From Rhizobacter sp. SG703 (GTDB taxonomy: Bacteria > Pseudomonadota > Gammaproteobacteria > Burkholderiales > Burkholderiaceae_C), in assembly GCF_012275445.1 (NCBI RefSeq), contig NZ_JAAZQK010000005.1:372001-436000 (forward strand): a stretch of DNA of 64,000 nt, given 5' to 3'. The notes under the pieces were generated by a model, which did no database searches, was not told the origin of the DNA, and saw nothing but the letters and a program-made list of their open reading frames with translations. Numbering within the stretch: the first letter of the stretch is position 1; each line of letters starts with the position of its first letter. Shown here in pieces: positions 1 through 64,000 of this stretch. Position numbers and translations under genes: made by a program.

Positions 1-115
1 GTGGGAGCAGGGGCGAAAGCATCACTCGGGCGCGGGGACCACCCTGCAGTATTGCGAATGGGCCGGCCGCGGAGGTACGCAGTTTCGCGCATGGGGGCCG
101 GCGGCGCGCTGCGCA

Positions 116-144
116 ACACTGCGGGGTTCGCGCCCTCCTACAAT
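116..144 (+). promoter_or_regulatory. Possible sigma-70 promoter of maeB
   Basis: A TACAAT hexamer at 139-144 fits a -10 element and lies 33 bases before the ATG of the malic enzyme. The expected -35 position (116-121) reads AACACT and is poor, so this is a weak call based mainly on the -10. Confidence 0.25.
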
Positions 145-177
145 GCTTTCCCCTTCGAGGACCCACGAGATCACGCC

Positions 178-2472
178 ATGGCCCCATCAGACAACAAGCA
201 TGCCGAACTGCGCCGAGCGGCTCTGGAGTACCACGAGTTCCCGGTGCCCGGCAAGATCGCGATCGCCGCGACCAAGCAGCTGATCAACCAGCGCGACCTG
301 GCCCTCGCGTACTCGCCCGGCGTGGCCGCCGCCTGCGAAGAGATCGTCGCCGACCCGGCCAACGCGTTCCGCTACACCGCGCGCGGCAACCTGGTGGCCG
401 TCGTCACCAACGGCACCGCGGTGCTCGGGCTCGGCGACATCGGGCCGCTGGCGTCGAAGCCGGTGATGGAGGGCAAGGGCGTGCTGTTCAAGAAGTTCGC
501 CGGCATCGACGTGTTCGACATCGAGCTCGCCGAGCGCGACCTCGACAAGCTGGTCGACATCATCGCCGCGCTCGAGCCGACCTTCGGCGGCATCAACCTC
601 GAGGACATCAAGGCCCCGGACTGCTTCTACGTCGAGCGCAAGCTGCGCGAGCGCATGCACATCCCGGTGTTCCACGACGACCAGCACGGAACCGCGATCA
701 CCGTCGGCGCGGCCGTGCTGAACGCGCTGAAGGTGGTCGGCAAGGACATCGACAAGGTCAAGCTCGTGACCTCCGGTGCCGGTGCCGCGGCGCTCGCCTG
801 CCTGGGGCTGCTGGTCAAGCTCGGCGTGCCGCGCGAGAACATCTGGGTCACCGACCTGGCCGGCGTGGTCTACGAAGGCCGCACCGAGCTGATGGACGAG
901 GACAAGATCCAGTTCGCGCAGAAAACGTCGCACCGCAAGCTGGCCCAGGTGATGGAAGGCGCCGACATCTTCCTCGGCTTGTCGGCCGGCGGCGTGCTGA
1001 AGAAGGAGATGGTGGCGTCGATGGCGGCCAAGCCGATCATCCTGGCGCTGGCCAACCCGACGCCGGAGATCCTGCCGGAAGAGGTCAAGGAAGTGCGCGC
1101 CGACGCGATCATCGCGACCGGCCGCACCGACTACCCGAACCAGGTCAACAACGTCCTGTGCTTCCCGTACATCTTCCGCGGCGCGCTCGACAGCGGCGCG
1201 ACCACCATCACGATCGAGATGGAGATCGCCGCGGTGCACGCGATCGCCGAGCTGGCCCAGGCCGAGCAGAGCGAGGTGGTGGCGGCGGCCTATGCCGGCG
1301 CGACGCTGAGCTTCGGCCCCGAGTACCTGATCCCGAAGCCGTTCGACCCGCGGCTGATGATGAAGATCGCGCCGGCGGTGGCGCAGGCCGCGGTCGACTC
1401 CGGTGTCGCGACGCGCCCGGTCAAGGACATGGACGCCTACCGCGAGAAGCTGCAGAGCTTCGTCTACGCCTCCGGCACGACGATGAAGCCGATCTTCACG
1501 CTCGCCAAGTGCGCCCAGCACAAGCGCGTGGTCTTCGCCGAAGGTGAGGAAGAGCGCGTGCTGCGCGCGGTGCAGGTGGTGGTCGACGAGAACCTGGCCC
1601 GCCCGACGCTGATCGGCCGGCCCGAGGTCATCGCGCAGCGCATCGAGAAGTTCGGGCTGCGCCTGAAGGCCGGCAACGACTACGACCTGGTCAACACCGA
1701 GCACGACGAGCGCTACCGCGACTACTGGCAGACCTACCACCGCATGATGGCGCGCAAGGGCGTGACCGCGCAGCTCGCAAAGATCGAGATGCGCCGCCGC
1801 CTGACCCTGATCGGCGCGATGCTGCTGCACAAGGGCGAGGTCGACGGCATGCTGTGCGGCACCTGGGGCAACACCGCGATGCACCTGCAGTACATCGACC
1901 AGGTGATCGGCCTGCGCAAGGGCACCAAGACCTACGCCTGCATGAACGGGCTGATCCTGCCGAACCGGCAGGTGATGCTGGTCGACACGCACGTCAACTA
2001 CGACCCGACCGCGGCCCAACTGGCCGAGATCACCGTGATGGCGGCCGAGGAGATGAAGCGCTTCGGCCTGCGCCCGAAGGCGGCGCTGCTGTCGCACAGC
2101 AACTTCGGCTCGAGCAACCAGCCGTCGGCGATCAAGATGCGCGAGGCGCTCGCGCTGCTGCACGAGCAGGCGCCGTGGCTGGAGGTCGACGGCGAGATGC
2201 ACGGCGACGCCGCGCTCGACCCCGGCTACCGCGCCGAGCTGATGCCGACGAGCACGCTGTCCGGCGAGGCCAACCTGCTGGTGCTGCCGAACATCGACGC
2301 CGCCAACATCAGCTACAACCTGCTGAAGACGGCTGCCGGCGGCGGCATCGCGATCGGCCCGGTGCTGCTGGGCGCGGCCAAGCCGGTGCACATCCTGACG
2401 CCGTCGGCCACCGTGCGCCGCATCGTCAACATGACCGCGCTGACGGTCGCCGACGCGAACGCGGCCCGCTGA
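178..2472 (+). CDS. maeB: NADP-dependent malic enzyme (malic enzyme-phosphotransacetylase fusion)
   Basis: Cytosolic enzyme that oxidatively decarboxylates L-malate to pyruvate with NADP reduction, feeding pyruvate and NADPH from the TCA cycle. The 764-residue product matches the roughly 760-residue MaeB family: malic enzyme domains fill about residues 1-430, with the catalytic-region motif [10 protein letters not shown] and a nucleotide-binding stretch [10 protein letters not shown], and a phosphotransacetylase-like domain fills the rest. In this family the PTA-like part is usually regulatory (acetyl-CoA sensing) rather than a working PTA. The frame is open to base 1, but ATG 178 gives the family N-terminus, so the upstream part is not taken as coding. 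It appears to be a single-gene unit. Confidence 0.96.
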
Positions 2473-2503
2473 GCGAGGCGATCTGACAAGAACGGTCGCC
2501 GGC

Positions 2504-2530
2504 CACGCACCAAGCACAGCTTGGTGCGTG
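2504..2530 (+). terminator. Hairpin downstream of maeB, weak terminator candidate
   Basis: An 11-bp perfect stem (CACGCACCAAG with its complement) and a 5-base loop start about 30 bases after the maeB stop. The 3' side is followed by CGCCAAAAAT and not by a T-run, so it may only protect the 3' end or slow polymerase. Confidence 0.3.
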
Positions 2531-2700
2531 CGCCAAAAATGCCCGGGGGTCCTGCACGGGCATGTGACGCCCTTGTCATCGATCCGCCAGGGGTGCTTGA
2601 GACTCCGAAGTCTGTCCGGATGTGCCGACTCATATGGCCCTGGACGAATGCGAGCATTTACTGATTTTCAGCTCACCCTGCCCCAAATTGAGGCAGCGGC

Positions 2701-2729
2701 TTGAGCTTTGCGGGTTGATTCGGTACCAT
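2701..2729 (+). promoter_or_regulatory. Possible promoter of the RNase-barstar unit
   Basis: TTGAGC (2701-2706) and TACCAT (2724-2729) are separated by exactly 17 bases and sit about 30 bases before the GTG start of the RNase gene. Three of six and four of six or more consensus positions match. An AGGGA Shine-Dalgarno-like run lies at 2746-2750. Confidence 0.4.
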
Positions 2730-2756
2730 CCTGGTTTCCGAATTCAGGGATAACCC

Positions 2757-3191
2757 GTGTCTCTCTCCGGTGTGCTGGCCGGTTTTGCAAGTCAGTTCGA
2801 TGGCCGGGCCCGCTGGGGCCGCGCGGCGATCGTGGTGGCGGTCATGGCGGCCAGCGTGGTGTCGGTGCCTGCAAAAGAAGCACCGCCGGCCGCCGACGAG
2901 TTGGCCACGGTGGCCCTGGCGGCGCTGCCGGCCGAAGCCCAGGCGACAGAGCGGCTGATCAGAACCGGAGGCCCGTTTCCGTATCCGAAGGATGGCAGTG
3001 TGTTCGGCAACCGCGAGCGCCAGCTACCGGCACAGCGCCGCGGCTACTACCGCGAGTACACCGTGCCGACCCCGGGGGCCAGGAACCGCGCTGCCAAGCG
3101 CATCGTCTGCGGTGGCTACCAGGTCACGACACCGCAGGCGTGTTACTACACCGACGACCACTACGCGAGTTTTCGCCGCATCGTGAAGTGA
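2757..3191 (+). CDS. Secreted guanyl-specific ribonuclease, barnase/RNase Sa (N1/T1) family
   Basis: A 144-residue predicted extracellular or periplasmic RNase that should cleave RNA after guanine. An N-terminal hydrophobic segment (about residues 22-38) looks like a signal peptide, and the catalytic domain spans about residues 62-144. The motif order matches RNase Sa: FGNRERQLP, then YYREYT with the catalytic base Glu100, RRI-type Arg115, and TDDHYASF with the catalytic acid His135. Cys118 and Cys129 could form a disulphide. The start is GTG with AGGGA six bases upstream. A barstar gene follows 43 bases downstream, so the pair is a toxin-immunity or nutrient RNase-inhibitor module. Family assignment is firm; biological role is inferred. 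Confidence 0.88.
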   Translation: MSLSGVLAGFASQFDGRARWGRAAIVVAVMAASVVSVPAKEAPPAADELATVALAALPAEAQATERLIRTGGPFPYPKDGSVFGNRERQLPAQRRGYYREYTVPTPGARNRAAKRIVCGGYQVTTPQACYYTDDHYASFRRIVK

Positions 3192-3234
3192 AGGTCAGCT
3201 GATGGATTCTTTTGAACCAAGGAGGAACGAGACC

Positions 3235-3630
3235 ATGCTCTTGCAGACCGTCCGTCCAAACATCGTCCAGTCGATACGCGCCTACCGCGTCGAGGATTTG
3301 CAGGAAGCCGCGCAAGGCGTGGGCCAGCATTTCCTCTATGCGAACCTGACCCACGCCCAGTCCAAGCAGGACGTGCTGGACAGCATTGCCGAGTCCTTCC
3401 TGTTCCCGTCGCATTTCGGCAAGAACCTCGATGCGCTGTATGACTGCATGACCGACCTGGTGCACAAGTCGGGCACGCAGCCCGGCTTCGTCGTGGTGCT
3501 GGAGCAGCTGCCCGACAACCCGCGTTTCGACCGCGAGGCCCGCGAACAACTGCTCGACGTTTTCCGCGATGCCGCCGATTTCTGGGCGGAGCGAAAAATA
3601 CCATTCAGGTGCTTCTATTCTTTTCAGTAG
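3235..3630 (+). CDS. Barstar family ribonuclease inhibitor
   Basis: Cytosolic inhibitor expected to protect the cell from the RNase encoded just upstream. The 131-residue product has the barstar core FGKNLDALYDCM at about residues 61-72; Asp66 and Asp70 correspond to Asp35 and Asp39 of Bacillus barstar, the residues that plug the RNase active site. It is longer than the 89-residue Bacillus protein, with about 40 extra N-terminal residues. The start at 3235 is chosen because AAGGAGG (3219-3225) is ideally placed; an in-frame ATG at 3202 has no comparable site. A 10-bp hairpin (3631-3663) follows the stop directly. Confidence 0.88.
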   Translation: MLLQTVRPNIVQSIRAYRVEDLQEAAQGVGQHFLYANLTHAQSKQDVLDSIAESFLFPSHFGKNLDALYDCMTDLVHKSGTQPGFVVVLEQLPDNPRFDREAREQLLDVFRDAADFWAERKIPFRCFYSFQ

Positions 3631-3800
3631 CCCGCTCCCAGGAACAAGGGTCATGGGAGCGGGCGACGGAAACGGCCCAGATTGCAGAGAACAAGCCGGC
3701 CAAGCCGGCGGCGAAGAGCGCGGCCAACGCGAACTTCGGAATGAACATGCCGATGATGAGCAGCGCGTTCGACACATCGATGTGGCTGAACGCAGCTTGA
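3609..3800 (+). CDS. Small ORF or gene remnant, unknown function
   Basis: A 63-codon frame opened by GTG 3609 inside the end of the barstar gene. Its second half (from about 3690) has the GC-rich third positions typical of real genes here, encodes a Lys/Ala-rich stretch followed by a Met-rich end (NFGMNMPMM), and stops 27 bases before a strong terminator. The first half does not look coding and no good ribosome-binding site is present. It may be a small gene with an unrecognised start, or the 3' remnant of a larger gene displaced by the RNase-barstar pair. I do not recognise the product. Confidence 0.3.
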   Translation: MLLFFSVARSQEQGSWERATETAQIAENKPAKPAAKSAANANFGMNMPMMSSAFDTSMWLNAA

Positions 3801-3825
3801 GCTGATCGATCGAGCCCCTGGCAAC

Positions 3826-3849
3826 AGCCCGCTTCGGCGGGCTTTTTTT
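3826..3849 (+). terminator. Rho-independent terminator
   Basis: A 7-bp stem AGCCCGC/GCGGGCT with a TTCG tetraloop is followed by seven Ts. This is the clearest intrinsic terminator in the window and closes the RNase-barstar unit. Confidence 0.85.
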
Positions 3850-3933
3850 ATGCGCGTTCATCGTCAGCCTTGAGGTTGCTTTCAGTGTCGGAGACGACAC
3901 AATGCGCCGCACACAACGAGAGGGAGGGAAACG

Positions 3934-4527
3934 ATGGCATTCGGTCGTGGTGCGCGAGCGTGGCTCGCGACGGCATTGACGCTCGGCATCGCCGCCGCGG
4001 CAGGCGCACAAGAGAGCGGCGCGGCCGCCGGGCAACTGCCGGTCGCCGTGTCGGCCTCCGGGTGGTATGTGTCCGGCGGCGTCGGTGTGAGCCGGTACCG
4101 CGTGTCGAACGGGCAGGACGGCCACGAGACCCTGACCGGACACGGTGGCAAGCTGATGCTGGGGTACCAGTTCCGCCGTTCGCTGCGGCTGGAGGCCGGC
4201 GCCGTGTCGCTCGGCTCCGACTGGCGAACAGGCCCGGCCATCGCGCTGGTAGGCGCCATTCACCTCGGCGACCATGTCGCGCTGCTCGGCCGCATCGGGG
4301 CCTATTACCGGCGCACCGCCCGCAGCGAATCGTTCTTCGGTTTCGACGCCCGCGACCAGGACGAGAAAGGCACTGAACCCACGCTGGGGATCGGTGTCGA
4401 GTGGTACCTGCAGCCGCAGCTGTCGGCGTTGCTGGAAGTCGAATCGTATGAATCGCAGCTGAAATACGTCTTCGATGAGACGCGCGGCGCCAACATGACG
4501 ACGCTGTCGCTGCGCTACCGCTTCTGA
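3934..4527 (+). CDS. Small outer-membrane beta-barrel protein (OmpA-like transmembrane fold)
   Basis: A 197-residue protein with a cleavable signal peptide (about residues 1-25, ending AGAQES) and alternating hydrophobic strands ending in a C-terminal aromatic residue (LSLRYRF), as expected for a BAM-inserted barrel. Segments such as GGKLMLGYQF and EAGAVSLGS resemble OmpA/OmpW-type 8-stranded barrels. The molecule transported or bound, if any, cannot be told. GAGAGGGAGGG just upstream gives a strong ribosome-binding site. The stop is directly convergent with rsmA (one base apart). Confidence 0.7.
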   Translation: MAFGRGARAWLATALTLGIAAAAGAQESGAAAGQLPVAVSASGWYVSGGVGVSRYRVSNGQDGHETLTGHGGKLMLGYQFRRSLRLEAGAVSLGSDWRTGPAIALVGAIHLGDHVALLGRIGAYYRRTARSESFFGFDARDQDEKGTEPTLGIGVEWYLQPQLSALLEVESYESQLKYVFDETRGANMTTLSLRYRF

Positions 4528-4528
4528 G

Positions 4529-5293
4529 CTAACGCGACCGGACGGCCTGAACCAGCGCCAGGTAGTCCGCGACCGGCACCTCCTCGGCGCGGCGCTGCAC
4601 GTCGAAGCTGCCGCCGAAGCCGCGTTCGTCTAGCCAACGGCCCAGCGTGTGCCGCAGCAACTTGCGACGCTGCGAGAACGCCACTGTCACCAGCTCGCCG
4701 AGCAGCGCCTGCGGCACGCCGGCGGCGTCGGGCAGCGGCTGCATGCGCACCACCGCCGAATCGACCCGGGGCGGCGGGTCGAACGATTCGGGCGGCACGT
4801 CGAGCACAGACTCGATGTCATAGCGCCATTGCAGCATCACGGTCAGCCGGCCGTAGTCCTTGTTGCCGGGCGATGCCGCCATGCGGTCGACGACCTCCTT
4901 CTGCAGCATGAAATGCTGGTCCTGCACCTGGTCGACGGCATCGAGCAGGTGGAACAGGATGGGCGTCGAGATGTTGTACGGCAGGTTGCCGACGACCCGC
5001 AGCTTCTGGCCGGCCTGTGCGGCCAACGCCGCGAAGTCGACCTTCAGGACGTCGGATTCGACGACGTTCAGCTCGGCGCGCTTGCGCAGCCGCGCCGCCA
5101 GGTCGCGGTCGAGCTCGATCACCGTCAGGCGCTCGCTGCGCGCGACCAGCGGATCGGTCATCGCGCCGAGCCCCGGCCCGATCTCGACCAGCGCCTGGCC
5201 CGGCCGCGGATCGATCGCGTCGACGATGGCGCCGATCACCGCGCCATCGGACAGGAAATGCTGCCCGAAGCGCTTGCGGGGAATGTGTTTCAT
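4529..5293 (-). CDS. rsmA: 16S rRNA (adenine1518/1519-N6)-dimethyltransferase
   Basis: Dimethylates two adjacent adenines in the 3'-terminal helix of 16S rRNA during 30S assembly, using SAM (loss gives kasugamycin resistance in other bacteria). The 254-residue product begins with the family signature RKRFGQHFL, followed by the SAM-binding loop [10 protein letters not shown] (about residues 37-46) and the catalytic NLPYNIS motif (about 103-109). It is the last gene of the lptD-surA-rsmA block, 19 bases after surA, a conserved order in proteobacteria. Confidence 0.97.
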
Positions 5294-5312
5294 GGGGCCG
5301 GCGGGGCCCTGT

Positions 5313-6701
5313 TCACTGCGGTGCCTCGCGCATCTCGATGTAGGCCCGCGCGCGCAGGTCGCGCGCCCATTCGGCGTAGGCCTCCTCGAACTTCTGCTCG
5401 CGCAGGATGTTGCGGGCCTGCTCGCGCTGCTGGCGCAGGTCGAGCGAGGTCTTGCGCCGCTCGATCACCTGGATCAGGTGCACGCCGAAGCGCGAGACCA
5501 CCGGCTCCGACAGCCCGTTGATCGGCAGCGCATTCATCGCCTCCTCGAACTCCGGCACGAAGCCGCCCGGCGACACCCAGCCGAGGTCGCCGCCCTGCGC
5601 CGCGCTGCCGTCTTCGGAGTTGTCGCGTGCCAGCTGGTCGAAATTGCGCGAGCCGCTCTGGATCTGCCGCTTCATCTCCTGCAGGCGCCGCACCGCGGCC
5701 TCCTGCGACAGCTGCGCCGACGGACGCAGCAGGATGTGGCGGGCCCGCGTCTGCGTGACCGAGAAGGCGCCGCCTTCGCGCTTGTCGATCAGCTTCATCA
5801 CGTGGAAGCCGGCACCGGAGCGCAGCAGCGTCGGCGCGATCTCGCCCGGCTTCAGGCCGCGCACCGCCTCGACGAAGATGTCGGGCAGCCGGTCGGCCGG
5901 GCGCATGCCGATCTCGCCGCCGCGCGCCTTGTTGCCGTCTTCCGAAACTTCCTTCGCGACCACGTCGAACGGGGCGCTGCTGCGAACCCGGTTCAGCGCT
6001 GCCTCGGCCTTGGTGCGGCGCTCGGCGACCAGGCTCTCGCTCGCGTTCTCGGGCACCGTGACCAGGATCTGCGCGATGTTGTATTCGGTCGCGCTGCCGG
6101 CCGCGGCGCGCTGCTTGTCGAGCACCGCGTCGATCTCGGCGTCGGTGATCTTGATGCGGCCCTGCACCTCGCGTTCGCGCACCCGCTCGACCTGCAGCTG
6201 GTCGCGCACGTTGTTGCGGAATCGCACGTAGTCGATGCCTTCCTTCTTGAGCCGCTCGCGCAGCTGGGCCGGCGTCAGCTGGTTCTGCGCCGCGACGTTG
6301 GCCACTGCGCGCTCGAGTTCGACGTCGTCGACGCGCTGGCCCACGTCGCGGGCGTTGGTGATCTGCACGCGCTCGTCGATCAGCGCCTCGACCACCTGGT
6401 GGCGCAGTTCGTCGTCCGGCGGCAGCTTGGCCTGGCTGCGCTGGGCCTCCTCGCGCAGGCGGTCGATGCGCTGCTGCACCTCGCCGGCGGTGACGAGCTC
6501 CTGGTTGACGATCGCGACGATGTAGTCGGCGGTCTGCGTGCGAGAGCGCGACGACGGCGAGGGCGCTGGTGCGGGTGCTGGTGCTGGTGCAGAGGCGGCC
6601 GCAGCGGCCGGGGTGGTCTGGGCCTGCACGGCCGGCGTCGCGATGGTCGCGGACAGCAGCGACATCAGCGCGCGGGAAGCAAGGCGTTGGAATGCAATCA
6701 T
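5313..6701 (-). CDS. surA: Periplasmic peptidyl-prolyl isomerase / outer-membrane protein chaperone SurA
   Basis: Chaperone that carries unfolded beta-barrel proteins, including LptD, across the periplasm to the BAM complex. The 462-residue product has a signal peptide (residues 1-30), a low-complexity Ala/Pro/Ser linker, the SurA N-terminal domain containing the ADYIVAIVN motif, and two parvulin domains (about 205-310 and 320-420; for example [13 protein letters not shown] and RFGVHLIQV). The Ala-Pro repeat near residues 35-55 is longer than in E. coli. ATG 6699-6701 overlaps the lptD stop in an ATGA junction, implying translational coupling. Confidence 0.95.
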
Positions 6702-9112
6702 GGTGTCGTGGGGCTCGCAGCGGGCGCGACAGAATCGTCGCGCAGCAGGCGGTAACCGGGGATATTGTCCTTCAAGACCTTCAGCGGGTTGGTCCCGAGG
6801 CGCGACAGGCCGATCAGCTCCAGCTCGAAGCCGAGCTGCGTGGTCGCTTCCTGCTGGCTGGTCGACAGCCGCTTGGCGATCACGCGGCCGATCCAGCAGC
6901 CGGCGTCGTACTCGAAACCCACCACCGAATCGGTGAGCCGCCGCTCGGACACGTTGTAGCTCATGCGCCCGACGCTGTACCACGCGCCGGTGCAGCGCCC
7001 GCCGCGGTCGCTGCTCTGGCCGGGCCGGCCGTACAGCGGCCATTGCCAGCCCACCTCGAACTGCTCGCTCGGCAGCCCGGTGACGCTGTCGTTGCGGTTG
7101 AAGCGGTAGTTGGTGTTGATCGTGCGGTACGGACCCGGCGCATAGCGCACGCCGAGGATCGAGCGCACCGTCTGGTGCTGCTCGGGGCTGTACTGCACGG
7201 CGGCGTCGAAGCGCCAGTGCTTCAGCAGGCCCGACGAGCCGGTCAGCAGAAGGTCGGACACGCTCTGCGAGATCGGCTGCTTGTCCGGCGTGATGCGCTG
7301 GTCCTCGAACAGGTAGCGCTGCGCCAGCCCCAGGCGCAGCAGCTCGGAGCCGTCGCCCGAGTCGAGCATGCGGGTGGTGACGCCGGCGGTCAGCTGGTGC
7401 GCATCCGACACCCGGTCGACGCCCGAGAAGCTGTTCTCGGTGTAGATCGAATCGAAGTTGAAGTCCTTCTCGGCCGAGTCGAAGTTCGGCAGGTCGTTCT
7501 GCTCGCGGTACGGCGTCTTCGTGTAGAACAGGCGCGGCTCCATGGTCTGGCGCGCCGGGCGGCCGAACAGCTGCGTGTCGCGCTCCAGCACCCACGCGCT
7601 GTCGAGGCTGAAGGTCGGGATCACGCGGTGGAAGCGGTCGCGTCCGTCGGCCATCGGGGCATCGAGCCGGTAGCTGGCGGCGTTCACCAGCACCTTCGGC
7701 GTCAGCGTCCAGCCGGGCGTGCCGAACGGCCACGCGAGCGAGCCCAGCACGTGCAGCCGCGAGCCGACCGGCCGCGGGTTCGCCACCGTGTCGTCGGGCG
7801 CGATGCCGACCCGGTGGCCTTCCGGGTTGACGAAGCGGTTCGCCTCGGCCTCCATGCCGAACTCGAGGCCGCCGACCAGCGGCTGCCAGGTGCGCACGCC
7901 GACCTGCGGCAGCCGGTCGTAGGGCGTCGCCAGCGGGCTGTCGACGTCCTGCAGCACCTGCCAGCGCTCGACGCGCGCGTAGGTCGTCCACAGGCCGAAA
8001 TCGCTGGCCACCCGCGCGTCGCCGAGCAGCAGGCGCGGTGTCAGGCTGTTGATGCCGCGCGGCAGGTCTTTCCAGTAATCGTCGTCGCTGACGCGCATGA
8101 CGTTGGTGCTGTAGCGCGTGTTGCCGAGCAGCACGCCTTCCTGTTCCAGGTTGAACGCGCTGCGGGTGATGCCGGCCTGGCGGTCGTTGGGCAGCAGGTT
8201 CAGGTCGACGCGGCCTTCGTGGCCCGGCTCGAGGTAGCGGAACTCGGTGTCGAGCGCCGCGCCGCGCTTGGAGACGATGGCCGGCGTCAGCGTCGCATCG
8301 CGGTTCGGCGCGATGTTCCAGTAATACGGCACGGCCACCTGCAGGCCGCTCTTGTTGTCGATGTCGATGCTCGGTGGCAACCAGCCGGACTTGCGGTCGT
8401 CGCTCAGCGGGAAGCTCAGCACCGGCGCCGCGAGGATCGGCACGCCGTAGAAGCGCAGCACTGCGCCCTGCGCGATGCCTTCGTTGTTCGCGAAGTCGAG
8501 CTTCACGCGGTCGGTCGACAGGATCCACGCCGGCGTGCTGCCGTCGGTGTCGTCGACGCGGCAGCTGGTGTAGGTGGCACCGGTGGCGACCGTCAACTGG
8601 TCGCCGAGGAAGTCGAGCCGCTCGGCGCTGCCGCCGGCCTGGGTGCGCGAGAAGAAGTAGGTCGGCCGCAGGAAGAAGCCTTCGAAGCGTTCGACCTTCA
8701 GCTGCAACTCGGGGCCGCTGTAGACGTTGCCGTCGCGGGTGACGCGCACCTTGCCGGTGGCATGGGCCAGGTCGCTCGCCTGCTCGTAGGTCATGCGATC
8801 GGCGCTGATCTGCATCGGGCCGCGCTGGAACCTGGCGTTGCCCTCGGCGATGACGTCCTGGTCGGGGCGGGCGCGAACCTCGTCGGCTTCGAGCACCATC
8901 GTGTTGTCGGGCGCGGACGCGGCGGATGCGGCCGGGGCTGCCGCGGCGGCCGACGCCGCGGAGGCTGCCGAAGCCGCTGAAGCCGCTGAAGCCGGCGAGG
9001 CAGGCGGCACCACCGCCTGCGCCCAGCCGCTCGACAGCCAGCCCGCGGCCGAGGCCGCGAGGCTCAGGCGGATCGCGCAGACGCAGAGTCGAAGTGGGAA
9101 CGGCGGCAGCAA
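6698..9112 (-). CDS. lptD: LPS-assembly protein LptD
   Basis: Outer-membrane barrel that, with lipoprotein LptE, inserts lipopolysaccharide into the outer leaflet. After a signal peptide ending SSGWAQA comes an Ala-rich linker, the periplasmic OstA/LptA-like jellyroll (for example EGNARFQRGP and SADRMTYEQ), and a large C-terminal barrel. The start is uncertain: TTG 9112 places the hydrophobic signal at the N-terminus and is preferred, while the first ATG (9227-9229) would add 39 residues ahead of it and overlap the divergent kinase start. Heads the lptD-surA-rsmA operon. Confidence 0.9.
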   Translation of the reverse strand: MLPPFPLRLCVCAIRLSLAASAAGWLSSGWAQAVVPPASPASAASAASAASAASAAAAAPAASAASAPDNTMVLEADEVRARPDQDVIAEGNARFQRGPMQISADRMTYEQASDLAHATGKVRVTRDGNVYSGPELQLKVERFEGFFLRPTYFFSRTQAGGSAERLDFLGDQLTVATGATYTSCRVDDTDGSTPAWILSTDRVKLDFANNEGIAQGAVLRFYGVPILAAPVLSFPLSDDRKSGWLPPSIDIDNKSGLQVAVPYYWNIAPNRDATLTPAIVSKRGAALDTEFRYLEPGHEGRVDLNLLPNDRQAGITRSAFNLEQEGVLLGNTRYSTNVMRVSDDDYWKDLPRGINSLTPRLLLGDARVASDFGLWTTYARVERWQVLQDVDSPLATPYDRLPQVGVRTWQPLVGGLEFGMEAEANRFVNPEGHRVGIAPDDTVANPRPVGSRLHVLGSLAWPFGTPGWTLTPKVLVNAASYRLDAPMADGRDRFHRVIPTFSLDSAWVLERDTQLFGRPARQTMEPRLFYTKTPYREQNDLPNFDSAEKDFNFDSIYTENSFSGVDRVSDAHQLTAGVTTRMLDSGDGSELLRLGLAQRYLFEDQRITPDKQPISQSVSDLLLTGSSGLLKHWRFDAAVQYSPEQHQTVRSILGVRYAPGPYRTINTNYRFNRNDSVTGLPSEQFEVGWQWPLYGRPGQSSDRGGRCTGAWYSVGRMSYNVSERRLTDSVVGFEYDAGCWIGRVIAKRLSTSQQEATTQLGFELELIGLSRLGTNPLKVLKDNIPGYRLLRDDSVAPAASPTTP

Positions 9113-9227
9113 GGGAGCGAGGGCATCAAGGGCGGAGGGACGGCTCGGCGCCGCGGCACCGGCACGACGACAGGCGGCGCGCCCAGGGCGATTTGTAGAA
9201 TCGATTATCCACGAGCAGTATCCCCAC

Positions 9228-10295
9228 ATGCCCCCGACTCCTGATCTGGTCTCCGAACCGACCGCTCCCCAGCTCGCCTGGCCCGACGACAGCCGCCGCG
9301 TCGCCTTCGAAAGCTGGCTCAGGCAATTGGCGGGCCGGGGCATCCATGCGAGCGGCGCGCGCCCGGCCAGCACCGATGCGAGCTTCCGCCGCTACCTGCG
9401 GGTCGACACCGAGGCCGGCACGCGCATCGTGATGGACGCGCCGCCCGAGAAAGAGGATTGCCGGCCGTTCGTGAAGGTCGCCGCGCTGCTGCGCGCTGCC
9501 GGCCTGAACGCGCCGGAGGTGCTCGACTGGCATGCCGACGACGGCTTCATGCTGCTGTCCGACCTGGGCGATCACACCTACCTGTCGCAGCTCGACGACC
9601 GCAGCGCCCCGGCGCTGTACGCCGACGCCAGCCAGGCGCTGGTGCGCCTGCAGGGCATCGAGGCGGCATCGCAGCTGCCGGCCTACGACCGCACGCTGCT
9701 GATGCGCGAGATGCAGCTGTTCCCCGACTGGTACGTGAAGCACGCCGGCCAGGCGCTGACGGCCGAAGAGCAGGGCCAGTGGGCCGACTGCGTCGAGCGC
9801 ATCGTGCAGAACAACCTGGCCCAGCCGATGGTGCTGGTGCACCGCGACTACCACTCGCGCAACCTGATGGTCTGCCCGGCGGCAGGCGCGGCCACCAACC
9901 CCGGCATCCTCGATTTCCAGGACGCCGTCTGGGGCCCGATCACCTACGACCTGGCCAGCCTGCTGCGCGACGCCTACGTCGAGCTCGAGGAAGACGTGCA
10001 GATCGACCTCGCGGTGCGCCACTGGGAACGCGCCCGCAAGGCCGGCCTGCCGGTGCACGCGGACTTCGGCGAGTTCTGGCGCGATTTCGAGTGGATGAGC
10101 CTGCAGCGCCACCTGAAAGTGCTCGGCATCTTCGCGCGGCTGTACCACCGCGACGGCAAGGACGCCTACCTGCCGCACCTGCCGCGGGTGTGGCGCTATG
10201 CACACCGCACCGCGAGCCGCTACAACGGGCTGGGCGCACTGGCGCGGCTGCTGGAGCGCCTCGTCGGCGAGACGCGCCAGGACGTCTTCAGGTAG
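9228..10295 (+). CDS. amgK: AmgK-like N-acetylmuramate/N-acetylglucosamine kinase (aminoglycoside phosphotransferase fold)
   Basis: Likely phosphorylates the anomeric hydroxyl of MurNAc/GlcNAc in peptidoglycan recycling. The 355-residue product has the APH fold with catalytic motif VHRDYHSRN (His205, Asp207, Asn212) and the metal-binding ILDFQD at about 227-232. In Pseudomonas amgK lies divergent from lptD and next to murU; here the divergence from lptD is kept but no MurU nucleotidyltransferase follows, so the partner must be elsewhere or absent. The gene ends in TAG within a GTAGCCCGGAT sequence, the core of a repeat family seen elsewhere in the window. Confidence 0.85.
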   Translation: MPPTPDLVSEPTAPQLAWPDDSRRVAFESWLRQLAGRGIHASGARPASTDASFRRYLRVDTEAGTRIVMDAPPEKEDCRPFVKVAALLRAAGLNAPEVLDWHADDGFMLLSDLGDHTYLSQLDDRSAPALYADASQALVRLQGIEAASQLPAYDRTLLMREMQLFPDWYVKHAGQALTAEEQGQWADCVERIVQNNLAQPMVLVHRDYHSRNLMVCPAAGAATNPGILDFQDAVWGPITYDLASLLRDAYVELEEDVQIDLAVRHWERARKAGLPVHADFGEFWRDFEWMSLQRHLKVLGIFARLYHRDGKDAYLPHLPRVWRYAHRTASRYNGLGALARLLERLVGETRQDVFR

Positions 10296-10301
10296 CCCGG
10301 A

Positions 10302-11252
10302 TCACCTCGTCTCGCAACCCGCGGCCGCCAGCCACGGGTCGGCGTCGGCGCCGCCGAAGGTCTCCAGCAGGAAGTCGATGAACGCCCGCGTGCGCGCCGG
10401 CACGTGCTTGCGCGTCGGCATCGCGGCATACAGCGTGGTGGTCAGCAGGTGCCAGCGCGGCAGCACGCGTTCGAGCGCGTGCTCCATCAGCGCATCCTCG
10501 ACGACGAACGACGGCAGCCCGGCAATGCCCATGCCGGCCAGCGCCGCGGCGTACATCGTGTCGATGTGCGTCGTGCCGAGCGCCGGGCGTCCGGGCGTCA
10601 GCGTGTACGACTCGCCGGACGGTTCGTCGTCGCCCCACACGCCTTCGTGGAAGGTCAGCTCGCGCAGGAAGGTCGGCACCATCGCCTCGTGGCCGGCCAG
10701 CTCCGACGGGTGCACCGGGCGGCCGCGGCGGTTCAGGTAGTCGGGCGATGCGCAGGTGATGACCTCGGAGCGCGCCAGCCGCCGCGCGACGAAATCGCCG
10801 TCGAGCGGGCGGTCGCCGACCGACAGGATGCTGACGTCGAAGTTCTCGTCGACCGCCTCCACCGGGCCCGGGCACGACAGCTCGATCGTGACCTTCGGGA
10901 ACAGCGTGCGGAATTTCGGCAGGTGCTTGGCGATCTGGTGCACCGCGAAGGCCGGCGGCGCCAGCACGCGCAGGTGGCCGCGCGGCTCGGAAGTGGCGGC
11001 ACTCGCGAGCGCCTCGGCCTCTTCGACCTCGGTCAGGATCTGCTGCACCCGTTCGAGGTAGAGCTCGCCGGTGTCGGTGAGCGCGAGGCGGCGCGTCGTG
11101 CGGTTGATCAGCCGGGCGCCGAGGTGCTCTTCGAGGTCGGCGACGAGCCGCGTGACGACGGCCGGCGACAGGTTCAGCCGGCGTGCCGCCGACGCGAAGC
11201 TTCCTTCTTCAATCACCCGGGAAAACACCCGCATCGAATGCAGCCGATCCAT
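10302..11252 (-). CDS. LysR family transcriptional regulator
   Basis: A 316-residue LysR regulator with an N-terminal winged helix-turn-helix (residues 1-60, including GSFASAARRLNLSPAVVTR) and a periplasmic-binding-like effector domain (about 90-300). Start ATG 11252 is chosen because it gives the canonical MDRLHSMRVF beginning; an upstream in-frame ATG at 11291 lacks family homology. It ends 6 bases from the convergent amgK stop and is divergent from the DUF4148 gene at 11450, which it might control. The inducer cannot be inferred. Confidence 0.92.
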   Translation of the reverse strand: MDRLHSMRVFSRVIEEGSFASAARRLNLSPAVVTRLVADLEEHLGARLINRTTRRLALTDTGELYLERVQQILTEVEEAEALASAATSEPRGHLRVLAPPAFAVHQIAKHLPKFRTLFPKVTIELSCPGPVEAVDENFDVSILSVGDRPLDGDFVARRLARSEVITCASPDYLNRRGRPVHPSELAGHEAMVPTFLRELTFHEGVWGDDEPSGESYTLTPGRPALGTTHIDTMYAAALAGMGIAGLPSFVVEDALMEHALERVLPRWHLLTTTLYAAMPTRKHVPARTRAFIDFLLETFGGADADPWLAAAGCETR

Positions 11253-11449
11253 TCTTTCGCCCTCATTGTTTCTGTTTTGACAATGGGGCATTGAAGCACG
11301 TGCTGTTTATTGATTCAAGCGCAATGTCTACAGTTCACTCCATCGATGAGGCCAACGCAACAGTGACTCACCGAGGCTGGACAAGACGGCTCGAACCAAC
11401 CCCTGAAGCCGCCCTGCCTGGAAACGTCAACCCTCTGAAGGAATTCATC

Positions 11450-11884
11450 ATGACCACCAAGAACTTCGCCGCCCTTGCCACCGTCGCGCTGGCCCTGGCC
11501 GGTGCCTCCGTCACCGCGTTCGCTGCCGATGCCGGCCTGACCCGCGAGCAGGTGCGTGCCGAACTGGCCCGTGCCCGTGCCAGCGGCGAGTTGCTGCCGA
11601 ACTCGGAAAGCTACGGCTACAACAACGCGTCGGTCACGCTGCCGAAGGCACAGGCTGCAGCGACCGCTGACGGCGGCAAGACCCGCGAGCAAGTGCGCGC
11701 CGAACTGGCCCGGGCCCGCGTCGACGGCACCCTGGTCCCGAACTCGGAAAGCTATGGCTACGCCACGCCGGTCGTCGCCGGTGCCGGTAGCCGTACCCGT
11801 GCCGAAGTGCGCGCCGAGGCGATCGAAGCCGCCAAGACGCACAAGAGCGACGCCAACTACGGCGCGCTGTCGACCGGCTACTGA
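11450..11884 (+). CDS. DUF4148 domain-containing secreted protein
   Basis: A 144-residue exported protein with a signal peptide (residues 1-25, ending AFAADA). The mature part holds two nearly identical copies of a unit starting TREQVRAELARAR and ending PNSESYGY (about residues 28-55 and 75-102), then a third, shorter copy starting TRAEVRAEA. DUF4148 proteins are small secreted proteins common in Burkholderiales with no established function. The divergent LysR gene may be the regulator. An imperfect terminator follows at 11942. Confidence 0.85.
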   Translation: MTTKNFAALATVALALAGASVTAFAADAGLTREQVRAELARARASGELLPNSESYGYNNASVTLPKAQAAATADGGKTREQVRAELARARVDGTLVPNSESYGYATPVVAGAGSRTRAEVRAEAIEAAKTHKSDANYGALSTGY

Positions 11885-11941
11885 TCGCCGCGACGGATCG
11901 CTGACGCGCCCGTCGGGGCGCATCGGTTGAGGGACACCGCA

Positions 11942-11971
11942 GAAGCCGCCTCCGGGCGGCTTCCGTCGTTT
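11942..11971 (+). terminator. Probable intrinsic terminator
   Basis: A 9-bp stem GAAGCCGCC/GGCGGCTTC with loop TCCG is followed by CGTCGTTT. The T-run is interrupted, but position after the DUF4148 gene fits termination. Confidence 0.5.
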
Positions 11972-12051
11972 CCGCGCGAGAATGGCGCATCCCCCACCCT
12001 CCCAACGCGGCGCACGCCACCAGCCTGCGCCGCGTTGCCATTGGCGCCGCC

Positions 12052-13998
<1,947 letters not shown>

Positions 13999-14003
13999 CG
14001 CCC

Positions 14004-15659
14004 ATGCTCCGAATCACCGAACTGCGGCTGCCGCTCGACCATGCCGAAGGCGCGCTGCGCCCGGCCGTGCTGCAGCGCCTGGGCCTGGCCGATGCCGCGC
14101 TGAAGGCCTTCACCGTCTTCAAGCGCAGCTACGACGCGCGCAAGAAGGCCGCCATCGTGCTGATCTACACGGTCGACTGCGAACTCGCGGACCCGGCCGG
14201 CGAGGCCGCGCTGCTGCAGCGCTTCGCGGCCGATCCGCACGTCAAGCCGTCGCCCGATACCGCCTACCGCTTCGTCGGCCATGCGCCGGCGGATTTCCAG
14301 GCCTCGGGCCGGCCGCGTCCGCTGGTCGTCGGCTTCGGCCCGTGCGGGCTGTTCGCCGCGCTGATCCTCGCGCAGATGGGCCTGCGGCCGATCGTGCTGG
14401 AGCGCGGCAAGGAAGTGCGCCAGCGCACCCAGGACACCTGGGGCCTGTGGCGCAAGAACGTGCTGAACCCCGAATCGAACGTGCAGTTCGGCGAAGGCGG
14501 CGCCGGCACCTTCTCCGACGGCAAGCTGTGGAGCCAGATCAGCGACCCGCGCCACCTGACGCGCAAGGTGCTGGCCGAGTTCGTCAAGGCCGGCGCGCCG
14601 GCCGAGATCCTGTTCGTCAGCAAGCCGCACATCGGCACCTTCCGGCTGGTCGGCATGATCGAGAAGATGCGCGCCGACATCGAGGCGCTGGGCGGCGAGA
14701 TCCGCTTCGAGCAGCGCGTCACCGACGTGCTGATCGAGCCCGGGCCCGACGGGCGGCACATCCGCGGCGTGACGCTTGCGTCCGGCGAGCAGCTGCGCGC
14801 CGACCACGTCGTGCTCGCGCTCGGCCACAGTGCGCGCGACACCTTCGCGATGCTGCACGAGCGCGGCGTCTACATGGAAGCCAAGCCGTTCTCGGTGGGC
14901 TTTCGCATCGAGCACCCGCAGTCCATCATCGACCGCGCGCGCTTCGGGCCGAACGCCGGCAACCCGATCCTCGGCGCGGCCGACTACAAGCTGGTGCACC
15001 ATGCGGCGAACGGCCGCTCGGTCTACAGCTTCTGCATGTGCCCGGGCGGCACGGTCGTCGCGGCGACGTCTGAGGTCGGGCGTGTCGTCACCAACGGCAT
15101 GAGCCAGTACTCCCGCAACGAGCGCAACGCGAACGCCGGCATCGTGGTCGGCATCGCGCCGAAGGACTACGCGCAGGACCCGAACGCGCCCGGCCCGGTC
15201 TCGCCGCTGGACGGCATCGCGTTCCAGCGGCAGATCGAGTCGCGCGCCTTCGAGCTGGGCGGCGGCACCTACGAGGCGCCGGGCCAGCTGGTCGGCGATT
15301 TCATCCACGGCCGGCGTTCGCGCGAACTCGGCAGCGTGCAGCCGTCGTACAAGCCGGGCGTGCTGCTCGGCGACCTGCACCCCAGCTTGCCCGGCTATGC
15401 GATCGACGCGATCCGCGAGGCGCTGCCGGCCTTCGAGCGGCAGATCAAGGGCTTCTCGATGCCCGATGCGGTGCTCACCGGCGTCGAGACGCGCACCTCG
15501 TCGCCGCTGCGCATCACGCGCGGCAAGGACTACCAGAGCCTGAACGTGAAGGGCCTGTACCCGGCGGGCGAAGGCGCGGGCTATGCCGGCGGGATCATGT
15601 CGGCCGGCGTCGATGGCATCGAGGTCGCCGAGGCGCTGGGAGCGTCGCTGCTTTCGTAG
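14004..15659 (+). CDS. NAD(P)/FAD-dependent oxidoreductase (COG2509 type)
   Basis: A 551-residue flavoprotein of the uncharacterised FAD-dependent dehydrogenase family. An N-terminal region of about 100 residues, ferredoxin-like in this family, precedes the FAD-binding dinucleotide fold VGFGPCGLFAAL (about 109-120). Further conserved segments are ESNVQFGEGGAGTFSDGKL and the C-terminal LYPAGEGAGYAGGI, the usual FAD-contacting end. The substrate is not established. It starts 5 bases after the ABC exporter stop. Its TAG stop lies in the left arm of a palindromic repeat. Confidence 0.9.
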   Translation: MLRITELRLPLDHAEGALRPAVLQRLGLADAALKAFTVFKRSYDARKKAAIVLIYTVDCELADPAGEAALLQRFAADPHVKPSPDTAYRFVGHAPADFQASGRPRPLVVGFGPCGLFAALILAQMGLRPIVLERGKEVRQRTQDTWGLWRKNVLNPESNVQFGEGGAGTFSDGKLWSQISDPRHLTRKVLAEFVKAGAPAEILFVSKPHIGTFRLVGMIEKMRADIEALGGEIRFEQRVTDVLIEPGPDGRHIRGVTLASGEQLRADHVVLALGHSARDTFAMLHERGVYMEAKPFSVGFRIEHPQSIIDRARFGPNAGNPILGAADYKLVHHAANGRSVYSFCMCPGGTVVAATSEVGRVVTNGMSQYSRNERNANAGIVVGIAPKDYAQDPNAPGPVSPLDGIAFQRQIESRAFELGGGTYEAPGQLVGDFIHGRRSRELGSVQPSYKPGVLLGDLHPSLPGYAIDAIREALPAFERQIKGFSMPDAVLTGVETRTSSPLRITRGKDYQSLNVKGLYPAGEGAGYAGGIMSAGVDGIEVAEALGASLLS

Positions 15660-15693
15660 CCGGATGCCAATCCGGGATTGGCATCCGGGCTAC
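15656..15693. repeat. REP-like palindrome supplying stop codons to two convergent genes
   Basis: Left arm GTAGCC-GGATGCCAATCC pairs with the right arm over about 18 bp with one bulged base. The TAG at 15657-15659 is the stop of the FAD oxidoreductase, and the TAG on the minus strand (15690-15692) is the stop of the M20 hydrolase. The GTAGCCCGGAT core recurs at 10291 and at 36003-36069. It may also act as a bidirectional terminator. Confidence 0.75.
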
Positions 15694-17027
15694 GGCTGCA
15701 CCAGGAAATCCAGCGCCAGCGTCGCGAGCGCCTTCACGCCCAACCGCATCGCGCCTTCGTCGAAGTCGAACTCCGGCGCGTGGTTCGGCGGCGCGTTCTG
15801 CGGCGTCTTGCCGGGCGGCGTCGCGCCGAGGATGAAGAACAGCCCCGGCACCTGCTTCTGGTACTCCGAGAAGTCCTCCGACGCGCTGATCTTCGGCAGC
15901 TCGATCACCCGGTCGCCGCTCGCGCGCTGCAGCGACGGCATCATCCGCGCCAGCAGCTCGCGCGGGTTGTCGGTGACCGCATAGGTGGTCGGCCCGAAAC
16001 TGACGCTCGCCTGCGCACCGCTGGCCGCGGCGATCGATTCAGCGGTCGTCACGATGCGGCGCTTCGCATCCTCGCGCATCTCCTCGTCGAAGCTGCGCAG
16101 CGTGCCGCGCATCTCGACGCTGTCGGGCAGCACGTTCTCGCGGTTGCCGCCGTGGATCGACGAGATGCTCAGCACCGCCGGCTCGTGGCTGATGTTGAGC
16201 TGACGGCTGACGATGGTCTGCAGGCCGGTGACGATCTGCGCCGCGACGACGATCGGGTCGACCCCGGCCCACGGCGCGCCGCCGTGCGTCCCGCGGCCTC
16301 GCACCGTGATGCGCAGCGAATCGGCGCCGGCCAGCATCGGCCCGCCCCGCACGCCGAGCAGGCCCGAGGCCAGGTTCGGCGACAGGTGCAGGCCGAACAC
16401 CGCGTCGACCTTCGGCCGCTCGAGCACGCCTTCCTCGACCATCGCCCGCGCGCCCCAGCTGTCGGCGGCGGTCGACGGCAGGTCGGCCAGGCCTTCCTCG
16501 GCCGGCTGGAAGATGAACTTCACCGTGCCGGGGAGCTGCGCGCGCAGCCCGGCCAGCAGCTCGGCCACGCCCATCAGCATCGCGGTGTGGCCGTCGTGCC
16601 CGCAGGCGTGCATCACCGGCACCTGCGCGCCCTGGTAGCGGCCGGTCTGTTGCGACGCGAACGGCAGGTTGGTCGCCTCGGCCACCGGCAGCGCGTCCAT
16701 GTCGGCGCGCAACGCGACCACCTTGCTCCCCGGCAAACCGCCGCGCAGCAGGCCGACCACGCCGAGGCCGCCGACGCCGGTCTTCACCTCGAGGCCGAGC
16801 CGGCGCAGGTGCCCGGCCACGAGCGCGGCGGTGCGCACTTCCTGGCCCGACAACTCGGGGTGGGCATGGAGGTCGCGCCGCCACGCGACCACGTGCGGCG
16901 CGATCGCGGCGAGGCGTGCGTCGAGCGGTGCGAGGTCGCTGCCTTGCGGCTGCGCGGCCGCGCCGGCGCCCAGCAGCGCCCAGCACGCGGCAAACAACCA
17001 GGCCGCCGTGCGGGCGGGGGCACTCAC
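15690..17027 (-). CDS. M20 family metallo-amidohydrolase (hippurate hydrolase-like), exported
   Basis: A 445-residue amidohydrolase that should release an amino acid from an N-acyl or N-aryl amide. It carries a signal peptide (residues 1-25, ending GAAAQ), uncommon for the HipO/IAA-amino acid hydrolase branch, so it is probably periplasmic. Metal-binding and catalytic motifs are present: HAHPELSGQE, LRADMDALP, MHACGHDGHTAM and QPAEEG. Four bases separate it from the stop of the second M20 gene upstream, giving a two-gene unit. Substrate is unknown. Confidence 0.9.
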   Translation of the reverse strand: MSAPARTAAWLFAACWALLGAGAAAQPQGSDLAPLDARLAAIAPHVVAWRRDLHAHPELSGQEVRTAALVAGHLRRLGLEVKTGVGGLGVVGLLRGGLPGSKVVALRADMDALPVAEATNLPFASQQTGRYQGAQVPVMHACGHDGHTAMLMGVAELLAGLRAQLPGTVKFIFQPAEEGLADLPSTAADSWGARAMVEEGVLERPKVDAVFGLHLSPNLASGLLGVRGGPMLAGADSLRITVRGRGTHGGAPWAGVDPIVVAAQIVTGLQTIVSRQLNISHEPAVLSISSIHGGNRENVLPDSVEMRGTLRSFDEEMREDAKRRIVTTAESIAAASGAQASVSFGPTTYAVTDNPRELLARMMPSLQRASGDRVIELPKISASEDFSEYQKQVPGLFFILGATPPGKTPQNAPPNHAPEFDFDEGAMRLGVKALATLALDFLVQP

Positions 17028-17031
17028 CGCG

Positions 17032-18507
17032 TCACGGGCAGGCGGCCATCACCTGCGCGACCGCGGCCGTCAGCTTCTTGCCGTAGGGCACGTGCAGGAA
17101 TTCGTTCGGGCCGTGCGCATTGCTCTTCGGGCCGAGCACGCCGCAGACCATCATCTGGGCCTTCGGGAAGCCCTTCTGCAGCAGGCTCATCAGCGGGATC
17201 GTGCCGCCCTGGCCGACATAGCCGCAGGGAGCGCCGAACTGCGCCTGCGACGCGCCGTTCAACGCATCCTCCAGCCACGGCGCGAGGCTCGGCGCATTCC
17301 AGCCGCTCGCGCCATGCGCGCCGGCGCGGCCATCGGCCGCGAACGTGACGCGCGCGTTGTACGGCGCGTTGTCCTCGAGCAGTGTCTTCAGGCGCTGCGC
17401 CGCCTCGTTGCCGTCGATCAGCGGCGGCAGGCGCAGGCTCAGCTTGAACGCGGTGTACGGCCGCAGCACGTTGCCGGCGTTCTTCAGCTCGGGGAAACCG
17501 TCGGCGCCGGTGACGCTCAGCGTCGGACGCCAGGTGCGGTTCAGCAGCGCCTCGGTCGGGTCGGTCGTGGTCGGCAGCGTCGGGCCGCCGTCCGCGCCGC
17601 AGGCCCACGGGAAGCGTTTCCAGACCTCGTCGCCGAGGATCTGCGCGGTGGTCTGCGCCTGCGCGAGCCGGTCGCCGGGAATCTCGCAATGGAAGCTGTC
17701 CGGCAGCAGCCGGCCGGTCTTGCTGTCCTCGAGCCGGTCGAGCACCTGGCGCAGGATGCGGAAGCTCGACGGCACCAGGCCGCTCGAATCGCCCGAGTGG
17801 ATGCCCTCCGTCAGGATCTCGACCTTCAGCACGCCGCTGACCATGCCGCGCAGGCTGGTCGTGAGCCACAGCTGGTCGTAGTTGCCGGCGCCGCTGTCGA
17901 GGCAGACCACCAGGCTGACGTTGCCCAGCCGCTCGCGCAGCACGTCGAGGTAGGCCGGCAGGTCGAACGAGCCGCTTTCTTCGCAGGCCTCGATGATGCC
18001 GACGCAGCGCGGGCGCGGGATGCCCTGCCGGTCGAGCGCCATGATCGCCGTCAGCGACGCGTAGACCGCGTAGCCGTCGTCGGCGCCGCCGCGGCCGTAC
18101 AGCAGGCCGTTCTCGTACTTCGGCGTCCACGGGCCGAGGTCGTTGCGCCAGCCGTTGAATTCGGGTTGCTTGTCGAGGTGGCCGTACAGGCAGATGGTGT
18201 CGGTGCTGCCAGGCTTCGTGGCCGGCACCTCGAAGAAGATCACCGGCGTGCGGCCTTCGAGTCGAACCACCTCGAGCTTCAGCCCGGCGAGCTTGCGGCC
18301 CTCGACCCAGCTCGCGGCGTCGCGGATCACCCGCTCGATGTGGCCGTTCTGCTGCCAGTCGGCATCGAACATCGGGCTTTTCGCCGGGATCGCGATGTAG
18401 TCGGTCAGCGCCGGAACGATCTCTTCGTCCCAGGTGCGGTTCGCAAACTCGGCGATCGCGGTGGCTTCGTCGGGTTGCAGCGGGAGGTTGGGGTCGCGAG
18501 CGTTCAT
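17032..18507 (-). CDS. M20 family metallopeptidase
   Basis: A 491-residue cytosolic di-zinc peptidase of the M20 family (carnosinase/CPG2-like branch), probably a dipeptidase or exopeptidase. Key features are the zinc-ligand stretch YGHLDKQP (about 112-119), the bridging-Asp segment GRGGADDG, the general-base EESGS, the dimerisation-domain EGIHSGDSSG and a late HGPNEF with the last ligand. It has no signal peptide, unlike the downstream partner, so the pair could degrade related substrates on both sides of the inner membrane. Confidence 0.92.
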   Translation of the reverse strand: MNARDPNLPLQPDEATAIAEFANRTWDEEIVPALTDYIAIPAKSPMFDADWQQNGHIERVIRDAASWVEGRKLAGLKLEVVRLEGRTPVIFFEVPATKPGSTDTICLYGHLDKQPEFNGWRNDLGPWTPKYENGLLYGRGGADDGYAVYASLTAIMALDRQGIPRPRCVGIIEACEESGSFDLPAYLDVLRERLGNVSLVVCLDSGAGNYDQLWLTTSLRGMVSGVLKVEILTEGIHSGDSSGLVPSSFRILRQVLDRLEDSKTGRLLPDSFHCEIPGDRLAQAQTTAQILGDEVWKRFPWACGADGGPTLPTTTDPTEALLNRTWRPTLSVTGADGFPELKNAGNVLRPYTAFKLSLRLPPLIDGNEAAQRLKTLLEDNAPYNARVTFAADGRAGAHGASGWNAPSLAPWLEDALNGASQAQFGAPCGYVGQGGTIPLMSLLQKGFPKAQMMVCGVLGPKSNAHGPNEFLHVPYGKKLTAAVAQVMAACP

Positions 18508-18610
18508 GCCGGTTCTCCTGGAAGGAATCCCTTGTGGGGAATCCGAGAGTGTAGAACCGACCGCCCCGGGCTATGCTGATCCGCTTCACAAGACACACGA
18601 GGAGACGGAG

Positions 18611-19405
18611 ATGCGCCACGGCGTCACACGGGCCGCAGGCCTGGTTGCGGTTGTCCTGCTGGGCGCCACCGCCGGCCAGGCCGAGGAGGCGCAGCACCCG
18701 TGGGTGGTTCCGTCACCGCGCGCGGGCAAGGAGACCTATTTCAGCAACCTGGGCTCGGGGGCGCGCATCGAGACGCCGTTCCTGCTGAAGTTCGGGCTCA
18801 GCGGCATGGGGCTGGCACCGATCACCAGGCCGCAGGCGCGCACCGGGCACCACCACCTGCTGATCAACCGCGAGCTGCCGCTCGACTTCTCGAAGCCGCT
18901 GCCGTTCAACGAGCAGTACGTGCACTTCGGCAAGGGCCAGATGGAGACGGTGCTGACCTTGGCGCCCGGCGACTACGAGCTGCGGCTGGTGCTGGCCGAC
19001 GACAAGCACATCCCGAACTTCGTCTACAGCAAGCCGATGCGCATCACGGTGACGAAGAAGAATGCCGACGTCGACCCGGCCAGCGTCAGCCAGCCGGGCG
19101 TCGAGCTGATGCTGCCGGTGGCCGAGGCGGCGGCCGGCAAGCCGCTGCAGTTGCAGTTCCATGCGTCGCGGCTCAACGTGTCGCACATCGCGTTGCAGGA
19201 GAAGGGCACCGGCCACTTCCGCTTGAGTGCGTTGCGCGACGGCGCGAAGCCCGAGACGCTGGACTTCCCCGGTGGGCAGACCGAGGCGTGGATCAAGCCG
19301 CCGCCCGGCCGCTACCAGCTGAAGCTGGAGTTCGTCGACAACCTGGCACCGGCCAAGGTGCTGGCCGCGGCGGCACCGCAGGAGGTCACGGTGCTGCCGA
19401 AGTGA
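18611..19405 (+). CDS. DUF4399 domain-containing periplasmic protein
   Basis: A 264-residue protein with a signal peptide (residues 1-24, ending AGQAEE). The first domain (about 38-145) has the DUF4399 pattern: YFSNLGSGARIETPF, a HHHLLIN run and LAPGDYELRLVLADDKH. The second half (about 160-262) repeats the same fold weakly (LPPGRYQLKLEFVD-like end). Function is unknown; the three consecutive histidines could bind metal. GGAGACGGAG before ATG 18611 supports the start. Confidence 0.82.
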   Translation: MRHGVTRAAGLVAVVLLGATAGQAEEAQHPWVVPSPRAGKETYFSNLGSGARIETPFLLKFGLSGMGLAPITRPQARTGHHHLLINRELPLDFSKPLPFNEQYVHFGKGQMETVLTLAPGDYELRLVLADDKHIPNFVYSKPMRITVTKKNADVDPASVSQPGVELMLPVAEAAAGKPLQLQFHASRLNVSHIALQEKGTGHFRLSALRDGAKPETLDFPGGQTEAWIKPPPGRYQLKLEFVDNLAPAKVLAAAAPQEVTVLPK

Positions 19406-20239
19406 TCACACCGGAGCGAAGCGGCGCAGCCCGGCCTGCAGCGCGGCGAACACCTGCGCCTGCTCGGGCTCGTTGAAGATCTCGTGGAACAGCGGTGCGA
19501 AGGCCTGCGCGGTGACGACCTGCGCCGGTGCCGCCGCCGCGAACGCGCGGCTGCCGGCGGGCGCGACGCAGCGGTCGCTGCCGGCGTAGAGCAGCAGCGT
19601 CGGCACGGTCCAGTTGGCGGCGCGGGCGCGCACCCACTCGCCGCCGTCGACGATGAAGCGCACCAGCCGCGGCGTCACGCGGTCGTGCACCAGCGGGTCG
19701 GCCACGTAGGCGGCGACGACGGCCGGGTCGCGCGAGATCCAGGCCGGTTTCAGCCCGTTGCCGACCGCGAGCGACGGCGCGATCGGGCCGAGCAGCGCGA
19801 GCAGCAGTTTCTGCGCGCCGTTCATGCCGGGGTCGAGCGCAGGCGACGACATCACCAAGCCGTCGACCGGCCGCCACCACGGCGCCTTCGTGTCGGCGGC
19901 GAAGCGCGAGACCACCAGCCCGCCCATGCTGTGGCCGAGCAGCACCAGCGGGCCGCGGTGCGCGCTGCGCGCCGCGTCGACCACGTGCGACAGGTCGTCC
20001 AGCAGGTCGTGCGCGGTCGCGAGCTGCCCACGGCCGCCCTCGCTGCGGCCGTGGCCGCGCTGGTCGTAGGCCAGCACATGCCAGCCCCAGCGGTTCAGGT
20101 GCGCGATCACATGCGCGTAGCGGCCGAGGTGCTCGCCCAGGCCGTGCACCAGCACGACGACGCCATGCGCCGCGGTGCCCGCCGGGTGGTGGGAGAGGTG
20201 CAGCTTGAGTCCGTCGGTCGTGTGCAGCGAGGTGTCCAT
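19406..20239 (-). CDS. Alpha/beta hydrolase, monoacylglycerol lipase-like
   Basis: A 277-residue serine hydrolase without a signal peptide. It has the oxyanion-hole VHGLGEHLGRY, the YDQRGHGRSEG motif typical of monoglyceride lipase/lysophospholipase relatives and the nucleophile elbow GHSMGG (Ser about 103). The expected catalytic Asp lies in the LLLYAGSDRCV segment and His near the C-terminus. Likely acts on a lipid ester. Convergent with the DUF4399 gene with no spacer. Confidence 0.88.
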   Translation of the reverse strand: MDTSLHTTDGLKLHLSHHPAGTAAHGVVVLVHGLGEHLGRYAHVIAHLNRWGWHVLAYDQRGHGRSEGGRGQLATAHDLLDDLSHVVDAARSAHRGPLVLLGHSMGGLVVSRFAADTKAPWWRPVDGLVMSSPALDPGMNGAQKLLLALLGPIAPSLAVGNGLKPAWISRDPAVVAAYVADPLVHDRVTPRLVRFIVDGGEWVRARAANWTVPTLLLYAGSDRCVAPAGSRAFAAAAPAQVVTAQAFAPLFHEIFNEPEQAQVFAALQAGLRRFAPV

Positions 20240-20296
20240 GGCGAGCCAGTCTAGGCAGTGTCCGCGACACCGGCCACCGGGCTTGCCAGGATCGAC

Positions 20297-21157
20297 TCAG
20301 GCCGCCTCGGGTTGCAGGTCGAGCCGCGACGCTGCCACCGGATCGAGGTGCGTCGCCATCCAGCGCACGACCTCGGCCGCATGCGTGATCGGCCCGAGGT
20401 GGCCGGCACCGGCCAGCTCGCAGCGCTGCGCCTGCGGCAATGCCTGCGCCAGCAACTCGACGATGCGGCGCGCCGGCGCGCGGGTGCGCTGGCCGTGGAT
20501 CAGCAGCACCGGCATCGTCAGCCGCGACAGCACCTGCGGGCCCCAGGTGGCGGAGAACAGCGCGTCGAAGTGATGCGGCACCACCGGCATGCGCGCCGCG
20601 ATGGCCTCGCGGCGCGCCGCGCCCAGGCCGTCCCACGCCGCATCGCCGCCCCAGTAGCTCGTGAACGCGCGTGCCGCCGCCAGCGCGTCGCCCTGAGCCA
20701 GCCACCGCGCGACGCGGGCCGCGATCTCGCGCACCTCGGCGAGCGACGGGTCCTGCGGCGCCGTACGGCGGACGATGCCGAACGCGACCGGCTCGTACAG
20801 CGTCAGCGAGCGCACCCACTGCGGGTGGCGCAGCGCGATCTGCATCGCGACCGCTGCGCCATACGAATGGCCGACCAGGTGGATGCCGCGCCGCACCAGG
20901 CCCCACGCCGGCTGCACCAGTTGCGTGACCGCGTTCGCATCGACGTGCAGCGTGTCCAGCGCGGCCGACGGCCAGGCCGGGCTGCGGCCATGGCCGTGCA
21001 GGTCCGGCGCGACGACCTGCCAGCGCGCGCTCAACGCATCGGCCAGGCCGTTCCATTGCGCATGCGTGCCGGTCGACGAATGCAGGCACAGCACGACCGG
21101 GCCGTCGCCCTGCGAGCGGGCGACCAGGCGGCCGGGATGGGGATGGGGCGCTTTCAT
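20297..21157 (-). CDS. Alpha/beta hydrolase
   Basis: A 286-residue alpha/beta hydrolase of the generic esterase/haloperoxidase type. The oxyanion region LCLHSSTGTHAQW and the nucleophile elbow GHSYGA (Ser about 99) are clear, with a later LLIHGQRTRAP around the acid residue and GAGHLGPITH holding the catalytic His. No signal peptide. It is only distantly similar to the adjacent hydrolase at 19406 and may not be a recent duplicate. Substrate cannot be inferred. Confidence 0.87.
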   Translation of the reverse strand: MKAPHPHPGRLVARSQGDGPVVLCLHSSTGTHAQWNGLADALSARWQVVAPDLHGHGRSPAWPSAALDTLHVDANAVTQLVQPAWGLVRRGIHLVGHSYGAAVAMQIALRHPQWVRSLTLYEPVAFGIVRRTAPQDPSLAEVREIAARVARWLAQGDALAAARAFTSYWGGDAAWDGLGAARREAIAARMPVVPHHFDALFSATWGPQVLSRLTMPVLLIHGQRTRAPARRIVELLAQALPQAQRCELAGAGHLGPITHAAEVVRWMATHLDPVAASRLDLQPEAA

Positions 21158-21242
21158 GACGTCTCCAGCGGATCGGAGCGGTCAGGATGCGCGGTGGCGG
21201 TATCGGCGCCGTGTCGTCGGACGGCGCCGATTGATTCATTCG

Positions 21243-21773
21243 TTACGCCTGCTCGGCGGTCGCCTTCAGGTTCGCGAGCCCGGTCTCGAAATCGCGCCCG
21301 ATCAGCGTGTCCATGCTCAGGAACAGGCCCATCAGTTTCGACACATACGGCGTCGGTCCGTGCATCGCCCAGTGCACCAGCGTCGCGTTGTCCTGCGGCT
21401 TCAGCGTGAACTCGGCGATGTTGTGGCCTTCGAACGGCTTGATGAAATCGAGCTTGATCGCGAGCGCCCGGGCCGGCGTGCTCTGCGTGATCTCCATGCG
21501 GCCCTGGCCGACCTTCGCGTTGCCGCGCCATTCGTAGATGGCGCCGACGCCGTGCGCCGCACCGCTGTGCGTGCGCGCCATGGCGGGGTCGAGCTTCTCC
21601 CATGGCGACCATTCGGGCCAGCGGTGGAAATCGTCGAGCAGCGGGAAGATCCGATCGGCCGGGGCCTTGATCGCGAGCGAGCGCTCGACGAGGAAGCGGT
21701 CGGGCCGCGTCGTCGCGAACAACAGCACCGCCGCGATCAGCAGCAGCACGACGAGGGCGATGGTCATCCACAT
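21243..21773 (-). CDS. SRPBCC family protein with an N-terminal membrane anchor
   Basis: A 176-residue protein with one N-terminal transmembrane helix (about residues 3-20) followed by a START/Bet v1-like SRPBCC domain (about 28-170; FPLLDDFHRWPEWSPWEKLDP is the family start motif). SRPBCC domains bind hydrophobic ligands in a deep cavity; the ligand is unknown. ATG 21773 is chosen because it directly precedes the anchor. It lies 19 bases after the MBL gene and is probably co-transcribed with it. Confidence 0.85.
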   Translation of the reverse strand: MWMTIALVVLLLIAAVLLFATTRPDRFLVERSLAIKAPADRIFPLLDDFHRWPEWSPWEKLDPAMARTHSGAAHGVGAIYEWRGNAKVGQGRMEITQSTPARALAIKLDFIKPFEGHNIAEFTLKPQDNATLVHWAMHGPTPYVSKLMGLFLSMDTLIGRDFETGLANLKATAEQA

Positions 21774-21792
21774 GGGGTGTGTCCTCCGCAGG

Positions 21793-22821
21793 TCAGCCGA
21801 GCCCACCGGCTGCGGGCCGGCGAGGCGGGAATTGTCGTGTCTCGCCGATCGCCAGCACGAAGAATTCTTCGTCGGACAGCGCCTGCGAGCGGCGCTGCTC
21901 GGCGAGCGCGTGCGGCGGGTCGTCGAGCGCCTCGTCGGACAGCTGGAAGGTGCCCCAGTGCACGCCGAGCGAGCGCTTGGCGCGCAGGTCGCGGTGGATG
22001 CGGATCGCCTCCTCCACGTCGACGTGCTGCGGCGCCATGAACCAGCGCGGCTCGTAGGCGCCGATCGGCAGCAGCGCGACGTCGAACCCGCCGCCGTTGG
22101 CGGCCGACTGCCGCTCGGCGAAGTGCGCCTGGATATCGATGAAATCGCGCGAGTAGGCGGTGTCGCCGGCGTAGAACAGGTGGCAGTCGGGCGCGAACAC
22201 CGCGAAGCCGCCCCACAGCGTCTTCATGCGGTCGGCCAGGCCGCGGCCCGACCAGTGCTGGGCCGGCACCAGCGTCACCTCGACCGGGCCGGTCGGCGAC
22301 GGCACGGTGTGCGAGGTCCACCAGTCGAGCTCGACCGCGTTCGCGATGCCGCGTTCGGCCAGCCAGGCCTTCACGCCCAGCGGAACGATGAACAGCGGCG
22401 CGCCGCCCGGCTGGCGCTGCAGCGCATCGACCGACGCGCCGTCGAGGTGGTCGTAGTGGTTGTGCGACGCGAGCACCAGGTCGATGTGCGGCAGGTCGGC
22501 CAGCGCGACGCCCGGCGGCTGGTGCCGCTTCGGGCCGGCGAACGGCACCGGCGAGGCGCGCTCGGAGAACACCGGGTCGGTCAGCAGCGTCAGGCCGCCG
22601 AGCTGGGCCAGCACGGTCGCGTGGCCGATCCAGGTGACGGCGGGCTGCATCGCCGCGCCGGCGCGCGCGTTGGCCTGCAGGAACGCGAGATCGGGCGCGA
22701 CCTGCGGGATCGGCCCGCGCGGCGGCCGCGGCACGCCGTTGCGGTGGGCCGCCCAGCGCCAGCGCAGCACGTCGGCCAGGCTCTTCGGTTCGAAGCCGGC
22801 GTAGTTGTTGCGGAAGGTCAT
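21793..22821 (-). CDS. MBL fold metallo-hydrolase (NAPE-PLD/UlaG-like)
   Basis: A 342-residue cytosolic metallo-beta-lactamase-fold hydrolase. It has a TWIGHATVL strand, the di-metal signature SHNHYDHLDG (about 135-144), the later LFYAGDTAYS and GVHWGTFQLS segments that complete the site, and overall similarity to the N-acylphosphatidylethanolamine phospholipase D-like group. It probably cleaves a phosphodiester or lactone, but the substrate is open. Start ATG 22821 lies 10 bases after the ferritin-like/CDGSH gene stop. Confidence 0.88.
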   Translation of the reverse strand: MTFRNNYAGFEPKSLADVLRWRWAAHRNGVPRPPRGPIPQVAPDLAFLQANARAGAAMQPAVTWIGHATVLAQLGGLTLLTDPVFSERASPVPFAGPKRHQPPGVALADLPHIDLVLASHNHYDHLDGASVDALQRQPGGAPLFIVPLGVKAWLAERGIANAVELDWWTSHTVPSPTGPVEVTLVPAQHWSGRGLADRMKTLWGGFAVFAPDCHLFYAGDTAYSRDFIDIQAHFAERQSAANGGGFDVALLPIGAYEPRWFMAPQHVDVEEAIRIHRDLRAKRSLGVHWGTFQLSDEALDDPPHALAEQRRSQALSDEEFFVLAIGETRQFPPRRPAAGGLG

Positions 22822-22831
22822 CGCGCGGGCG

Positions 22832-24835
22832 TCAGACGCCGTCGGCGACGAAGCCGACCACCGCATGCGAGTTGTCGCAGAACGGCTTGTTCTGCGACTG
22901 GCCGCAGCGGCACAGCCGGGTGCTGGTCAGCCGGTCGACGGTGCGGCCGGTGCCGGCGCACAGCTCCAGGTTGCCGCTGACTTCGAGCGGGCCGTTGCGC
23001 AGCGGGTCGACGCGCAGCGCGCCGCCGCGCAGCGCCAGCGGTTGCGATTCGCGCGTCGCCGGCTCGCCGGTCGCCCTGAAGCCGGCGGCATTGTGCGAGC
23101 CGTCGCAATACGGCTTGTTGGCCGACTGGCCGCAGCGGCACAGCGTGGCGCGCAGGCGCGAGCCGCCGTTCGGCGGCGCGGCCGACAGCTGCAGGTCGGC
23201 ATGGAAGGCCAGCGGCCCGTTCTCGCGCAGCCGGGCGACGTTGACGAGCGGCGGCGCCTCATTCGGGCCGCCGTCCAGGCGCTCGTAGGTGATCGCGCCC
23301 GACGGGCAGCTGTGCGCGACGATCGCGATGCGCTCCGGCGTCGCCTGGTCGGGGTACAGCCACTCGCCCGGCGTGTTCGCGAGGAACACCGCCGGCTCGC
23401 CGAGCACGCAGTGGCGCGAATGGATGCAGCGCTGCGTGTCGAAGAGCAGCAGCACGTCGCGGCCCCGTGCTTCGTCAGGCGGCTTCGGCCGGCTGGCCAC
23501 CATGGGCACGGGGGCCGGTGTGGGCTGCGGCACCACAGGTGGCGGTGCAGAAGGCGTCACCTTGTGCCCGAGCGCGGGCCAGCGCTTCGCATGCTCGGCC
23601 GACCAGTGGTCCGAGAAGCGCCGCAGCGCCTGGGCATGCCGCGCGAGCGACGGCAGCGCGCCCGGCTGGGCGGCCAGCGTGGCCAGACGGTCGGCGACGC
23701 AGCCGCAGCGTTCGGCCAGCACCAGCGTCGCCGTCTCGGCCGACAAGTAGGCCAGCACGGTGCGCGATGCGGTGAAGGTCATGCCGGCGTTGATGCCGGG
23801 GTGCTTGTCGCTGGCCGGCAGCGTCGCCAGCGCGCTGCCGATGTCGCCCATCATGTGCATCATCGCGAGCGTCTGGTCGGCCATCTCGCGGCGCCGCGCG
23901 GCCGCTTCTTCGGAGCGCGGCGGCACGTCGGACATCGCGGTCAGCAGCCGCAGCATCAGCTCGTAGCAGACGTTCGCGGCGTCGAGCAGGCTGGCGGCCG
24001 GTTCGGCGGTGACGTGGATGCGCAGCCCGGCGACCACCGGGTCGCGCATCACCGGGTTGCGCGCGGCCGGGCGGGCCGGCTCGAAGCCTGGGCGACGCGC
24101 CTTCAGGCCCTGCCACTCGCGGCGGATCGCGCAGAAGCGGGCGTAGTGCGAGCCGGCCTTCTCGGCCCTGGAGCCCTCGCCCTGCTGCACGATGAAGTCG
24201 ATGGCCTGCTTCGCTTCGGCCAGCGTGCCGATGGTGGCCAGCCCCGGCAGCCGGAAATCCTGCGGCGACAGCTGCGCGGCGCGCGGGCCGATGAACAGCG
24301 TGGCCTCGCCGCTGCGCTGCACAAGCAGTTCGCAGCTTTGCGCGATCGTCTCGTACAGCTCCCCGACGGTGCTGTAGTCGTCCGGCAGCATCGACAGCCG
24401 GCCGGCGACGGCATGGCGGCGGTAGCTGGATTTCTCGTAGCGGTCGCCGTCGCGTTCGGCGACGTCGGCAGGGCGTTCGAGGTAGACGAAGTGGTCGAGC
24501 GTGGCCTCGTCGAAGGGCGCCAGCTCGACCGAGACGTCGGCCGGGAACAGGCCGGCGGCGATCGGAAAGTTGAAGCGCCGGTAGTGCGGGCGCGCGCCGA
24601 TCGCGATCGCGAGGTTGTTGGCGAGCGACAGGTGCAGCATCTCGTCGGTGGCGATCGCGATGATCTCGCGGCGCCAGCGCTGCACCGCGGCGAGTTCGTC
24701 GGGTTCGAGGCCCTCGTCGGCGTTCTGCTTCAGCGAGAACGCCGCATAGAGGTAGGTGCACATCAGGCAATGCTCGATCTCGGCGGCTTCGGCGAGCATG
24801 CCCACGAGCTGGGCGCGGTGGGAGGCGGGGGTCAT
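22832..24835 (-). CDS. Four-module iron protein: ferritin-like domain, mono-cluster ferredoxin domain and two CDGSH iron-sulfur domains
   Basis: A 667-residue fusion. Residues 1-260 match the ferritin-like domain related to VioB/iminophenylpyruvate dimer synthases, with Glu/His ligand sets EIEHCLMCTYLY and ATDEMLHLSLANN. A middle helical region follows (about 260-430), then a Pro-rich linker. A ferredoxin-type module (about 462-515) carries CIHSRHC and a distal SCPSGAITYE. Two CDGSH modules close the protein: LCRCGQSANKPYCDGSH (near 570) and LCRCGQSQNKPFCDNSH (near 645), both with the three Cys and one His that hold a 2Fe-2S cluster. No signal peptide. It may be an iron or redox sensor or an oxidase; this is inference. 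Confidence 0.85.
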   Translation of the reverse strand: MTPASHRAQLVGMLAEAAEIEHCLMCTYLYAAFSLKQNADEGLEPDELAAVQRWRREIIAIATDEMLHLSLANNLAIAIGARPHYRRFNFPIAAGLFPADVSVELAPFDEATLDHFVYLERPADVAERDGDRYEKSSYRRHAVAGRLSMLPDDYSTVGELYETIAQSCELLVQRSGEATLFIGPRAAQLSPQDFRLPGLATIGTLAEAKQAIDFIVQQGEGSRAEKAGSHYARFCAIRREWQGLKARRPGFEPARPAARNPVMRDPVVAGLRIHVTAEPAASLLDAANVCYELMLRLLTAMSDVPPRSEEAAARRREMADQTLAMMHMMGDIGSALATLPASDKHPGINAGMTFTASRTVLAYLSAETATLVLAERCGCVADRLATLAAQPGALPSLARHAQALRRFSDHWSAEHAKRWPALGHKVTPSAPPPVVPQPTPAPVPMVASRPKPPDEARGRDVLLLFDTQRCIHSRHCVLGEPAVFLANTPGEWLYPDQATPERIAIVAHSCPSGAITYERLDGGPNEAPPLVNVARLRENGPLAFHADLQLSAAPPNGGSRLRATLCRCGQSANKPYCDGSHNAAGFRATGEPATRESQPLALRGGALRVDPLRNGPLEVSGNLELCAGTGRTVDRLTSTRLCRCGQSQNKPFCDNSHAVVGFVADGV

Positions 24836-24908
24836 GGCCGGCAGCATGCCGGGGAGGGCGGCGCGATGCAAGGGCAGCGAGCGAGAGCCCGACTGCTACG
24901 CTCGCGCG

Positions 24909-25814
24909 ATGAACCCACCCTCGCTCTGGACCGCCTCGGTGCCGGTCTTCCTGCGCTACCTGGCGCGGCTGCGCGGCTGGCTCGATCTGGCGCAGGGTCA
25001 CGCGACCGGGTCGGATGCGGATCGCTTGCTCGGCGCGCGGCTGGCCGACGACATGAACCCGTTCGAGACCCAGGCCGTCATCGCGGCGAACTTCGCGTTG
25101 CGCGCCTGCCATCCGCTGGCCGGCCTGCCGATCCCGTCCGCGGGTGAACCGGGGCCGGGCTTCGACGGGCTGCGCGCTCTGATCGACCGCGTGGTGACGA
25201 TGCTGCACGAATTGCCGCCAGCGCTGTTCGAAGACGCTGACCAACGCACGCTGGAGAGCCGTGCCGGCGAGGCGCTGGTGCGCCTGCCGGCCGCCGAGTT
25301 CCTGCAGCTCTATGCGCTGCCGAACTTCTTCTTCCACCTGACGACGGCGTACGCGATCCTGCGCAGCCAGGGTGTGCCGATCGGCAAGGCGGATTTCGAT
25401 GGGTTCCATGCGTATTCGCGGACCCACGCCGAGGCGCCTGTGCCGACGCACGCCGGCGAGGCCGAGACCCTCCGCGAGATCGAGCGCTCGCGGCTGCGCG
25501 CGCTGGTCGACGCCGACATCGCGCTCGCCCGGCCACTGCATGCGCCGCAGTTCCAGCTCGTCACGCCGGGCGGACGGGCGTTCACCCGCGACGAGTACCT
25601 CGGCAAGATCGAGCGCGGCGACCTGCGCTACCTGCGCTGGGAGCCCGGCCCGATGGACGTGCGCCTGCATGCCGACAGCGCGGTGCTGCGCTACCAGGCC
25701 ACGCTGGCGTTCGATGCGAATGCGCCGTTCCGCTGCTGGCACATCGATGCGTACGAACGCATCGACGGCCGCTGGCAGGTGGTGTGGTCGCAGGCGACGA
25801 TGATCAAGCCGTGA
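24909..25814 (+). CDS. DUF1993 domain fused to an NTF2-like (DUF4440-type) domain
   Basis: A 301-residue cytosolic protein in two parts. Residues 1-170 match DUF1993, a four-helix DinB-like fold (LLGARLADDMNPFETQ, LPNFFFHLTTAYAILR). Residues 185-301 match an NTF2-like/DUF4440 domain (LRALVDADIALARPLHAP, GRWQVVWSQATMI). Neither part has a known function; DinB-like folds often bind a metal, and NTF2-like folds bind small molecules. Each is usually a stand-alone protein. It is divergent from the ferritin-like/CDGSH gene with a 73-base gap, so the two might share control. Confidence 0.8.
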   Translation: MNPPSLWTASVPVFLRYLARLRGWLDLAQGHATGSDADRLLGARLADDMNPFETQAVIAANFALRACHPLAGLPIPSAGEPGPGFDGLRALIDRVVTMLHELPPALFEDADQRTLESRAGEALVRLPAAEFLQLYALPNFFFHLTTAYAILRSQGVPIGKADFDGFHAYSRTHAEAPVPTHAGEAETLREIERSRLRALVDADIALARPLHAPQFQLVTPGGRAFTRDEYLGKIERGDLRYLRWEPGPMDVRLHADSAVLRYQATLAFDANAPFRCWHIDAYERIDGRWQVVWSQATMIKP

Positions 25815-25867
25815 TGACTGTCGTGGCAGCTACGGGACGAACCGTCAATCCTCGTCTGGAGGTCTCC

Positions 25868-26086
25868 ATGCACCACCCCATTGAATCCCTGGCAGAAGAA
25901 GTCCAGCAGCTGCCCAGCGACGCGCGAACGCAGCTGCTGGATCGGGTGGTCGCGAGCCTGGACAGGGATCGCGAATGGGATGCCGCGTGGGATGCCGTGG
26001 CAGCGCAACGGGACGCGGAGATCGAATCCGGGGCAAGCACTGCCGCGTCGGGCAGCGAGGTCATTGCACGACTGCGCAAAGAATGA
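25868..26086 (+). CDS. Orphan addiction-module antitoxin (PF09720-type)
   Basis: A 72-residue acidic protein of the putative addiction module component family: an N-terminal helix with LPSDARTQLLDRVVASLD, a middle REWDAAWDAVAAQRDAEIESG and the C-terminal SGSEVIARLRKE, which in the family contacts a RelE/ParE toxin. The start at 25868 is set by TGGAGG ahead of the ATG. No toxin gene lies downstream: the convergent efflux gene ends 17 bases away. It is therefore a solitary antitoxin, either a relic or one acting on a distant toxin. Confidence 0.78.
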   Translation: MHHPIESLAEEVQQLPSDARTQLLDRVVASLDRDREWDAAWDAVAAQRDAEIESGASTAASGSEVIARLRKE

Positions 26087-26103
26087 GCCCGTCGCCGCGC
26101 TGA

Positions 26104-27519
26104 TCAGTTCGCCGCCCCCGCGTCCTTCCACCCCCCACCCAGCGCCTTGTACAGCGTCACCAGGTTCTGCGCCTGCTGCGCCTGCACCTGCACCACCGCC
26201 TGCTGCGCGGCGAACAGCGAGCGCTGCGCATCGAGCACGTCGAGGTAGCTCGCCGCGCCGTTGCGGTAGCGCAGGTCGGCCAACCGGTAGCGCGCCTGCT
26301 CGGCATCGGCCTGCGCCCGTTGCGCACGCGCCTGTTCGCCGAGCGTCGCGCGGCCGGCCAGCGAATCGGAGACCTCGCGGAACGCGGTCTGGATCGCCTT
26401 CTCGTACTGCGCCAGCGCGATCTCGCGACCGACCTTCACGCTGTCGAGGTTGGCCTTGTTGCGCCCGGCGTCGAAGATCGGCAGCGTCGCCTGCGGCTGG
26501 AAGCTCCAGCCGAACGAGCCGCTCTTGAACAGGCCCGACAGGTCGCTGCTGACCGAGCCGACCAGCCCGGTCAGCGTGATGCGCGGGAAGAACGCCGCGC
26601 GCGCCGCGCCGATGTTGGCGTTGGCCGCGATCAGCTGCTGCTCGGCCGCGCGCACGTCGGGCCGGCGGTTCAGCAGGTCCGACGGCAGCCCGGCCGGTAC
26701 CTCCGGCAGCACCTGGTCGGCCACCAGCGACACGCCGGCCGGCAGGTCGTCGGGCAGCGCCTGCCCGAGCAGCAGCACCAGCGCGTTCTCGTCCAGCAGG
26801 CGCTGGCGCGTCTGCTGCGCGAGCGACACGCGGGCCGCTTCGAGCAGCGATTCGGCCTGCCGCAGGTCGAGCTCGGAGCTCGCGCCGTTGTCGAACTTCA
26901 GCCGCGTGAGCTTCTGCGAATCCTCGCGCGTCTTCAGCGTCTGACGGGTCACGTCGAGCAGCTCGTCGTCGGCCAGCAGGTTGAAGTACGCATTGGCGAC
27001 CGACGCGATCAGGCTGATCTGCACCGCCTTGCGCGTCTCCTCGGTCGCCAGGTACTGCGCGAGCGCCGCCTGGCTCAGGCTGCGCACCCGGCCGAAGAGG
27101 TCGAGCTCGTAGGCCGAGACCGCGAGGCCGACGCTGTAGGTGCTGTTGATCGTGTCGGGCCCGGCCGTCTGGCGCAGGCCGCTCGCGGCCGCGTTGATCG
27201 TCGGCCATTCGTCGGCGCGCTTGATCTGGTAGGCCGCCCGCACCTGCTCGATGTTGAGCACCGCGACCCGCAGGTCGCGGTTGTTCTTCAGCGACAGGTC
27301 GATCAGCCGCTTCAGCCGCTCGTCGGCGAAGTAGCTCTGCCATTCGATGTCGCTCGCCTTCGGGCCGGGCCGCGCGGTGGTTGCCTCTCCCGCGAACGAG
27401 CCGGGCACCGGCGCCGGCGGGCGCTCGTAGGTCGGGATCATCGTGCAGCCGGCCGCGAGCAGCGCGGTGGCGACCAGGGCCGGGCCGCGCAGCAGCCGGG
27501 GGCTTCGGAAATCACTCAT
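26104..27519 (-). CDS. Outer-membrane efflux lipoprotein (OprM/NodT family)
   Basis: A 471-residue TolC-like channel forming the outer-membrane exit duct of the RND pump. Lipobox LLAAGC with Cys25 indicates lipid anchoring, as in OprM. Two repeats of the outer membrane efflux domain (about 65-255 and 275-465) carry the family motifs ELDLFGRVRSL, ANAYFNLL, LLNRRPDVRAAE and ASYLDVLDAQRSL. The start overlaps the end of the RND gene by 8 bases, so it is translated from the same transcript; an in-frame ATG 9 bases earlier is an alternative. Confidence 0.94.
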   Translation of the reverse strand: MSDFRSPRLLRGPALVATALLAAGCTMIPTYERPPAPVPGSFAGEATTARPGPKASDIEWQSYFADERLKRLIDLSLKNNRDLRVAVLNIEQVRAAYQIKRADEWPTINAAASGLRQTAGPDTINSTYSVGLAVSAYELDLFGRVRSLSQAALAQYLATEETRKAVQISLIASVANAYFNLLADDELLDVTRQTLKTREDSQKLTRLKFDNGASSELDLRQAESLLEAARVSLAQQTRQRLLDENALVLLLGQALPDDLPAGVSLVADQVLPEVPAGLPSDLLNRRPDVRAAEQQLIAANANIGAARAAFFPRITLTGLVGSVSSDLSGLFKSGSFGWSFQPQATLPIFDAGRNKANLDSVKVGREIALAQYEKAIQTAFREVSDSLAGRATLGEQARAQRAQADAEQARYRLADLRYRNGAASYLDVLDAQRSLFAAQQAVVQVQAQQAQNLVTLYKALGGGWKDAGAAN

Positions 27520-30500
27520 GGGAACCATCCTTCGCCGTGCCGGCCGCCGGGGCGGCGGGTGCCGGGTTGCCATTCAATTCGTGGGCATACATGCGGCGCT
27601 GCCGCTCGCTGCCCTTGAAGATGCGGCGCACGACGACGAAGAACACCGGCACGAAGAACACCGCCAGCAGCGTCGCGCTGAACATGCCGCCCATCACGCC
27701 GGTGCCGATCGCGCGCTGGCTCGCCGAGCCTGCGCCCGACGCGACCACCAGCGGCAGCACGCCGAGGATGAAGGCCATCGAGGTCATCAGGATCGGCCGG
27801 AAGCGCAGGTGCGCCGCCTCCAGCACCGACTCGACCACCCCCTTGCCCTGCGCATGCAGGTCCTTCGCGAACTCGATGATCAGCACCGCGTTCTTCGCGC
27901 TCAGCCCGATCACCGTGATCAGGCCGACCTTGAAGTAGATGTCGTTCTCGAGGCCGCGGAAGGTGGCCGCCAGCACCACGCCCAGCACGCCGAGCGGCAC
28001 CACCAGGATCACCGACAGCGGGATCGACCAGCTCTCGTACAGCGCCGCGAGGCACAGGAACACCGCCAGCAGCGAGAAGCCGAGCAGGATGAACGCGGTC
28101 GAGCCCGACAGCTTCTCCTCGCGCGACTGGCCGGTCCATTCGAACGCGAAGCCCGGCGGCAGCTGGCCCGCCAGCCGTTCCATCTCGTTCATCGCCTCGC
28201 CGGTGCTGCGGCCCGGCGCGGCATCGCCGGCCAGCCGCATCGTCGGGTAGCCGTTGTAGCGGATGGTCTGCACCGGGCCGCTGATCCAGCGCGTCGTCGC
28301 GAACGCCGAAAGCGGCACCGGCTGGCCCTTGCTGTTCAACGCGTTCAGGCGCAGCAGGTCGTCCGGCTGCATGCGGGCCGGCGCATCGGCCTGCACCACC
28401 ACGCGCTGCAGGCGGCCGGCGTTCGGGAAGTCGTTGATGTAGGCCGAACCAAGGGCGGTCGACAGGGTCGAGTTGATCGAATCGAAGCTCACGCCCAGCG
28501 CGTTCGCCTTGTCGCGGTCGACGTCGATCTGCAGCTGCGACGCGTCTTCCAGGCCGTCGGGGCGCACGCCCGCGACGATCTTGCTCTGGCCCGCGAGCCC
28601 CAGCAGCTGGTTGCGTGCCGCCAGCAGCGCCGCGTGGCCGTTGCCGCCGCGGTCCTGCAGCCGGAACGCGAAGCCCGACGAGGTGCCCAGTTCAGGGATC
28701 GGCGGCGGGCTGAGCGGGAAGATGAAGGCATCGCGCACGCCCATCAGCGCGCCGAACGCACGGCCGGCCAGCGCCTGCGCCGAATGCTGCGCGCCCTTGC
28801 GCTCGTCCCAGTCTTTCAGCGTGACGAACGCGAGGCCGGCGTTCTGGCCCTGGCCCGAGAAGCTGAAGCCCAGCACGCCGACCATGCTCTGCACTTCCGG
28901 CTGCTTCAGGATGAAGCCCTCGACCTGCTGCATCACCTCGACCGTGCGGTTCACGGTGGCACCCGGCGGCAGCTGCACGTTGACGATGATGTAGCCCTGG
29001 TCCTCGGCGGGCAGGAACGAGGCCGGCAGGCGCGAGAAGGTCCAGCCCACCGCGGCGATGATCGCCGCGTAGATGATCAGGAAGCGGCCGGCGCGCTTCA
29101 GGATCTTCGCGACCCAGCCTTCGTAGCCCTTCGCGGTGCGGGCGAAGCCGCGGTTGAACCACCCGAAGAAGCCGGTCTTCTCGTGGTGGTGGCCGGCCTC
29201 GACCGGCTTCAGCAGCGTCGCGCACAGCGCCGGCGTCAGCGACAGCGCCATGAAGGCCGACAGCGCGATCGACGCCACCATCACCGCCGAGAACTGGCGG
29301 TAGATGTTGCCGATCGAGCCGGCGAAGAACGCGAGCGGCACGAACACCGAGATCAGCACCACCGTCACGCCGACGATCGCGCCGGAGATCTGGCCCATCG
29401 CCTTGCGGGTGGCCTCGCGCGGCGAGAGCCCCTCTTCGCTCATGATGCGCTCGACGTTCTCGACCACGACGATCGCATCGTCGACCACGATGCCGATCAC
29501 CAGCACCATGCCGAACATCGTCAGCACGTTGATCGAGAAGCCCAGGCCGAGCAGCGCGCCGAAGGTGCCCAGCAGCGCGATCGGCACGACCAGCGTCGGG
29601 ATCACGGTGTAGCGCCAGTTCTGCAGGAACAGGTACATCACGACGAACACCAGCGCGACCGCCTCGAGCAGCGTCTCCACCACCTGCGAGATCGAGATCT
29701 TGACGAAGCGCGAGCTGTCGTACGGCACGCTGTACTTGACGCCCTGCGGGAAGTAGCGCGCGAGCTCGTCCATGCGCTTGCGGATGGCGGTCGCGGTGGC
29801 GAGCGCATTGCCGCTCGGCGAGAGCTGCACGCCGATGCCGGTCGACGGCTTGCCGTTCAGGCGCGCCGAGGTGGCGTAGGTCTGCGCGCCGAGCTCGATG
29901 CGGGCGACATCCTTCAGGCGCACCGTGGAGCCGTCGGCGTTCGCCCGCAGCACGATGTTGCCGAACTGCTCGACGTTGCTGAGCTGGCCGTTGACGACCA
30001 CGGTCGCGAAGATCGACTGGCCGGGCAGGTTCGGCAGGTCGCCGATGGTGCCGGACGAGACCTGCGCGTTCTGCGTGCGGATCGCGGCGGCGACGTCGGC
30101 GGCCGACAGGTTGAAGCCGACCAGCTTGGCCGGATCGATCCAGACGCGCATCGCACGCTCGGTGCCGAACAGCTGGGCCTGGCCGACGCCGGGGATGCGC
30201 TGGATTTCAGGCAGCACGGTGCGCGACGCGTAGTCGCCGAGCGCGATCGGGTCGTAGGCCGGGTTGTCGGACGAGAGGATCGTGAACAGCAGGAAGTTCG
30301 AGCGCGCCTTGTCGACCCGCACGCCCTGCTGCGTGACGGCCGACGGCAGCCGCGGCGCGGCTCGGCTCAGCCGGTTCTGCACGTCGACCTGCGCCAGGTC
30401 CGGGTTGGTGCCGGGTTCGAAGCTGATCGTGATCGAGCCGGTGCCGTTGGCCTGGCTGACCGACTCCATGTAGAGCAGGCCGGGCGAGCCGTTCATTTCC

Positions 30501-30700
30501 TGCTCGATGACGCTGATCACGCTGTCTTCGAGCGTCTGCGCCGAGGCGCCGGGGTAGGTGGCCGACACGACGATGGAGGGCGGTGCGACCGGTGGGTACT
30601 GCGAGACCGGCAGCTGCGTGATCGCCACGCTGCCGAGCACGATGATGAACAGCGCGATCACCCACGCGAAGATGGGGCGATCGATGAAGAACTTGGCCAT
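27512..30700 (-). CDS. RND multidrug efflux permease (HAE1 family, AcrB/MexB-like)
   Basis: A 1062-residue inner-membrane proton/drug antiporter, full length for the family, expected to form a homotrimer exporting hydrophobic drugs, dyes or solvents. Twelve membrane segments and two large periplasmic loops are evident. The proton-relay pair Asp407/Asp408 sits in IVVDDAIVVVENV at the same numbering as in E. coli AcrB. The N-terminus MAKFFIDRPIFAWV is canonical. The adaptor gene lies 40 bases upstream and the channel overlaps its end, giving a complete tripartite operon. Confidence 0.95.
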   Translation of the reverse strand: MAKFFIDRPIFAWVIALFIIVLGSVAITQLPVSQYPPVAPPSIVVSATYPGASAQTLEDSVISVIEQEMNGSPGLLYMESVSQANGTGSITISFEPGTNPDLAQVDVQNRLSRAAPRLPSAVTQQGVRVDKARSNFLLFTILSSDNPAYDPIALGDYASRTVLPEIQRIPGVGQAQLFGTERAMRVWIDPAKLVGFNLSAADVAAAIRTQNAQVSSGTIGDLPNLPGQSIFATVVVNGQLSNVEQFGNIVLRANADGSTVRLKDVARIELGAQTYATSARLNGKPSTGIGVQLSPSGNALATATAIRKRMDELARYFPQGVKYSVPYDSSRFVKISISQVVETLLEAVALVFVVMYLFLQNWRYTVIPTLVVPIALLGTFGALLGLGFSINVLTMFGMVLVIGIVVDDAIVVVENVERIMSEEGLSPREATRKAMGQISGAIVGVTVVLISVFVPLAFFAGSIGNIYRQFSAVMVASIALSAFMALSLTPALCATLLKPVEAGHHHEKTGFFGWFNRGFARTAKGYEGWVAKILKRAGRFLIIYAAIIAAVGWTFSRLPASFLPAEDQGYIIVNVQLPPGATVNRTVEVMQQVEGFILKQPEVQSMVGVLGFSFSGQGQNAGLAFVTLKDWDERKGAQHSAQALAGRAFGALMGVRDAFIFPLSPPPIPELGTSSGFAFRLQDRGGNGHAALLAARNQLLGLAGQSKIVAGVRPDGLEDASQLQIDVDRDKANALGVSFDSINSTLSTALGSAYINDFPNAGRLQRVVVQADAPARMQPDDLLRLNALNSKGQPVPLSAFATTRWISGPVQTIRYNGYPTMRLAGDAAPGRSTGEAMNEMERLAGQLPPGFAFEWTGQSREEKLSGSTAFILLGFSLLAVFLCLAALYESWSIPLSVILVVPLGVLGVVLAATFRGLENDIYFKVGLITVIGLSAKNAVLIIEFAKDLHAQGKGVVESVLEAAHLRFRPILMTSMAFILGVLPLVVASGAGSASQRAIGTGVMGGMFSATLLAVFFVPVFFVVVRRIFKGSERQRRMYAHELNGNPAPAAPAAGTAKDGSHE

Positions 30701-30740
30701 GGAAGGAGGCTCGCTGGTTCTGTCTTGGGAGGTACGAGGC

Positions 30741-32021
30741 TCAGCCGCCGGACGCGGCGGAAGCCGGCGCCGGGGAGGCCGATGCCGCCGCCGCGGCCGA
30801 CGCCGCGCGCGGCTGCCACGGCACCGGCTTCACCGGGCCCGGGCCGCGCAGCTTCTGGAAGCCGTCGACCATCACCTGCTCGCCGGGCTTCAGGCCGTCG
30901 GTGACGAGCCACTGGCCGTCCTGCGCGGCCGAGCCGATCTTGATCGGCCGCGGTGCTACCTTGCCGTCCGCGCCGACCACCATCACGGTGTCGCCTTGGT
31001 TGCTGCGGGTGACCGCCTGCTGCGGCAGTGCGATCGCGCCGTCGACCTGCGCCTGCTCGAGCCGAACGCGCACGTACATGCCGGGCAGCAGCAGGCCGTC
31101 GGCGTTCGGCACCTCGGCGCGCAGCGTGATCTGGCCCGACGTGGGGTCGACCGTCAGGTCGGAGAACAGCAGCCGGCCGGGCTTCGCGTACTCGGTGCCG
31201 TCTTCCAGCACGATGCGCACCTGGGCGGCCTCGCCGCTGCCTGCACGCTTGAGCTTGCCGGCCTCGAGGGCCTTGCGCAGCTTCAACGTCTCGGTGGTGG
31301 ACTGCGTGAAGTTCACGTACATCGGGTTGATCTGCTGCACCACCGCGAGCTGGGTCGCCTCGCCCTGGCCGACCAGCGCGCCTTCGGTCACCAGCGCGCG
31401 GCCGATGCGGCCCGCGATCGGCGAGGTGACGGCGGCGTAGCCGAGGTTGATCTGCGCGGTCTGCAGCGCGGCGCGGGCCGACGCGACATCGGCCTCGGCG
31501 GACTTCTGCGCCGCCACAGCGTTGATGAAGTCCTGCTTGCTGATCGCGTTGGCCTCGATCAGCGGCTTGTAGCGTTCGGCCTGCGCGGTGGCCTGCGTCA
31601 GGTTGGCCTGCGCACGCGCCAGCGTGGCCTGGGCGCTCTGCTGGCCTGCGAGGTACGGCGCCGCATCGATCTGGAACAGCGGCTGGCCGGCCTTCACGTC
31701 GCTGCCTTCGCGGAACAGCCGCTTCTGCAGGATGCCGGCCGCGCGGGCCCGCACCTGCGCGACGCGCGAGGCTTCGAGCCGGCCCGGCAGTTCGGTCACG
31801 AGGCCGACCTCGCGCGGCGCGACGGTCACGACCCCCACCTCGGGCGGCGGCGGTGCGCCGGCGCCACCCGGGGCGGCACCGGCGCCGCCGGCTGCGCCGT
31901 CCTTGGCGCCGCAGGCCACCAGCAACGCGGCGACGATCGCCAGCGGCAGCGCTTTCAGCGCGCCACGGACCGGGGACACAACAGCAGCACTTTCCGCCGC
32001 GACGTTCTTCAACGCAGACAT
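30741..32021 (-). CDS. RND efflux periplasmic adaptor subunit (AcrA/MexA-like)
   Basis: A 426-residue membrane fusion lipoprotein bridging the RND permease and the outer-membrane channel. A lipobox VAC with Cys37 follows a hydrophobic stretch, then a Gly/Ala/Pro-rich linker, the barrel-sandwich and alpha-hairpin domains (RLFREGSDVKAGQPLFQID, SQADFINAV-like hairpin) and the beta-barrel with LLPGMYVRVRLEQ. Start ATG 32021 is preferred because GGAAGGG precedes it; an in-frame ATG at 32084 would add a non-homologous leader. First gene of the pump operon. Confidence 0.93.
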   Translation of the reverse strand: MSALKNVAAESAAVVSPVRGALKALPLAIVAALLVACGAKDGAAGGAGAAPGGAGAPPPPEVGVVTVAPREVGLVTELPGRLEASRVAQVRARAAGILQKRLFREGSDVKAGQPLFQIDAAPYLAGQQSAQATLARAQANLTQATAQAERYKPLIEANAISKQDFINAVAAQKSAEADVASARAALQTAQINLGYAAVTSPIAGRIGRALVTEGALVGQGEATQLAVVQQINPMYVNFTQSTTETLKLRKALEAGKLKRAGSGEAAQVRIVLEDGTEYAKPGRLLFSDLTVDPTSGQITLRAEVPNADGLLLPGMYVRVRLEQAQVDGAIALPQQAVTRSNQGDTVMVVGADGKVAPRPIKIGSAAQDGQWLVTDGLKPGEQVMVDGFQKLRGPGPVKPVPWQPRAASAAAAASASPAPASAASGG

Positions 32022-32138
32022 GCAAATCCCTTCCGGATGCTGCGCCCGCCGCGGGCGCCTGATGAGCTGGGGAAAAGCCGACAAAGCGCAAAGGCCGGGT
32101 GAGAACCTGGCTGGACTTGTCGACGATGCGGGTTAGTA

Positions 32139-32162
32139 TACATACACGATTGAATGTAAACG
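32139..32162. promoter_or_regulatory. AcrR-like operator between the pump operon and its TetR regulator
   Basis: The sequence TACATACA, four bases, then TGAATGTA matches the two conserved blocks of the 24-bp E. coli AcrR operator as I recall it (TACATACA-N4-TGAATGTATGTA); the last four bases differ. On the minus strand TTTACA (32155-32160) and a TACTAA/TATACT element overlap it, so bound repressor would block the pump promoter. Confidence 0.6.
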
Positions 32163-32239
32163 TCCCATTTACCTGCACGGTAGCGGCTGCGCTCTTACGG
32201 AGTGCTTACCGGCACCGATCACCGAGGAGTCGCCACGCG

Positions 32240-32941
32240 ATGGCGCGACGCACGAAAGAAGAGGCCCAGGCCACCCGCAGCCACATCCTGGACACCGCCG
32301 AGCTGGTGTTCCAGGAGCGTGGCGTGTCGCGCACTTCGCTCAACGACATCGCGCTGGCGGCCGGCCTGACCCGCGGCGCCATCTACTGGCACTTCAAGGA
32401 CAAGGGCGACCTCTTCAACGCGATGATGCTGCGCGTGACCTTGCCGATGGAGCAGATGGTTCACGCGAGCGACGACCCGCAGTTGGACGCGCCAGTGGAT
32501 CACATTCTGGAAAGCTTTGTCGATGCCCTGCGCAAGACGGTGCACGACCCGCAGGTGCGGCGGGTGTTCGACATCGCATCCCACAAGGTCGAGTACATCG
32601 ACGATCTCGACAAGGTGTGGGAGCGGCACCGCCAGGTGCACAACGAGATGCTCGGGCGCGTCGAGAGCGCGCTGAAGCGGGCGGTGCAGCGCCACCAGAT
32701 CGTGCTGCGCACGCCGGCGCGCACGGCGGCGATCGGGCTGCATGCGCTGATCGACGGGCTGATCCGCACCTGGCTGCTGGAGCCGGACTCGTTCGACCTG
32801 GTGCGGGTCGGCCGGCAGACGCTGGAAGGCTATCTGGCGGGCATGGCGCCGCCGCCGCCCGTGCCGGCGATCACGCCCGTGCCGGGTTCGTCGCCCGCGC
32901 CGACCGGGGCTCGTCGAGGTGGTGGGCGAGCAGCGCGATAG
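32240..32941 (+). CDS. TetR family repressor of the RND pump (AcrR/TtgR-like)
   Basis: A 233-residue TetR regulator divergent from the pump operon and therefore its probable local repressor. The N-terminal HTH (about residues 10-58) contains LVFQERGVSRTSLNDIALAAGLTRGAIYWHFKDKGDLF, highly typical of AcrR/TtgR. The C-terminal ligand domain (about 80-205) should bind pump substrates. A Pro-rich tail follows (PPPPVPAITP), and its last 71 bases overlap the convergent MFS gene, so the tail may be a late extension. Confidence 0.93.
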   Translation: MARRTKEEAQATRSHILDTAELVFQERGVSRTSLNDIALAAGLTRGAIYWHFKDKGDLFNAMMLRVTLPMEQMVHASDDPQLDAPVDHILESFVDALRKTVHDPQVRRVFDIASHKVEYIDDLDKVWERHRQVHNEMLGRVESALKRAVQRHQIVLRTPARTAAIGLHALIDGLIRTWLLEPDSFDLVRVGRQTLEGYLAGMAPPPPVPAITPVPGSSPAPTGARRGGGRAAR

Positions 32942-34049
32942 TCGCTGCCAGCCCGGCCAGCACCAGCAGTGCGAAGCGCAGGCTGGTCAGTTGCGCGAGC
33001 CAGCCGATCAGCGGGGGGCCGAGCAGGAAGCCGCCGTAGCCGAGCGTGGCCATCGCCGCGATGCCCTGGCCCGGCCCTCGGCGCGCACGCCGCGCGGCGG
33101 TGCCGAAGACCAGCGGGGCGACCGTGGCGACGCCCAGCCCGACCGCGACGAAGGCCGCGAGCGTCAGCCCGGCATGCTGCGTGAGCAGCGCGGTTGCGAA
33201 GAGCAGCGCGGCCACCGCGTTGCCGGCGCGCAGCAACGTGGCAGCGCGCCACACCGCCATCAGTTTGTCGCCGGCCAGGCGCAGCACCATCATCGCGCAG
33301 GCGAAGGCCGCATAGCCGAAGGCGCCGAGCGCGGCGCTCAGCCCGAGGCCGTCCTTCACGTAGACCGCGCTCCAGTCGGCCATGCCGCCTTCGATCAGGA
33401 AGGCGCAGAACACGATCGCGCCGAGGCCGCCCATGCCCGGCTCGGGGAGCGCGAAATGCGGTGCCGGCTCGGCCGGCTTCGGCGGCGTGGCCTGCAGCCA
33501 GCGCATCGCGACCAGCAGCACCAGCGCGAGCAGCGCGGCGACCACGCCGATGTGCAGCCCCGGCGCGACGCCGTGGTGCGCCATCGTGCCGCCGAGCGCC
33601 GCGCCGCACAGCCCGCCGGCGCTCCACAGCCCGTGCAGGCCCGACATGATCGGCTTGCCGCGGCGCGACTCGACCTCGACCGCCAGCGCGTTCATCGCGA
33701 CATCCATCGCGCCGTTGGCCGCACCGAGCAGGAACAGCGTGAACGCCAGCGGCAGCAGCGAGCCGACCAGCACCGGGTGCGGCAGCAGGAAGCAGTAGAC
33801 GAAGCCGGTCGCGAGCGTCAGCCCGCGCGCGCCCAGTTGGCCGATGCCGCGTCCGGCGAGCTGGAACGACACCAGCGCGCCAGCGCCCATCGCCAGCAGC
33901 GCCATGCCGAGCTGGCCTTCGCTCAGGCTCAGCGCATCGCGCACCGCCGGGATGCGCGAGACCCAGCTCGCGAAGCCGGCGCCGTTGGCGAAGAACACGG
34001 CGGCCATCGCGAGGTGCTCGGCCCGCGAGGCGGTGGGGGAGGAGGACAT
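32871..34049 (-). CDS. MFS transporter
   Basis: A 392-residue inner-membrane transporter with twelve predicted helices of the YbjJ/FucP-like sugar-transporter branch (MAAVFFANGAGFASWVSRIP start, GAANGAMDVAMNALAVEVE in helix 4-5). The divergent DeoR regulator 98 bases away suggests a sugar or sugar-phosphate-linked substrate, though no catabolic enzymes are adjacent. The 3' end overlaps the TetR gene by 71 bases in convergent orientation. Direction of transport cannot be told. Confidence 0.88.
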   Translation of the reverse strand: MSSSPTASRAEHLAMAAVFFANGAGFASWVSRIPAVRDALSLSEGQLGMALLAMGAGALVSFQLAGRGIGQLGARGLTLATGFVYCFLLPHPVLVGSLLPLAFTLFLLGAANGAMDVAMNALAVEVESRRGKPIMSGLHGLWSAGGLCGAALGGTMAHHGVAPGLHIGVVAALLALVLLVAMRWLQATPPKPAEPAPHFALPEPGMGGLGAIVFCAFLIEGGMADWSAVYVKDGLGLSAALGAFGYAAFACAMMVLRLAGDKLMAVWRAATLLRAGNAVAALLFATALLTQHAGLTLAAFVAVGLGVATVAPLVFGTAARRARRGPGQGIAAMATLGYGGFLLGPPLIGWLAQLTSLRFALLVLAGLAATIALLAHHLDEPRSARATNPARA

Positions 34050-34074
34050 GGCGGCTCCGGAAGGCGTGACAAGC

Positions 34075-34110
34075 TTGAGCGAAATCGATCAAGTTCGAGC
34101 ATATTAGAGC
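34075..34110. promoter_or_regulatory. Candidate DeoR-type operator with repeated GAGC half-sites
   Basis: TTGAGC (34075), TTCGAGC (34094) and TTAGAGC (34104) lie in the MFS-DeoR intergenic region. The last two GAGC units are exactly 10 bases apart, one helical turn, consistent with tandem binding by a DeoR-family protein. This is a pattern-based suggestion only. Confidence 0.3.
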
Positions 34111-34147
34111 AAGCGACCGGGACGGGCAAGCTAGAATTCGCGCCACG

Positions 34148-34918
34148 ATGGTCCGCAAGACACCTGCCCCTCCCTGGTTCGGCGAAGAGCGCCGTGCTCG
34201 CACGCTGAAGCTGCTGCAGGAGAAGGGGCGCGTCGAGGTGCTCGACCTTGCTCGGATGATGGGCGTGTCCGAGCACACGATCCGCCGCGACCTGCTCGAC
34301 CTGCAGGCACAGGGCGCGCTGCACAAGACGCATGGCGGCGCGGTGTCGCTGGACACCGCGCGGCTCGATTTCGCCGGACGCGCCGACGTGATGGCCGATG
34401 CGAAGCAGGCGATCGGCCGGGCCGGCGCGGCGCTGATCGAGGCGGGACAGACGGTGATCATCGATGCCGGCTCGACCTCGCTGAGCCTGGCGCGCGCGCT
34501 GGCGGTGCGGCCGGTCACGGTGATCACGAACTCGCTGGACGTGGCGGCGCTGTTCGACCGCGACCCCGGCGTGCAACTGGTGCTGACCGGCGGCACCTGG
34601 CACACGCAGGCGCGTGCGCTGTGGGGGCCGGCGGCGCGCGCGATGCTGCGGCAGTGCCGCGCCGACTGGGCGGTGCCGGGCGCGTGCTCGGTCGACCTGC
34701 GCATGGGCATCACCGTCACCGACGAGGCCGATGCCGCGACCAAGCGCGCGATGATCGGCGCCGCGGCCCGCACGATGGTGCTGGCCGATCACTCGAAGCA
34801 GAACAACGTGTCGCCGTTCGCCGTCGGCCAGTGGAGCGAGGTGCACACGCTGGTCAGCGACCGCGCCTGGCCCGAAGTCCAGGCGCTTGGTGTCGAGGTG
34901 GTGGTCACCCCTCGGTGA
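34148..34918 (+). CDS. DeoR/GlpR family transcriptional regulator
   Basis: A 256-residue regulator with an N-terminal DeoR winged helix (about 20-75: RVEVLDLARMMGVSEHTIRRDLLDL, then GALHKTHGGAV) and a C-terminal DeoR sensor domain (about 90-245) that in the family binds a sugar phosphate; the IIDAGSTSLSLARAL loop is the typical phosphate-binding segment. It is divergent from the MFS gene, the probable target. A TAGAAT hexamer (34132-34137) lies only 10 bases before the ATG, so the mRNA may have a very short leader. Confidence 0.92.
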   Translation: MVRKTPAPPWFGEERRARTLKLLQEKGRVEVLDLARMMGVSEHTIRRDLLDLQAQGALHKTHGGAVSLDTARLDFAGRADVMADAKQAIGRAGAALIEAGQTVIIDAGSTSLSLARALAVRPVTVITNSLDVAALFDRDPGVQLVLTGGTWHTQARALWGPAARAMLRQCRADWAVPGACSVDLRMGITVTDEADAATKRAMIGAAARTMVLADHSKQNNVSPFAVGQWSEVHTLVSDRAWPEVQALGVEVVVTPR

Positions 34919-34941
34919 GGCGGCAGGGCGGGCCGGGGGAC

Positions 34942-34963
34942 CGCCCGGCGTACCCGCCGGGCG
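34942..34963. terminator. Hairpin between convergent genes, possible bidirectional terminator
   Basis: A perfect 9-bp stem CGCCCGGCG/CGCCGGGCG with a TACC loop lies between the DeoR stop and the convergent MBL stop. No T-run follows on either strand, so its activity is uncertain. Confidence 0.4.
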
Positions 34964-34978
34964 AGGGGTCGTCAATCC

Positions 34979-35941
34979 TTACCTGATCTGCTGGTAGTCC
35001 ACCGGGATCCACACATAGCCGCGGCCTTCGGCGCGGATGTGCCCGATGCCCGGGAACGGCAGGTGGGCCGCGGCGACGAGGTAGCCTTCCTTTGCGGCCT
35101 CGGCATACGCCTTCTTGCGCTGGATCGCGGCCGACTTCGAATCGGTGTCGAACGCGATCGTGACCTGCGGCTGCGGGAACTGCACCGCGGCGACGTGCAT
35201 CAGGTCGCCCCACAGCACCAGCTTGCTGCCCTTGGATTCGACCGCATAGATCGAATGGCCCGGCGTGTGGCCGCGCGCGGCGATCGCGCGCACGCCCGGC
35301 ACCAGCTCGACCTCGCCGTCGAAGGGCTTGAACTTGCCGGCGGCGACGTACGGGTTCAGCGAGGCCTGCGCGCCCTGGAAGAAGCCCTTCATCTTTTCCG
35401 GGGCCTTGTCGAGGTTCTCCTTGCTGAGCCAGAAGTCGGCGTCATGCTGGTCGGCGCGCACGATGGCATTGGGGAACACCAGCTTGCCGTCGGCCACCAG
35501 CCCGCCGACGTGGTCGCCGTGCATGTGGGTGATGTAGATCTCGTCGACCTGCTCCGGCTGGTAGCCGGCGGCCTTCAGATTGGCGACCAGGCTGCCGAGC
35601 GTCGGGCCGAACAGGCTGCCGGCGCCGGTGTCTACCAGCACCAGCTTGCTGCCGGTGTTGACCAGGTAGCCGTCGACCGAGGTCTGCACGACGTCCTTCT
35701 CGAAGCCCTTGCCGAGCAGCTTGCCGACCTCTTGCGGCGTCGTGTTGGTCAGCAGCTGCTTGGGCTGCAGGTCGAGCGTGCCGTCGTTCAGCGCGGTGAT
35801 CTCGATGTCGCCGAGCATCATCCGGTAGAAGCCGGGCGCCTGCGTCTTGACCTGCGGCGCGCCAGCCTGCGCGGCGGCCGCGAGTACCAGCGAGCCGACC
35901 AGCGCGGCGATGCCGTTGCGAATCCAGGGCGTGAATGTCAT
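34979..35941 (-). CDS. Exported MBL fold metallo-hydrolase
   Basis: A 320-residue periplasmic metallo-beta-lactamase-fold enzyme. It has a signal peptide (residues 1-26, ending AAAQAGA), the di-zinc motif THMHGDHVGG (about 115-124), the ARGHTPGHS histidine and WGDLMH with the bridging Asp. The layout resembles quorum-quenching lactonase or MlhB-like proteins, but those activities cannot be claimed. ATG 35941 is chosen to put the signal at the N-terminus; an upstream ATG (35995) adds 18 residues of unlikely sequence. Confidence 0.88.
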   Translation of the reverse strand: MTFTPWIRNGIAALVGSLVLAAAAQAGAPQVKTQAPGFYRMMLGDIEITALNDGTLDLQPKQLLTNTTPQEVGKLLGKGFEKDVVQTSVDGYLVNTGSKLVLVDTGAGSLFGPTLGSLVANLKAAGYQPEQVDEIYITHMHGDHVGGLVADGKLVFPNAIVRADQHDADFWLSKENLDKAPEKMKGFFQGAQASLNPYVAAGKFKPFDGEVELVPGVRAIAARGHTPGHSIYAVESKGSKLVLWGDLMHVAAVQFPQPQVTIAFDTDSKSAAIQRKKAYAEAAKEGYLVAAAHLPFPGIGHIRAEGRGYVWIPVDYQQIR

Positions 35942-36002
35942 TCGAATTTCTCCTCGGGTGCAAAAGTGCGGGCGAGAGCATAGGGCGCTCTGCATTCCCC
36001 TG

Positions 36003-36069
36003 CAGCCCGGATGGAGCGAAGCGCCATCCGCGAGCGGCGGACGATTCCCGGATCGGTATCCGGGGCTAC
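36003..36069. repeat. REP-like composite palindrome
   Basis: Contains CAGCCCGGATGG with the inner hairpin GGATGG/CCATCC around AGCGAAGCG, then a second inverted copy ending GGGGCTAC. The minus-strand TAG at 36066-36068 is the stop of the XRE-cupin gene. It shares the GTAGCCCGGAT core with the elements at 10291 and 15656. Confidence 0.6.
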
Positions 36070-36671
36070 GCGCCTGCTTTCGCGAGGACCACCAGCGAGA
36101 TCCCGCGCGCCGGCGCGAGCGCGTCGGCGTTCTGATAGGAATGCGGCAGGTTGCCCGGGAAGGCCAGCACCTCGCCTTCGGCCAGCGTGTAGCGCTCGCC
36201 GGCCACCATCAGGTTCACGCGGCCGTCCAGGCAGGTGAAGAACTCGCGCGTGCCCGGCAGGTGCGGCGTGCCGCCCATCACCGCGCCGGGTTCGAAGTCC
36301 ATCACCTCCATCATCTCGTCGGGCACCGATTCGGGCACCAGCACGCGCAAGCGCACGCCGCGGCCCTTGCCGGCCGGGCGGCTGCGCAGCGCGACCTCGT
36401 CGGCGGCCCAGTGGCGCACCATCGCGCGCGGCGAGGCCAGCAGCTCGTCGATCGGCACGCCGAGCGCGCCGGCCACCTTCACCAGCACCGACAGCGACGG
36501 GTTGCCGTCGCCGGACTCCAGCGTCGCGATCGTCGAACGCGGCAAGGCCGCCGATTTCGCAAGGCCGTCCTGCGTCAGCCCGCGCGCATGGCGCAGGCCG
36601 ACGAGGTTGCGGGCCAGGTGGCTGGCCGTCGGGCTGGCGGGATCGGTGGAAGGGGCGGCGGGCTCGCTCAT
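36066..36671 (-). CDS. XRE family regulator with C-terminal cupin domain
   Basis: A 201-residue regulator: an N-terminal Cro/C1-type helix-turn-helix (about 18-75; LRHARGLTQDGLAKSAALPRSTIATLE) and a C-terminal cupin (about 105-195; PGTREFFTCLDGRVNLMVAGE) that in this class senses a small molecule. It faces the SDR gene divergently across 130 bases and may regulate the SDR/QueA-like pair or itself. The stop codon lies in a REP-like repeat. Confidence 0.9.
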   Translation of the reverse strand: MSEPAAPSTDPASPTASHLARNLVGLRHARGLTQDGLAKSAALPRSTIATLESGDGNPSLSVLVKVAGALGVPIDELLASPRAMVRHWAADEVALRSRPAGKGRGVRLRVLVPESVPDEMMEVMDFEPGAVMGGTPHLPGTREFFTCLDGRVNLMVAGERYTLAEGEVLAFPGNLPHSYQNADALAPARGISLVVLAKAGA

Positions 36672-36801
36672 CAGGCCCGCATTGTGACCAGATGGCGACG
36701 CCGTGACGACGGAACGGACGCTTCGCCAACACGGCGGACGGCGCGCTGGGCGCCGCGTCGGGCGCTGCCTATCGTCGGGCCATCACTTCACGGAGCCCTT
36801 C

Positions 36802-37515
36802 ATGAACACCCTTCGAAACGATCCGCTGGCCGGCCTGCGCGTGGCGATCACCGGCGGCACCTCCGGCCTGGGCCTCGCGCTGCTGCAAGCGCTGTCGGCG
36901 CGCGGCGCGCGCGTCGCCTTCGTCGCCCGCGACGCGGCCCGCGTGAGACGCGTCGCGCACGACCTGCCCGGCAGCCACGGCATCGTCGGCGACATCGCGC
37001 GCCGCGACGACATCCACCCGATCGCGCTGCAGGTCACGGCCGCGCTCGGCGGGCTGGACGTGCTGATCAACAACGCGTCGAGCCTCGGCCCGGTGCCACT
37101 CGCGCTGCTGGCCGACACCGAATGCGAAGACCTCGAAACCGCGCTCGCGGCCAACCTGCTCGGGCCGTTCCGCCTCGGCAAGGCACTGCTCGGCGCGCTG
37201 GCCGCGTCGGCACGCGGTGGCGCGACATCGCTGGTGCTGAACATCAGCAGCGATGCCGCCGTCACGCCCTATCCCGGCTGGGGCGCCTACGGTGCCAGCA
37301 AGGCGGCGCTGCACCACCTGAGCCGCATCTGGGATGCCGAGCTGCGCGAGCACGGCGTGCGCGTGTTCTCGGTCGACCCGGGCGACATGGACACGCCGCT
37401 GCATGCGCTGGCCGTGCCCGATGCCGACCCGGCCGCGCTGCGGCGCCCGGCCGATGCGGCGCGGCCGATCGTCGCGCTGATCGCCAGCACCGTCGCGCGC
37501 CGGGAGGCCGCATGA
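36802..37515 (+). CDS. Short-chain dehydrogenase/reductase
   Basis: A 237-residue NAD(P)-dependent oxidoreductase with the SDR cofactor loop TGGTSGLG (about 18-25), the NNAS motif, the catalytic Ser in LNISSDAAV and YGASK with the Tyr/Lys pair (about 159-163). Family identity is clear but substrate is unknown. It shares an ATGA stop-start overlap with the QueA-like gene, so both are translated from one message. Confidence 0.9.
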   Translation: MNTLRNDPLAGLRVAITGGTSGLGLALLQALSARGARVAFVARDAARVRRVAHDLPGSHGIVGDIARRDDIHPIALQVTAALGGLDVLINNASSLGPVPLALLADTECEDLETALAANLLGPFRLGKALLGALAASARGGATSLVLNISSDAAVTPYPGWGAYGASKAALHHLSRIWDAELREHGVRVFSVDPGDMDTPLHALAVPDADPAALRRPADAARPIVALIASTVARREAA

Positions 37516-38633
37516 GGGCCGCCGCGGTGCCGACCCAGCGCCCGCGGGACGCGCGCCTGCTGGTGATCGACCGGCACGGCGAGCTGCACCATGCCGCGCG
37601 GGCGCAACTGGCGCACTGGCTGCGCCCCGGCGACCTGCTGGTCGCCAACGATGCGGCGACGCTGCCGGCCAGCCTGCACGGCACGCACCTGCGCAGCGGC
37701 GCTGCGATCGAGGTGCGGCTGGCCGGGCGGGCGTCGCTGCAGGTGGATGCGGTGCACGACTTCACCGCGGTCGTCTTCGGTGCCGGCGACTTCCGCACCC
37801 GCACCGAAGACCGTCCCGCGCCACCGCCCCTGAGTGCGGGCGACCGGCTGCAGCTCGGCCCGCTGCAGGCGAGCATCGCGCGCCTGCTCGACCACCCGCG
37901 GCTGGTCGAGCTGCGCTTCGACGGCGACGGCGACGGCATCCGGGCCGGCATCGCCCGCCACGGCCGGCCGATCCAGTACGCCCACGTGCCGCAAGCGCTC
38001 GCGCTGTGGGACGTGTGGACGCGTGTCGCGGCGCAGCCGGTCGCGTTCGAGCCGCCGTCGGCCGGCTTCGTGCTCGACTGGCAAATGCTCCACGCGCTGC
38101 GCGAGCGCGCGATCGGCTTCGCGACGCTGACGCATGCGGCCGGCCTGTCGTCGACCGGCGATGCGGCCCTCGACGCGCGGCTGCCGTTCGACGAGCCCTA
38201 CCACCTGCCGGCGGCGACGGTGCAGGCCATCGCCGACACGCGGCGCAGCGGCGGCCGGATCGTCGCGCTCGGCACCACCGTCACGCGGGCGCTCGAGCAT
38301 GCAGCGCAGGCCGGGCCGCTGCGCGCCGGCGAGGGCCTGGCCAACCAGCGGCTCGGGCCGCACAGCCGGTTGCAGGTGGTCGACGCGATCGTCAGCGGCA
38401 CGCACGAACCGGGCAGCAGCCACCACGCGCTGTTGCAGGCCTTCGTCGATGCCGCGGTGCTGCGCCGTGCCGACGCCGCGCTGGCGGCTGGCGGCTACCG
38501 CACGCACGAGTTCGGCGATACGGTGCTGGTCGAAAACGCGCGGAGTTCCCAAAGATCACCGCGCCAGGGTTCACGAACGATCGTGCGATCGGTCGATCAG
38601 GCCGGGTTCGCCGGCTTGTTGCGGCCCGCATAA
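37512..38633 (+). CDS. QueA-like S-adenosylmethionine:tRNA ribosyltransferase-isomerase paralog
   Basis: A 373-residue protein with the QueA fold: RLLVIDRHGELHH and LRPGDLLVANDAATLPASLHG at the N-terminus, VALGTTVTRALE (about 255-266) and LQVVDAIVSGTHEPGSSHHALLQAF near the C-terminus. Genuine QueA transfers ribosyl from SAM to preQ1-modified tRNA. Here the usual NFHLPKST segment reads GTHEPGSS, and the N-terminal FDFDLP entry motif is missing, so this is probably a diverged paralog with another substrate. It is co-translated with the SDR upstream. Confidence 0.75.
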   Translation: MRAAAVPTQRPRDARLLVIDRHGELHHAARAQLAHWLRPGDLLVANDAATLPASLHGTHLRSGAAIEVRLAGRASLQVDAVHDFTAVVFGAGDFRTRTEDRPAPPPLSAGDRLQLGPLQASIARLLDHPRLVELRFDGDGDGIRAGIARHGRPIQYAHVPQALALWDVWTRVAAQPVAFEPPSAGFVLDWQMLHALRERAIGFATLTHAAGLSSTGDAALDARLPFDEPYHLPAATVQAIADTRRSGGRIVALGTTVTRALEHAAQAGPLRAGEGLANQRLGPHSRLQVVDAIVSGTHEPGSSHHALLQAFVDAAVLRRADAALAAGGYRTHEFGDTVLVENARSSQRSPRQGSRTIVRSVDQAGFAGLLRPA

Positions 38634-38681
38634 GCCCGAATAATCGCGCCACCCTATAAACAGATGGTCCCGAGGAGACGC

Positions 38682-39284
38682 ATGATCTTGATTCGCACCC
38701 ACGCGATCCGCACCCCCTTCGCCGCCCTGACGCTCGGGCTGGCCTTGATCGCCGGCGCTGCCCAGGCGGCACAGACGACGACCAGGTTCGAGCCGATGCT
38801 GCAGGTGCAGGGCACGCCGCTGCTGCTGAACGGTGCGGGCACGCGCTTCAAGGCCATCTTCAAGGTCTACGACCTGGGGCTGTACACCAGCAAGAAGGTC
38901 GGCACGCCGGAAGAGCTGATCGCGCTGCCCGGTCCGAAGCGGCTGCAGTTCACTGCGCTGCGCGACCTGCCGGGCACCGACCTCGGGCGGCTGTTCATCA
39001 AGGGCATGTCGGAGAACTCGCCGAAGGAGATGGTGCAGAAGCACACCTTGTCGGCGACCCGGCTGATCGAGATCTTCTCGGGTCGCTCGAAGATGGCGGC
39101 CGGCGAGACCTTCGCGATGGAGTTCGTGCCGGGCAAGGGCACCACCTTCTACATCCTGGGCCAGCCGCAGGGCGAGCCGGTGGGCGATGCGGAGTTCTTC
39201 GCGATGGTGCTGAAGATCTGGGTCGGCGATGCGCCGGCCGACCACCTGCTGAAGGCCGCGCTGCTGGGGCGCGACAAGGAATAG
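38682..39284 (+). CDS. Chalcone isomerase-fold periplasmic protein
   Basis: A 200-residue protein with a signal peptide (residues 1-28, ending AAQAAQ) and a chalcone-isomerase-like domain: GTRFKAIFKVYDLGLYTSKK, LQFTALRDLPGTDLGRLFIKGM and KGTTFYILGQPQG. Bacterial members lack known isomerase activity and may bind fatty acids; the function is open. GAGGAGACGC precedes the ATG. It stands alone. Confidence 0.85.
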   Translation: MILIRTHAIRTPFAALTLGLALIAGAAQAAQTTTRFEPMLQVQGTPLLLNGAGTRFKAIFKVYDLGLYTSKKVGTPEELIALPGPKRLQFTALRDLPGTDLGRLFIKGMSENSPKEMVQKHTLSATRLIEIFSGRSKMAAGETFAMEFVPGKGTTFYILGQPQGEPVGDAEFFAMVLKIWVGDAPADHLLKAALLGRDKE

Positions 39285-39335
39285 CAGCGGCTCCGGCGGG
39301 GCGATGCCTCCGCCGCGCTTGCCAGCTGCGGCGGG

Positions 39336-39355
39336 ATCATGTACATATCATGTCC
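39336..39355. promoter_or_regulatory. Tandem direct repeats ahead of the ribbon-helix-helix-like cassette
   Basis: ATCATGTAC at 39336 and ATCATGTCC at 39347 are direct repeats offset by 11 bases, about one helical turn, and end 27 bases before the GTG start. Such spacing is typical of ribbon-helix-helix protein operators, so autoregulation is plausible. Confidence 0.45.
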
Positions 39356-39381
39356 ATCCCTCGAACTTGCTGGAGCGCGCC

Positions 39382-39681
39382 GTGTCCGGAGCCGTTGAAC
39401 GCATCGTGGTGCAAGCCACCTCCCAGGAAAAGAAGGCGATCGCCGCGAAGGCCGAGCGGCTCGGCCTGCCGATCTCCGAACTGATGCGCCGCGGTGCCGC
39501 AGCCTACGAAACCACCGAAGGCGAGGCCGACCTGCAGGCCCTGGCCGAAGCGGCGCGGGACGCCGCCGACCGCGCCGCCGCGTCGATCGACGACGCGCTC
39601 GACTTCATCGCCGCCAGCAACCAGCGCATTGCCGCGATGGAAGCCCAGGCCGCCCGCACCCCGGCGCGCAAAGCCGCCTGA
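39382..39681 (+). CDS. Small ribbon-helix-helix/MobC-like protein, unknown function
   Basis: A 99-residue protein starting at GTG 39382. The N-terminal third reads VERIVVQATSQEKKAIAAKAE then RLGLPISELMRRGAAAY, a beta strand followed by two helices as in ribbon-helix-helix or relaxosome MobC proteins. The rest is a long Ala-rich, likely coiled-coil helix (about 48-95). The stop overlaps the next start (TGATG), so the two are co-translated. DNA binding is inferred, not proven. Confidence 0.65.
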   Translation: MSGAVERIVVQATSQEKKAIAAKAERLGLPISELMRRGAAAYETTEGEADLQALAEAARDAADRAAASIDDALDFIAASNQRIAAMEAQAARTPARKAA

Positions 39682-39875
39682 TGGGGGTCACCGACAAGGT
39701 CTGGAGTGCGTTCACCTCCGTCATCAAGCTCGAGGACAAGGTCAACCGCCAGTCCGAGGCCATGAAATCCCAACAGCAGAAGATCGAAGACCTGACCGGC
39801 CGCGTGATCCGGCTCGAAGCCCAGCTCGAACTGCTGACCGGCGCGGCGCTGCTGAAGCGCCTGACGAAAGACTAG
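39681..39875 (+). CDS. Small coiled-coil protein, unknown function
   Basis: A 64-residue protein whose ATG overlaps the stop of the preceding gene. Residues 20-52 (SEAMKSQQQKIEDLTGRVIR and onward) form heptads typical of a coiled coil, ending in a Leu-rich LLTGAALLKRL. It probably binds the coiled-coil tail of its partner. The TAG stop (39873-39875) lies inside the CTAG at the left end of a MITE-like element, so the original C-terminus may have been altered by that insertion. Confidence 0.65.
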   Translation: MGVTDKVWSAFTSVIKLEDKVNRQSEAMKSQQQKIEDLTGRVIRLEAQLELLTGAALLKRLTKD

Positions 39876-39977
39876 GGCCTGTCAACGCCGCGGGTGCCCT
39901 TTTGATGAGATCACCCTTCGGCCCAGCGCCTTGGCAGGCACCGGCGCGAGCCTTCCCGTAGCGTTGACAGGCCCTAG
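39872..39977. mobile_element. MITE-like 106-bp element with perfect terminal inverted repeats
   Basis: CTAGGGCCTGTCAACGC at 39872-39888 is the exact reverse complement of 39961-39977, enclosing 72 bases without an ORF. The CTAG at both ends can be read as a duplicated target site, the pattern left by IS5-group transposases, leaving 13-bp inverted termini beginning GGCCTGTC. It lies precisely between the coiled-coil gene and the convergent metW. Alternatively it acts as a large bidirectional terminator stem. Confidence 0.65.
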
Positions 39978-39978
39978 C

Positions 39979-40563
39979 TCACACCTTTTCGAACTTGAAC
40001 ACCGCGACGCTCGCGGTCAGGTTCGGCCGGCGCCGGCGCACCGTGCCGTTCTGGATGCCGAACGAATCGAGGATCTGCAGCCCGCTCTTGCGCGCCAGCA
40101 CCTCGAAATCCGCATACGTGCCGACGCGGATGTTCGGCGTGTCGTACCACTCGTACGGCAGCGCCTTCGTGACCGGCATGCGCCCGCTCGCGATGCGCAG
40201 CCGGTTCGCCCAGTGCGCGAAGTTCGGGAAGCTGACGATGCCGACCCGGCCGACGCGTGCCGTCTCGAGCAGCATGCGTTCGGTGTTGCGCAGGTGCTGC
40301 AGCGTGTCGAGCTGCAGCACGACGTCGAAGCTGCGGTCCTCGAACATCGACAGCCCTTCCTCGAGGTTCAGCTGGATCACGTTGACGCCGCGCTGCGTGC
40401 ACGACAGCACGTTGGCGTCGGAGATCTCGATGCCGTAGCCGCTGCACTGGCGTTTGTCGCGCAGGTGGGCGAGCAGCTCGCCGTTGCCGCAGCCCAGGTC
40501 GAGCACGCGCGAGCCCGGCGGCACCATCGCCGCAATCAATTCGATGTCCTTGCGATCGCTCAT
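39979..40563 (-). CDS. metW: Methionine biosynthesis protein MetW (SAM-dependent methyltransferase fold)
   Basis: A 194-residue class I methyltransferase-fold protein that accompanies MetX in many proteobacteria and is needed for or activates homoserine acylation. The SAM loop [12 protein letters not shown] lies at residues 20-31, followed by GIEISDANV and [12 protein letters not shown] 40563 overlaps the metX stop in an ATGA junction, the usual metXW arrangement, so it shares the upstream SAM-II riboswitch control. Confidence 0.95.
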
Positions 40564-41702
40564 GCCCGGGCTCCGGCGAACTCTTTCGCGATGTTGTCGA
40601 AGCGCGCCCGCAGCACCCCGTGGTAGCGGGCGTCGTCGAGCAGGAAGGCGTCGTGGCCGTGCGGCGCGTCGATCTCGGCGTAGCTGACGTCGAAGCGGTT
40701 GTCGAGCAGCGCGCGCACGATCTCGCGCGAGCGCGCCGGCGAGAAGCGCCAATCGGTCGTGAAGCTCACCAGCTGGAACTTGCAGCGCGCGGCCGCGAAG
40801 GCCGCGCTCAGGTCGCCGCCGTGCTCGCGCGCCGGGTCGAAGTAGTCGAGCGCGCGCGTGATCAGCAAGTAGGTGTTGGCGTCGAAGTACTCGCTGAACT
40901 TGTCGCCCTGGTGGCGCAGGTAGCTCTCGATCTCGAACTCGATGTCCTGCGTGCTGTAGCCGGGCGCGCCGCTCTTCAGGCCGCGGCCGAACTTGGCCTC
41001 CATCGCATCGTCGCTCAGGTAGGTGATGTGGCCGATCATCCGCGCCACCCGCAGCCCGCGCCGCGGCACCACGCGGTAGCCGTAGTAGTGGCCGCCGTGG
41101 AACTCGGGGTCGGTGACGATCGCGCGCCGCGCGACCTCGTTGAACGCGATGTTCTGCGCCGACAGGTTCGGCGCGGTCGCCACCGCGATGCAGTGGCGCA
41201 GCCGGTCCGGGTGGCGCAGCGACCAGCTCAACGCCTGCATGCCGCCCAGGCTGCCGCCGAGTACCGCGGCGAGCTGGTCGATGCCCAGCCGGTCGAGCAG
41301 CCGGGCCTGCGCATCGACCCAGTCCTCCACCGTGACGACCGGGAAATCGGCGCCGTAGACGCGGCCGGTGGCCGGGTCGACATGCATCGGGCCGGTCGAG
41401 CCGAAGCAGGAACCGGGGTTGTTGATGCCGATCACGAAGAAGCGGTCGGTGTCGAGCGGCTTGCCCGGGCCGACCAGGTTGTCCCACCAGCCTTCGCTGC
41501 GCGGCTCGCCCGCCAGCGTGCCGGCCACATGGTGCGACGCGTTCAACGCGTGGCACACCAGCACCGCGTTGCTGCGGTCGGCGTTCAGCGTGCCGTAGGT
41601 TTCGTAGACGAGCGTGTAGTCGCTCAGCTTCGCGCCGCTGCGCAGCGGCAGCGGTTCGTTGAACTGCATCACCTGCGGTTTCACATCACCCACGGAACTC
41701 AT
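40560..41702 (-). CDS. metX: Homoserine O-acyltransferase MetX
   Basis: Cytosolic alpha/beta-hydrolase-fold enzyme making O-acetyl- or O-succinyl-homoserine, the first committed step of methionine synthesis. The 380-residue product has the nucleophile elbow GGSLGGMQ (Ser151), the substrate-contact [10 protein letters not shown], and a C-terminal GHDAFLLDD with catalytic His350. ATG 41702 gives the family length; an in-frame ATG at 41768 overlaps the riboswitch and would add 22 atypical residues, so it is rejected. Which acyl donor is used cannot be read safely from the motif. Confidence 0.95.
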
Positions 41703-41718
41703 GTGGACACACACCCCG

Positions 41719-41756
41719 AAAAGAAAACCGGCGTCGCCAAGAATCGGGACACCGGT
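41719..41756 (-). terminator. Attenuator-type terminator between the riboswitch and metX
   Basis: On the minus strand ACCGGTGTC pairs with GACGCCGGT (9 bp, one G-T wobble) around a 12-base loop, and the right arm continues into TTTTCTTTT. It lies after the SAM-II aptamer and before the metX ATG, the position of an expression platform controlling read-through. Confidence 0.65.
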
Positions 41757-41764
41757 GGGTGCGT

Positions 41765-41819
41765 CCATTCTTTAGCTGGTTTTTTAAAGCGCCCGCAAGC
41801 CGGAACAAATCAGCGCTGG
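41765..41819 (-). ncRNA. SAM-II riboswitch (SAM-alpha) controlling metXW
   Basis: Read on the minus strand the element gives, in order, AGCGCTGATTTG, CTTGC, GGGCGCTTTAAAAAA and CAGCTAAAGAA. This follows the SAM-II consensus: P1 formed by AGCGC (41813-41817) and GCGCT (41788-41792), the GATTT loop, the TTGC, the A-rich linker and the AGCTAAA that closes the pseudoknot. SAM-II aptamers bind S-adenosylmethionine and sit ahead of metX-type genes. Here the metX start is 63 bases downstream, with a terminator between, rather than directly at the aptamer end. Confidence 0.8.
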
Positions 41820-41824
41820 CGGCA

Positions 41825-41853
41825 AGTATAGGGCGCCGGGGCGTTTCGCCCCG
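41825..41853 (-). promoter_or_regulatory. Probable metX promoter
   Basis: A TATACT -10 hexamer (41825-41830, minus strand) would start RNA about 7 bases on, at the first base of the SAM-II aptamer. The -35 position is GC-rich and lies in an 8-bp hairpin (CCGGGGCG/CGCCCCGG, 41836-41854), so an activator such as MetR may be needed. Confidence 0.45.
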
Positions 41854-41964
41854 GAGACGAAGAAGCGGGCCATGTCGTCGTATCTCTTGAGGATAGTTCC
41901 GCCGGTTTGCATCCGATTGCGTGCAATCTGACAGGGATTGCCCCAGCAAACCCTTGATTCTTGA

Positions 41965-41999
41965 GTTGTACGATGACTGATGACACACGATGAAATCGT
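41965..41999. promoter_or_regulatory. Possible operator upstream of the pectate lyase gene
   Basis: GTTGTACGATGAC is followed by the palindrome ACGAT-GAA-ATCGT (41987-41999). GTACGAT-type palindromes resemble operators of GntR-type uronate/pectin regulators, which would fit the downstream gene. The remaining 41855-41964 stretch shows only a GATTGC/GCAATC hairpin. Confidence 0.25.
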
Positions 42000-42031
42000 T
42001 TGTCATTTCACAACATCAGGAGGCAGACAAC

Positions 42032-43816
42032 ATGCAACGACGCAGCTTTCTCGGGGCCGCCTTGAGCCCCGTCGCCCTGGCCGCCTGCGGTGGCGGCGAT
42101 GACGACAACCCGGCACCGCCGGCCCCGCCCACCGCGCAGGGCACCGCGATCGACGCGATGAAACGCGCGGTCGCCTACATGGACGAAAAGGTCTCGTACC
42201 GCGGCGGCTACGTCTGGTCGTACTCGCCGGACCTGACGCAGACCTTCGGCGAGATGGAGGCCAAGCGCACGATGTGCTGGATCCAGCCGCCCGGCACGCC
42301 GTCGGTCGGCAACGTGTTCCTCGACGCGTATCACGCGACCGGCGACGAGCGCTTCTACCAGGCGGCCGAGCGCACCGCGCTCGCGGTCGTCGCGGCGCAG
42401 CATGCCTCGGGCGGCTGGAACTACATCCACGACTTCGCCGGCGAAGACTCGCTGAAGCACTGGTACGAGACCATCGGCAAGAACGGCTGGCGCCTCGAGG
42501 AATTCCAGAACTACTACGGCAACGCCACCTTCGACGACGCCGGCACCGCGGTCGCCTCGCAGCTGATGCTGCGCATGTGGCTCGAGAAGAAGGACGCGCG
42601 CTTCGAAGCGCCGCTGAATCGAGCCATCGATTTCATCAAGCAGGCCCAGTTCGGTGCCGAGCTCGGCATCGCCAACGGCGGCTGGCCGCAGCGCTTCCCG
42701 CATTACGCCGGTTCGAAGGCCGGCATGCCGCAGCCGAACCCCGAGCAGCTCCCGGCCGGTGCGCATGCCGGCATGGAGGATGGCGACTACACGCTGCACG
42801 TCACCTTCAACGACGACGTGATGGGCGAGAACATCAAGTTCCTGACGATGTGCGTGATGGCACTCGGCCGCACCGACCTGCTGGACAACATCGGCCGCGC
42901 GATGGAGTGCATGCGCGCGATGCAGCAGCCCGGGCCGCAGGCCGGCTGGAGCCTGCAGCACCTGTCGCGCGAGACGAACGGCCGCCCGGCCGGCGCCGCC
43001 GCCGGCGCGCGCACCTACGAGCCGCGCTCGCTGGCCACGCACACCACGCAGACCAACATCCAGCAGCTGTTCCACTACTTCACGCTGACCGGCGACCGCA
43101 AGTTCCTCGCGCGCATCCCCGAGGCCATCGCGTGGCTGAAGACGGTGCCGCTGCCGGCCGATGCGGTGCAACGCAATGCCTTGCTCAACGGCCGCACGCA
43201 TGCCACCTTCATCGAGCTCGACAGCAACGAGTCGCTGTACGTGCACCGCTACGGCTCCAACATCCACAACGGCGCCTACTTCGCCGACAAGGACCTGACG
43301 AACACGCTGAGCCACTACTCGGCTGGGCGGTCGATCGACATCGCCGGGCTGCAGAAGCGGTATGACGAGCTGAGCGGCATGAGCGACGCGGCGGTGGCCG
43401 AGCTGGTGGCGCGCTCGCCACTGAAGGCGACGCAGCCGACCGCGCTGCCGAAATACTTCGGCATCCGCGAGGTCGATTTCCCCGACCTGTTCGCGGGCGC
43501 GAAGATGACGACACCGGTGGTGCCGCAGACCGAGGTCGACACGCTGGTCGCCGACCTCGGCACGAAGAACTACTGGACGGCCCCGGTGCCCGAGGTGGTG
43601 AACCCCTACCGCGGCGACGGGCCGGCGACGCCGTACACCGGCACCGCCTACCGCAGCAAGCATGTGGGCGACATCTACGACACCTCGCCGTACCCGGCCG
43701 ACAACCCGCCGGACATCGCGCCCTACGTGAAGCGCGACAAGCCGCAGTTCATCGTGACGGCGGATGTGATCCGGCGCCTCGGACGGCTGATCGCGTTCGT
43801 GTCACCGGTGGTCTGA
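42032..43816 (+). CDS. Pectate lyase, PelA/Pel-15E (PL10) family lipoprotein
   Basis: A 594-residue polysaccharide lyase that should cleave polygalacturonate by beta-elimination. The start MQRRSFLG is Tat-like, followed by lipobox ALAAC (Cys19) and a GGGDDD/Pro-rich linker, so it is probably exported and lipid-anchored at the cell surface or periplasm. The (alpha/alpha) toroid domain shows the PL10 hallmarks GGWNYIHD, ANGGWPQRFPHY and TFNDDVM. About 200 C-terminal residues exceed the usual lyase domain. AGGAGG precedes ATG 42032. No other pectin-degradation gene is adjacent. Its 3' end overlaps the VanW gene by 15 bases. Confidence 0.87.
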   Translation: MQRRSFLGAALSPVALAACGGGDDDNPAPPAPPTAQGTAIDAMKRAVAYMDEKVSYRGGYVWSYSPDLTQTFGEMEAKRTMCWIQPPGTPSVGNVFLDAYHATGDERFYQAAERTALAVVAAQHASGGWNYIHDFAGEDSLKHWYETIGKNGWRLEEFQNYYGNATFDDAGTAVASQLMLRMWLEKKDARFEAPLNRAIDFIKQAQFGAELGIANGGWPQRFPHYAGSKAGMPQPNPEQLPAGAHAGMEDGDYTLHVTFNDDVMGENIKFLTMCVMALGRTDLLDNIGRAMECMRAMQQPGPQAGWSLQHLSRETNGRPAGAAAGARTYEPRSLATHTTQTNIQQLFHYFTLTGDRKFLARIPEAIAWLKTVPLPADAVQRNALLNGRTHATFIELDSNESLYVHRYGSNIHNGAYFADKDLTNTLSHYSAGRSIDIAGLQKRYDELSGMSDAAVAELVARSPLKATQPTALPKYFGIREVDFPDLFAGAKMTTPVVPQTEVDTLVADLGTKNYWTAPVPEVVNPYRGDGPATPYTGTAYRSKHVGDIYDTSPYPADNPPDIAPYVKRDKPQFIVTADVIRRLGRLIAFVSPVV

Positions 43817-45514
43817 GGCGGCCGTCTCGTAGAGGGCCAGCGTCAGCGCGAGCGTGTCGCCGGCCGGCACCAGGCGCAGGCCCGGTGTGCGGGGATCCAA
43901 CCCGCACGCCGGCGTTGCGATGACCGGCAGACCGCGCGCGAGGCCCTGAAGCAGCCAGCGCGGCGCATGCTCGACATGCGCCGGCAGCACCACGGCACCG
44001 ATGTCGCGCCACGGGTCGCCCGCATCGAGTGGCACCTGCTCGAGGCCCTGCCAGAAGCCGGGCGACTCGCTGGCGCGGCCGAGCACGGCCAGCGGCAGCC
44101 CGAGCGCCCGGCAGGCGTCGCGCAGCGCGGGTGCGCCCTTGCGCGCCAGCGACGAGGCCGGAAAGAGCAGCGTGCCGCCGCGCGCCGAAGGCGTTGCCGC
44201 GGGTCGGTCCCAGTCGAGAAGGCCCACCTGATGGAGGCCGCGGCTCCGCAACCAGCGGGCGACCGCATGGTGCGGCGTCAGCACGCGAACCGCGCCCCGC
44301 AGCGCCTTCCACTCGGCATCGACGCGCCAGTCCGGCGCACGGTACTCGCGCAGGCCGGCCGCGGTCGGTTCGCCGGCCTGGTCGTCCAGCTGCTGATGCA
44401 GCATGCGCAGCGGCGACCGGGTCATCATCACCGTCACGCGGCGGCCGCCGAGCGCGCCGCGGCGCTGCAGCTCGGCCAGCGCATCGACCGGAACGATCAG
44501 TTCGTCGGCCTCGGTCGGCACCCGCGCGAGCCAGGCCGAGGCACGCGCATCGCAGGCGGCGATCAAGTGGTGCTGGCGCCGGGCCGGCCGATGACGGCAG
44601 GCGCGCGCCGCGAGCCGATGCCAGCGCTCGGTCAGGCCGGCCGGCCCGGTCGGCCATAGCGCGCGAAGGCGGATGCCGCGAGCGGCGAGCCAGGTGTCGA
44701 ACTCCGGCCAGCCGGCCACCGGCATCACGGCGACCCGTTCACCGACGGGGCGCGAAGCCACGCGGCGCAGGCAATCCGTCTGCGCGCAGTCCAGACAGTC
44801 GTGCGCCGGCGGCCGGCGGTCGGGCTCGATCGGAACGGTCCGTGCTGACCGCGCTGGCGGCGATGCACCGCGCAGCCGGACGATCAAGCGCTCGCCGTCG
44901 AGCCGCGCCTCGACGACGACACGCTGCGGCAGCGCGAAGCGCAGGTCGAGGTAGTTCCAGAACACCGTCGCGTCGCGCCGTGCCTCGGCCTGCGAGCCCG
45001 GCACGGCACGCGAATGCGGATGGCGCTCGACGATCCGCGCCCCGGCGTCGAGCGCCACGGCATACAGCGCATTCGACAGCTGGCACAGGCCCCCGCCGAT
45101 GCTCGCGATCAGGCACCCCTCGCGCAACTCCCGGCCGGGAACGAAGCCGCGGCGACAGGTCGGGGCGCCGATCGCATGCCAGAAGCTGAAGACTTCGCCG
45201 GGTTGCACGACGAGTCCGTCGAGCCGCGAGGCTGCCGTCCGCAGGTTGTGGACCTTGCCGGCGGTCAGCGGCCATTCGTGCGGCGCGTGTTGCGTCCACA
45301 ACGGCGTGATGCACTCGGCACGCACCGGGTCCTGCGATGTCGATCGGGTGGTCGCGAAGCGGGTGCCGTTCCATCGGTCGACCAGGTCGCGACCGCGGCG
45401 CATCCAGCGCAGGCCCTCGGCACGCCATGCGAAGTCGAGGGCCCGAAGGCGAGAGGTCCACCAGCCTGACGCGGCCGGCATCGAGGAAGCGGGGAGGGGA
45501 GAGATGTCGTGCAT
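43802..45514 (-). CDS. VanW-like protein fused to a glycosyltransferase-like C-terminal domain
   Basis: A 570-residue protein. Residues about 60-245 match the VanW family (LRTAASRLDGLVVQPGEVFSFWHAIG, GFVPGRELREG, GGGLCQLSNALYAVALDAG, ERHPHSR), named from vancomycin-resistance clusters but of unknown function. A Cys-containing linker HDCLDCAQTDCLRR follows. Residues about 320-570 look like a group 1 glycosyltransferase: an IAACDARASAWL region, then TLLFPASSLARKGAPALRD and VLPAHVEHAPRWLLQGLARGLPVIATPACG, where the GT4-type E-x7-E is not obvious. No signal peptide. Start ATG 45514 chosen by the domain onset; weak SD. Confidence 0.72.
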   Translation of the reverse strand: MHDISPLPASSMPAASGWWTSRLRALDFAWRAEGLRWMRRGRDLVDRWNGTRFATTRSTSQDPVRAECITPLWTQHAPHEWPLTAGKVHNLRTAASRLDGLVVQPGEVFSFWHAIGAPTCRRGFVPGRELREGCLIASIGGGLCQLSNALYAVALDAGARIVERHPHSRAVPGSQAEARRDATVFWNYLDLRFALPQRVVVEARLDGERLIVRLRGASPPARSARTVPIEPDRRPPAHDCLDCAQTDCLRRVASRPVGERVAVMPVAGWPEFDTWLAARGIRLRALWPTGPAGLTERWHRLAARACRHRPARRQHHLIAACDARASAWLARVPTEADELIVPVDALAELQRRGALGGRRVTVMMTRSPLRMLHQQLDDQAGEPTAAGLREYRAPDWRVDAEWKALRGAVRVLTPHHAVARWLRSRGLHQVGLLDWDRPAATPSARGGTLLFPASSLARKGAPALRDACRALGLPLAVLGRASESPGFWQGLEQVPLDAGDPWRDIGAVVLPAHVEHAPRWLLQGLARGLPVIATPACGLDPRTPGLRLVPAGDTLALTLALYETAASDHR

Positions 45515-45584
45515 GCCGGCGAATGTGCCGGTCGGTCGCGAGGCGGACGCGAAGTCCGTGTGAAGCGCGCGAGAACGGACCGGC

Positions 45585-46445
45585 TCAGCCGAGTTCCCGG
45601 CTCGCCAGCGCCGCCGCCGCGGCGCGCGTCTCCACGCCGAGCTTCTCGAACACATGCTCGAGGTGCTTGTTCACGGTGCGCGGGCTCATGCCGAGGATCT
45701 CGCCGACGTCGCGGTTGGTCTTGCCTTTGGCGATCCACGACAGCACCTCGGTCTCGCGCGGCGTCAGCGACGCGGTGCTCAGGCGTGTCGGCAGCATGTC
45801 GCTCGCGGCCTGCAGGCTCAGCAGCAGCATGCGCTCGCCCAGCCCGACCGCGCCGGCATGGCGCACTGCCAGCACGCGGCCGTCCTCACCGATGGAGCGG
45901 TGCTCCATCGAACCATCACCGGTCCACGCCGGCGGCAGGCCCTCAGGGTGGAACTCGCTCAGCCACGCCGCTGCCTGCGGCGAGCGCCACGCCACGCGCC
46001 CCTGCGCATCGAGCACCAGCACGCCGTGCCCGCCGACATCCACCGCCTCGCGCGCGAGCCGCACCGCGCGCGCATTGCGCACGTGCGTGGCCAGCCGCAC
46101 CAGCACCTCCTGCGCCCGCACCGGCTTCACGACGTAGTCGACGCCCCCGCTCTCGAAGCCTTCGACGATGTGCGGCGTCTCCGACAGGCCGGTCATGAAG
46201 ATCACCGGGATGTGCGACAGCGCCGGGTCTCGCTTGATGCGCCGGCAGGTCTCGAAGCCCGACAGGCCCGGCATCAGCGCGTCCAGCAGGATCGCATCGG
46301 GCGTCGCGAGGTCGAGCCGCGCGAGCGCCGATTCGCCGTCGCGCGCGACCAGCACCGTGTAGCCCTCGGCCTCGAGCGACACGCACAGCGCGCCCAGCGA
46401 CTGCGGCGCATCGTCGACCACCAGCACCACCGGCGACGCGCTCAC
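45585..46445 (-). CDS. LuxR-type response regulator partner of the NCS1-sensor kinase
   Basis: A 286-residue regulator with receiver (residues 5-120; acidic pair Asp11/Asp12, phospho-acceptor Asp55 in ILLDALMPG, Lys107 in YVVKP), a PAS-like middle segment (about 130-215) and a LuxR/NarL helix-turn-helix (about 222-286; LTPRETEVLSWIAKGKTNRDVGEIL). The GTG start overlaps the kinase stop in a GTGA junction, so the two are translated together and form a two-component pair. The likely target is the divergent urtA/fmd operon promoter. All phosphorylation residues are intact. Confidence 0.92.
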   Translation of the reverse strand: MSASPVVLVVDDAPQSLGALCVSLEAEGYTVLVARDGESALARLDLATPDAILLDALMPGLSGFETCRRIKRDPALSHIPVIFMTGLSETPHIVEGFESGGVDYVVKPVRAQEVLVRLATHVRNARAVRLAREAVDVGGHGVLVLDAQGRVAWRSPQAAAWLSEFHPEGLPPAWTGDGSMEHRSIGEDGRVLAVRHAGAVGLGERMLLLSLQAASDMLPTRLSTASLTPRETEVLSWIAKGKTNRDVGEILGMSPRTVNKHLEHVFEKLGVETRAAAAALASRELG

Positions 46446-49400
46446 AGGGCCTCCGTCGACAGGTCGCGCAGCGCCTGCGTCAGCCGGTCGAGCAGCGCGT
46501 CGAGCTCGAATCGCTCCGCCAGCAGCCGCATCGCGCGCAGCTCGGCCTGGGCGGTCGGGTGCAGCGCCGTCGCGGCGTCGAGCGCGGCCTGAACGCCTTG
46601 CAGGTGACCGAGCCGCACCAGCCGGATCAGGTCGCCGACCAGTTCGGCCGGCAGCGCCGTCGCGCCGGACTGCCCGGGCGCGCCGGCGGCCTCGGCCGCG
46701 GCCCAGTTCGGCAGCGCCAGCTCGGCCAGCCACTCGATCTGCAGGTGCCGCTGCAGCATGTCGAGCAGCTCCGATTCGATCACCGGCTTGTCGACGAAGC
46801 CCTGGCAGCCGGCGGCGGCCAGCTTGTCGGCCTGGTTCTCGAACGCGTTCGCCGACACCATCAGGATCGGCACGTGCAGCAACCCGGCCGCGCGGATCTG
46901 GCGTGCCGTCTGCCAGCCATCCATGTCGTCCATCGAGACGTCGAGCAGCACCGCATCGGGGCAGTCGTCCAGCACGCTCTCCAGGCATTCGCGGCCGCTC
47001 GCCGCTTCGCGGATGCGAAAGCCCAGCGGCATCAGCAGGCCGGCCAGCATCTGGCGCTGCGTCGGCTGGTCGTCCACCACCAGCAGGCTGCGCCGCGGCC
47101 CGAGGTAGCCGGTGACCGGCCGGTGCGTGCGCCGCGGCAGCATCGGCGCGCTGATCTCGCGCAGGTACAGCCGGGCGGTGAAGGTGCTGCCCTGGCCAGG
47201 CGCGCTCTTCAACGACAGCTCGCCGCCCATCAACTGCGTCAGCAGGTGCGTGATCGTCAGCCCGAGGCCGGTGCCCGGGTCGCCGGTGCGCCGGCCGGCG
47301 CTGCCGCGCTCGAACGGCAGGAAGATGCGCTCCTGGTCCTGCGTCGCGATGCCGATGCCGGTGTCGATCACCTCGAAGCGCGCCAGCTCCAGCCGGTAGT
47401 CGAGCCGCAGCGTCACGCTGCCGCGGTCGGTGAAGCGCACCGCGTTGCTCAGCAGGTTGATCAGGATCTGGCGCAGCCGCTTCGCGTCGGCGTTCACATG
47501 GTCGGGCACGCGTCCGCTGGTCTGCAGCGTGAAGACCAGCCCTTTCGCCTCCGCCTGCGGCGCCACCATGCGCACCAGGTCGTCGAGGAACTCGTGCATC
47601 GGCAGCGGCGCCATGTCCAGCCGCAGCCGGCCGGCCTCGATGCGCGCCAGGTCGAGCAGCCCGTCGACCAGCCCGTGCAGGTGCTCGCCGCTGCGGTGGA
47701 TGGTGTCGACCGACGCCCGCCGCACGCCTTGCACCTGCTCGTCCTTCAGCAGGATCTGCGCGTAGCCGAGGATGCTGTTCAGCGGCGTGCGCAGCTCGTG
47801 GGTCATGCCGGCCACGTAGCGCGTCTTCGCCTGGTTGGCCGCCTCGGCCAGGTCCTTCGCGGCCTGCAGCGCGGCATCGGTGCGGCGGTGCGCATCGATC
47901 TCCTTCGTCAGCAGCTGGTTCTGCCGGTTCGATTCGTCCTGCGCCATGTGCCGGCTCTCGCTGCCCAGCACCACCCACCAGGCGCCGACGGCCGCGGCCA
48001 GCGACAGCAGCGCGAACACCTTCAGCAGCGGCGCCTTCAGCGCGTCCTGGGCGGTGGCGTGAAGCACGCCCTCCTGGTCATAGACGATGCCGAGGATCAC
48101 CGCCAGCAGCCCGATCAGCGATGCCGCCACCACCAGGTAGTGGGCGACCCGGAAGTTCACCCGCGATGCGAGCCGCTGCGGCAGCGCCGCGGCCAGCACC
48201 GCGCTCACCTGCTCGGCCGCGCGCGAATCGGTCTTGCAGCGGTCGTGGCAGCGCGACTCCAGCGTGCAGCACAGCGAGCAGATCGGGGCGCCGTAGGCCG
48301 GGCAGTGCGCCATGTCCTCGGATTCGAACGCGTTGTCGCAGACCGTGCAGCTGATGCTCTGGCCGGGCGCCCAGCGCGCGACGTCGCGCCGCGCCAGGTA
48401 CCAGCGCCCGCGCGTCGCCCACGCGAGCAGCGGCGACACCAGCATCGCGGTGGCCAGCGCGATGAACGGCGCGAAAGCCTGCGCGGCAGCGCCCAGCGCG
48501 CCGGCGTAGGCGACGATCGCGAGCACCGCTGCCGACAGCATCGCGCCCAGCCCGACCGGGTTGATGTCGTACAGGTGGGCACGCTTGAACTCGATGTGGC
48601 GCGGGCTCCAGCCGAGCGGCTTGTTGATGACGAGGTCGGCCACCAGCGCGCCGACCCAGGCGATCGCGACGTTGCTGTACAGCCCGAGCACCCGCTCCAG
48701 CGCCTCGAACACGCCGAGCGTCATCAGCAGCACCGCGATCAGCACGTTGAACACCAGCCACACCACGCGGCCCGGGTGGCTGTGCGTCAGCCGCGCGAAG
48801 AAGTTGGACCACGCGAGCGAGCCCGCGTAGGCATTGGTCAGGTTGATCTTCAGCTGCGACACCAGCACGAACAGCGTGGTCGCGCCGAGGACCCAGGCCG
48901 GGTTGTCGAACACGTAGCCGAAGCCGGCGAGGTACATCTGCGTGGGCTCGACCGCCTTCTCGGTCGGGATCTGGTGCTGCAGCGCGAGGAAGGCCAGGAA
49001 GGCGCCGCCCAGCATCTTCACCATGCCGGGCACGATCCAGCCGGGGCCGGCCACCAGCACCGCGGCCCACCAGCGGCGCCGGTTCGCCGGCGTCTTCTCG
49101 GGCAGGAAGCGCAGGTAGTCGACCTGCTCGCCTATCTGCACCACCAGCGAGAACGCGACCGTCGCCGCGGTGCCGAACATCAGCCAGCTGAAGCCGTTGC
49201 TGCCCGAGGCGCGGCCGACCAGCCCGGTGAAATCGACGAACACCTGCGGGTTCTTCGCGAGCACGAAGGCGTAGGGGCAGATCAGCAGGACGAGCCACAG
49301 CGGCTGCGTCCATAGCTGCAGCCGCGAGATCAGCGTGATGCCGTGCATCACCAGCGGCACGATGCCCAGCGACGACAGCAGGTAGCACAGCGACAGCGGC

Positions 49401-49858
49401 CAGTCGAAGTACATCTGCAGCGCGAGCGCGAGGATCGCCGCCTCGAGCGCCAGGAAGATGAAGGTGAAGCTCGCATAGACCAGCGAGGTCAGCGTCGAGC
49501 CGAGGTAGCCGAAGCCGGCGCCGCGCGTGAGCAGGTCCATGTCGACGCCGTACTTCGCGGCGTAGTAGCTGATCGGCAACCCGGTCAGGAAGGTGATCAG
49601 CCCGACCACGAGGATCGCCCACAGCGCGTTCGAGAAGCCGTAGCCGATCGCGATCGAGCCGCCAATGGCCTCGAGCGCGAGGAACGAGGTGGCACCGAAC
49701 GCGGTGTTCGCGACGCGGAACTCGCTCCATTTGCGGAAGCTGCGCGGCGTGTAGCGCAGCGCGTAGTCCTCGAGCGTCTCGTTGCCGACCCAGGTGTTGT
49801 AGTCCCGGCGGATGCGAAAGATCTTTTGCGTGGCCACGGACACCGGCTTCTCCGACAA
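46442..49858 (-). CDS. NCS1-type transporter fused to a hybrid histidine kinase
   Basis: A 1138-residue membrane sensor. Residues about 25-490 match a whole NCS1 nucleobase/cation symporter (N-terminal WVGNETLEDYALRYTP, about 12 helices, NLTNAYAGSLAWSN in the substrate region). A Cys-rich segment follows with eight Cys (504, 507, 519, 527, 530, 531, 537, 541) including CTVC and CSLCC, a probable metal or redox site. Two more helices (about 570-630) lead to HisKA with His687 in MTHELRTPLN, the ATPase (NLLSNAVRF, DTGIGI, GTGLGL), a receiver with Asp973 in LLDVSMDDMDGW, and a helical tail. Divergent from urtA, it probably senses the imported nitrogen compound. Confidence 0.92.
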   Translation of the reverse strand: MSEKPVSVATQKIFRIRRDYNTWVGNETLEDYALRYTPRSFRKWSEFRVANTAFGATSFLALEAIGGSIAIGYGFSNALWAILVVGLITFLTGLPISYYAAKYGVDMDLLTRGAGFGYLGSTLTSLVYASFTFIFLALEAAILALALQMYFDWPLSLCYLLSSLGIVPLVMHGITLISRLQLWTQPLWLVLLICPYAFVLAKNPQVFVDFTGLVGRASGSNGFSWLMFGTAATVAFSLVVQIGEQVDYLRFLPEKTPANRRRWWAAVLVAGPGWIVPGMVKMLGGAFLAFLALQHQIPTEKAVEPTQMYLAGFGYVFDNPAWVLGATTLFVLVSQLKINLTNAYAGSLAWSNFFARLTHSHPGRVVWLVFNVLIAVLLMTLGVFEALERVLGLYSNVAIAWVGALVADLVINKPLGWSPRHIEFKRAHLYDINPVGLGAMLSAAVLAIVAYAGALGAAAQAFAPFIALATAMLVSPLLAWATRGRWYLARRDVARWAPGQSISCTVCDNAFESEDMAHCPAYGAPICSLCCTLESRCHDRCKTDSRAAEQVSAVLAAALPQRLASRVNFRVAHYLVVAASLIGLLAVILGIVYDQEGVLHATAQDALKAPLLKVFALLSLAAAVGAWWVVLGSESRHMAQDESNRQNQLLTKEIDAHRRTDAALQAAKDLAEAANQAKTRYVAGMTHELRTPLNSILGYAQILLKDEQVQGVRRASVDTIHRSGEHLHGLVDGLLDLARIEAGRLRLDMAPLPMHEFLDDLVRMVAPQAEAKGLVFTLQTSGRVPDHVNADAKRLRQILINLLSNAVRFTDRGSVTLRLDYRLELARFEVIDTGIGIATQDQERIFLPFERGSAGRRTGDPGTGLGLTITHLLTQLMGGELSLKSAPGQGSTFTARLYLREISAPMLPRRTHRPVTGYLGPRRSLLVVDDQPTQRQMLAGLLMPLGFRIREAASGRECLESVLDDCPDAVLLDVSMDDMDGWQTARQIRAAGLLHVPILMVSANAFENQADKLAAAGCQGFVDKPVIESELLDMLQRHLQIEWLAELALPNWAAAEAAGAPGQSGATALPAELVGDLIRLVRLGHLQGVQAALDAATALHPTAQAELRAMRLLAERFELDALLDRLTQALRDLSTEAL

Positions 49859-50081
49859 CGACGGCAGTGTCGGCTCCTGCTTGCAAGAAGCGCTCCTGCC
49901 GCTTGCCCTGCGCTTGCGGCGCGAGTGTCGCCCGCTGCGGCGCGACCGGCCCTACGTTGATTGACGTATTCGGATTGCGCACGCCATCCGGGACAGTCGG
50001 CACCAGCGTGAACGACGCGGCACCGCCCAGGCTTGGTGCCGGCGCGTTCCGACGATGCCCTCAACCTGCCCGGAGAACCCC

Positions 50082-51350
50082 ATGTCCGACCATCGCAACG
50101 ACGACGTCCAGCCCGATTCGATGATGCAGCGCCGCCGCCTGCTGCAAGCCGCCGCGGCGCTGCCGCTGGCGGGCCTGTCCGGGCTGGCGTCGGCGCAGGC
50201 CTTCCCGACCGCCAAGGTGAACACGACGAAGCTGGCGGTCACCGACACCGAGGTGACGGTCGGCCAGTTGCATTCGGGCACCGGCACGATGGCGATTTCG
50301 GAGACCGGCTCGATCCAGGCCGAACAGCTCGCGATCGACCAGATCAACGCGATGGGTGGCGTGCTGGGCCGCAAGATCAAGGTGATCAAGGAAGACGGCG
50401 CCTCCGACTGGCCGACCTTCGCCGAGAAGTCGAAGAAGCTGCTGGTCAACGACCGCGTGGCCTGCGTGTTCGGCTGCTGGACCTCGGCGTCGCGCAAGGC
50501 GGTGCTGCCGATCTTCGAGAAGGAGAACGGCATGCTCTATTACCCGACCTTCTACGAAGGCCTGGAGCAGAGCAAGAACGTGATCTACACCGGCCAGGAG
50601 GCGACACAGCAGATCCTGTGGGGTCTCGACTGGGCGGCCAAGGAAAAGAAGGCCAAGACCTATTTCCTGGTCGGCTCCGACTACATCTGGCCGCGCACCT
50701 CGATGAAGATCGGTCGCAAGCACATCGAGGGGCACCTGGCCGGCAGCAAGGTGGTCGGCGAGGAGTACTACCCGCTGGGCCATACCAACTTCAACTCGCT
50801 GATCAACAAGATCAAGGTCGCCAAGCCCGACTGCATCTTCGTCGCGGTGGTGGGCGGCTCGAACGTCGCGTTCTACAAGCAGCTGAAGGCGGCCGGCGTC
50901 ACCGCCGACAAGCAGTTCCTGCTGACGATCTCGGTGACCGAAGACGAGGTGCTGGGCATCGGCGGCGAGAACATGGCCGGCTTCTACGCATCGATGAAGT
51001 ACTTCCAGTCGCTGGACAACGCGAACAACAAGGCCTTCGTGTCGGCGTTCCGGGCGAAGTACGGCCCGAGTTCGGTGATCGGCGACGTGACGCAGGCCGG
51101 CTACCTCGGGCCGTGGTTGTGGAAGGCGGCGGTCGAGAAGGCCGGCAGCTTCGACGTCGACAAGATCGCCGCGGCGTCGGCGGGCATCGAGCTGAAGACC
51201 GCGCCCGAGGGCTACGTGAAGGTGCACGAGAACCACCACCTGTGGAGCAAGACGCGCATCGGCATGGCGCAGGCGGACGGGCAGTTCAAGGTGGTGGCGG
51301 AGTCGCCCGGTTTGATCGAGCCGAATCCGTTCCCGAAGGGATATCAGTAA
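50082..51350 (+). CDS. urtA: Urea/short-chain amide ABC transporter substrate-binding protein
   Basis: A 422-residue periplasmic type I binding protein of the UrtA/FmdD family (Leu/Ile/Val-binding fold). A twin-arginine-like leader (RRRLLQAAAALPLAGLSG, ending SAQA) follows about 14 residues of hydrophilic start. The mature protein shows the family pattern VGQLHSGTGTMAISE, VFGCWTSASRKAVLP and YYPTFYEG. First gene of the urtABCDE-fmdAB run and divergent from the sensor kinase across 223 bases. Because fmdA formamidase is in the same run, amides such as formamide or acetamide, or urea, are the likely ligands. Confidence 0.93.
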   Translation: MSDHRNDDVQPDSMMQRRRLLQAAAALPLAGLSGLASAQAFPTAKVNTTKLAVTDTEVTVGQLHSGTGTMAISETGSIQAEQLAIDQINAMGGVLGRKIKVIKEDGASDWPTFAEKSKKLLVNDRVACVFGCWTSASRKAVLPIFEKENGMLYYPTFYEGLEQSKNVIYTGQEATQQILWGLDWAAKEKKAKTYFLVGSDYIWPRTSMKIGRKHIEGHLAGSKVVGEEYYPLGHTNFNSLINKIKVAKPDCIFVAVVGGSNVAFYKQLKAAGVTADKQFLLTISVTEDEVLGIGGENMAGFYASMKYFQSLDNANNKAFVSAFRAKYGPSSVIGDVTQAGYLGPWLWKAAVEKAGSFDVDKIAAASAGIELKTAPEGYVKVHENHHLWSKTRIGMAQADGQFKVVAESPGLIEPNPFPKGYQ

Positions 51351-51356
51351 GTTGGA

Positions 51357-51443
51357 CGAAGGGCTTCGACAGGCTCAGCCCGAACGGTGTGCATTCCGTT
51401 CGCCCTGAGCTTGTCGAAGGGTTCCCCTGAGCCTGCCGAAGGG
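51357..51443. repeat. REP/BIME-like repeat in the urtA-urtB intergenic region
   Basis: GAAGGGCTTCGACAGGCTCA (51358) is answered by inverted CCGTTCGCCCTGAGC then TTGTCGAAGGG (51396-51421) with an 8-base loop, and a third arm CCTGAGCCTGCCGAAGGG ends at 51443. This palindrome type is widespread in beta- and gammaproteobacterial intergenic DNA and may protect or attenuate the mRNA between urtA and urtB. Confidence 0.75.
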
Positions 51444-51474
51444 CCCCATCCACGGGCCTCACCAAGGACACACG

Positions 51475-52389
51475 ATGACCTTCTCCGAGATGCTGAACAT
51501 CGGCTTGATGCAGGGCTTCGCCGGCCTGAGCCTGTTCTCGGTGCTGTTGCTGATGGGCCTGGGCCTGGCCATCATCTTCGGGCAGATGGGCGTCATCAAC
51601 ATGGCGCATGGCGAGTTCATGACGATCGGTGCCTACACGATCTACTTCGTGTCGCACCTCGCCGAAAGCTACGCACCGAAGCTGGTGGCGGCGTACTTCC
51701 CGGTCGCGATCGTCGCGGCCTTCGGCTTCGCGTTCGCCGCCGGCTGGGCGGTCGAGTGGTTGTTCATCCGCCACCTGTACCGCCGCCCGCTCGACACGCT
51801 GCTCGCCACCTGGGGCCTGTCGCTCGGCATGCAGCAGATCTTCCGCTCGGCCTTCGGCGCGAAGGAAGTCAGTCCCACCTTGCCCGACTGGTTGATGGGC
51901 TCGTGGGCGCCGTCCGCCGGGCTCGACATCCCGATCAACGGCCTGTTCGTGATGGCGCTGACGCTGGTCGTCACCGGCGGCGTGCTGCTCGCGCTGTACC
52001 GCTCGCGCTGGGGGCTGCGGGTGCGTGCCACCGTCGCCAACCGCGTGATGGCGAACGCCACCGGCATCAACACCCGGCAGACCGACCGGCTGACCTTCGC
52101 GATCGGCTGCGGCATCGCCGGCGTGGCCGGCGCCGCCTTCACCACGATCGGCTCCACCGGCCCGACCAGCGGCTCGCTCTACATCGTCGACGCCTTCCTG
52201 GTGGTCACCTTCGGCGGCGCCGCCAGCCTGCTCGGCACCGTGGTGTCGGCCTTCGGCATCGCGCAGACCCAGTCGATCGCCGAGTTCTTCATCACCGGTT
52301 CGATGGCCAAGGTGCTGACGCTGTCGCTGATCGTGCTGATCCTGATGATTCGACCGCAGGGCCTGTTCGCGGCCAAGGTGCGGCGTTGA
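51475..52389 (+). CDS. urtB: Urea/amide ABC transporter permease 1
   Basis: A 304-residue inner-membrane permease of the LivH/UrtB family with about eight helices. The signature LGLAIIFGQMGVINMAHGEF (about 30-50) and the cytoplasmic GLRVRATVANRVMANATGIN loop are typical for contact with the ATPases. Works with urtC, urtD and urtE in importing the substrate delivered by urtA. Separated from urtA by the repeat at 51357, and 28 bases before urtC. Confidence 0.94.
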   Translation: MTFSEMLNIGLMQGFAGLSLFSVLLLMGLGLAIIFGQMGVINMAHGEFMTIGAYTIYFVSHLAESYAPKLVAAYFPVAIVAAFGFAFAAGWAVEWLFIRHLYRRPLDTLLATWGLSLGMQQIFRSAFGAKEVSPTLPDWLMGSWAPSAGLDIPINGLFVMALTLVVTGGVLLALYRSRWGLRVRATVANRVMANATGINTRQTDRLTFAIGCGIAGVAGAAFTTIGSTGPTSGSLYIVDAFLVVTFGGAASLLGTVVSAFGIAQTQSIAEFFITGSMAKVLTLSLIVLILMIRPQGLFAAKVRR

Positions 52390-52417
52390 AGGCCATCCTC
52401 ATCCACCAGGCATTCCG

Positions 52418-53623
52418 ATGACCCGCATCACGATGAACCGAATCAAGCCGTGGCTGGACCGCAGCGGCATGGGCAGCGTGCTGCTGCTCGCGCTGCTGCT
52501 GGCCGTGGTCTTCCCGCTGGCCTTCGACCTGTTCCGCCTCAACCTCGTCGGCAAGTACCTGAGCTATGCCTTCGTCGCGCTCGGCCTGGTGATGCTGTGG
52601 GGCTACGGCGGCGTGCTGAGCCTGGGGCAGGGCGTGTTCTTCGGCCTCGGCGGCTACGGCATGGCGATGTTCCTGAAGCTCGAAGCGAGCGACCCCGTCA
52701 CCACGAAGATCCAGTCGACGCCGGGCATCCCCGACTTCATGGACTGGAACCAGGTCACCGCGCTGCCTTTGTGGTGGGAGCCGTTCCGCCACTTCCCGTT
52801 CGCGTTGGTCGCGATCCTGGTGGTGCCGACGCTGCTCGCTTTCGTGATCGGCTTCGCGATGTTCAAGCGGCGCGTCGGCGGCGTGTACTTCGCGATCATC
52901 ACGCAGGCGGTCGCGCTGATCCTGACGGTGCTGATCATCGGCCAGCAGGGCTACACCGGCGGCGTCAACGGCATGACCGACCTCAAGACGCTGCTCGGCT
53001 GGGACACCCGCACCAACGGCGCGAAGTACATCCTGTACTTCCTGACGGTCGCGCTGCTGATCGGTGCCATCGTGCTGTGCAGCTCGATCCAGAAGAGCAA
53101 GCTCGGCACGCTGCTGCTCGCGATGCGCGACAAGGAAGACCGCGTGCGCTTCTCCGGCTACGACGTCGCGATGTTCCGGGTGTTCGCGTTCTGCCTGGCG
53201 GCGCTTCTCTCGTCGATCGGCGGCGCGCTGTTCACCTTGCAGGTCGGCTTCATGTCGCCGTCGCTGGTGGGCATCGTGCCGAGCATCGAGATGGTGATCT
53301 TCGCGGCGGTCGGCGGCCGCATGTCGCTGGTCGGCGCGGTGTATGGCGCGCTGCTCGTCAACTTCGGCAAGACCTATTTCTCCGAGAGCTTCCCCGACCT
53401 GTGGCTGTTCCTGATGGCCGCGATGTTCCTCGGCGTGGTGCTTGCGTTCCCCGACGGGCTGGCCGGGTTGTACGCGAACAAGCTGAAGCCGTGGTGGATG
53501 CGGCGCCGAAGCAGGCGCAGCGAAGCGACCGATCAGGCAACGGCCGCTTCCCCCGGCCGCCCGGGGGGGCCGGCCGGCACCCCCGCGGGGGGCAGGAGCG
53601 AAGCGACGTGGGGGCTGTCATGA
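52418..53623 (+). CDS. urtC: Urea/amide ABC transporter permease 2
   Basis: A 401-residue LivM/UrtC-type permease with about nine helices; motifs LVMLWGYGGVLSLGQGVFFG and the ATPase-contact loop LLAMRDKEDRVRFSGYDVAMFR are present. Family members end soon after LYANKLKPWW; here the frame runs on for about 38 residues of Arg/Ser/Gly/Pro-rich sequence (RSRRSEATDQATAASPGRPG onward) encoded by a GC-rich repeat at 53514-53616. The final TGA overlaps the urtD start (ATGA). The tail is probably non-native and cytoplasmic. Confidence 0.92.
   Translation: MTRITMNRIKPWLDRSGMGSVLLLALLLAVVFPLAFDLFRLNLVGKYLSYAFVALGLVMLWGYGGVLSLGQGVFFGLGGYGMAMFLKLEASDPVTTKIQSTPGIPDFMDWNQVTALPLWWEPFRHFPFALVAILVVPTLLAFVIGFAMFKRRVGGVYFAIITQAVALILTVLIIGQQGYTGGVNGMTDLKTLLGWDTRTNGAKYILYFLTVALLIGAIVLCSSIQKSKLGTLLLAMRDKEDRVRFSGYDVAMFRVFAFCLAALLSSIGGALFTLQVGFMSPSLVGIVPSIEMVIFAAVGGRMSLVGAVYGALLVNFGKTYFSESFPDLWLFLMAAMFLGVVLAFPDGLAGLYANKLKPWWMRRRSRRSEATDQATAASPGRPGGPAGTPAGGRSEATWGLS
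53514..53616 (+). repeat. GC-rich repeat element inside the 3' end of urtC
   Basis: Carries GGGGGCAGGAGCGAAGCGAC (53588-53607), whose exact 20-base reverse complement occurs in the repeat at 59872-59949; the opposite ends also match, with GATCAGGCAAC here and GTTGCTTGATC there. Internal CCCGGGGGGGCCGGCC tracts form strong hairpins. It codes for the odd urtC tail. Confidence 0.65.
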
Positions 53624-54363
53624 GCAACACCGACTTCGTGCTCGCGGTCGAAGACCTGACCGTCTCGTTCGACGGCTTCAAGGCGATCGACGCACTGACC
53701 TTGTACGTCGACAAGAACGAACTGCGCGTGATCATCGGCCCGAACGGTGCCGGCAAGACCACGCTGCTCGACCTGATCTGCGGCAAGACGCGCGCGAGCG
53801 CCGGCAGCATCAAGTTCAAGAACGCCGAGATGAGCCGGCTGCCGGAGTACCAGATCGTGCGCTCCGGCATCGGCCGCAAGTTCCAGACGCCGTCGATCTA
53901 CGAGAACCTCAGTGTGTTCCAGAACCTGGAGGTGTCGTTTCCGCGCGGGCGCGGCGTGTTCGGCGCACTGGCCTTCAAGCGTGACGACGAGGTGCGCGAC
54001 GCGGTGCAGTCGGTGGCCGCCGAGATCGGCCTGGCCGACCAGCTGCAGCTGGAGGCCGGCCTGCTGTCGCACGGCCAGAAGCAGTGGCTCGAGATCGGCA
54101 TGCTGCTGATGCAGGACCCGGAGCTGCTGATGCTCGACGAACCGATCGCCGGCATGAGCGTGCGCGAGCGCGAGCTGACGGCCGAGTTGCTGAAGCGCAT
54201 CTGCAAGGGCCGCTCGATGATCGTCATCGAGCACGACATGGAATTCGTCAAGCAGATCGCCCACAAGGTGACGGTGATGCACCAGGGAAAGATCCTCGCC
54301 GAAGGATCGATGGAGCAGGTGCAGGCCGACCCCCGCGTGATCGACGTCTACCTCGGTCATTGA
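53620..54363 (+). CDS. urtD: Urea/amide ABC transporter ATP-binding protein 1
   Basis: A 247-residue LivG/UrtD-type ATPase. Walker A GPNGAGKTT (about 39-47), a Q-loop near FQTPSIYENL, the diverged signature LSHGQKQWLEIG (Ser-His in place of the usual Ser-Gly, as in UrtD proteins), Walker B LLMLDEPIAGM and the switch His in VIEHDM. Energises the UrtBC permeases as a heterodimer with urtE. The ATG overlaps the urtC stop, so synthesis is coupled. Confidence 0.95.
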   Translation: MSNTDFVLAVEDLTVSFDGFKAIDALTLYVDKNELRVIIGPNGAGKTTLLDLICGKTRASAGSIKFKNAEMSRLPEYQIVRSGIGRKFQTPSIYENLSVFQNLEVSFPRGRGVFGALAFKRDDEVRDAVQSVAAEIGLADQLQLEAGLLSHGQKQWLEIGMLLMQDPELLMLDEPIAGMSVRERELTAELLKRICKGRSMIVIEHDMEFVKQIAHKVTVMHQGKILAEGSMEQVQADPRVIDVYLGH

Positions 54364-54373
54364 GGACACCGCA

Positions 54374-55063
54374 ATGCTCAACGTCAGGAACCTGCACGTC
54401 GCCTACGGCCAGAGCGAGGCCCTGCATGGCATCGACTTCCATGCGAACAAGAACGAGACGGTCGCGATCATGGGCCGCAACGGCATGGGCAAGACCACGC
54501 TGTTCAAGAGCCTGATGGGTGTGCTGCCGACCCGCTCGGGCAGCATCGAGGTCGACGGCCACGAGCTCACGAAGGACGAGAGCTTCCAGCGCGTTCGCAA
54601 GGGCCTGGCCTATGTGCCGCAGGGACGGATGATCTTCCCGGCGCTGACGGTCGAGGAGAACATCCAGACCGGCCTGGAGAACGCCGCGAGCCGGCGCATC
54701 CCCGACGAGATCTACGCGCTGTTTCCGGTGCTGTTCGACATGCGCTCGCGCAAGGGCGGCAACCTGTCGGGCGGCCAGCAGCAGCAGCTCGCGATCGCGC
54801 GCGCGCTCGTCACCGACCCGAAGGTGCTGCTGCTCGACGAGCCGACCGAAGGCATCCAGCCGTCGATCATCAAGGACATCGCACGTGCGCTGAACGAGAT
54901 CCGCAAGCGGCGCGAGATCACGATCGTCGTCTCCGAACAGGTGCTGAGCTTCGCGATGGACGTGGCCGACCGGTTGTTCGTCATCGAAGGCGGGCGGCTG
55001 GTGCACGAGAGCCCGCGCGCCAGCACCGACGTGCAGCGCATCAGGCAGTTCCTTTCCGTCTGA
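54374..55063 (+). CDS. urtE: Urea/amide ABC transporter ATP-binding protein 2
   Basis: A 229-residue LivF/UrtE-type ATPase with Walker A GRNGMGKTT (about 35-43), signature LSGGQQQQLAIAR, Walker B VLLLDEPTEGIQPSI and a switch region IVVSEQVL, where the usual His is replaced by Gln, a known feature of UrtE-like subunits. Begins 10 bases after urtD and is followed by formamidase after 40 bases. Confidence 0.95.
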   Translation: MLNVRNLHVAYGQSEALHGIDFHANKNETVAIMGRNGMGKTTLFKSLMGVLPTRSGSIEVDGHELTKDESFQRVRKGLAYVPQGRMIFPALTVEENIQTGLENAASRRIPDEIYALFPVLFDMRSRKGGNLSGGQQQQLAIARALVTDPKVLLLDEPTEGIQPSIIKDIARALNEIRKRREITIVVSEQVLSFAMDVADRLFVIEGGRLVHESPRASTDVQRIRQFLSV

Positions 55064-55103
55064 ATTTCCGTCCGCCCCCTCCCACATTCCCAGGAGCATC
55101 GCC

Positions 55104-56333
55104 ATGCCCGACACCCTGATCAAGGTCGACCTGAAGCAATCGCCGTACGAGAACGAGCAAGTCCACAACCGCTGGCATCCCGACATCCCGATGGCCTGCT
55201 GGGTCAAGCCTGGCGAGGATTTCGTGCTGGAGACCTACGACTGGACCGGCGGCTTCATCCAGAACAACGACAGCGCCGACGACGTGCGCGACATCGACCT
55301 GTCGATCGTGCACTTCCTGTCGGGCCCGGTCGGCGTGCATGGCGCCGAGCCGGGCGACCTGCTGGTGGTCGACCTGCTCGACATCGGCGCCAAGGCCGAC
55401 AGCCTGTGGGGCTTCAACGGCTTCTTCTCGAAGAACAACGGCGGCGGTTTCCTGACCGACCACTTCCCGTTCGCGCAGAAGTCGATCTGGGACATCCAGG
55501 GCATGTTCACCCGATCGCGCCACGTGCCGGGCGTCAACTACGCCGGGCTGATCCATCCGGGGCTGATCGGCTGCCTGCCCGACCCGACGCTGCTGGCGAA
55601 GTGGAACGAGCGCGAGGTCGGGCTGATCGCGACCGAGCCCGACCGCGTGCCGCCGCTCGCGAACCCGCCGTTTGCCGCGACCGCGCACATGGGCAAGCTG
55701 GGCGGCGATGCGAAGGCCAAGGCGGCCGCCGAAGGCGCGCGCACCGTGCCGCCGCGCGAGCATGGCGGCAACTGCGACATCAAGGACCTGTCGCGCGGCT
55801 CGAAGATCTACTTCCCGGTCTACGTGAAGGGTGCCGGCCTGTCGGTCGGCGACCTCCATTTCAGCCAGGGCGACGGCGAGATCACTTTCTGCGGCGCGAT
55901 CGAGATGGCCGGCTGGGTGCACATGAAGGTCGAGGTGATCAAGGGCGGGATGGCGATGTACGGCATCCGGAACCCGATTTTCCGGCCCAGCCCGATCACG
56001 CCGAACTACAACGACTACCTGATCTTCGAAGGCATCTCGGTCGACGAGCAGGGCAAGCAGCACTACCTCGACGTCAACGTCGCCTACCGCCAGGCCTGCC
56101 TGAACGCGATCGAGTACCTGACGAAGTTCGGCTACAGCAAGGCGCAGGCGTACTCGATCCTGGGCACCGCACCGGTCCAGGGGCACATCAGCGGCGTGGT
56201 CGACATCCCGAACTCCTGCGCGACGCTGTGGCTGCCGACGCAGATCTTCGATTTCGACATCCGGCCGAACGCCGGCGGGCCGGTGAAGTACATCCAGGGC
56301 GGACCGGACATGCCGATGTCGCCCGACCTCTGA
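55104..56333 (+). CDS. fmdA: Formamidase (acetamidase/formamidase family)
   Basis: A 409-residue cytosolic amidase hydrolysing formamide to formate and ammonia. Length and sequence match FmdA of Methylophilus: MPDTLIKVDLKQSPYENEQVHNRWHPDIP start region, GVHGAEPGDLLVVDLLDIG, the Cys-containing EHGGNCDIKDLSRGS (candidate active-site region) and a C-terminal VDIPNSCATLWLP. It follows the five transporter genes and precedes fmdB, which fits import then hydrolysis of short amides to supply nitrogen. CAGGAGC lies before the ATG. Confidence 0.95.
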   Translation: MPDTLIKVDLKQSPYENEQVHNRWHPDIPMACWVKPGEDFVLETYDWTGGFIQNNDSADDVRDIDLSIVHFLSGPVGVHGAEPGDLLVVDLLDIGAKADSLWGFNGFFSKNNGGGFLTDHFPFAQKSIWDIQGMFTRSRHVPGVNYAGLIHPGLIGCLPDPTLLAKWNEREVGLIATEPDRVPPLANPPFAATAHMGKLGGDAKAKAAAEGARTVPPREHGGNCDIKDLSRGSKIYFPVYVKGAGLSVGDLHFSQGDGEITFCGAIEMAGWVHMKVEVIKGGMAMYGIRNPIFRPSPITPNYNDYLIFEGISVDEQGKQHYLDVNVAYRQACLNAIEYLTKFGYSKAQAYSILGTAPVQGHISGVVDIPNSCATLWLPTQIFDFDIRPNAGGPVKYIQGGPDMPMSPDL

Positions 56334-56349
56334 GCCGCAAGCGCCGACC

Positions 56350-56676
56350 ATGCCGACCTACGACTACCGGTGCCCGCAGTGCGGGCCGTTCGATGCGCTG
56401 CGGCCCATGGCCGAGCGCGACGTGCCCGCCGATTGCCCGCGTTGCAAGATGCCGTCGGCGCGTGCCTGGGTGGCCGCGCCCCGGCTGGCCGACATGCCGC
56501 CCGAGCGGCGGTTCGCGCTGGCGACCAACGAGCGGGCGCAGCACGAGCCGAAGGAATCGGCCCGCTATCGCCATCCGGCGGGGTGTGGGTGTTGCGCCGG
56601 GCCGAAGCGCAGCGGCGAGGCGGCGAAGGCGCCGCGGTCATTCGCGGGGAAGCGCCCGTGGATGATCAGTCATTGA
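56350..56676 (+). CDS. fmdB: FmdB family zinc-ribbon protein
   Basis: A 108-residue protein with the FmdB N-terminal zinc ribbon: MPTYDYRCPQCGPFDALRPM, then DCPRC, giving two Cys pairs (about Cys8/Cys11 and Cys34/Cys37). FmdB follows formamidase in Methylophilus and was proposed as a regulator of the amidase genes; the activity is not established. A second Cys-rich CGCCAGP lies near the C-terminus. 16 bases after fmdA and last gene of the operon. Confidence 0.92.
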   Translation: MPTYDYRCPQCGPFDALRPMAERDVPADCPRCKMPSARAWVAAPRLADMPPERRFALATNERAQHEPKESARYRHPAGCGCCAGPKRSGEAAKAPRSFAGKRPWMISH

Positions 56677-56689
56677 GGACGCCACCTGG

Positions 56690-56896
56690 CTACATCTGCT
56701 TGGCCAGCTCCGGGCTGCGGCAGATCTCGTTGTTGTCGACGGTGACCCACTCGCCGCCCTTTTGCAGGCAGACCGTGCGCGCGGTCTGGTGGCGTTCGCG
56801 GATGCGGTCGGGGGCGGTGGCGATCCGGAACACCGCGCCGGCGACGGCGACGATGCTGATCAGCGCGAAAGCGGTGCGTGCGAAACGGGTGCCCAT
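56690..56896 (-). CDS. Small membrane-anchored hypothetical protein
   Basis: A 68-residue protein with an N-terminal hydrophobic segment (about 8-25) that could be an anchor or signal, then a short soluble part with Cys43 and Cys59 in TVCLQKGGEWV and NEICRSPELAK. The two Cys could form a disulphide in the periplasm. I do not recognise the family. It is convergent with fmdB (13 bases apart) and divergent from the next gene. Confidence 0.6.
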   Translation of the reverse strand: MGTRFARTAFALISIVAVAGAVFRIATAPDRIRERHQTARTVCLQKGGEWVTVDNNEICRSPELAKQM

Positions 56897-56987
56897 GGCG
56901 CTCTCCGGTGGAGTGGCAATTGTGGGGCATCGACTGCGGTTTTGCTGGCCCGCTAGCATCCCCACTTTTGCGCATGCGAGACACCCG

Positions 56988-57374
56988 ATGAAGCCTTCCC
57001 AGGCAGCCGCCATGTCAGATCGGCCGCGCGATGTCGCCGAACACTGGGCCGAGGACGCCGGCGACGACGACGCCGCCCAGCTCGACATCCCGCCGCACGC
57101 GACGCGCGAGCGCCGCTTCGAGATCTTCTGCAGCTTCGAGGTCGCCAACCCGCTGGGCGGCGACGATGCGGCCCATGCGCTGCGGGTGCTGGTCGACGGC
57201 GCCCAGGCCTGGACGCGCCGCGTCGCGACGCACGCCGGCAGCGATTCGCTGGACGTGCGGCTGCGCAGGGTCGTGCCGGTCGGCGAGCCGCTGCGGGTGA
57301 CGGCCCGCACCGAGGTGCACGGCGTGCGGCGGGTCCGCCTGAAGATCACCGCCGACGAGGAACTCGACGGCTGA
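56988..57374 (+). CDS. Hypothetical protein
   Basis: A 128-residue soluble protein with an acidic N-terminal third (AEDAGDDDAAQLD) and a basic, beta-rich C-terminal part (RRFEIFCSFEV, LRVLVDGAQAWTRRV, VRRVRLKITADEELDG). No membrane segment or known motif. GC-rich codon use agrees with a real gene. ATG 57012 is a possible shorter start. Family not recognised. Confidence 0.6.
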   Translation: MKPSQAAAMSDRPRDVAEHWAEDAGDDDAAQLDIPPHATRERRFEIFCSFEVANPLGGDDAAHALRVLVDGAQAWTRRVATHAGSDSLDVRLRRVVPVGEPLRVTARTEVHGVRRVRLKITADEELDG

Positions 57375-57392
57375 CCGCGGCGGGTCGGCGGT

Positions 57393-57548
57393 TCAGTGCA
57401 GCCGGAACGACGACATGCCGAACAGCCCGACCAGGCCGATCACGATCAGGTAGATCGCGACGATGAAGTTCAGCAGCTTCGGCATGACCAGCACCAGGAT
57501 GCCGGCGATCAGCGAAATCAGGGGGGTGAGGCTCAGGTGGATGTTCAA
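57393..57548 (-). CDS. DUF3096-type small membrane protein
   Basis: A 51-residue, strongly hydrophobic protein beginning with TTG (57546-57548): NIHLSLTPLISLIAGILVLV, then MPKLLNFIVAIYLIVIGLVG, ending MSSFRLH. It has two short helices separated by the Pro-Lys turn, matching DUF3096 proteins in length and pattern. No good Shine-Dalgarno is visible and no ATG is available. Function unknown. It is convergent with the gene at 56988. Confidence 0.7.
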   Translation of the reverse strand: MNIHLSLTPLISLIAGILVLVMPKLLNFIVAIYLIVIGLVGLFGMSSFRLH

Positions 57549-57664
57549 GGTGGGGGTTCCGGTGGGGGTGGACGGGGTGGCTGACGGCGGACCGCGGGCA
57601 GGTCCCTAGAATGTCGGCCCGCGCATCGAAGACGATGGCGCACCGATTCTCCCTGGAGCCTGCT

Positions 57665-57970
57665 GTGGACCTGAAACTGCCGATTGTCATCTTCGACGAG
57701 CTCACCGAGTCCGTCATCCGTTCCACCGGCATGCTCGACCTGGCCAGCGGCGAGATCCGCAACGTGCAGTACGAGGACTACGACGTGAAGGCCGAGGGCA
57801 TGCCGGTCGAGGACGAAACCTACGAGTTCACCTCCGGGCTGCTGACCAACGGCAAGCGGGACGTCGAGTTCCGCATCGAGGTGGACATCATGTCGGGCGC
57901 GTACTCGGTGACGCCGAGCGAATTGCTCGAGTTGAAAGGCCGCGCTGCCAAGCTGTTCTCCACGAAATGA
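57665..57970 (+). CDS. Hypothetical protein, conserved-looking small acidic protein
   Basis: A 101-residue soluble acidic protein. GTG 57665 is preferred because GGAG lies 6 bases upstream; ATG 57635 would add ten residues. The sequence alternates strands and short loops (LPIVIFDELTESVIR, IRNVQYEDYDVKAEG, RDVEFRIEVDIMSGAYSV) and ends with ELLELKGRAAKLFSTK. No motif gives a function. It is followed by a GC-rich repeat-like stretch. Confidence 0.65.
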   Translation: MDLKLPIVIFDELTESVIRSTGMLDLASGEIRNVQYEDYDVKAEGMPVEDETYEFTSGLLTNGKRDVEFRIEVDIMSGAYSVTPSELLELKGRAAKLFSTK

Positions 57971-57973
57971 CAG

Positions 57974-58060
57974 CCCCCCGTCCGGCGGGTACGCCGGCCA
58001 CTCCCCCGAGGGGAGCGCGGGCCGGCCTGGGAGCGGCCCGGCGCTCGGCCCGCTAGGCAC
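57974..58060. repeat. GC-rich hairpin-rich intergenic stretch, repeat-like
   Basis: Contains the stem CCGGCG-GGTA-CGCCGG and further G/C tracts (CCCCCGAGGGG, GGCCGGCCTGGGAGCGGCC). It resembles the palindromic intergenic elements elsewhere in the window but does not share their core sequence. No ORF is supported here. Confidence 0.35.
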
Positions 58061-58110
58061 GTCCGACATCACCGGCTACCCTTGGCGTCTTCCAGAACGC
58101 GGAGCAGCCC

Positions 58111-59334
58111 ATGCCGACGACGCCCGACGCCAGGATCCTGATCGCCCAGGGCGGAGGCCCGACCGCCGTGATCAACCAGTCGCTGGTCGGCGCGGTGCTC
58201 GCGGCGCAGCGCTTTCCGGAGGTGAGCGCGGTCTACGGCGCGCGCCACGGCGTGCGCGGCATCGTCGACGAGGACTTCGTCGACCTCGCGCGCGAGACGC
58301 CGCAGCAGCTCGAGGCCGTCGCCGCGACGCCCGCGTCGGCGCTCGGCAGCACCCGCGACAAGCCCGACCGCGCCTACTGCCGCGCGATCCTGAAGGTGCT
58401 GCAGGCGCACGGCATCAGCCATTTCCTGTACATCGGCGGCAACGATTCGTCGGACACCGTGCGCATCGTCAGCGACGAGGCCCGCGAGGCCGGCCACCCG
58501 CTGCGCTGCATCCACGTGCCGAAGACCATCGACAACGACCTGGTGGGCAACGACCACACGCCGGGATATGCATCGGCGGCGCGCTTCGTCGCGCAGGCCT
58601 TTGCCGGCGCCAACCTCGACAACGCCGCGCTGCCGGGCGTCTACCTCGGTGTCGTGATGGGCCGGCACGCCGGTTTCCTGACGGCGGCGGCGGCGCTCGG
58701 TGCGCGCTACCCGGACGACGGCCCGCACTTGGTCTACCTGCCCGAGCGCGTGTTCGACCGCGAGCGCTTCCTGGCCGACGTGCGCGCGACGCACCAGCGC
58801 GTCGGGCGCTGCGTGATCGCGGTCTCCGAAGGCATCCACGACGCGTCGGGCGAGCCGATCGCGGCGCAACTCGCGAGCGGCGGGCCGGAGCGCGATGCGC
58901 ACGGCAACGTGCAGCTGTCGGGCACCGGCGCGCTGGCCGACCTGCTGTGCGACCTGATCAAGGACCAGCTGAAGATCAAGCGCGTGCGCGGCGACACCTT
59001 CGGCTACCTGCAGCGTTCGTTCCTCGGCTGCGTGTCGGATGTCGACCAGCGCGAGGCGCGCGAGGTCGGCGAGACCGCATTGCAGTTCGCGTTGCGCGGC
59101 GACCGCGACGGTTCGGTCGCGATCCAGCGCTGTGGCGACTATGCGGTGCGCTACGAGCTGCTGCCGCTGGACGCGGTGGCCGGCAAGACGCGGGTGATGG
59201 ACGACGTGTTCATCGCCGAGGAAGGCCATGCCGTCACCGACGCGTTCCGCAGCTACCTGCGGCCGCTGCTCGGCAGCGACATGCCGCAGGCGCACCGGCT
59301 GCGCGGCCACCCGGTGCCGAAGAAGCTGGGCTGA
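58111..59334 (+). CDS. Pyrophosphate-dependent 6-phosphofructokinase
   Basis: A 407-residue phosphofructokinase that should interconvert fructose 6-phosphate and fructose 1,6-bisphosphate with pyrophosphate as phosphoryl donor. The donor-site motif is GGNDSSDT (109-116) in place of the GGDGS of ATP enzymes, and PKTIDND (137-143) carries the Lys typical of PPi enzymes along with the catalytic Asp. GVVMGRHAGF binds the sugar phosphate. The closest pattern I recall is the Methylococcus/Mastigamoeba type. It stands alone; being reversible it could serve gluconeogenesis too. Confidence 0.92.
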   Translation: MPTTPDARILIAQGGGPTAVINQSLVGAVLAAQRFPEVSAVYGARHGVRGIVDEDFVDLARETPQQLEAVAATPASALGSTRDKPDRAYCRAILKVLQAHGISHFLYIGGNDSSDTVRIVSDEAREAGHPLRCIHVPKTIDNDLVGNDHTPGYASAARFVAQAFAGANLDNAALPGVYLGVVMGRHAGFLTAAAALGARYPDDGPHLVYLPERVFDRERFLADVRATHQRVGRCVIAVSEGIHDASGEPIAAQLASGGPERDAHGNVQLSGTGALADLLCDLIKDQLKIKRVRGDTFGYLQRSFLGCVSDVDQREAREVGETALQFALRGDRDGSVAIQRCGDYAVRYELLPLDAVAGKTRVMDDVFIAEEGHAVTDAFRSYLRPLLGSDMPQAHRLRGHPVPKKLG

Positions 59335-59452
59335 AGCAGGCACGGGCTGCGGGTCGGGCATTTCCTACCGCGACGCCCGGCTCCCGCTGATGGGCCGCGG
59401 GGTCGCAAAAGGGTCTGATGGGCTCACTCCATCCACCGGAAAGGGATTCACC

Positions 59453-59869
59453 ATGACCCACAAGATGCTATTGCTCTCTGCGCTGCTGGCCGGCGCCTTC
59501 GGCTCGCAGACCGTGCTGGCCCAGACCACCACCGACGACCCGTCCGCGCCGAAGACGCGCGAGCAGGTCAAGGCCGAAACCCGGGAGGCCGCGGCGACCG
59601 GCAAGAAGGTGCCGGTCGGCGAGCAGCACAACAACAAGCGCAAGCCGATCACGTCGGAAACGACGCGCGAGCAGGTCAAGGCGGACACCAAGGCTGCAAA
59701 GGCCATGGGCGAGATGAAGACGTCGGAAGGCGACCTGAACAAGATGCCGCCGCCGGCTGCCGGATCGCCGCCGCCGGCCGACCGGGCCGATGTGAAGGCC
59801 GAAACGAAGCGCGCGATGAAGAACGGCGAGATCGAGCGCAGCGAAGAGTCCGGCAAATCGAAGCCGTAG
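59453..59869 (+). CDS. DUF4148-like secreted protein
   Basis: A 138-residue exported protein with a signal peptide (residues 1-23, ending VLAQT) and three spaced repeats built on the same core: TREQVKAETREA, TREQVKADTKAA and RADVKAETKRA. The repeat is similar to that of the DUF4148 protein at 11450, so the two are distant paralogs. Lys/Glu-rich and probably disordered; function unknown. AAAGGGA lies ahead of ATG 59453. Followed by a GC-rich repeat. Confidence 0.7.
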   Translation: MTHKMLLLSALLAGAFGSQTVLAQTTTDDPSAPKTREQVKAETREAAATGKKVPVGEQHNNKRKPITSETTREQVKADTKAAKAMGEMKTSEGDLNKMPPPAAGSPPPADRADVKAETKRAMKNGEIERSEESGKSKP

Positions 59870-59871
59870 AC

Positions 59872-59949
59872 CCCCAGTCGCTTCGCTCCTGCCCCCAAGG
59901 GGCGCCGCCCTGCGGCCCGGCAAAGCCGGCTCCGCGGGGCGTTGCTTGA
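59872..59949 (-). repeat. GC-rich repeat element, second copy
   Basis: GTCGCTTCGCTCCTGCCCCC near its left end is the exact reverse complement of a 20-base block in the urtC-embedded element, and GTTGCTTGATC closes the right end. It fills the whole gap between the DUF4148-like gene and the convergent META gene, whose stop begins at 59950. Internal CCGCGGG-type stems may terminate transcription. Confidence 0.6.
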
Positions 59950-60420
59950 TCAGGGAGCGGATGCGCCTGCAACGGCGGGCTTTGCGGGCGCACTCCAGGT
60001 CGCACGCACCACCTCGCCCTGCAGCAGGCTGAGCGTGCGGTTCTCGACGCGGTAGCCGTCGACCTCGCCGAGCATCTTCAGCACCGCCTGCTCTTGCAGC
60101 ATCGCCGATTCGGCACAGGCCATGCGCGTGGTGCCGAGCGGCGACAGCGTCAGCAGCGTGCCGCGCTGAACGAAGCGGCCCATCAGCCGGTTGCAGCCGG
60201 TGTGGCCGCTCAGGCGCTGCGATGCGGCGTCGAGCTTCAATTGCACCGGCGTGCCGCCCGCGACCTGCGCCTGCGCCACGCCGCCCAGGGTCTGCAGCGT
60301 CCAACGCGTGCCGGCGAGCGTCGCGTTCAGGTCGGGCAGCTTGTCGGCCGCAGCGGCGACGGTGACGACGCTGCACAGCACGGTGCCGCACAGCGCGCGG
60401 CGAAACAGGAAGGGGGTCAT
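59950..60420 (-). CDS. META domain-containing exported protein
   Basis: A 156-residue periplasmic protein with a signal peptide (about residues 1-24, ending AAAAD) and one META (HslJ-like) domain: LAGTRWTLQTLGG, LSGHTGCNRLMGRF, and TTRMACAESAMLQEQAVLKML. The Cys pair in GCN and MAC is conserved in the family. HslJ-type proteins are linked to heat stress and novobiocin resistance in E. coli, but the mechanism is unknown. ATG 60420 is preferred over an upstream ATG so the signal peptide is at the N-terminus. Confidence 0.87.
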   Translation of the reverse strand: MTPFLFRRALCGTVLCSVVTVAAAADKLPDLNATLAGTRWTLQTLGGVAQAQVAGGTPVQLKLDAASQRLSGHTGCNRLMGRFVQRGTLLTLSPLGTTRMACAESAMLQEQAVLKMLGEVDGYRVENRTLSLLQGEVVRATWSAPAKPAVAGASAP

Positions 60421-60564
60421 CGGGCGAGCATACGGAGCGGGGACTGCGCTGTCCATCGCCGCAAGCCCCGTGGATCGCCCGAACAGCAGCGCTGCGGTCT
60501 CGCTGTTCCGTCATTCGCGTGCCCGGGCCAGCGACTACCATCGCGCGACCACGAGGAGGCTCCG

Positions 60565-62193
60565 ATGCAAGACTGGCTGCTCCGGCTGAACCGGTATTTC
60601 CCGATCCGCTACAGCGCCTGGCTGGTGTGCGCGGTCGGCCTGCTGCTCAGCGCGTTCACGCTGGTGGCCTTCCATGTCGGGCTGGCCTTCGTGCTGCTGT
60701 TCGCGTTGCTGCTCGCAGTGGGGGCGCGCGACGTGATGCAGACCCGCCATTCGGTACTGCGCAACTACCCGGTGATCGGGCACCTGCGCTTCCTGCTGGA
60801 GTTCATCCGCCCCGAGATGCGCCAGTACTTCATCGAGGGCGACAACGAGGCCGCGCCGTTCTCGCGCCAGCAGCGCTCGCTGGTCTACCAGCGCGCGAAG
60901 AACGACCCCGACAAGCGCCCCTTCGGCACGCAGATGGACGTCGGCGCGCTCGGCTACGAATGGATCAACCATTCGCTGGTGCCGACCGAGCTGCCGACGC
61001 ACGACTTCCGCGTGATGATCGGCGCCGGCCGCGCGCAGCCCTATTTGGCCAGCGTCTTCAACATCTCGGCGATGAGCTTCGGTGCGCTGTCGGCCAATGC
61101 CATCCTCGCGCTGAACGCCGGCGCGAAGCGCGGCGGCTTCGCGCACGACACCGGCGAAGGCAGCATCAGCCGGCACCACCGCGAGAACGGCGGCGACCTG
61201 ATCTGGGAGATCGGCTCCGGCTACTTCGGCTGCCGCAACGACGACGGCAGCTTCAACGAACAGCGCTTCGCCGACAACGCGACCCAGCCGCAGGTGCGGA
61301 TGATCGAGCTGAAGCTGAGCCAGGGCGCGAAGCCCGGCCATGGCGGCGTGCTGCCGGGACCGAAGGTCACGCCCGAGATCGCCGAGGCGCGCGGTGTCGC
61401 GGCCTGGGTCGACTGCATCTCGCCGGCCCGCCACAGCGCGTTCGACACGCCGGTCGAGATGATGCATTTCATCGAGCGGCTGCGCACGCTGTCGGGCGGC
61501 AAGCCGACCGGCTTCAAGCTGTGCATCGGCCACCCGTGGGAGTGGTTCGCGATCGCGAAGGCGATGCTCGCCACCGGCATCTCGCCCGACTTCATCGTCG
61601 TCGACGGGGCCGAGGGCGGCACCGGCGCCGCGCCGCTGGAGTTCACCGACCACGTCGGCGCGCCGCTGCAGGAAGGCCTGCTGCTGGTGCACAACACGCT
61701 GGTCGGGCTGAACCTGCGCGACCAGGTGAAGCTCGGCTGCGCCGGCAAGGTGGTCAGCGCGTTCGACATCGCGCGGATGATGGCGCTCGGTGCCGACTGG
61801 TGCAACGCGGCGCGCGGCTTCATGTTCGCGCTCGGTTGCATCCAGGCGCAGGCCTGCCACACCGGCAACTGCCCGACCGGCGTCAGCACGCAGGACCCGC
61901 AGCGCCAGCGCGCGCTGGTGGTGCCTGGCAAGTCCGAGCGCGTCTTCCACTACCACCAGAACACGCTGCGCGCGCTGAAGGAGCTGGTGCAGGCCGCGGG
62001 GCTGGCGCACCCGGGCGGCATCACCGCGTCGCACATCGTGCGGCGCTCCGCCGACCACGAGGTGAAGCTGCTCGCGAACCTGCTGCCCTTCCTGAAGCCG
62101 GGTTCGCTGCTCGACGGCAGCGAGCCGGCGCACAACGTCTTCCGGCTGTACTGGCCGGCGGCGCAGGCCCACAGTTTTGCGATGACCCCTTAG
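60565..62193 (+). CDS. Membrane-anchored FMN-binding glutamate synthase family protein
   Basis: A 542-residue protein with two N-terminal helices (about 15-55) and a glutamate synthase-type FMN barrel (about 110-510). Motifs include VFNISAMSFGALS, SQGAKPGHGGVLPG, DGAEGGTGAAP and the Fe-S Cys set CIQAQACHTGNCPTG. It lacks the glutaminase and GXGXG domains of GltB, so it is not a normal glutamate synthase; archaeal-type or other NADH/ferredoxin-linked oxidoreductase function is possible. GAGGAGG precedes the ATG. Followed by a response regulator after 88 bases. Confidence 0.9.
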   Translation: MQDWLLRLNRYFPIRYSAWLVCAVGLLLSAFTLVAFHVGLAFVLLFALLLAVGARDVMQTRHSVLRNYPVIGHLRFLLEFIRPEMRQYFIEGDNEAAPFSRQQRSLVYQRAKNDPDKRPFGTQMDVGALGYEWINHSLVPTELPTHDFRVMIGAGRAQPYLASVFNISAMSFGALSANAILALNAGAKRGGFAHDTGEGSISRHHRENGGDLIWEIGSGYFGCRNDDGSFNEQRFADNATQPQVRMIELKLSQGAKPGHGGVLPGPKVTPEIAEARGVAAWVDCISPARHSAFDTPVEMMHFIERLRTLSGGKPTGFKLCIGHPWEWFAIAKAMLATGISPDFIVVDGAEGGTGAAPLEFTDHVGAPLQEGLLLVHNTLVGLNLRDQVKLGCAGKVVSAFDIARMMALGADWCNAARGFMFALGCIQAQACHTGNCPTGVSTQDPQRQRALVVPGKSERVFHYHQNTLRALKELVQAAGLAHPGGITASHIVRRSADHEVKLLANLLPFLKPGSLLDGSEPAHNVFRLYWPAAQAHSFAMTP

Positions 62194-62281
62194 TCAGGGG
62201 GGGTGGTGCCCCGGGGTCGTGGGGATGCACCGGCGGGTGGCGCGCCGAAGAATGAGCGATCTTCGTGCCCGACCGTTTTCC

Positions 62282-62932
62282 ATGCCGTCCCTCGTCTTAC
62301 TGCAGCGCGACCACGAGGCCAGCCCTCGCCTGGCGGCGCTGATCGCTGCCACCCCGGGCTTCCAGGTGGTCGGCACGGTTCACACGGTCGACGAGGCGCG
62401 CCCGCTGATCGCGCGCACCGACCCCGACATCCTGGTGACCGACCTGCGGGTGCAGGACGGCCCGGTCGACGGCCTGCTCGGCGACCTGCGCCAGGGCGGC
62501 CGCGCGACGCGGCCGCAGGTGCTGGTGACGCTGATGTCGCACGACGACACGGTGCTGCTGCAGGCCTTGCGGGCCGGTGCCGACGGCTACTGGGTGCACG
62601 CCAATTCGCACGAAGCGCTGATCAGCGGGCTGCAGGAGGTGGTGCGCGGCGAATCGCCGATGACGCCGACGATCGCCCGCCAGGTGCTGTCGCACTTCGA
62701 GGCCCCGCCGCGGACCCTGCTGGCCGACACGATGACCGAGGCGCTGAACCCGCTGGTGCTGACCGGCATGGAGCGGCAGATCCTGCAGTGGCTGGCGCAG
62801 GGCTACCTGATCGACGAGATTGCGCAGCAGTGGCATGCCAGCGTGCACACGGTGGCGTGCGGGATCCGGCGGGTTTATCAGAAGCTGCAGTTCGATCTGC
62901 GGGCCAATGGGTTGGCGCTGGAATCGGCTTGA
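62282..62932 (+). CDS. LuxR-type response regulator with atypical receiver
   Basis: A 216-residue regulator. The receiver (about 1-125) keeps Asp10 of the acidic pocket and a candidate phospho-acceptor in ILVTDLRVQDG, but the conserved Lys at the end of strand 5 is missing (GADGYWVHANS). The C-terminal LuxR/NarL helix-turn-helix (about 155-210) reads LTGMERQILQWLAQGYLIDEIAQQW. No kinase gene is nearby. Start ATG 62282 puts the first receiver strand at the N-terminus; ATG 62252 is an alternative. It may work without phosphorylation. Confidence 0.82.
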   Translation: MPSLVLLQRDHEASPRLAALIAATPGFQVVGTVHTVDEARPLIARTDPDILVTDLRVQDGPVDGLLGDLRQGGRATRPQVLVTLMSHDDTVLLQALRAGADGYWVHANSHEALISGLQEVVRGESPMTPTIARQVLSHFEAPPRTLLADTMTEALNPLVLTGMERQILQWLAQGYLIDEIAQQWHASVHTVACGIRRVYQKLQFDLRANGLALESA

Positions 62933-62946
62933 GGGGGGGCTTCTCG

Positions 62947-63390
62947 CTGTGTGAGGCTGCTGCCGGGTCTCGCCCCGGCGGGCGAGTCACTTTCATTTGT
63001 CTTGCCAAATGAAAGTAACCAAAGCAAAGGCGCTTGAACCCGAACACCATACGGCTCGTTCTGGCTCGCTGCGGACAACACTGCCACGCCGCTGCACTTC
63101 CGCCTTGGTTGGGATTGTTGCCCTTCCTTTTTCGTCACACGCCCCGCTTCGGGTTGCCGTAGCCCGAATGCCGATCCAGCCTCCAGGCGATGCGCAGCGA
63201 GCTGCTTGGGAAGAACGGACAACAATCCCGACCAAGGTGGGGTTCCGGCGGCGCGGCAGTGTTGTCCGCAGCGAGCCAGAACGAGCCGTATGGTGTGTGT
63301 TGAGGCGCTTTGCTTTGGTTACTTTCATTTGAGCCAGCAAATGAAAGTGACTCGCCCGCCGGGGCGAGACCCGGCAGCAGCCTCACACAG
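62947..63390. repeat. Large imperfect inverted repeat, about 444 bp
   Basis: Two arms of about 180 bases (62947 to about 63125 and about 63210 to 63390) are near-perfect reverse complements around a spacer of about 80 bases. The outer ends read CTGTGTGAGGCTGCTG and its complement. Each arm has its own hairpin, ACTTTCATTTG with CAAATGAAAGT (62989-63016 and 63321-63349), then AACCAAAGCAAAG. The whole 470-base gap between genes is this element; ORFs in it are not believed. It looks like a dispersed repeat. Confidence 0.8.
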
Positions 63391-63402
63391 TGAACCGCCC
63401 CC

Positions 63403-64000
63403 TCACCCCTTCGGCGGCGCCGTATCAATGAAACTCTGCCGAAGCGCGAGCTTCTCGTAGAGCTTCGACAAGTTCGGATAGCTCCCCCGCCAGTCGATGT
63501 GCGCGAAGCGGAAATCGAGGTACCCGAGCGCACAGCCGGTGGCGATGTCGGCCAGCGTGAAGTGGGTGCCCGAGCACCAGGGCTTGTCGCCCAGGCCCTG
63601 GCTCATCGCGGCCAGGCAGGCGTGCACCTTGTCCATCTGCCGGCTGACCCAGGCCGCGCTGCGCTGGCCCTCGCTGCGGCCGGCCCAGGTCTGCTCGAGC
63701 CGGGCCAGGATCGCGGCATCCTGCAGGCCGTCGCCCAGCGCTTCCCAGGTGCGCACCTCGGTGCGCTCGCGGCCGGTCTCGGGGATCAGCTTGCCCACCG
63801 GCGAGCGGGTGTCGATGTACTCGACGATCACGCGCGAGTCGAACACCGCCTCGCCGCCTTCCATCACCAGCACCGGCACCTTGCCGAGCGGGTTCGACTT
63901 CATGATCGCGTCGCGCGTCCACACGTCTTCCAGTTCGAACTGGTAGTCGAGCTTCTTTTCCGCCATCACGATGCGCACCTTGCGCACGTAGGGGCTTGCG
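63403..64000 (-). CDS. Glutathione S-transferase family protein, 5' end beyond the window
   Basis: At least 199 residues are visible; the frame runs past base 64000 and the last residues inside (ASPYVRKVRIVMAEKK) match the first strand-helix of a GST, so only about 8 N-terminal residues are missing. The thioredoxin-like domain has NPLGKVPVLVMEGGEAVFDSRVIVEYID, the glutathione-binding cis-Pro and DSR elements, and the C-terminal helical domain has FTLADIATGCALGYLDF. It probably conjugates glutathione or acts in stress defence; substrate unknown. The Ser in SPYVRK is the likely catalytic residue. Confidence 0.9.
   Translation of the reverse strand, partial: ASPYVRKVRIVMAEKKLDYQFELEDVWTRDAIMKSNPLGKVPVLVMEGGEAVFDSRVIVEYIDTRSPVGKLIPETGRERTEVRTWEALGDGLQDAAILARLEQTWAGRSEGQRSAAWVSRQMDKVHACLAAMSQGLGDKPWCSGTHFTLADIATGCALGYLDFRFAHIDWRGSYPNLSKLYEKLALRQSFIDTAPPKG

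Follow-up and report, generated by a model that had tools for sequence, protein, structure and literature searches.

What does a histidine kinase sense when its N-terminal part is folded like a transporter, and which genes does it control? This question is raised by a locus in a 64,000-nucleotide stretch of Rhizobacter sp. SG703 DNA (the window), where such a kinase gene lies divergent from urtABCDE-fmdA (Table 1). The answer we favor, and consider fairly likely, is that the kinase and its neighboring regulator form a two-component system activating the urt and fmd genes, with the transporter module serving as a transceptor for urea and short-chain amides. If true, a sensor for urea and short amides has long been overlooked in many proteobacteria, and CbrA would be joined by a second LeuT-fold transceptor kinase with another transporter family, linker and regulon. 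Since the two would be of different make, general rules for how a transporter drives a kinase would become testable. The locus would also lead to a candidate family of urea permeases, in which fused members can be compared with others that lack a kinase, and its predicted operator gives a precise site for testing.

Table 1. Features of the kinase locus in window coordinates.
Feature	Coordinates	Strand	Basis
LuxR/NarL-type response regulator, 286 aa	45585..46445	-	frame; Pfam Response_reg and GerE
Hybrid sensor kinase, 1138 aa	46442..49858	-	frame (TTG start codon); Pfam; structure model; fold and profile comparison
NCS1-type transporter module, kinase residues ~11-490	48389..49828	-	fold search; profile comparison; conservation
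8-Cys segment, kinase residues 504-541	48236..48349	-	alignment; model; held-out rows
Two extra TM helices	residues ~570-632 of kinase		AlphaFold2 model
-10-like element GACACT toward kinase	49924..49929	-	23 bp from operator edge
Predicted operator TACGTTG-AT-TGACGTA, 7-2-7 inverted repeat	49953..49968	.	2 mismatches to family consensus
-10-like element GACAGT toward urtA	49992..49997	+	23 bp from operator edge
urtA, urea/short-amide ABC binding protein	50055 (or ATG 50082)..51350	+	TIGR03407 over cut-off
urtB permease	51475..52389	+	TIGR03409 over cut-off
urtC permease	52418..53623	+	TIGR03408 over cut-off
urtD ATPase	53620..54363	+	frame; position; tblastn across loci
urtE ATPase	54374..55063	+	TIGR03410 over cut-off
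fmdA formamidase	55104..56333	+	NF045496 over cut-off
Presumed FmdB-like zinc-ribbon protein, 108 aa	56350..56676	+	frame

Our literature searches found no description of this transporter-kinase. The fmdCABDEF genes of Methylophilus encode a formamidase together with an importer that relies on a binding protein and takes up short amides and urea, with formamide and urea as inducers; in the accessible portion of that source, the sole regulator named is a putative positive regulator (FmdB in another paper), and no transporter-kinase is mentioned (PMC10781810). Operon III of Ectopseudomonas guguanensis G3 combines urtABCDE with a LuxR-type response regulator and, according to a legend, a hybrid kinase, for which the available text describes no transporter domain, operator or function (PMC13296017). 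GrtK/GrtR of Burkholderia glumae was considered as a published member and rejected; the accessible text presents an ammonia sensor and mentions no transporter fusion.

A transporter module in frame with a hybrid histidine kinase

From N to C terminus, the kinase consists of an NCS1-type module, a segment with eight cysteines, two transmembrane (TM) helices, and HisKA (677-743), HATPase_c (791-899) and receiver (Response_reg, 926-1035) domains, the last three matched by Pfam. This fusion, first claimed in the initial annotation, was confirmed by Pfam, an AlphaFold2 model, and fold and profile comparison: a complete transporter fold precedes HisKA and HATPase_c within a single reading frame. The catalytic residues claimed with it are likewise kept, H687 and D973 each in 129 of 131 rows of at least 1000 aa. 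The regulator, described there as GTGA-coupled and LuxR-type, does begin with a GTG that overlaps the kinase stop as GTGA, and carries Response_reg and GerE domains. No HPt was recognised, a point to be set against our model, in which the kinase would phosphorylate the NarL-type regulator from the overlapping gene.

Residues 1-672 were modeled with AlphaFold2 (mean pLDDT 74.4, pTM 0.71). In this model, the helices up to residue 481 can be interpreted as 12 TM segments, followed by a small beta/alpha Cys domain and then by helices 570-599 and 601-671; confidence is low at residues 341-390 (blocks of 51-63), N342 included. When the module was searched against PDB folds, CodB and Mhp1 took the first five ranks, with TM-scores by target of 0.77 and 0.74 for CodB (E 9.3e-9 and 1.1e-8) and of 0.66-0.70 for Mhp1. 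With hhalign, the module matched seven proteins from PF02133 loci at 99.3% (E 1.2e-20, 401 columns) versus 3.2% for 19 proteins from SSF loci. An SSF/SLC5 identity, the module of the CbrA family, was thus rejected, and Pfam scans of the module and its relatives found no SSF family. The PF02133 profile, named in the initial annotation as the check to make, gave no match in the module (E<=10), in 45 relatives (E<=1) or anywhere in the genome (E<=10), so the NCS1 identity rests on fold and profile comparison. A PDB sequence search with the module also gave no match.

The module shares with Mhp1 and CodB its fold and profile similarity over ~400 residues, and with Mhp1 the asparagine N318, which corresponds to N342; it differs from them in lying below Pfam detection, in the replacement of Na+ ligands and several substrate residues, and in its Cys tail and kinase. 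Its near-invariant residues are E139 (TM3), Q241/E244 (TM6), and K337 and N342 (TM8): over 140 rows, Glu139 and Asn342 are kept in 140 and Lys337 and Glu244 in 139, and each of these four in 36/36 held-out rows. In a mapping made via one sequence and gapped near TM6, Mhp1 S312 and T313, which we take to be Na+-binding side chains, fall on hydrophobic residue 336 and K337. Of the original designation "NCS1 symporter", the NCS1 type is therefore upheld by fold and profiles, while sodium symport appears doubtful from these replacements. The module may well work without sodium, because K337 sits at the position of a Mhp1 Na+ ligand. As K337 is also present in kinase-less forms, the lysine is not a sensor-specific change.

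Our hypothesis is that urea or an amide occupies a central LeuT-type site of the module, with E139, E244 and N342 as candidate polar ligands, and that the module thereby drives the kinase; it may transport the ligand as well. Alternatively, the kinase could report nitrogen status, energy status or how the UrtABCDE transporter is working, with the NCS1 module only anchoring and dimerising it. Operons of this kind are known to be under nitrogen control, the Methylophilus fmd cluster being repressed by high ammonia in the account available (PMC10781810), and kinase fusions can lose transport, as in Ks-Amt5, which according to the accessible text binds ammonium without translocating it (PMC5764959). 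However, the near-invariance of E139, E244, K337 and N342 over deep branches and kinase-less forms would be superfluous for a mere anchor, which makes this explanation unlikely to us.

Compared with known systems, the accessible part of PMC13022988 shows CbrA of Pseudomonas to be similar in that a complete LeuT-fold transporter module is fused to a histidine kinase. CbrA K196 occupies the Na2 site, while K337 maps to a Mhp1 Na+ ligand; the two are not equated as positions. The SLC5 module of CbrA has 13 TM helices and takes histidine as its substrate, and its linker is a STAC four-helix unit (PMC13022988, same portion), whereas the window kinase is NCS1-type, is apparently linked through the 8-Cys segment and a TM hairpin, and has a NarL-type partner beside urt/fmd. 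The Cys domain and hairpin stand at the place of the STAC linker in the AlphaFold2 model. Ks-Amt5 also uses a transporter module as the nitrogen-compound sensor of a fused kinase, but, in the text available, with an Amt module of unrelated fold and ammonium as ligand (PMC5764959).

Relatives and their genomic neighborhoods

Across the phylum, 398 genomes were sampled and 55 of them (~1 in 7) contain relatives, in three cases identified solely through short or partial matches. Strains with the locus include Pseudomonas simiae (L065) and Methyloversatilis universalis (L018). In neighborhood counts that covered urea/amide genes only, urt, urease or fmdA/amiE adjoined 77 of the 80 closest relatives, 46 of the 56 rows sampled at class and phylum level and, under a looser rule, 29/36 held-out loci; these counts are not independent because many loci are close relatives. 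None of the tested urea/amide genes lay near 10/56 sampled and 7/36 held-out members. UrtA was divergent from the kinase in 108 of the 114 rows with a UrtA match. The linkage to amide and urea genes thus recurs in other genomes; its lack there, which the initial annotation had named as an outcome that would refute its reading, was not what the survey found.

The linkage count leaves out L001 and L002, which duplicate the window gene and L083, and rows below 750 aa or lacking an in-frame N-terminal half (kinase-less forms; L102, L109, L110). It scores L090/L091, one gene twice, as two misses and counts both L033 and L053, from one assembly; L190, L191, L192 and L195 were removed from the held-out loci as duplicates.

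Kinase-less NCS1-type relatives were found in urease/amide operons and branch below a single fused clade in the tree. Our model suggests that a stand-alone NCS1-type permease of such operons, probably specific for urea or amides, became joined to a hybrid histidine kinase in a single fusion. More tentatively, and as a possibility we would not put at even, the kinase-less proteins with the Cys tail would be unrecognised sodium-independent urea/amide permeases, and the kinase their sensory descendant by one fusion, spread over much of the phylum, with a doubled metal site as coupler and a lysine in Na2 reached separately from CbrA.

The nearest folds, CodB (cytosine) and Mhp1 (hydantoin), together with the restriction of our neighborhood counts to urea/amide genes, would suit a different nitrogenous ligand from among the NCS1 substrates (cytosine, allantoin or hydantoin), urt/fmd responding because these yield urea or formamide. 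We consider this very unlikely, however: separate branches repeatedly show the module together with urease, urt, fmdA and amidase, and Mhp1 Q42, W117 and Q121, which we take to be substrate-site residues, map to F59, F135 and E139.

Some relatives depart from the common form. L109 is a kinase without the transporter half, and L103 and L105 represent a variant with a different kinase core. Among the plasmid rows listed, the kinase gene is labeled 'ATP-binding protein', 'response regulator', 'ArcB' or 'hypothetical protein', or is unannotated.

The eight-cysteine segment

The eight clustered cysteines noticed at the outset (504, 507, 519, 527, 530, 531, 537 and 541) hardly vary: over 104 aligned rows, among them two duplicates of genes in the same set and two forms lacking a kinase, each position is Cys in 103 or more, and all eight are kept in 36/36 held-out rows. 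A four-Cys core (504, 507, 527, 530; CxxC...CxxC) is also found in kinase-less transporters. Cys 519, 531, 537 and 541 are jointly absent from kinase-less L101 and L184, and the kinase-less L086 form retains all eight; thus, the second Cys set does not track the kinase fusion exactly. With a CxxC knuckle and a CxxC at a helix start, the pattern and predicted secondary structure fit a treble-clef/zinc-finger domain, for which Foldseek gave no match with E<=0.001 (best E 0.45).

It had been suggested that this segment gates the kinase as a metal or redox sensor. Near-invariant cysteines would agree with such a role, as would the joint lack of four of them in L101 and L184, as if a second metal site had been gained. 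Against it stand the core kept without any kinase, the full set in L086, and predicted strands and a short helix that resemble a structural zinc finger, albeit without a significant fold match. The gating proposal is unsupported and, in our judgement, quite unlikely; a structural zinc finger, its metal presumably zinc, is the likelier reading of the model. In the transceptor mechanism that we propose, the state change of the module would be relayed through this cytosolic zinc-finger-like domain to the two extra membrane helices and from there to the HisKA dimer.

A predicted operator between the divergent genes

The region between kinase and urtA carries an inverted repeat with the family consensus TACGTCA-N2-TGACGTA. 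Of the 106 divergent regions, 91 have it with <=2 mismatches, versus 0/1060 mononucleotide and 0/1060 dinucleotide shuffles. In a same-locus control, 11/1050 non-overlapping segments had such a site, in line with the fmdA/amiE sites, with whose list they were compared in bulk and not singly; an earlier control (31/1038 segments) had not been cleared of true sites on either orientation. The remaining DNA of the 140 loci, 2.61 Mb beyond the divergent regions as defined, held 40 further places with <=2 mismatches: 23 before fmdA (three assigned by distance to tblastn places, one by reading the DNA), seven before amiE, four before urtA, five before the kinase and one within a kinase gene.

As a family-wide feature the operator was rejected: it occurred with <=2 mismatches in 9/36 held-out loci (7/21 urt-linked), and nine urease-linked rows without urt had it at 3 to 6 mismatches. 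In the genome of the window itself, a degenerate operator at <=1 mismatch gave two places versus four for the reversed control, so the motif is not enriched genome-wide. An Rfam scan of 43000-58000 found no riboswitch and one chance-level snoRNA match (E 0.56).

We take a 7-2-7 inverted repeat to be NarL-type spacing, and a dimer of the regulator is predicted to bind the site. At an offset of exactly 23 bp from the edge of the operator, a -10-like xAxxxT was present in 33/68 regions toward urtA and 38/68 toward the kinase, compared with 16 and 10 at the next-best offsets and a median of 1. The bound dimer would be centred ~43 bp ahead of each inferred start site, placed near 50004 on the plus strand and near 49917 on the minus strand, and would activate urtABCDE-fmdA and its own operon. 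Because the operator adjoins the place where each promoter should have its -35 region, its position would also suit a repressor relieved by phosphorylation. We hold that alternative to be improbable in a high degree: no sigma-70 consensus promoter was found in 49800-50120, and the fixed distance of 23 bp to both -10-like elements fits a class II activator. The same spacing is repeated at 19 of the 23 fmdA operator sites.

Domain architecture and the transporter module

The initial annotation had described a hybrid kinase by its reading frame, its domain order and its GTGA coupling to a regulator gene, and reading frames together with a domain search confirmed this description (see table). H687 is kept in 129 of 131 long kinase rows, as is D973 of the receiver. 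The roughly 100 residues past the receiver (1041-1138; 46445-46738, minus strand) had no Pfam match, and inspection by eye revealed no HPt-type motif there. Among the compared loci, the VanW-domain neighbour was found again only in L003 and L004.

Features of the window and of compared loci
Feature	Position	Strand or orientation	Remarks
Predicted operator	49953-49968		TACGTTGATTGACGTA; 2 mismatches to TACGTCA-N2-TGACGTA
Hybrid kinase, 1138 aa	46442-49858	-	reading frame and domain search
Response regulator, 286 aa	45585-46445	-	start shares GTGA with kinase stop
VanW-domain protein	43802-45655	-	immediately downstream of regulator gene
Second transporter-kinase of own genome	G000:C6:313022-315010 (L083:7576-11088)		neighbours ureJ/HupE-like and ureB-like genes
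Klebsiella plasmid kinase (L183)	NZ_OM489433.1 71863-75243	divergent from urtABCDE-fmdA	only one inspected of 342 Klebsiella records
Kinase-less form, L086	10459-10767	divergent from kinase	ahead of fmdA and an amidase
Kinase-less form, L186	8342-9986	divergent from kinase	
Module on different kinase core, L103	7499-10156		without receiver
Module on different kinase core, L105	8163-10847		without receiver
Kinase without transporter half, L109	8857-10713		618 aa

The same annotation had assigned the N-terminal module to the NCS1 transporters. The Pfam profile PF02133, the match proposed as a check, found nothing in the module or the whole own genome at E<=10, nor in 45 of the module's relatives at E<=1. 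The assignment was upheld by predicted fold and profile comparison. An AlphaFold2 model of kinase residues 1-672, built on 45 sequences, had a mean pLDDT of 74.4, with ten-residue blocks mostly at 74-94 between residues 51 and 480 and weaker parts at 161-180 (58-64), 341-390 (51-63), 421-430 (56) and the first 40 residues (<50). In a PDB fold search, CodB and Mhp1 filled ranks 1-5, other LeuT folds followed, and the plant urea transporter DUR3 came at rank 23. Compared with proteins picked by script, 88 family rows scored 99.3% over 401 columns against seven proteins from PF02133 loci, and 3.2% against 19 proteins from SSF loci gathered the same way. We class the module as a distant NCS1 type.

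Pocket residues were mapped to Mhp1 through the PF02133 protein L143, which is present in the profile template; Mhp1 residue numbers were checked on the L143-Mhp1 alignment, and the mapping has gaps at TM6. The Na+ ligands of Mhp1, S312 and T313, correspond to L336 and K337 of the module. K337 is Lys in 139 of 140 rows (Arg in the distant L107) and E244 is Glu in 139 (gap in L107), while E139 and N342, the counterparts of Mhp1 Q121 and N318, are invariant in all 140. Each of the four is also kept in 36/36 held-out relatives, a set drawn from the order sample. For CbrA, published work reports a Lys (K196) in the Na2 site alongside sodium-independent, proton-dependent histidine transport; its likeness to K337 lies in the site, not in the sequence position.

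Linkage to urea and amide genes

We called a kinase linked if urt, urease (UreA/C/D/G) or fmdA/amiE lay within 9.5 kb, counting urt as UrtA plus UrtB, with UrtB waived at a contig end. Among the closest relatives (best 80 of 398 relative-encoding stretches in one genome collection), 77 were linked, and in the three others the DNA available upstream came to 14, 53 and 725 bp. The class and phylum samples gave 46 linked rows of 56; class regions comprised every match beyond the window's own, and the 40 phylum regions (42 of 64 match rows) were picked for variety, not at random. Where at least 5 kb of upstream DNA was available, 114 of 121 rows were linked. Of the 114 rows in which UrtA was matched, 108 have it divergent from the kinase; four of the six exceptions overlap by 475-493 bp and were taken for over-long ORF calls, and L137 and L139 are otherwise arranged. 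The held-out set (40 regions from 53 match rows, minus 4 duplicates) was linked at 29/36 loci under a looser rule, a gene anywhere in the stretch. As a control, weak because its stretches were shorter, 158 kb of DNA surrounding other transporters (40 loci) contained urt, urease or fmdA at no locus and an amiE-like gene at one. The proposed tie to urea and amide genes was borne out across much of the family, and the outcome named as refuting it, a fusion unlinked from them, did not arise. We consider that the kinase with its NarL-type partner is most likely a urea/short-amide sensor of a urt/fmd regulon.

The transporter-fused hybrid kinase is widespread. Relatives occurred in 50/300 genomes of the order sample and 18/369 of the class sample (both E<=1e-20), and in 55/398 of the phylum sample (E<=1e-5), 3 of the 55 through short or partial matches only. 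The own genome carries a second transporter-kinase, 59% identical in the N-terminal part, next to urease genes. The module also matched 532 of 72,556 plasmid records (342 Klebsiella, 78 Sinorhizobium), five of which were inspected for gene order. On plasmids of Klebsiella (with fmdA), Shinella and Rhizobium the kinase is divergent from urtABCDE; an Acinetobacter lwoffii plasmid has a kinase-less copy ahead of urease genes, and in a record labelled Acinetobacter baumannii the matching stretch bears no annotation.

In the open literature, judged by title and abstract opening, we found no description of an NCS1-kinase fusion or of the present system; broad topics were covered by top-ranked papers only, and subscription papers lay largely outside. 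The closest published accounts, as far as their accessible parts go, are PMC13296017, which mentions a LuxR-type regulator and hybrid kinase alongside urtABCDE, and PMC13209695, on urtABCDE-fmdA-amiE of Pseudomonas veronii and formamide-supported growth, whose accessible part lacks the terms 'histidine kinase' and 'two-component'. Transporter family, linker and predicted operator all set this system apart from known transceptor kinases.

A predicted operator

Counting 8-mers over kinase-urtA regions exposed a palindrome, TACGTCA-N2-TGACGTA. Of 106 regions, 91 carry it with <=2 mismatches, a level reached by none of 1060 mononucleotide or 1060 dinucleotide shuffles. The degenerate form TACGTYRNNYRACGTA has a single exact match in the own genome, at the window site; with one mismatch allowed it matched at 2 places and its reversed control at 4, and the operator therefore lacks genome-wide enrichment. 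Outside the defined divergent regions of 140 loci (2.61 Mb, including many close relatives), 40 further places had <=2 mismatches, a count that shows which neighbourhood genes have the site, not genome-wide exclusivity, as the loci were picked for holding the kinase. They precede fmdA (23; L054, L056 and L069 assigned via distance to tblastn places, L088 by reading the DNA), amiE (7; L009, L010, L013, L015, L020, L034, L035), a kinase (5) and urtA (4), and one lies within a kinase gene.

Measured from the operator edge, a -10-like xAxxxT lies at 23 bp on the urtA side in 33 of 68 regions and on the kinase side in 38 of 68; the next-best offsets scored 16 and 10, and the median offset scored 1. 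The spacing recurs at 19 of the 23 fmdA sites. It would place the operator centre near -43 of the urtA and kinase promoters, a class II activator position.

Beyond the discovery set, the operator was found in plasmid loci L183, L187 and L185 (1, 1 and 2 mismatches), not in L184 or L186. Of the 36 held-out loci, 9 had it with <=2 mismatches (7/21 urt-linked, 2/15 others; shuffles, 1/360). In the first operator scan, urease-linked rows without urt showed 3 to 6 mismatches. The operator is a trait of some members of the family, and the window's kinase belongs to these. Upstream of the kinase in urease-linked L106, L137 and L140 lies a related TACGCC-like palindrome, which could be a co-evolved variant.

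The Cys segment and the origin of the fusion

Eight Cys span residues 504-541, and every one is conserved in 103 or more of the 104 aligned rows. Two kinase-less relatives, L101 within a urease cluster and L184 directly upstream of ureEFG-hupE-ureDABC, keep C504, C507, C527 and C530 (CxxC...CxxC) and lack Cys 519, 531, 537 and 541. In the L086 form, which is also kinase-less, all eight are present. Because L101 and L184 retain only the CxxC...CxxC set, the alignment suggests two four-Cys sites, this set being the older. Predicted models show strands around a knuckle and a short helix. Foldseek with the segment gave no significant match (best E 0.45), and the first 50 matches included many RING, FYVE, PHD, ZZ or FmdE zinc domains. 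We consider a structural zinc finger likeliest; a metal or redox sensor is possible, and the gating by metal or redox state that the annotation had proposed was not supported.

In L086 and L186, a putative permease and a putative sensor of one family are paired divergently; an operator-like TACGTCGGATGACGTA lies between the two genes in L086, and the L186 equivalent has none. L107, a distant kinase-less relative, is found beside a gene read as nitrilase-like. In a tree made by a quick method and rooted on three NCS1 proteins, the earliest branches are those of L107, L101 and the L086 form (SH-aLRT 85 for the L086 split; L101 and L107 are long branches of unsure placement), and all 67 fused rows form a single clade (SH-aLRT 97). 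The simplest reading of this tree is that the kinase fusion happened once. L103 and L105 carry the same transporter-Cys-TM module on a different kinase core, and their neighbours are two more receiver-similar genes and fmdA; here the output half is exchanged. In the L109 kinase the TM part is retained, and the protein begins with a Cys-rich stretch.
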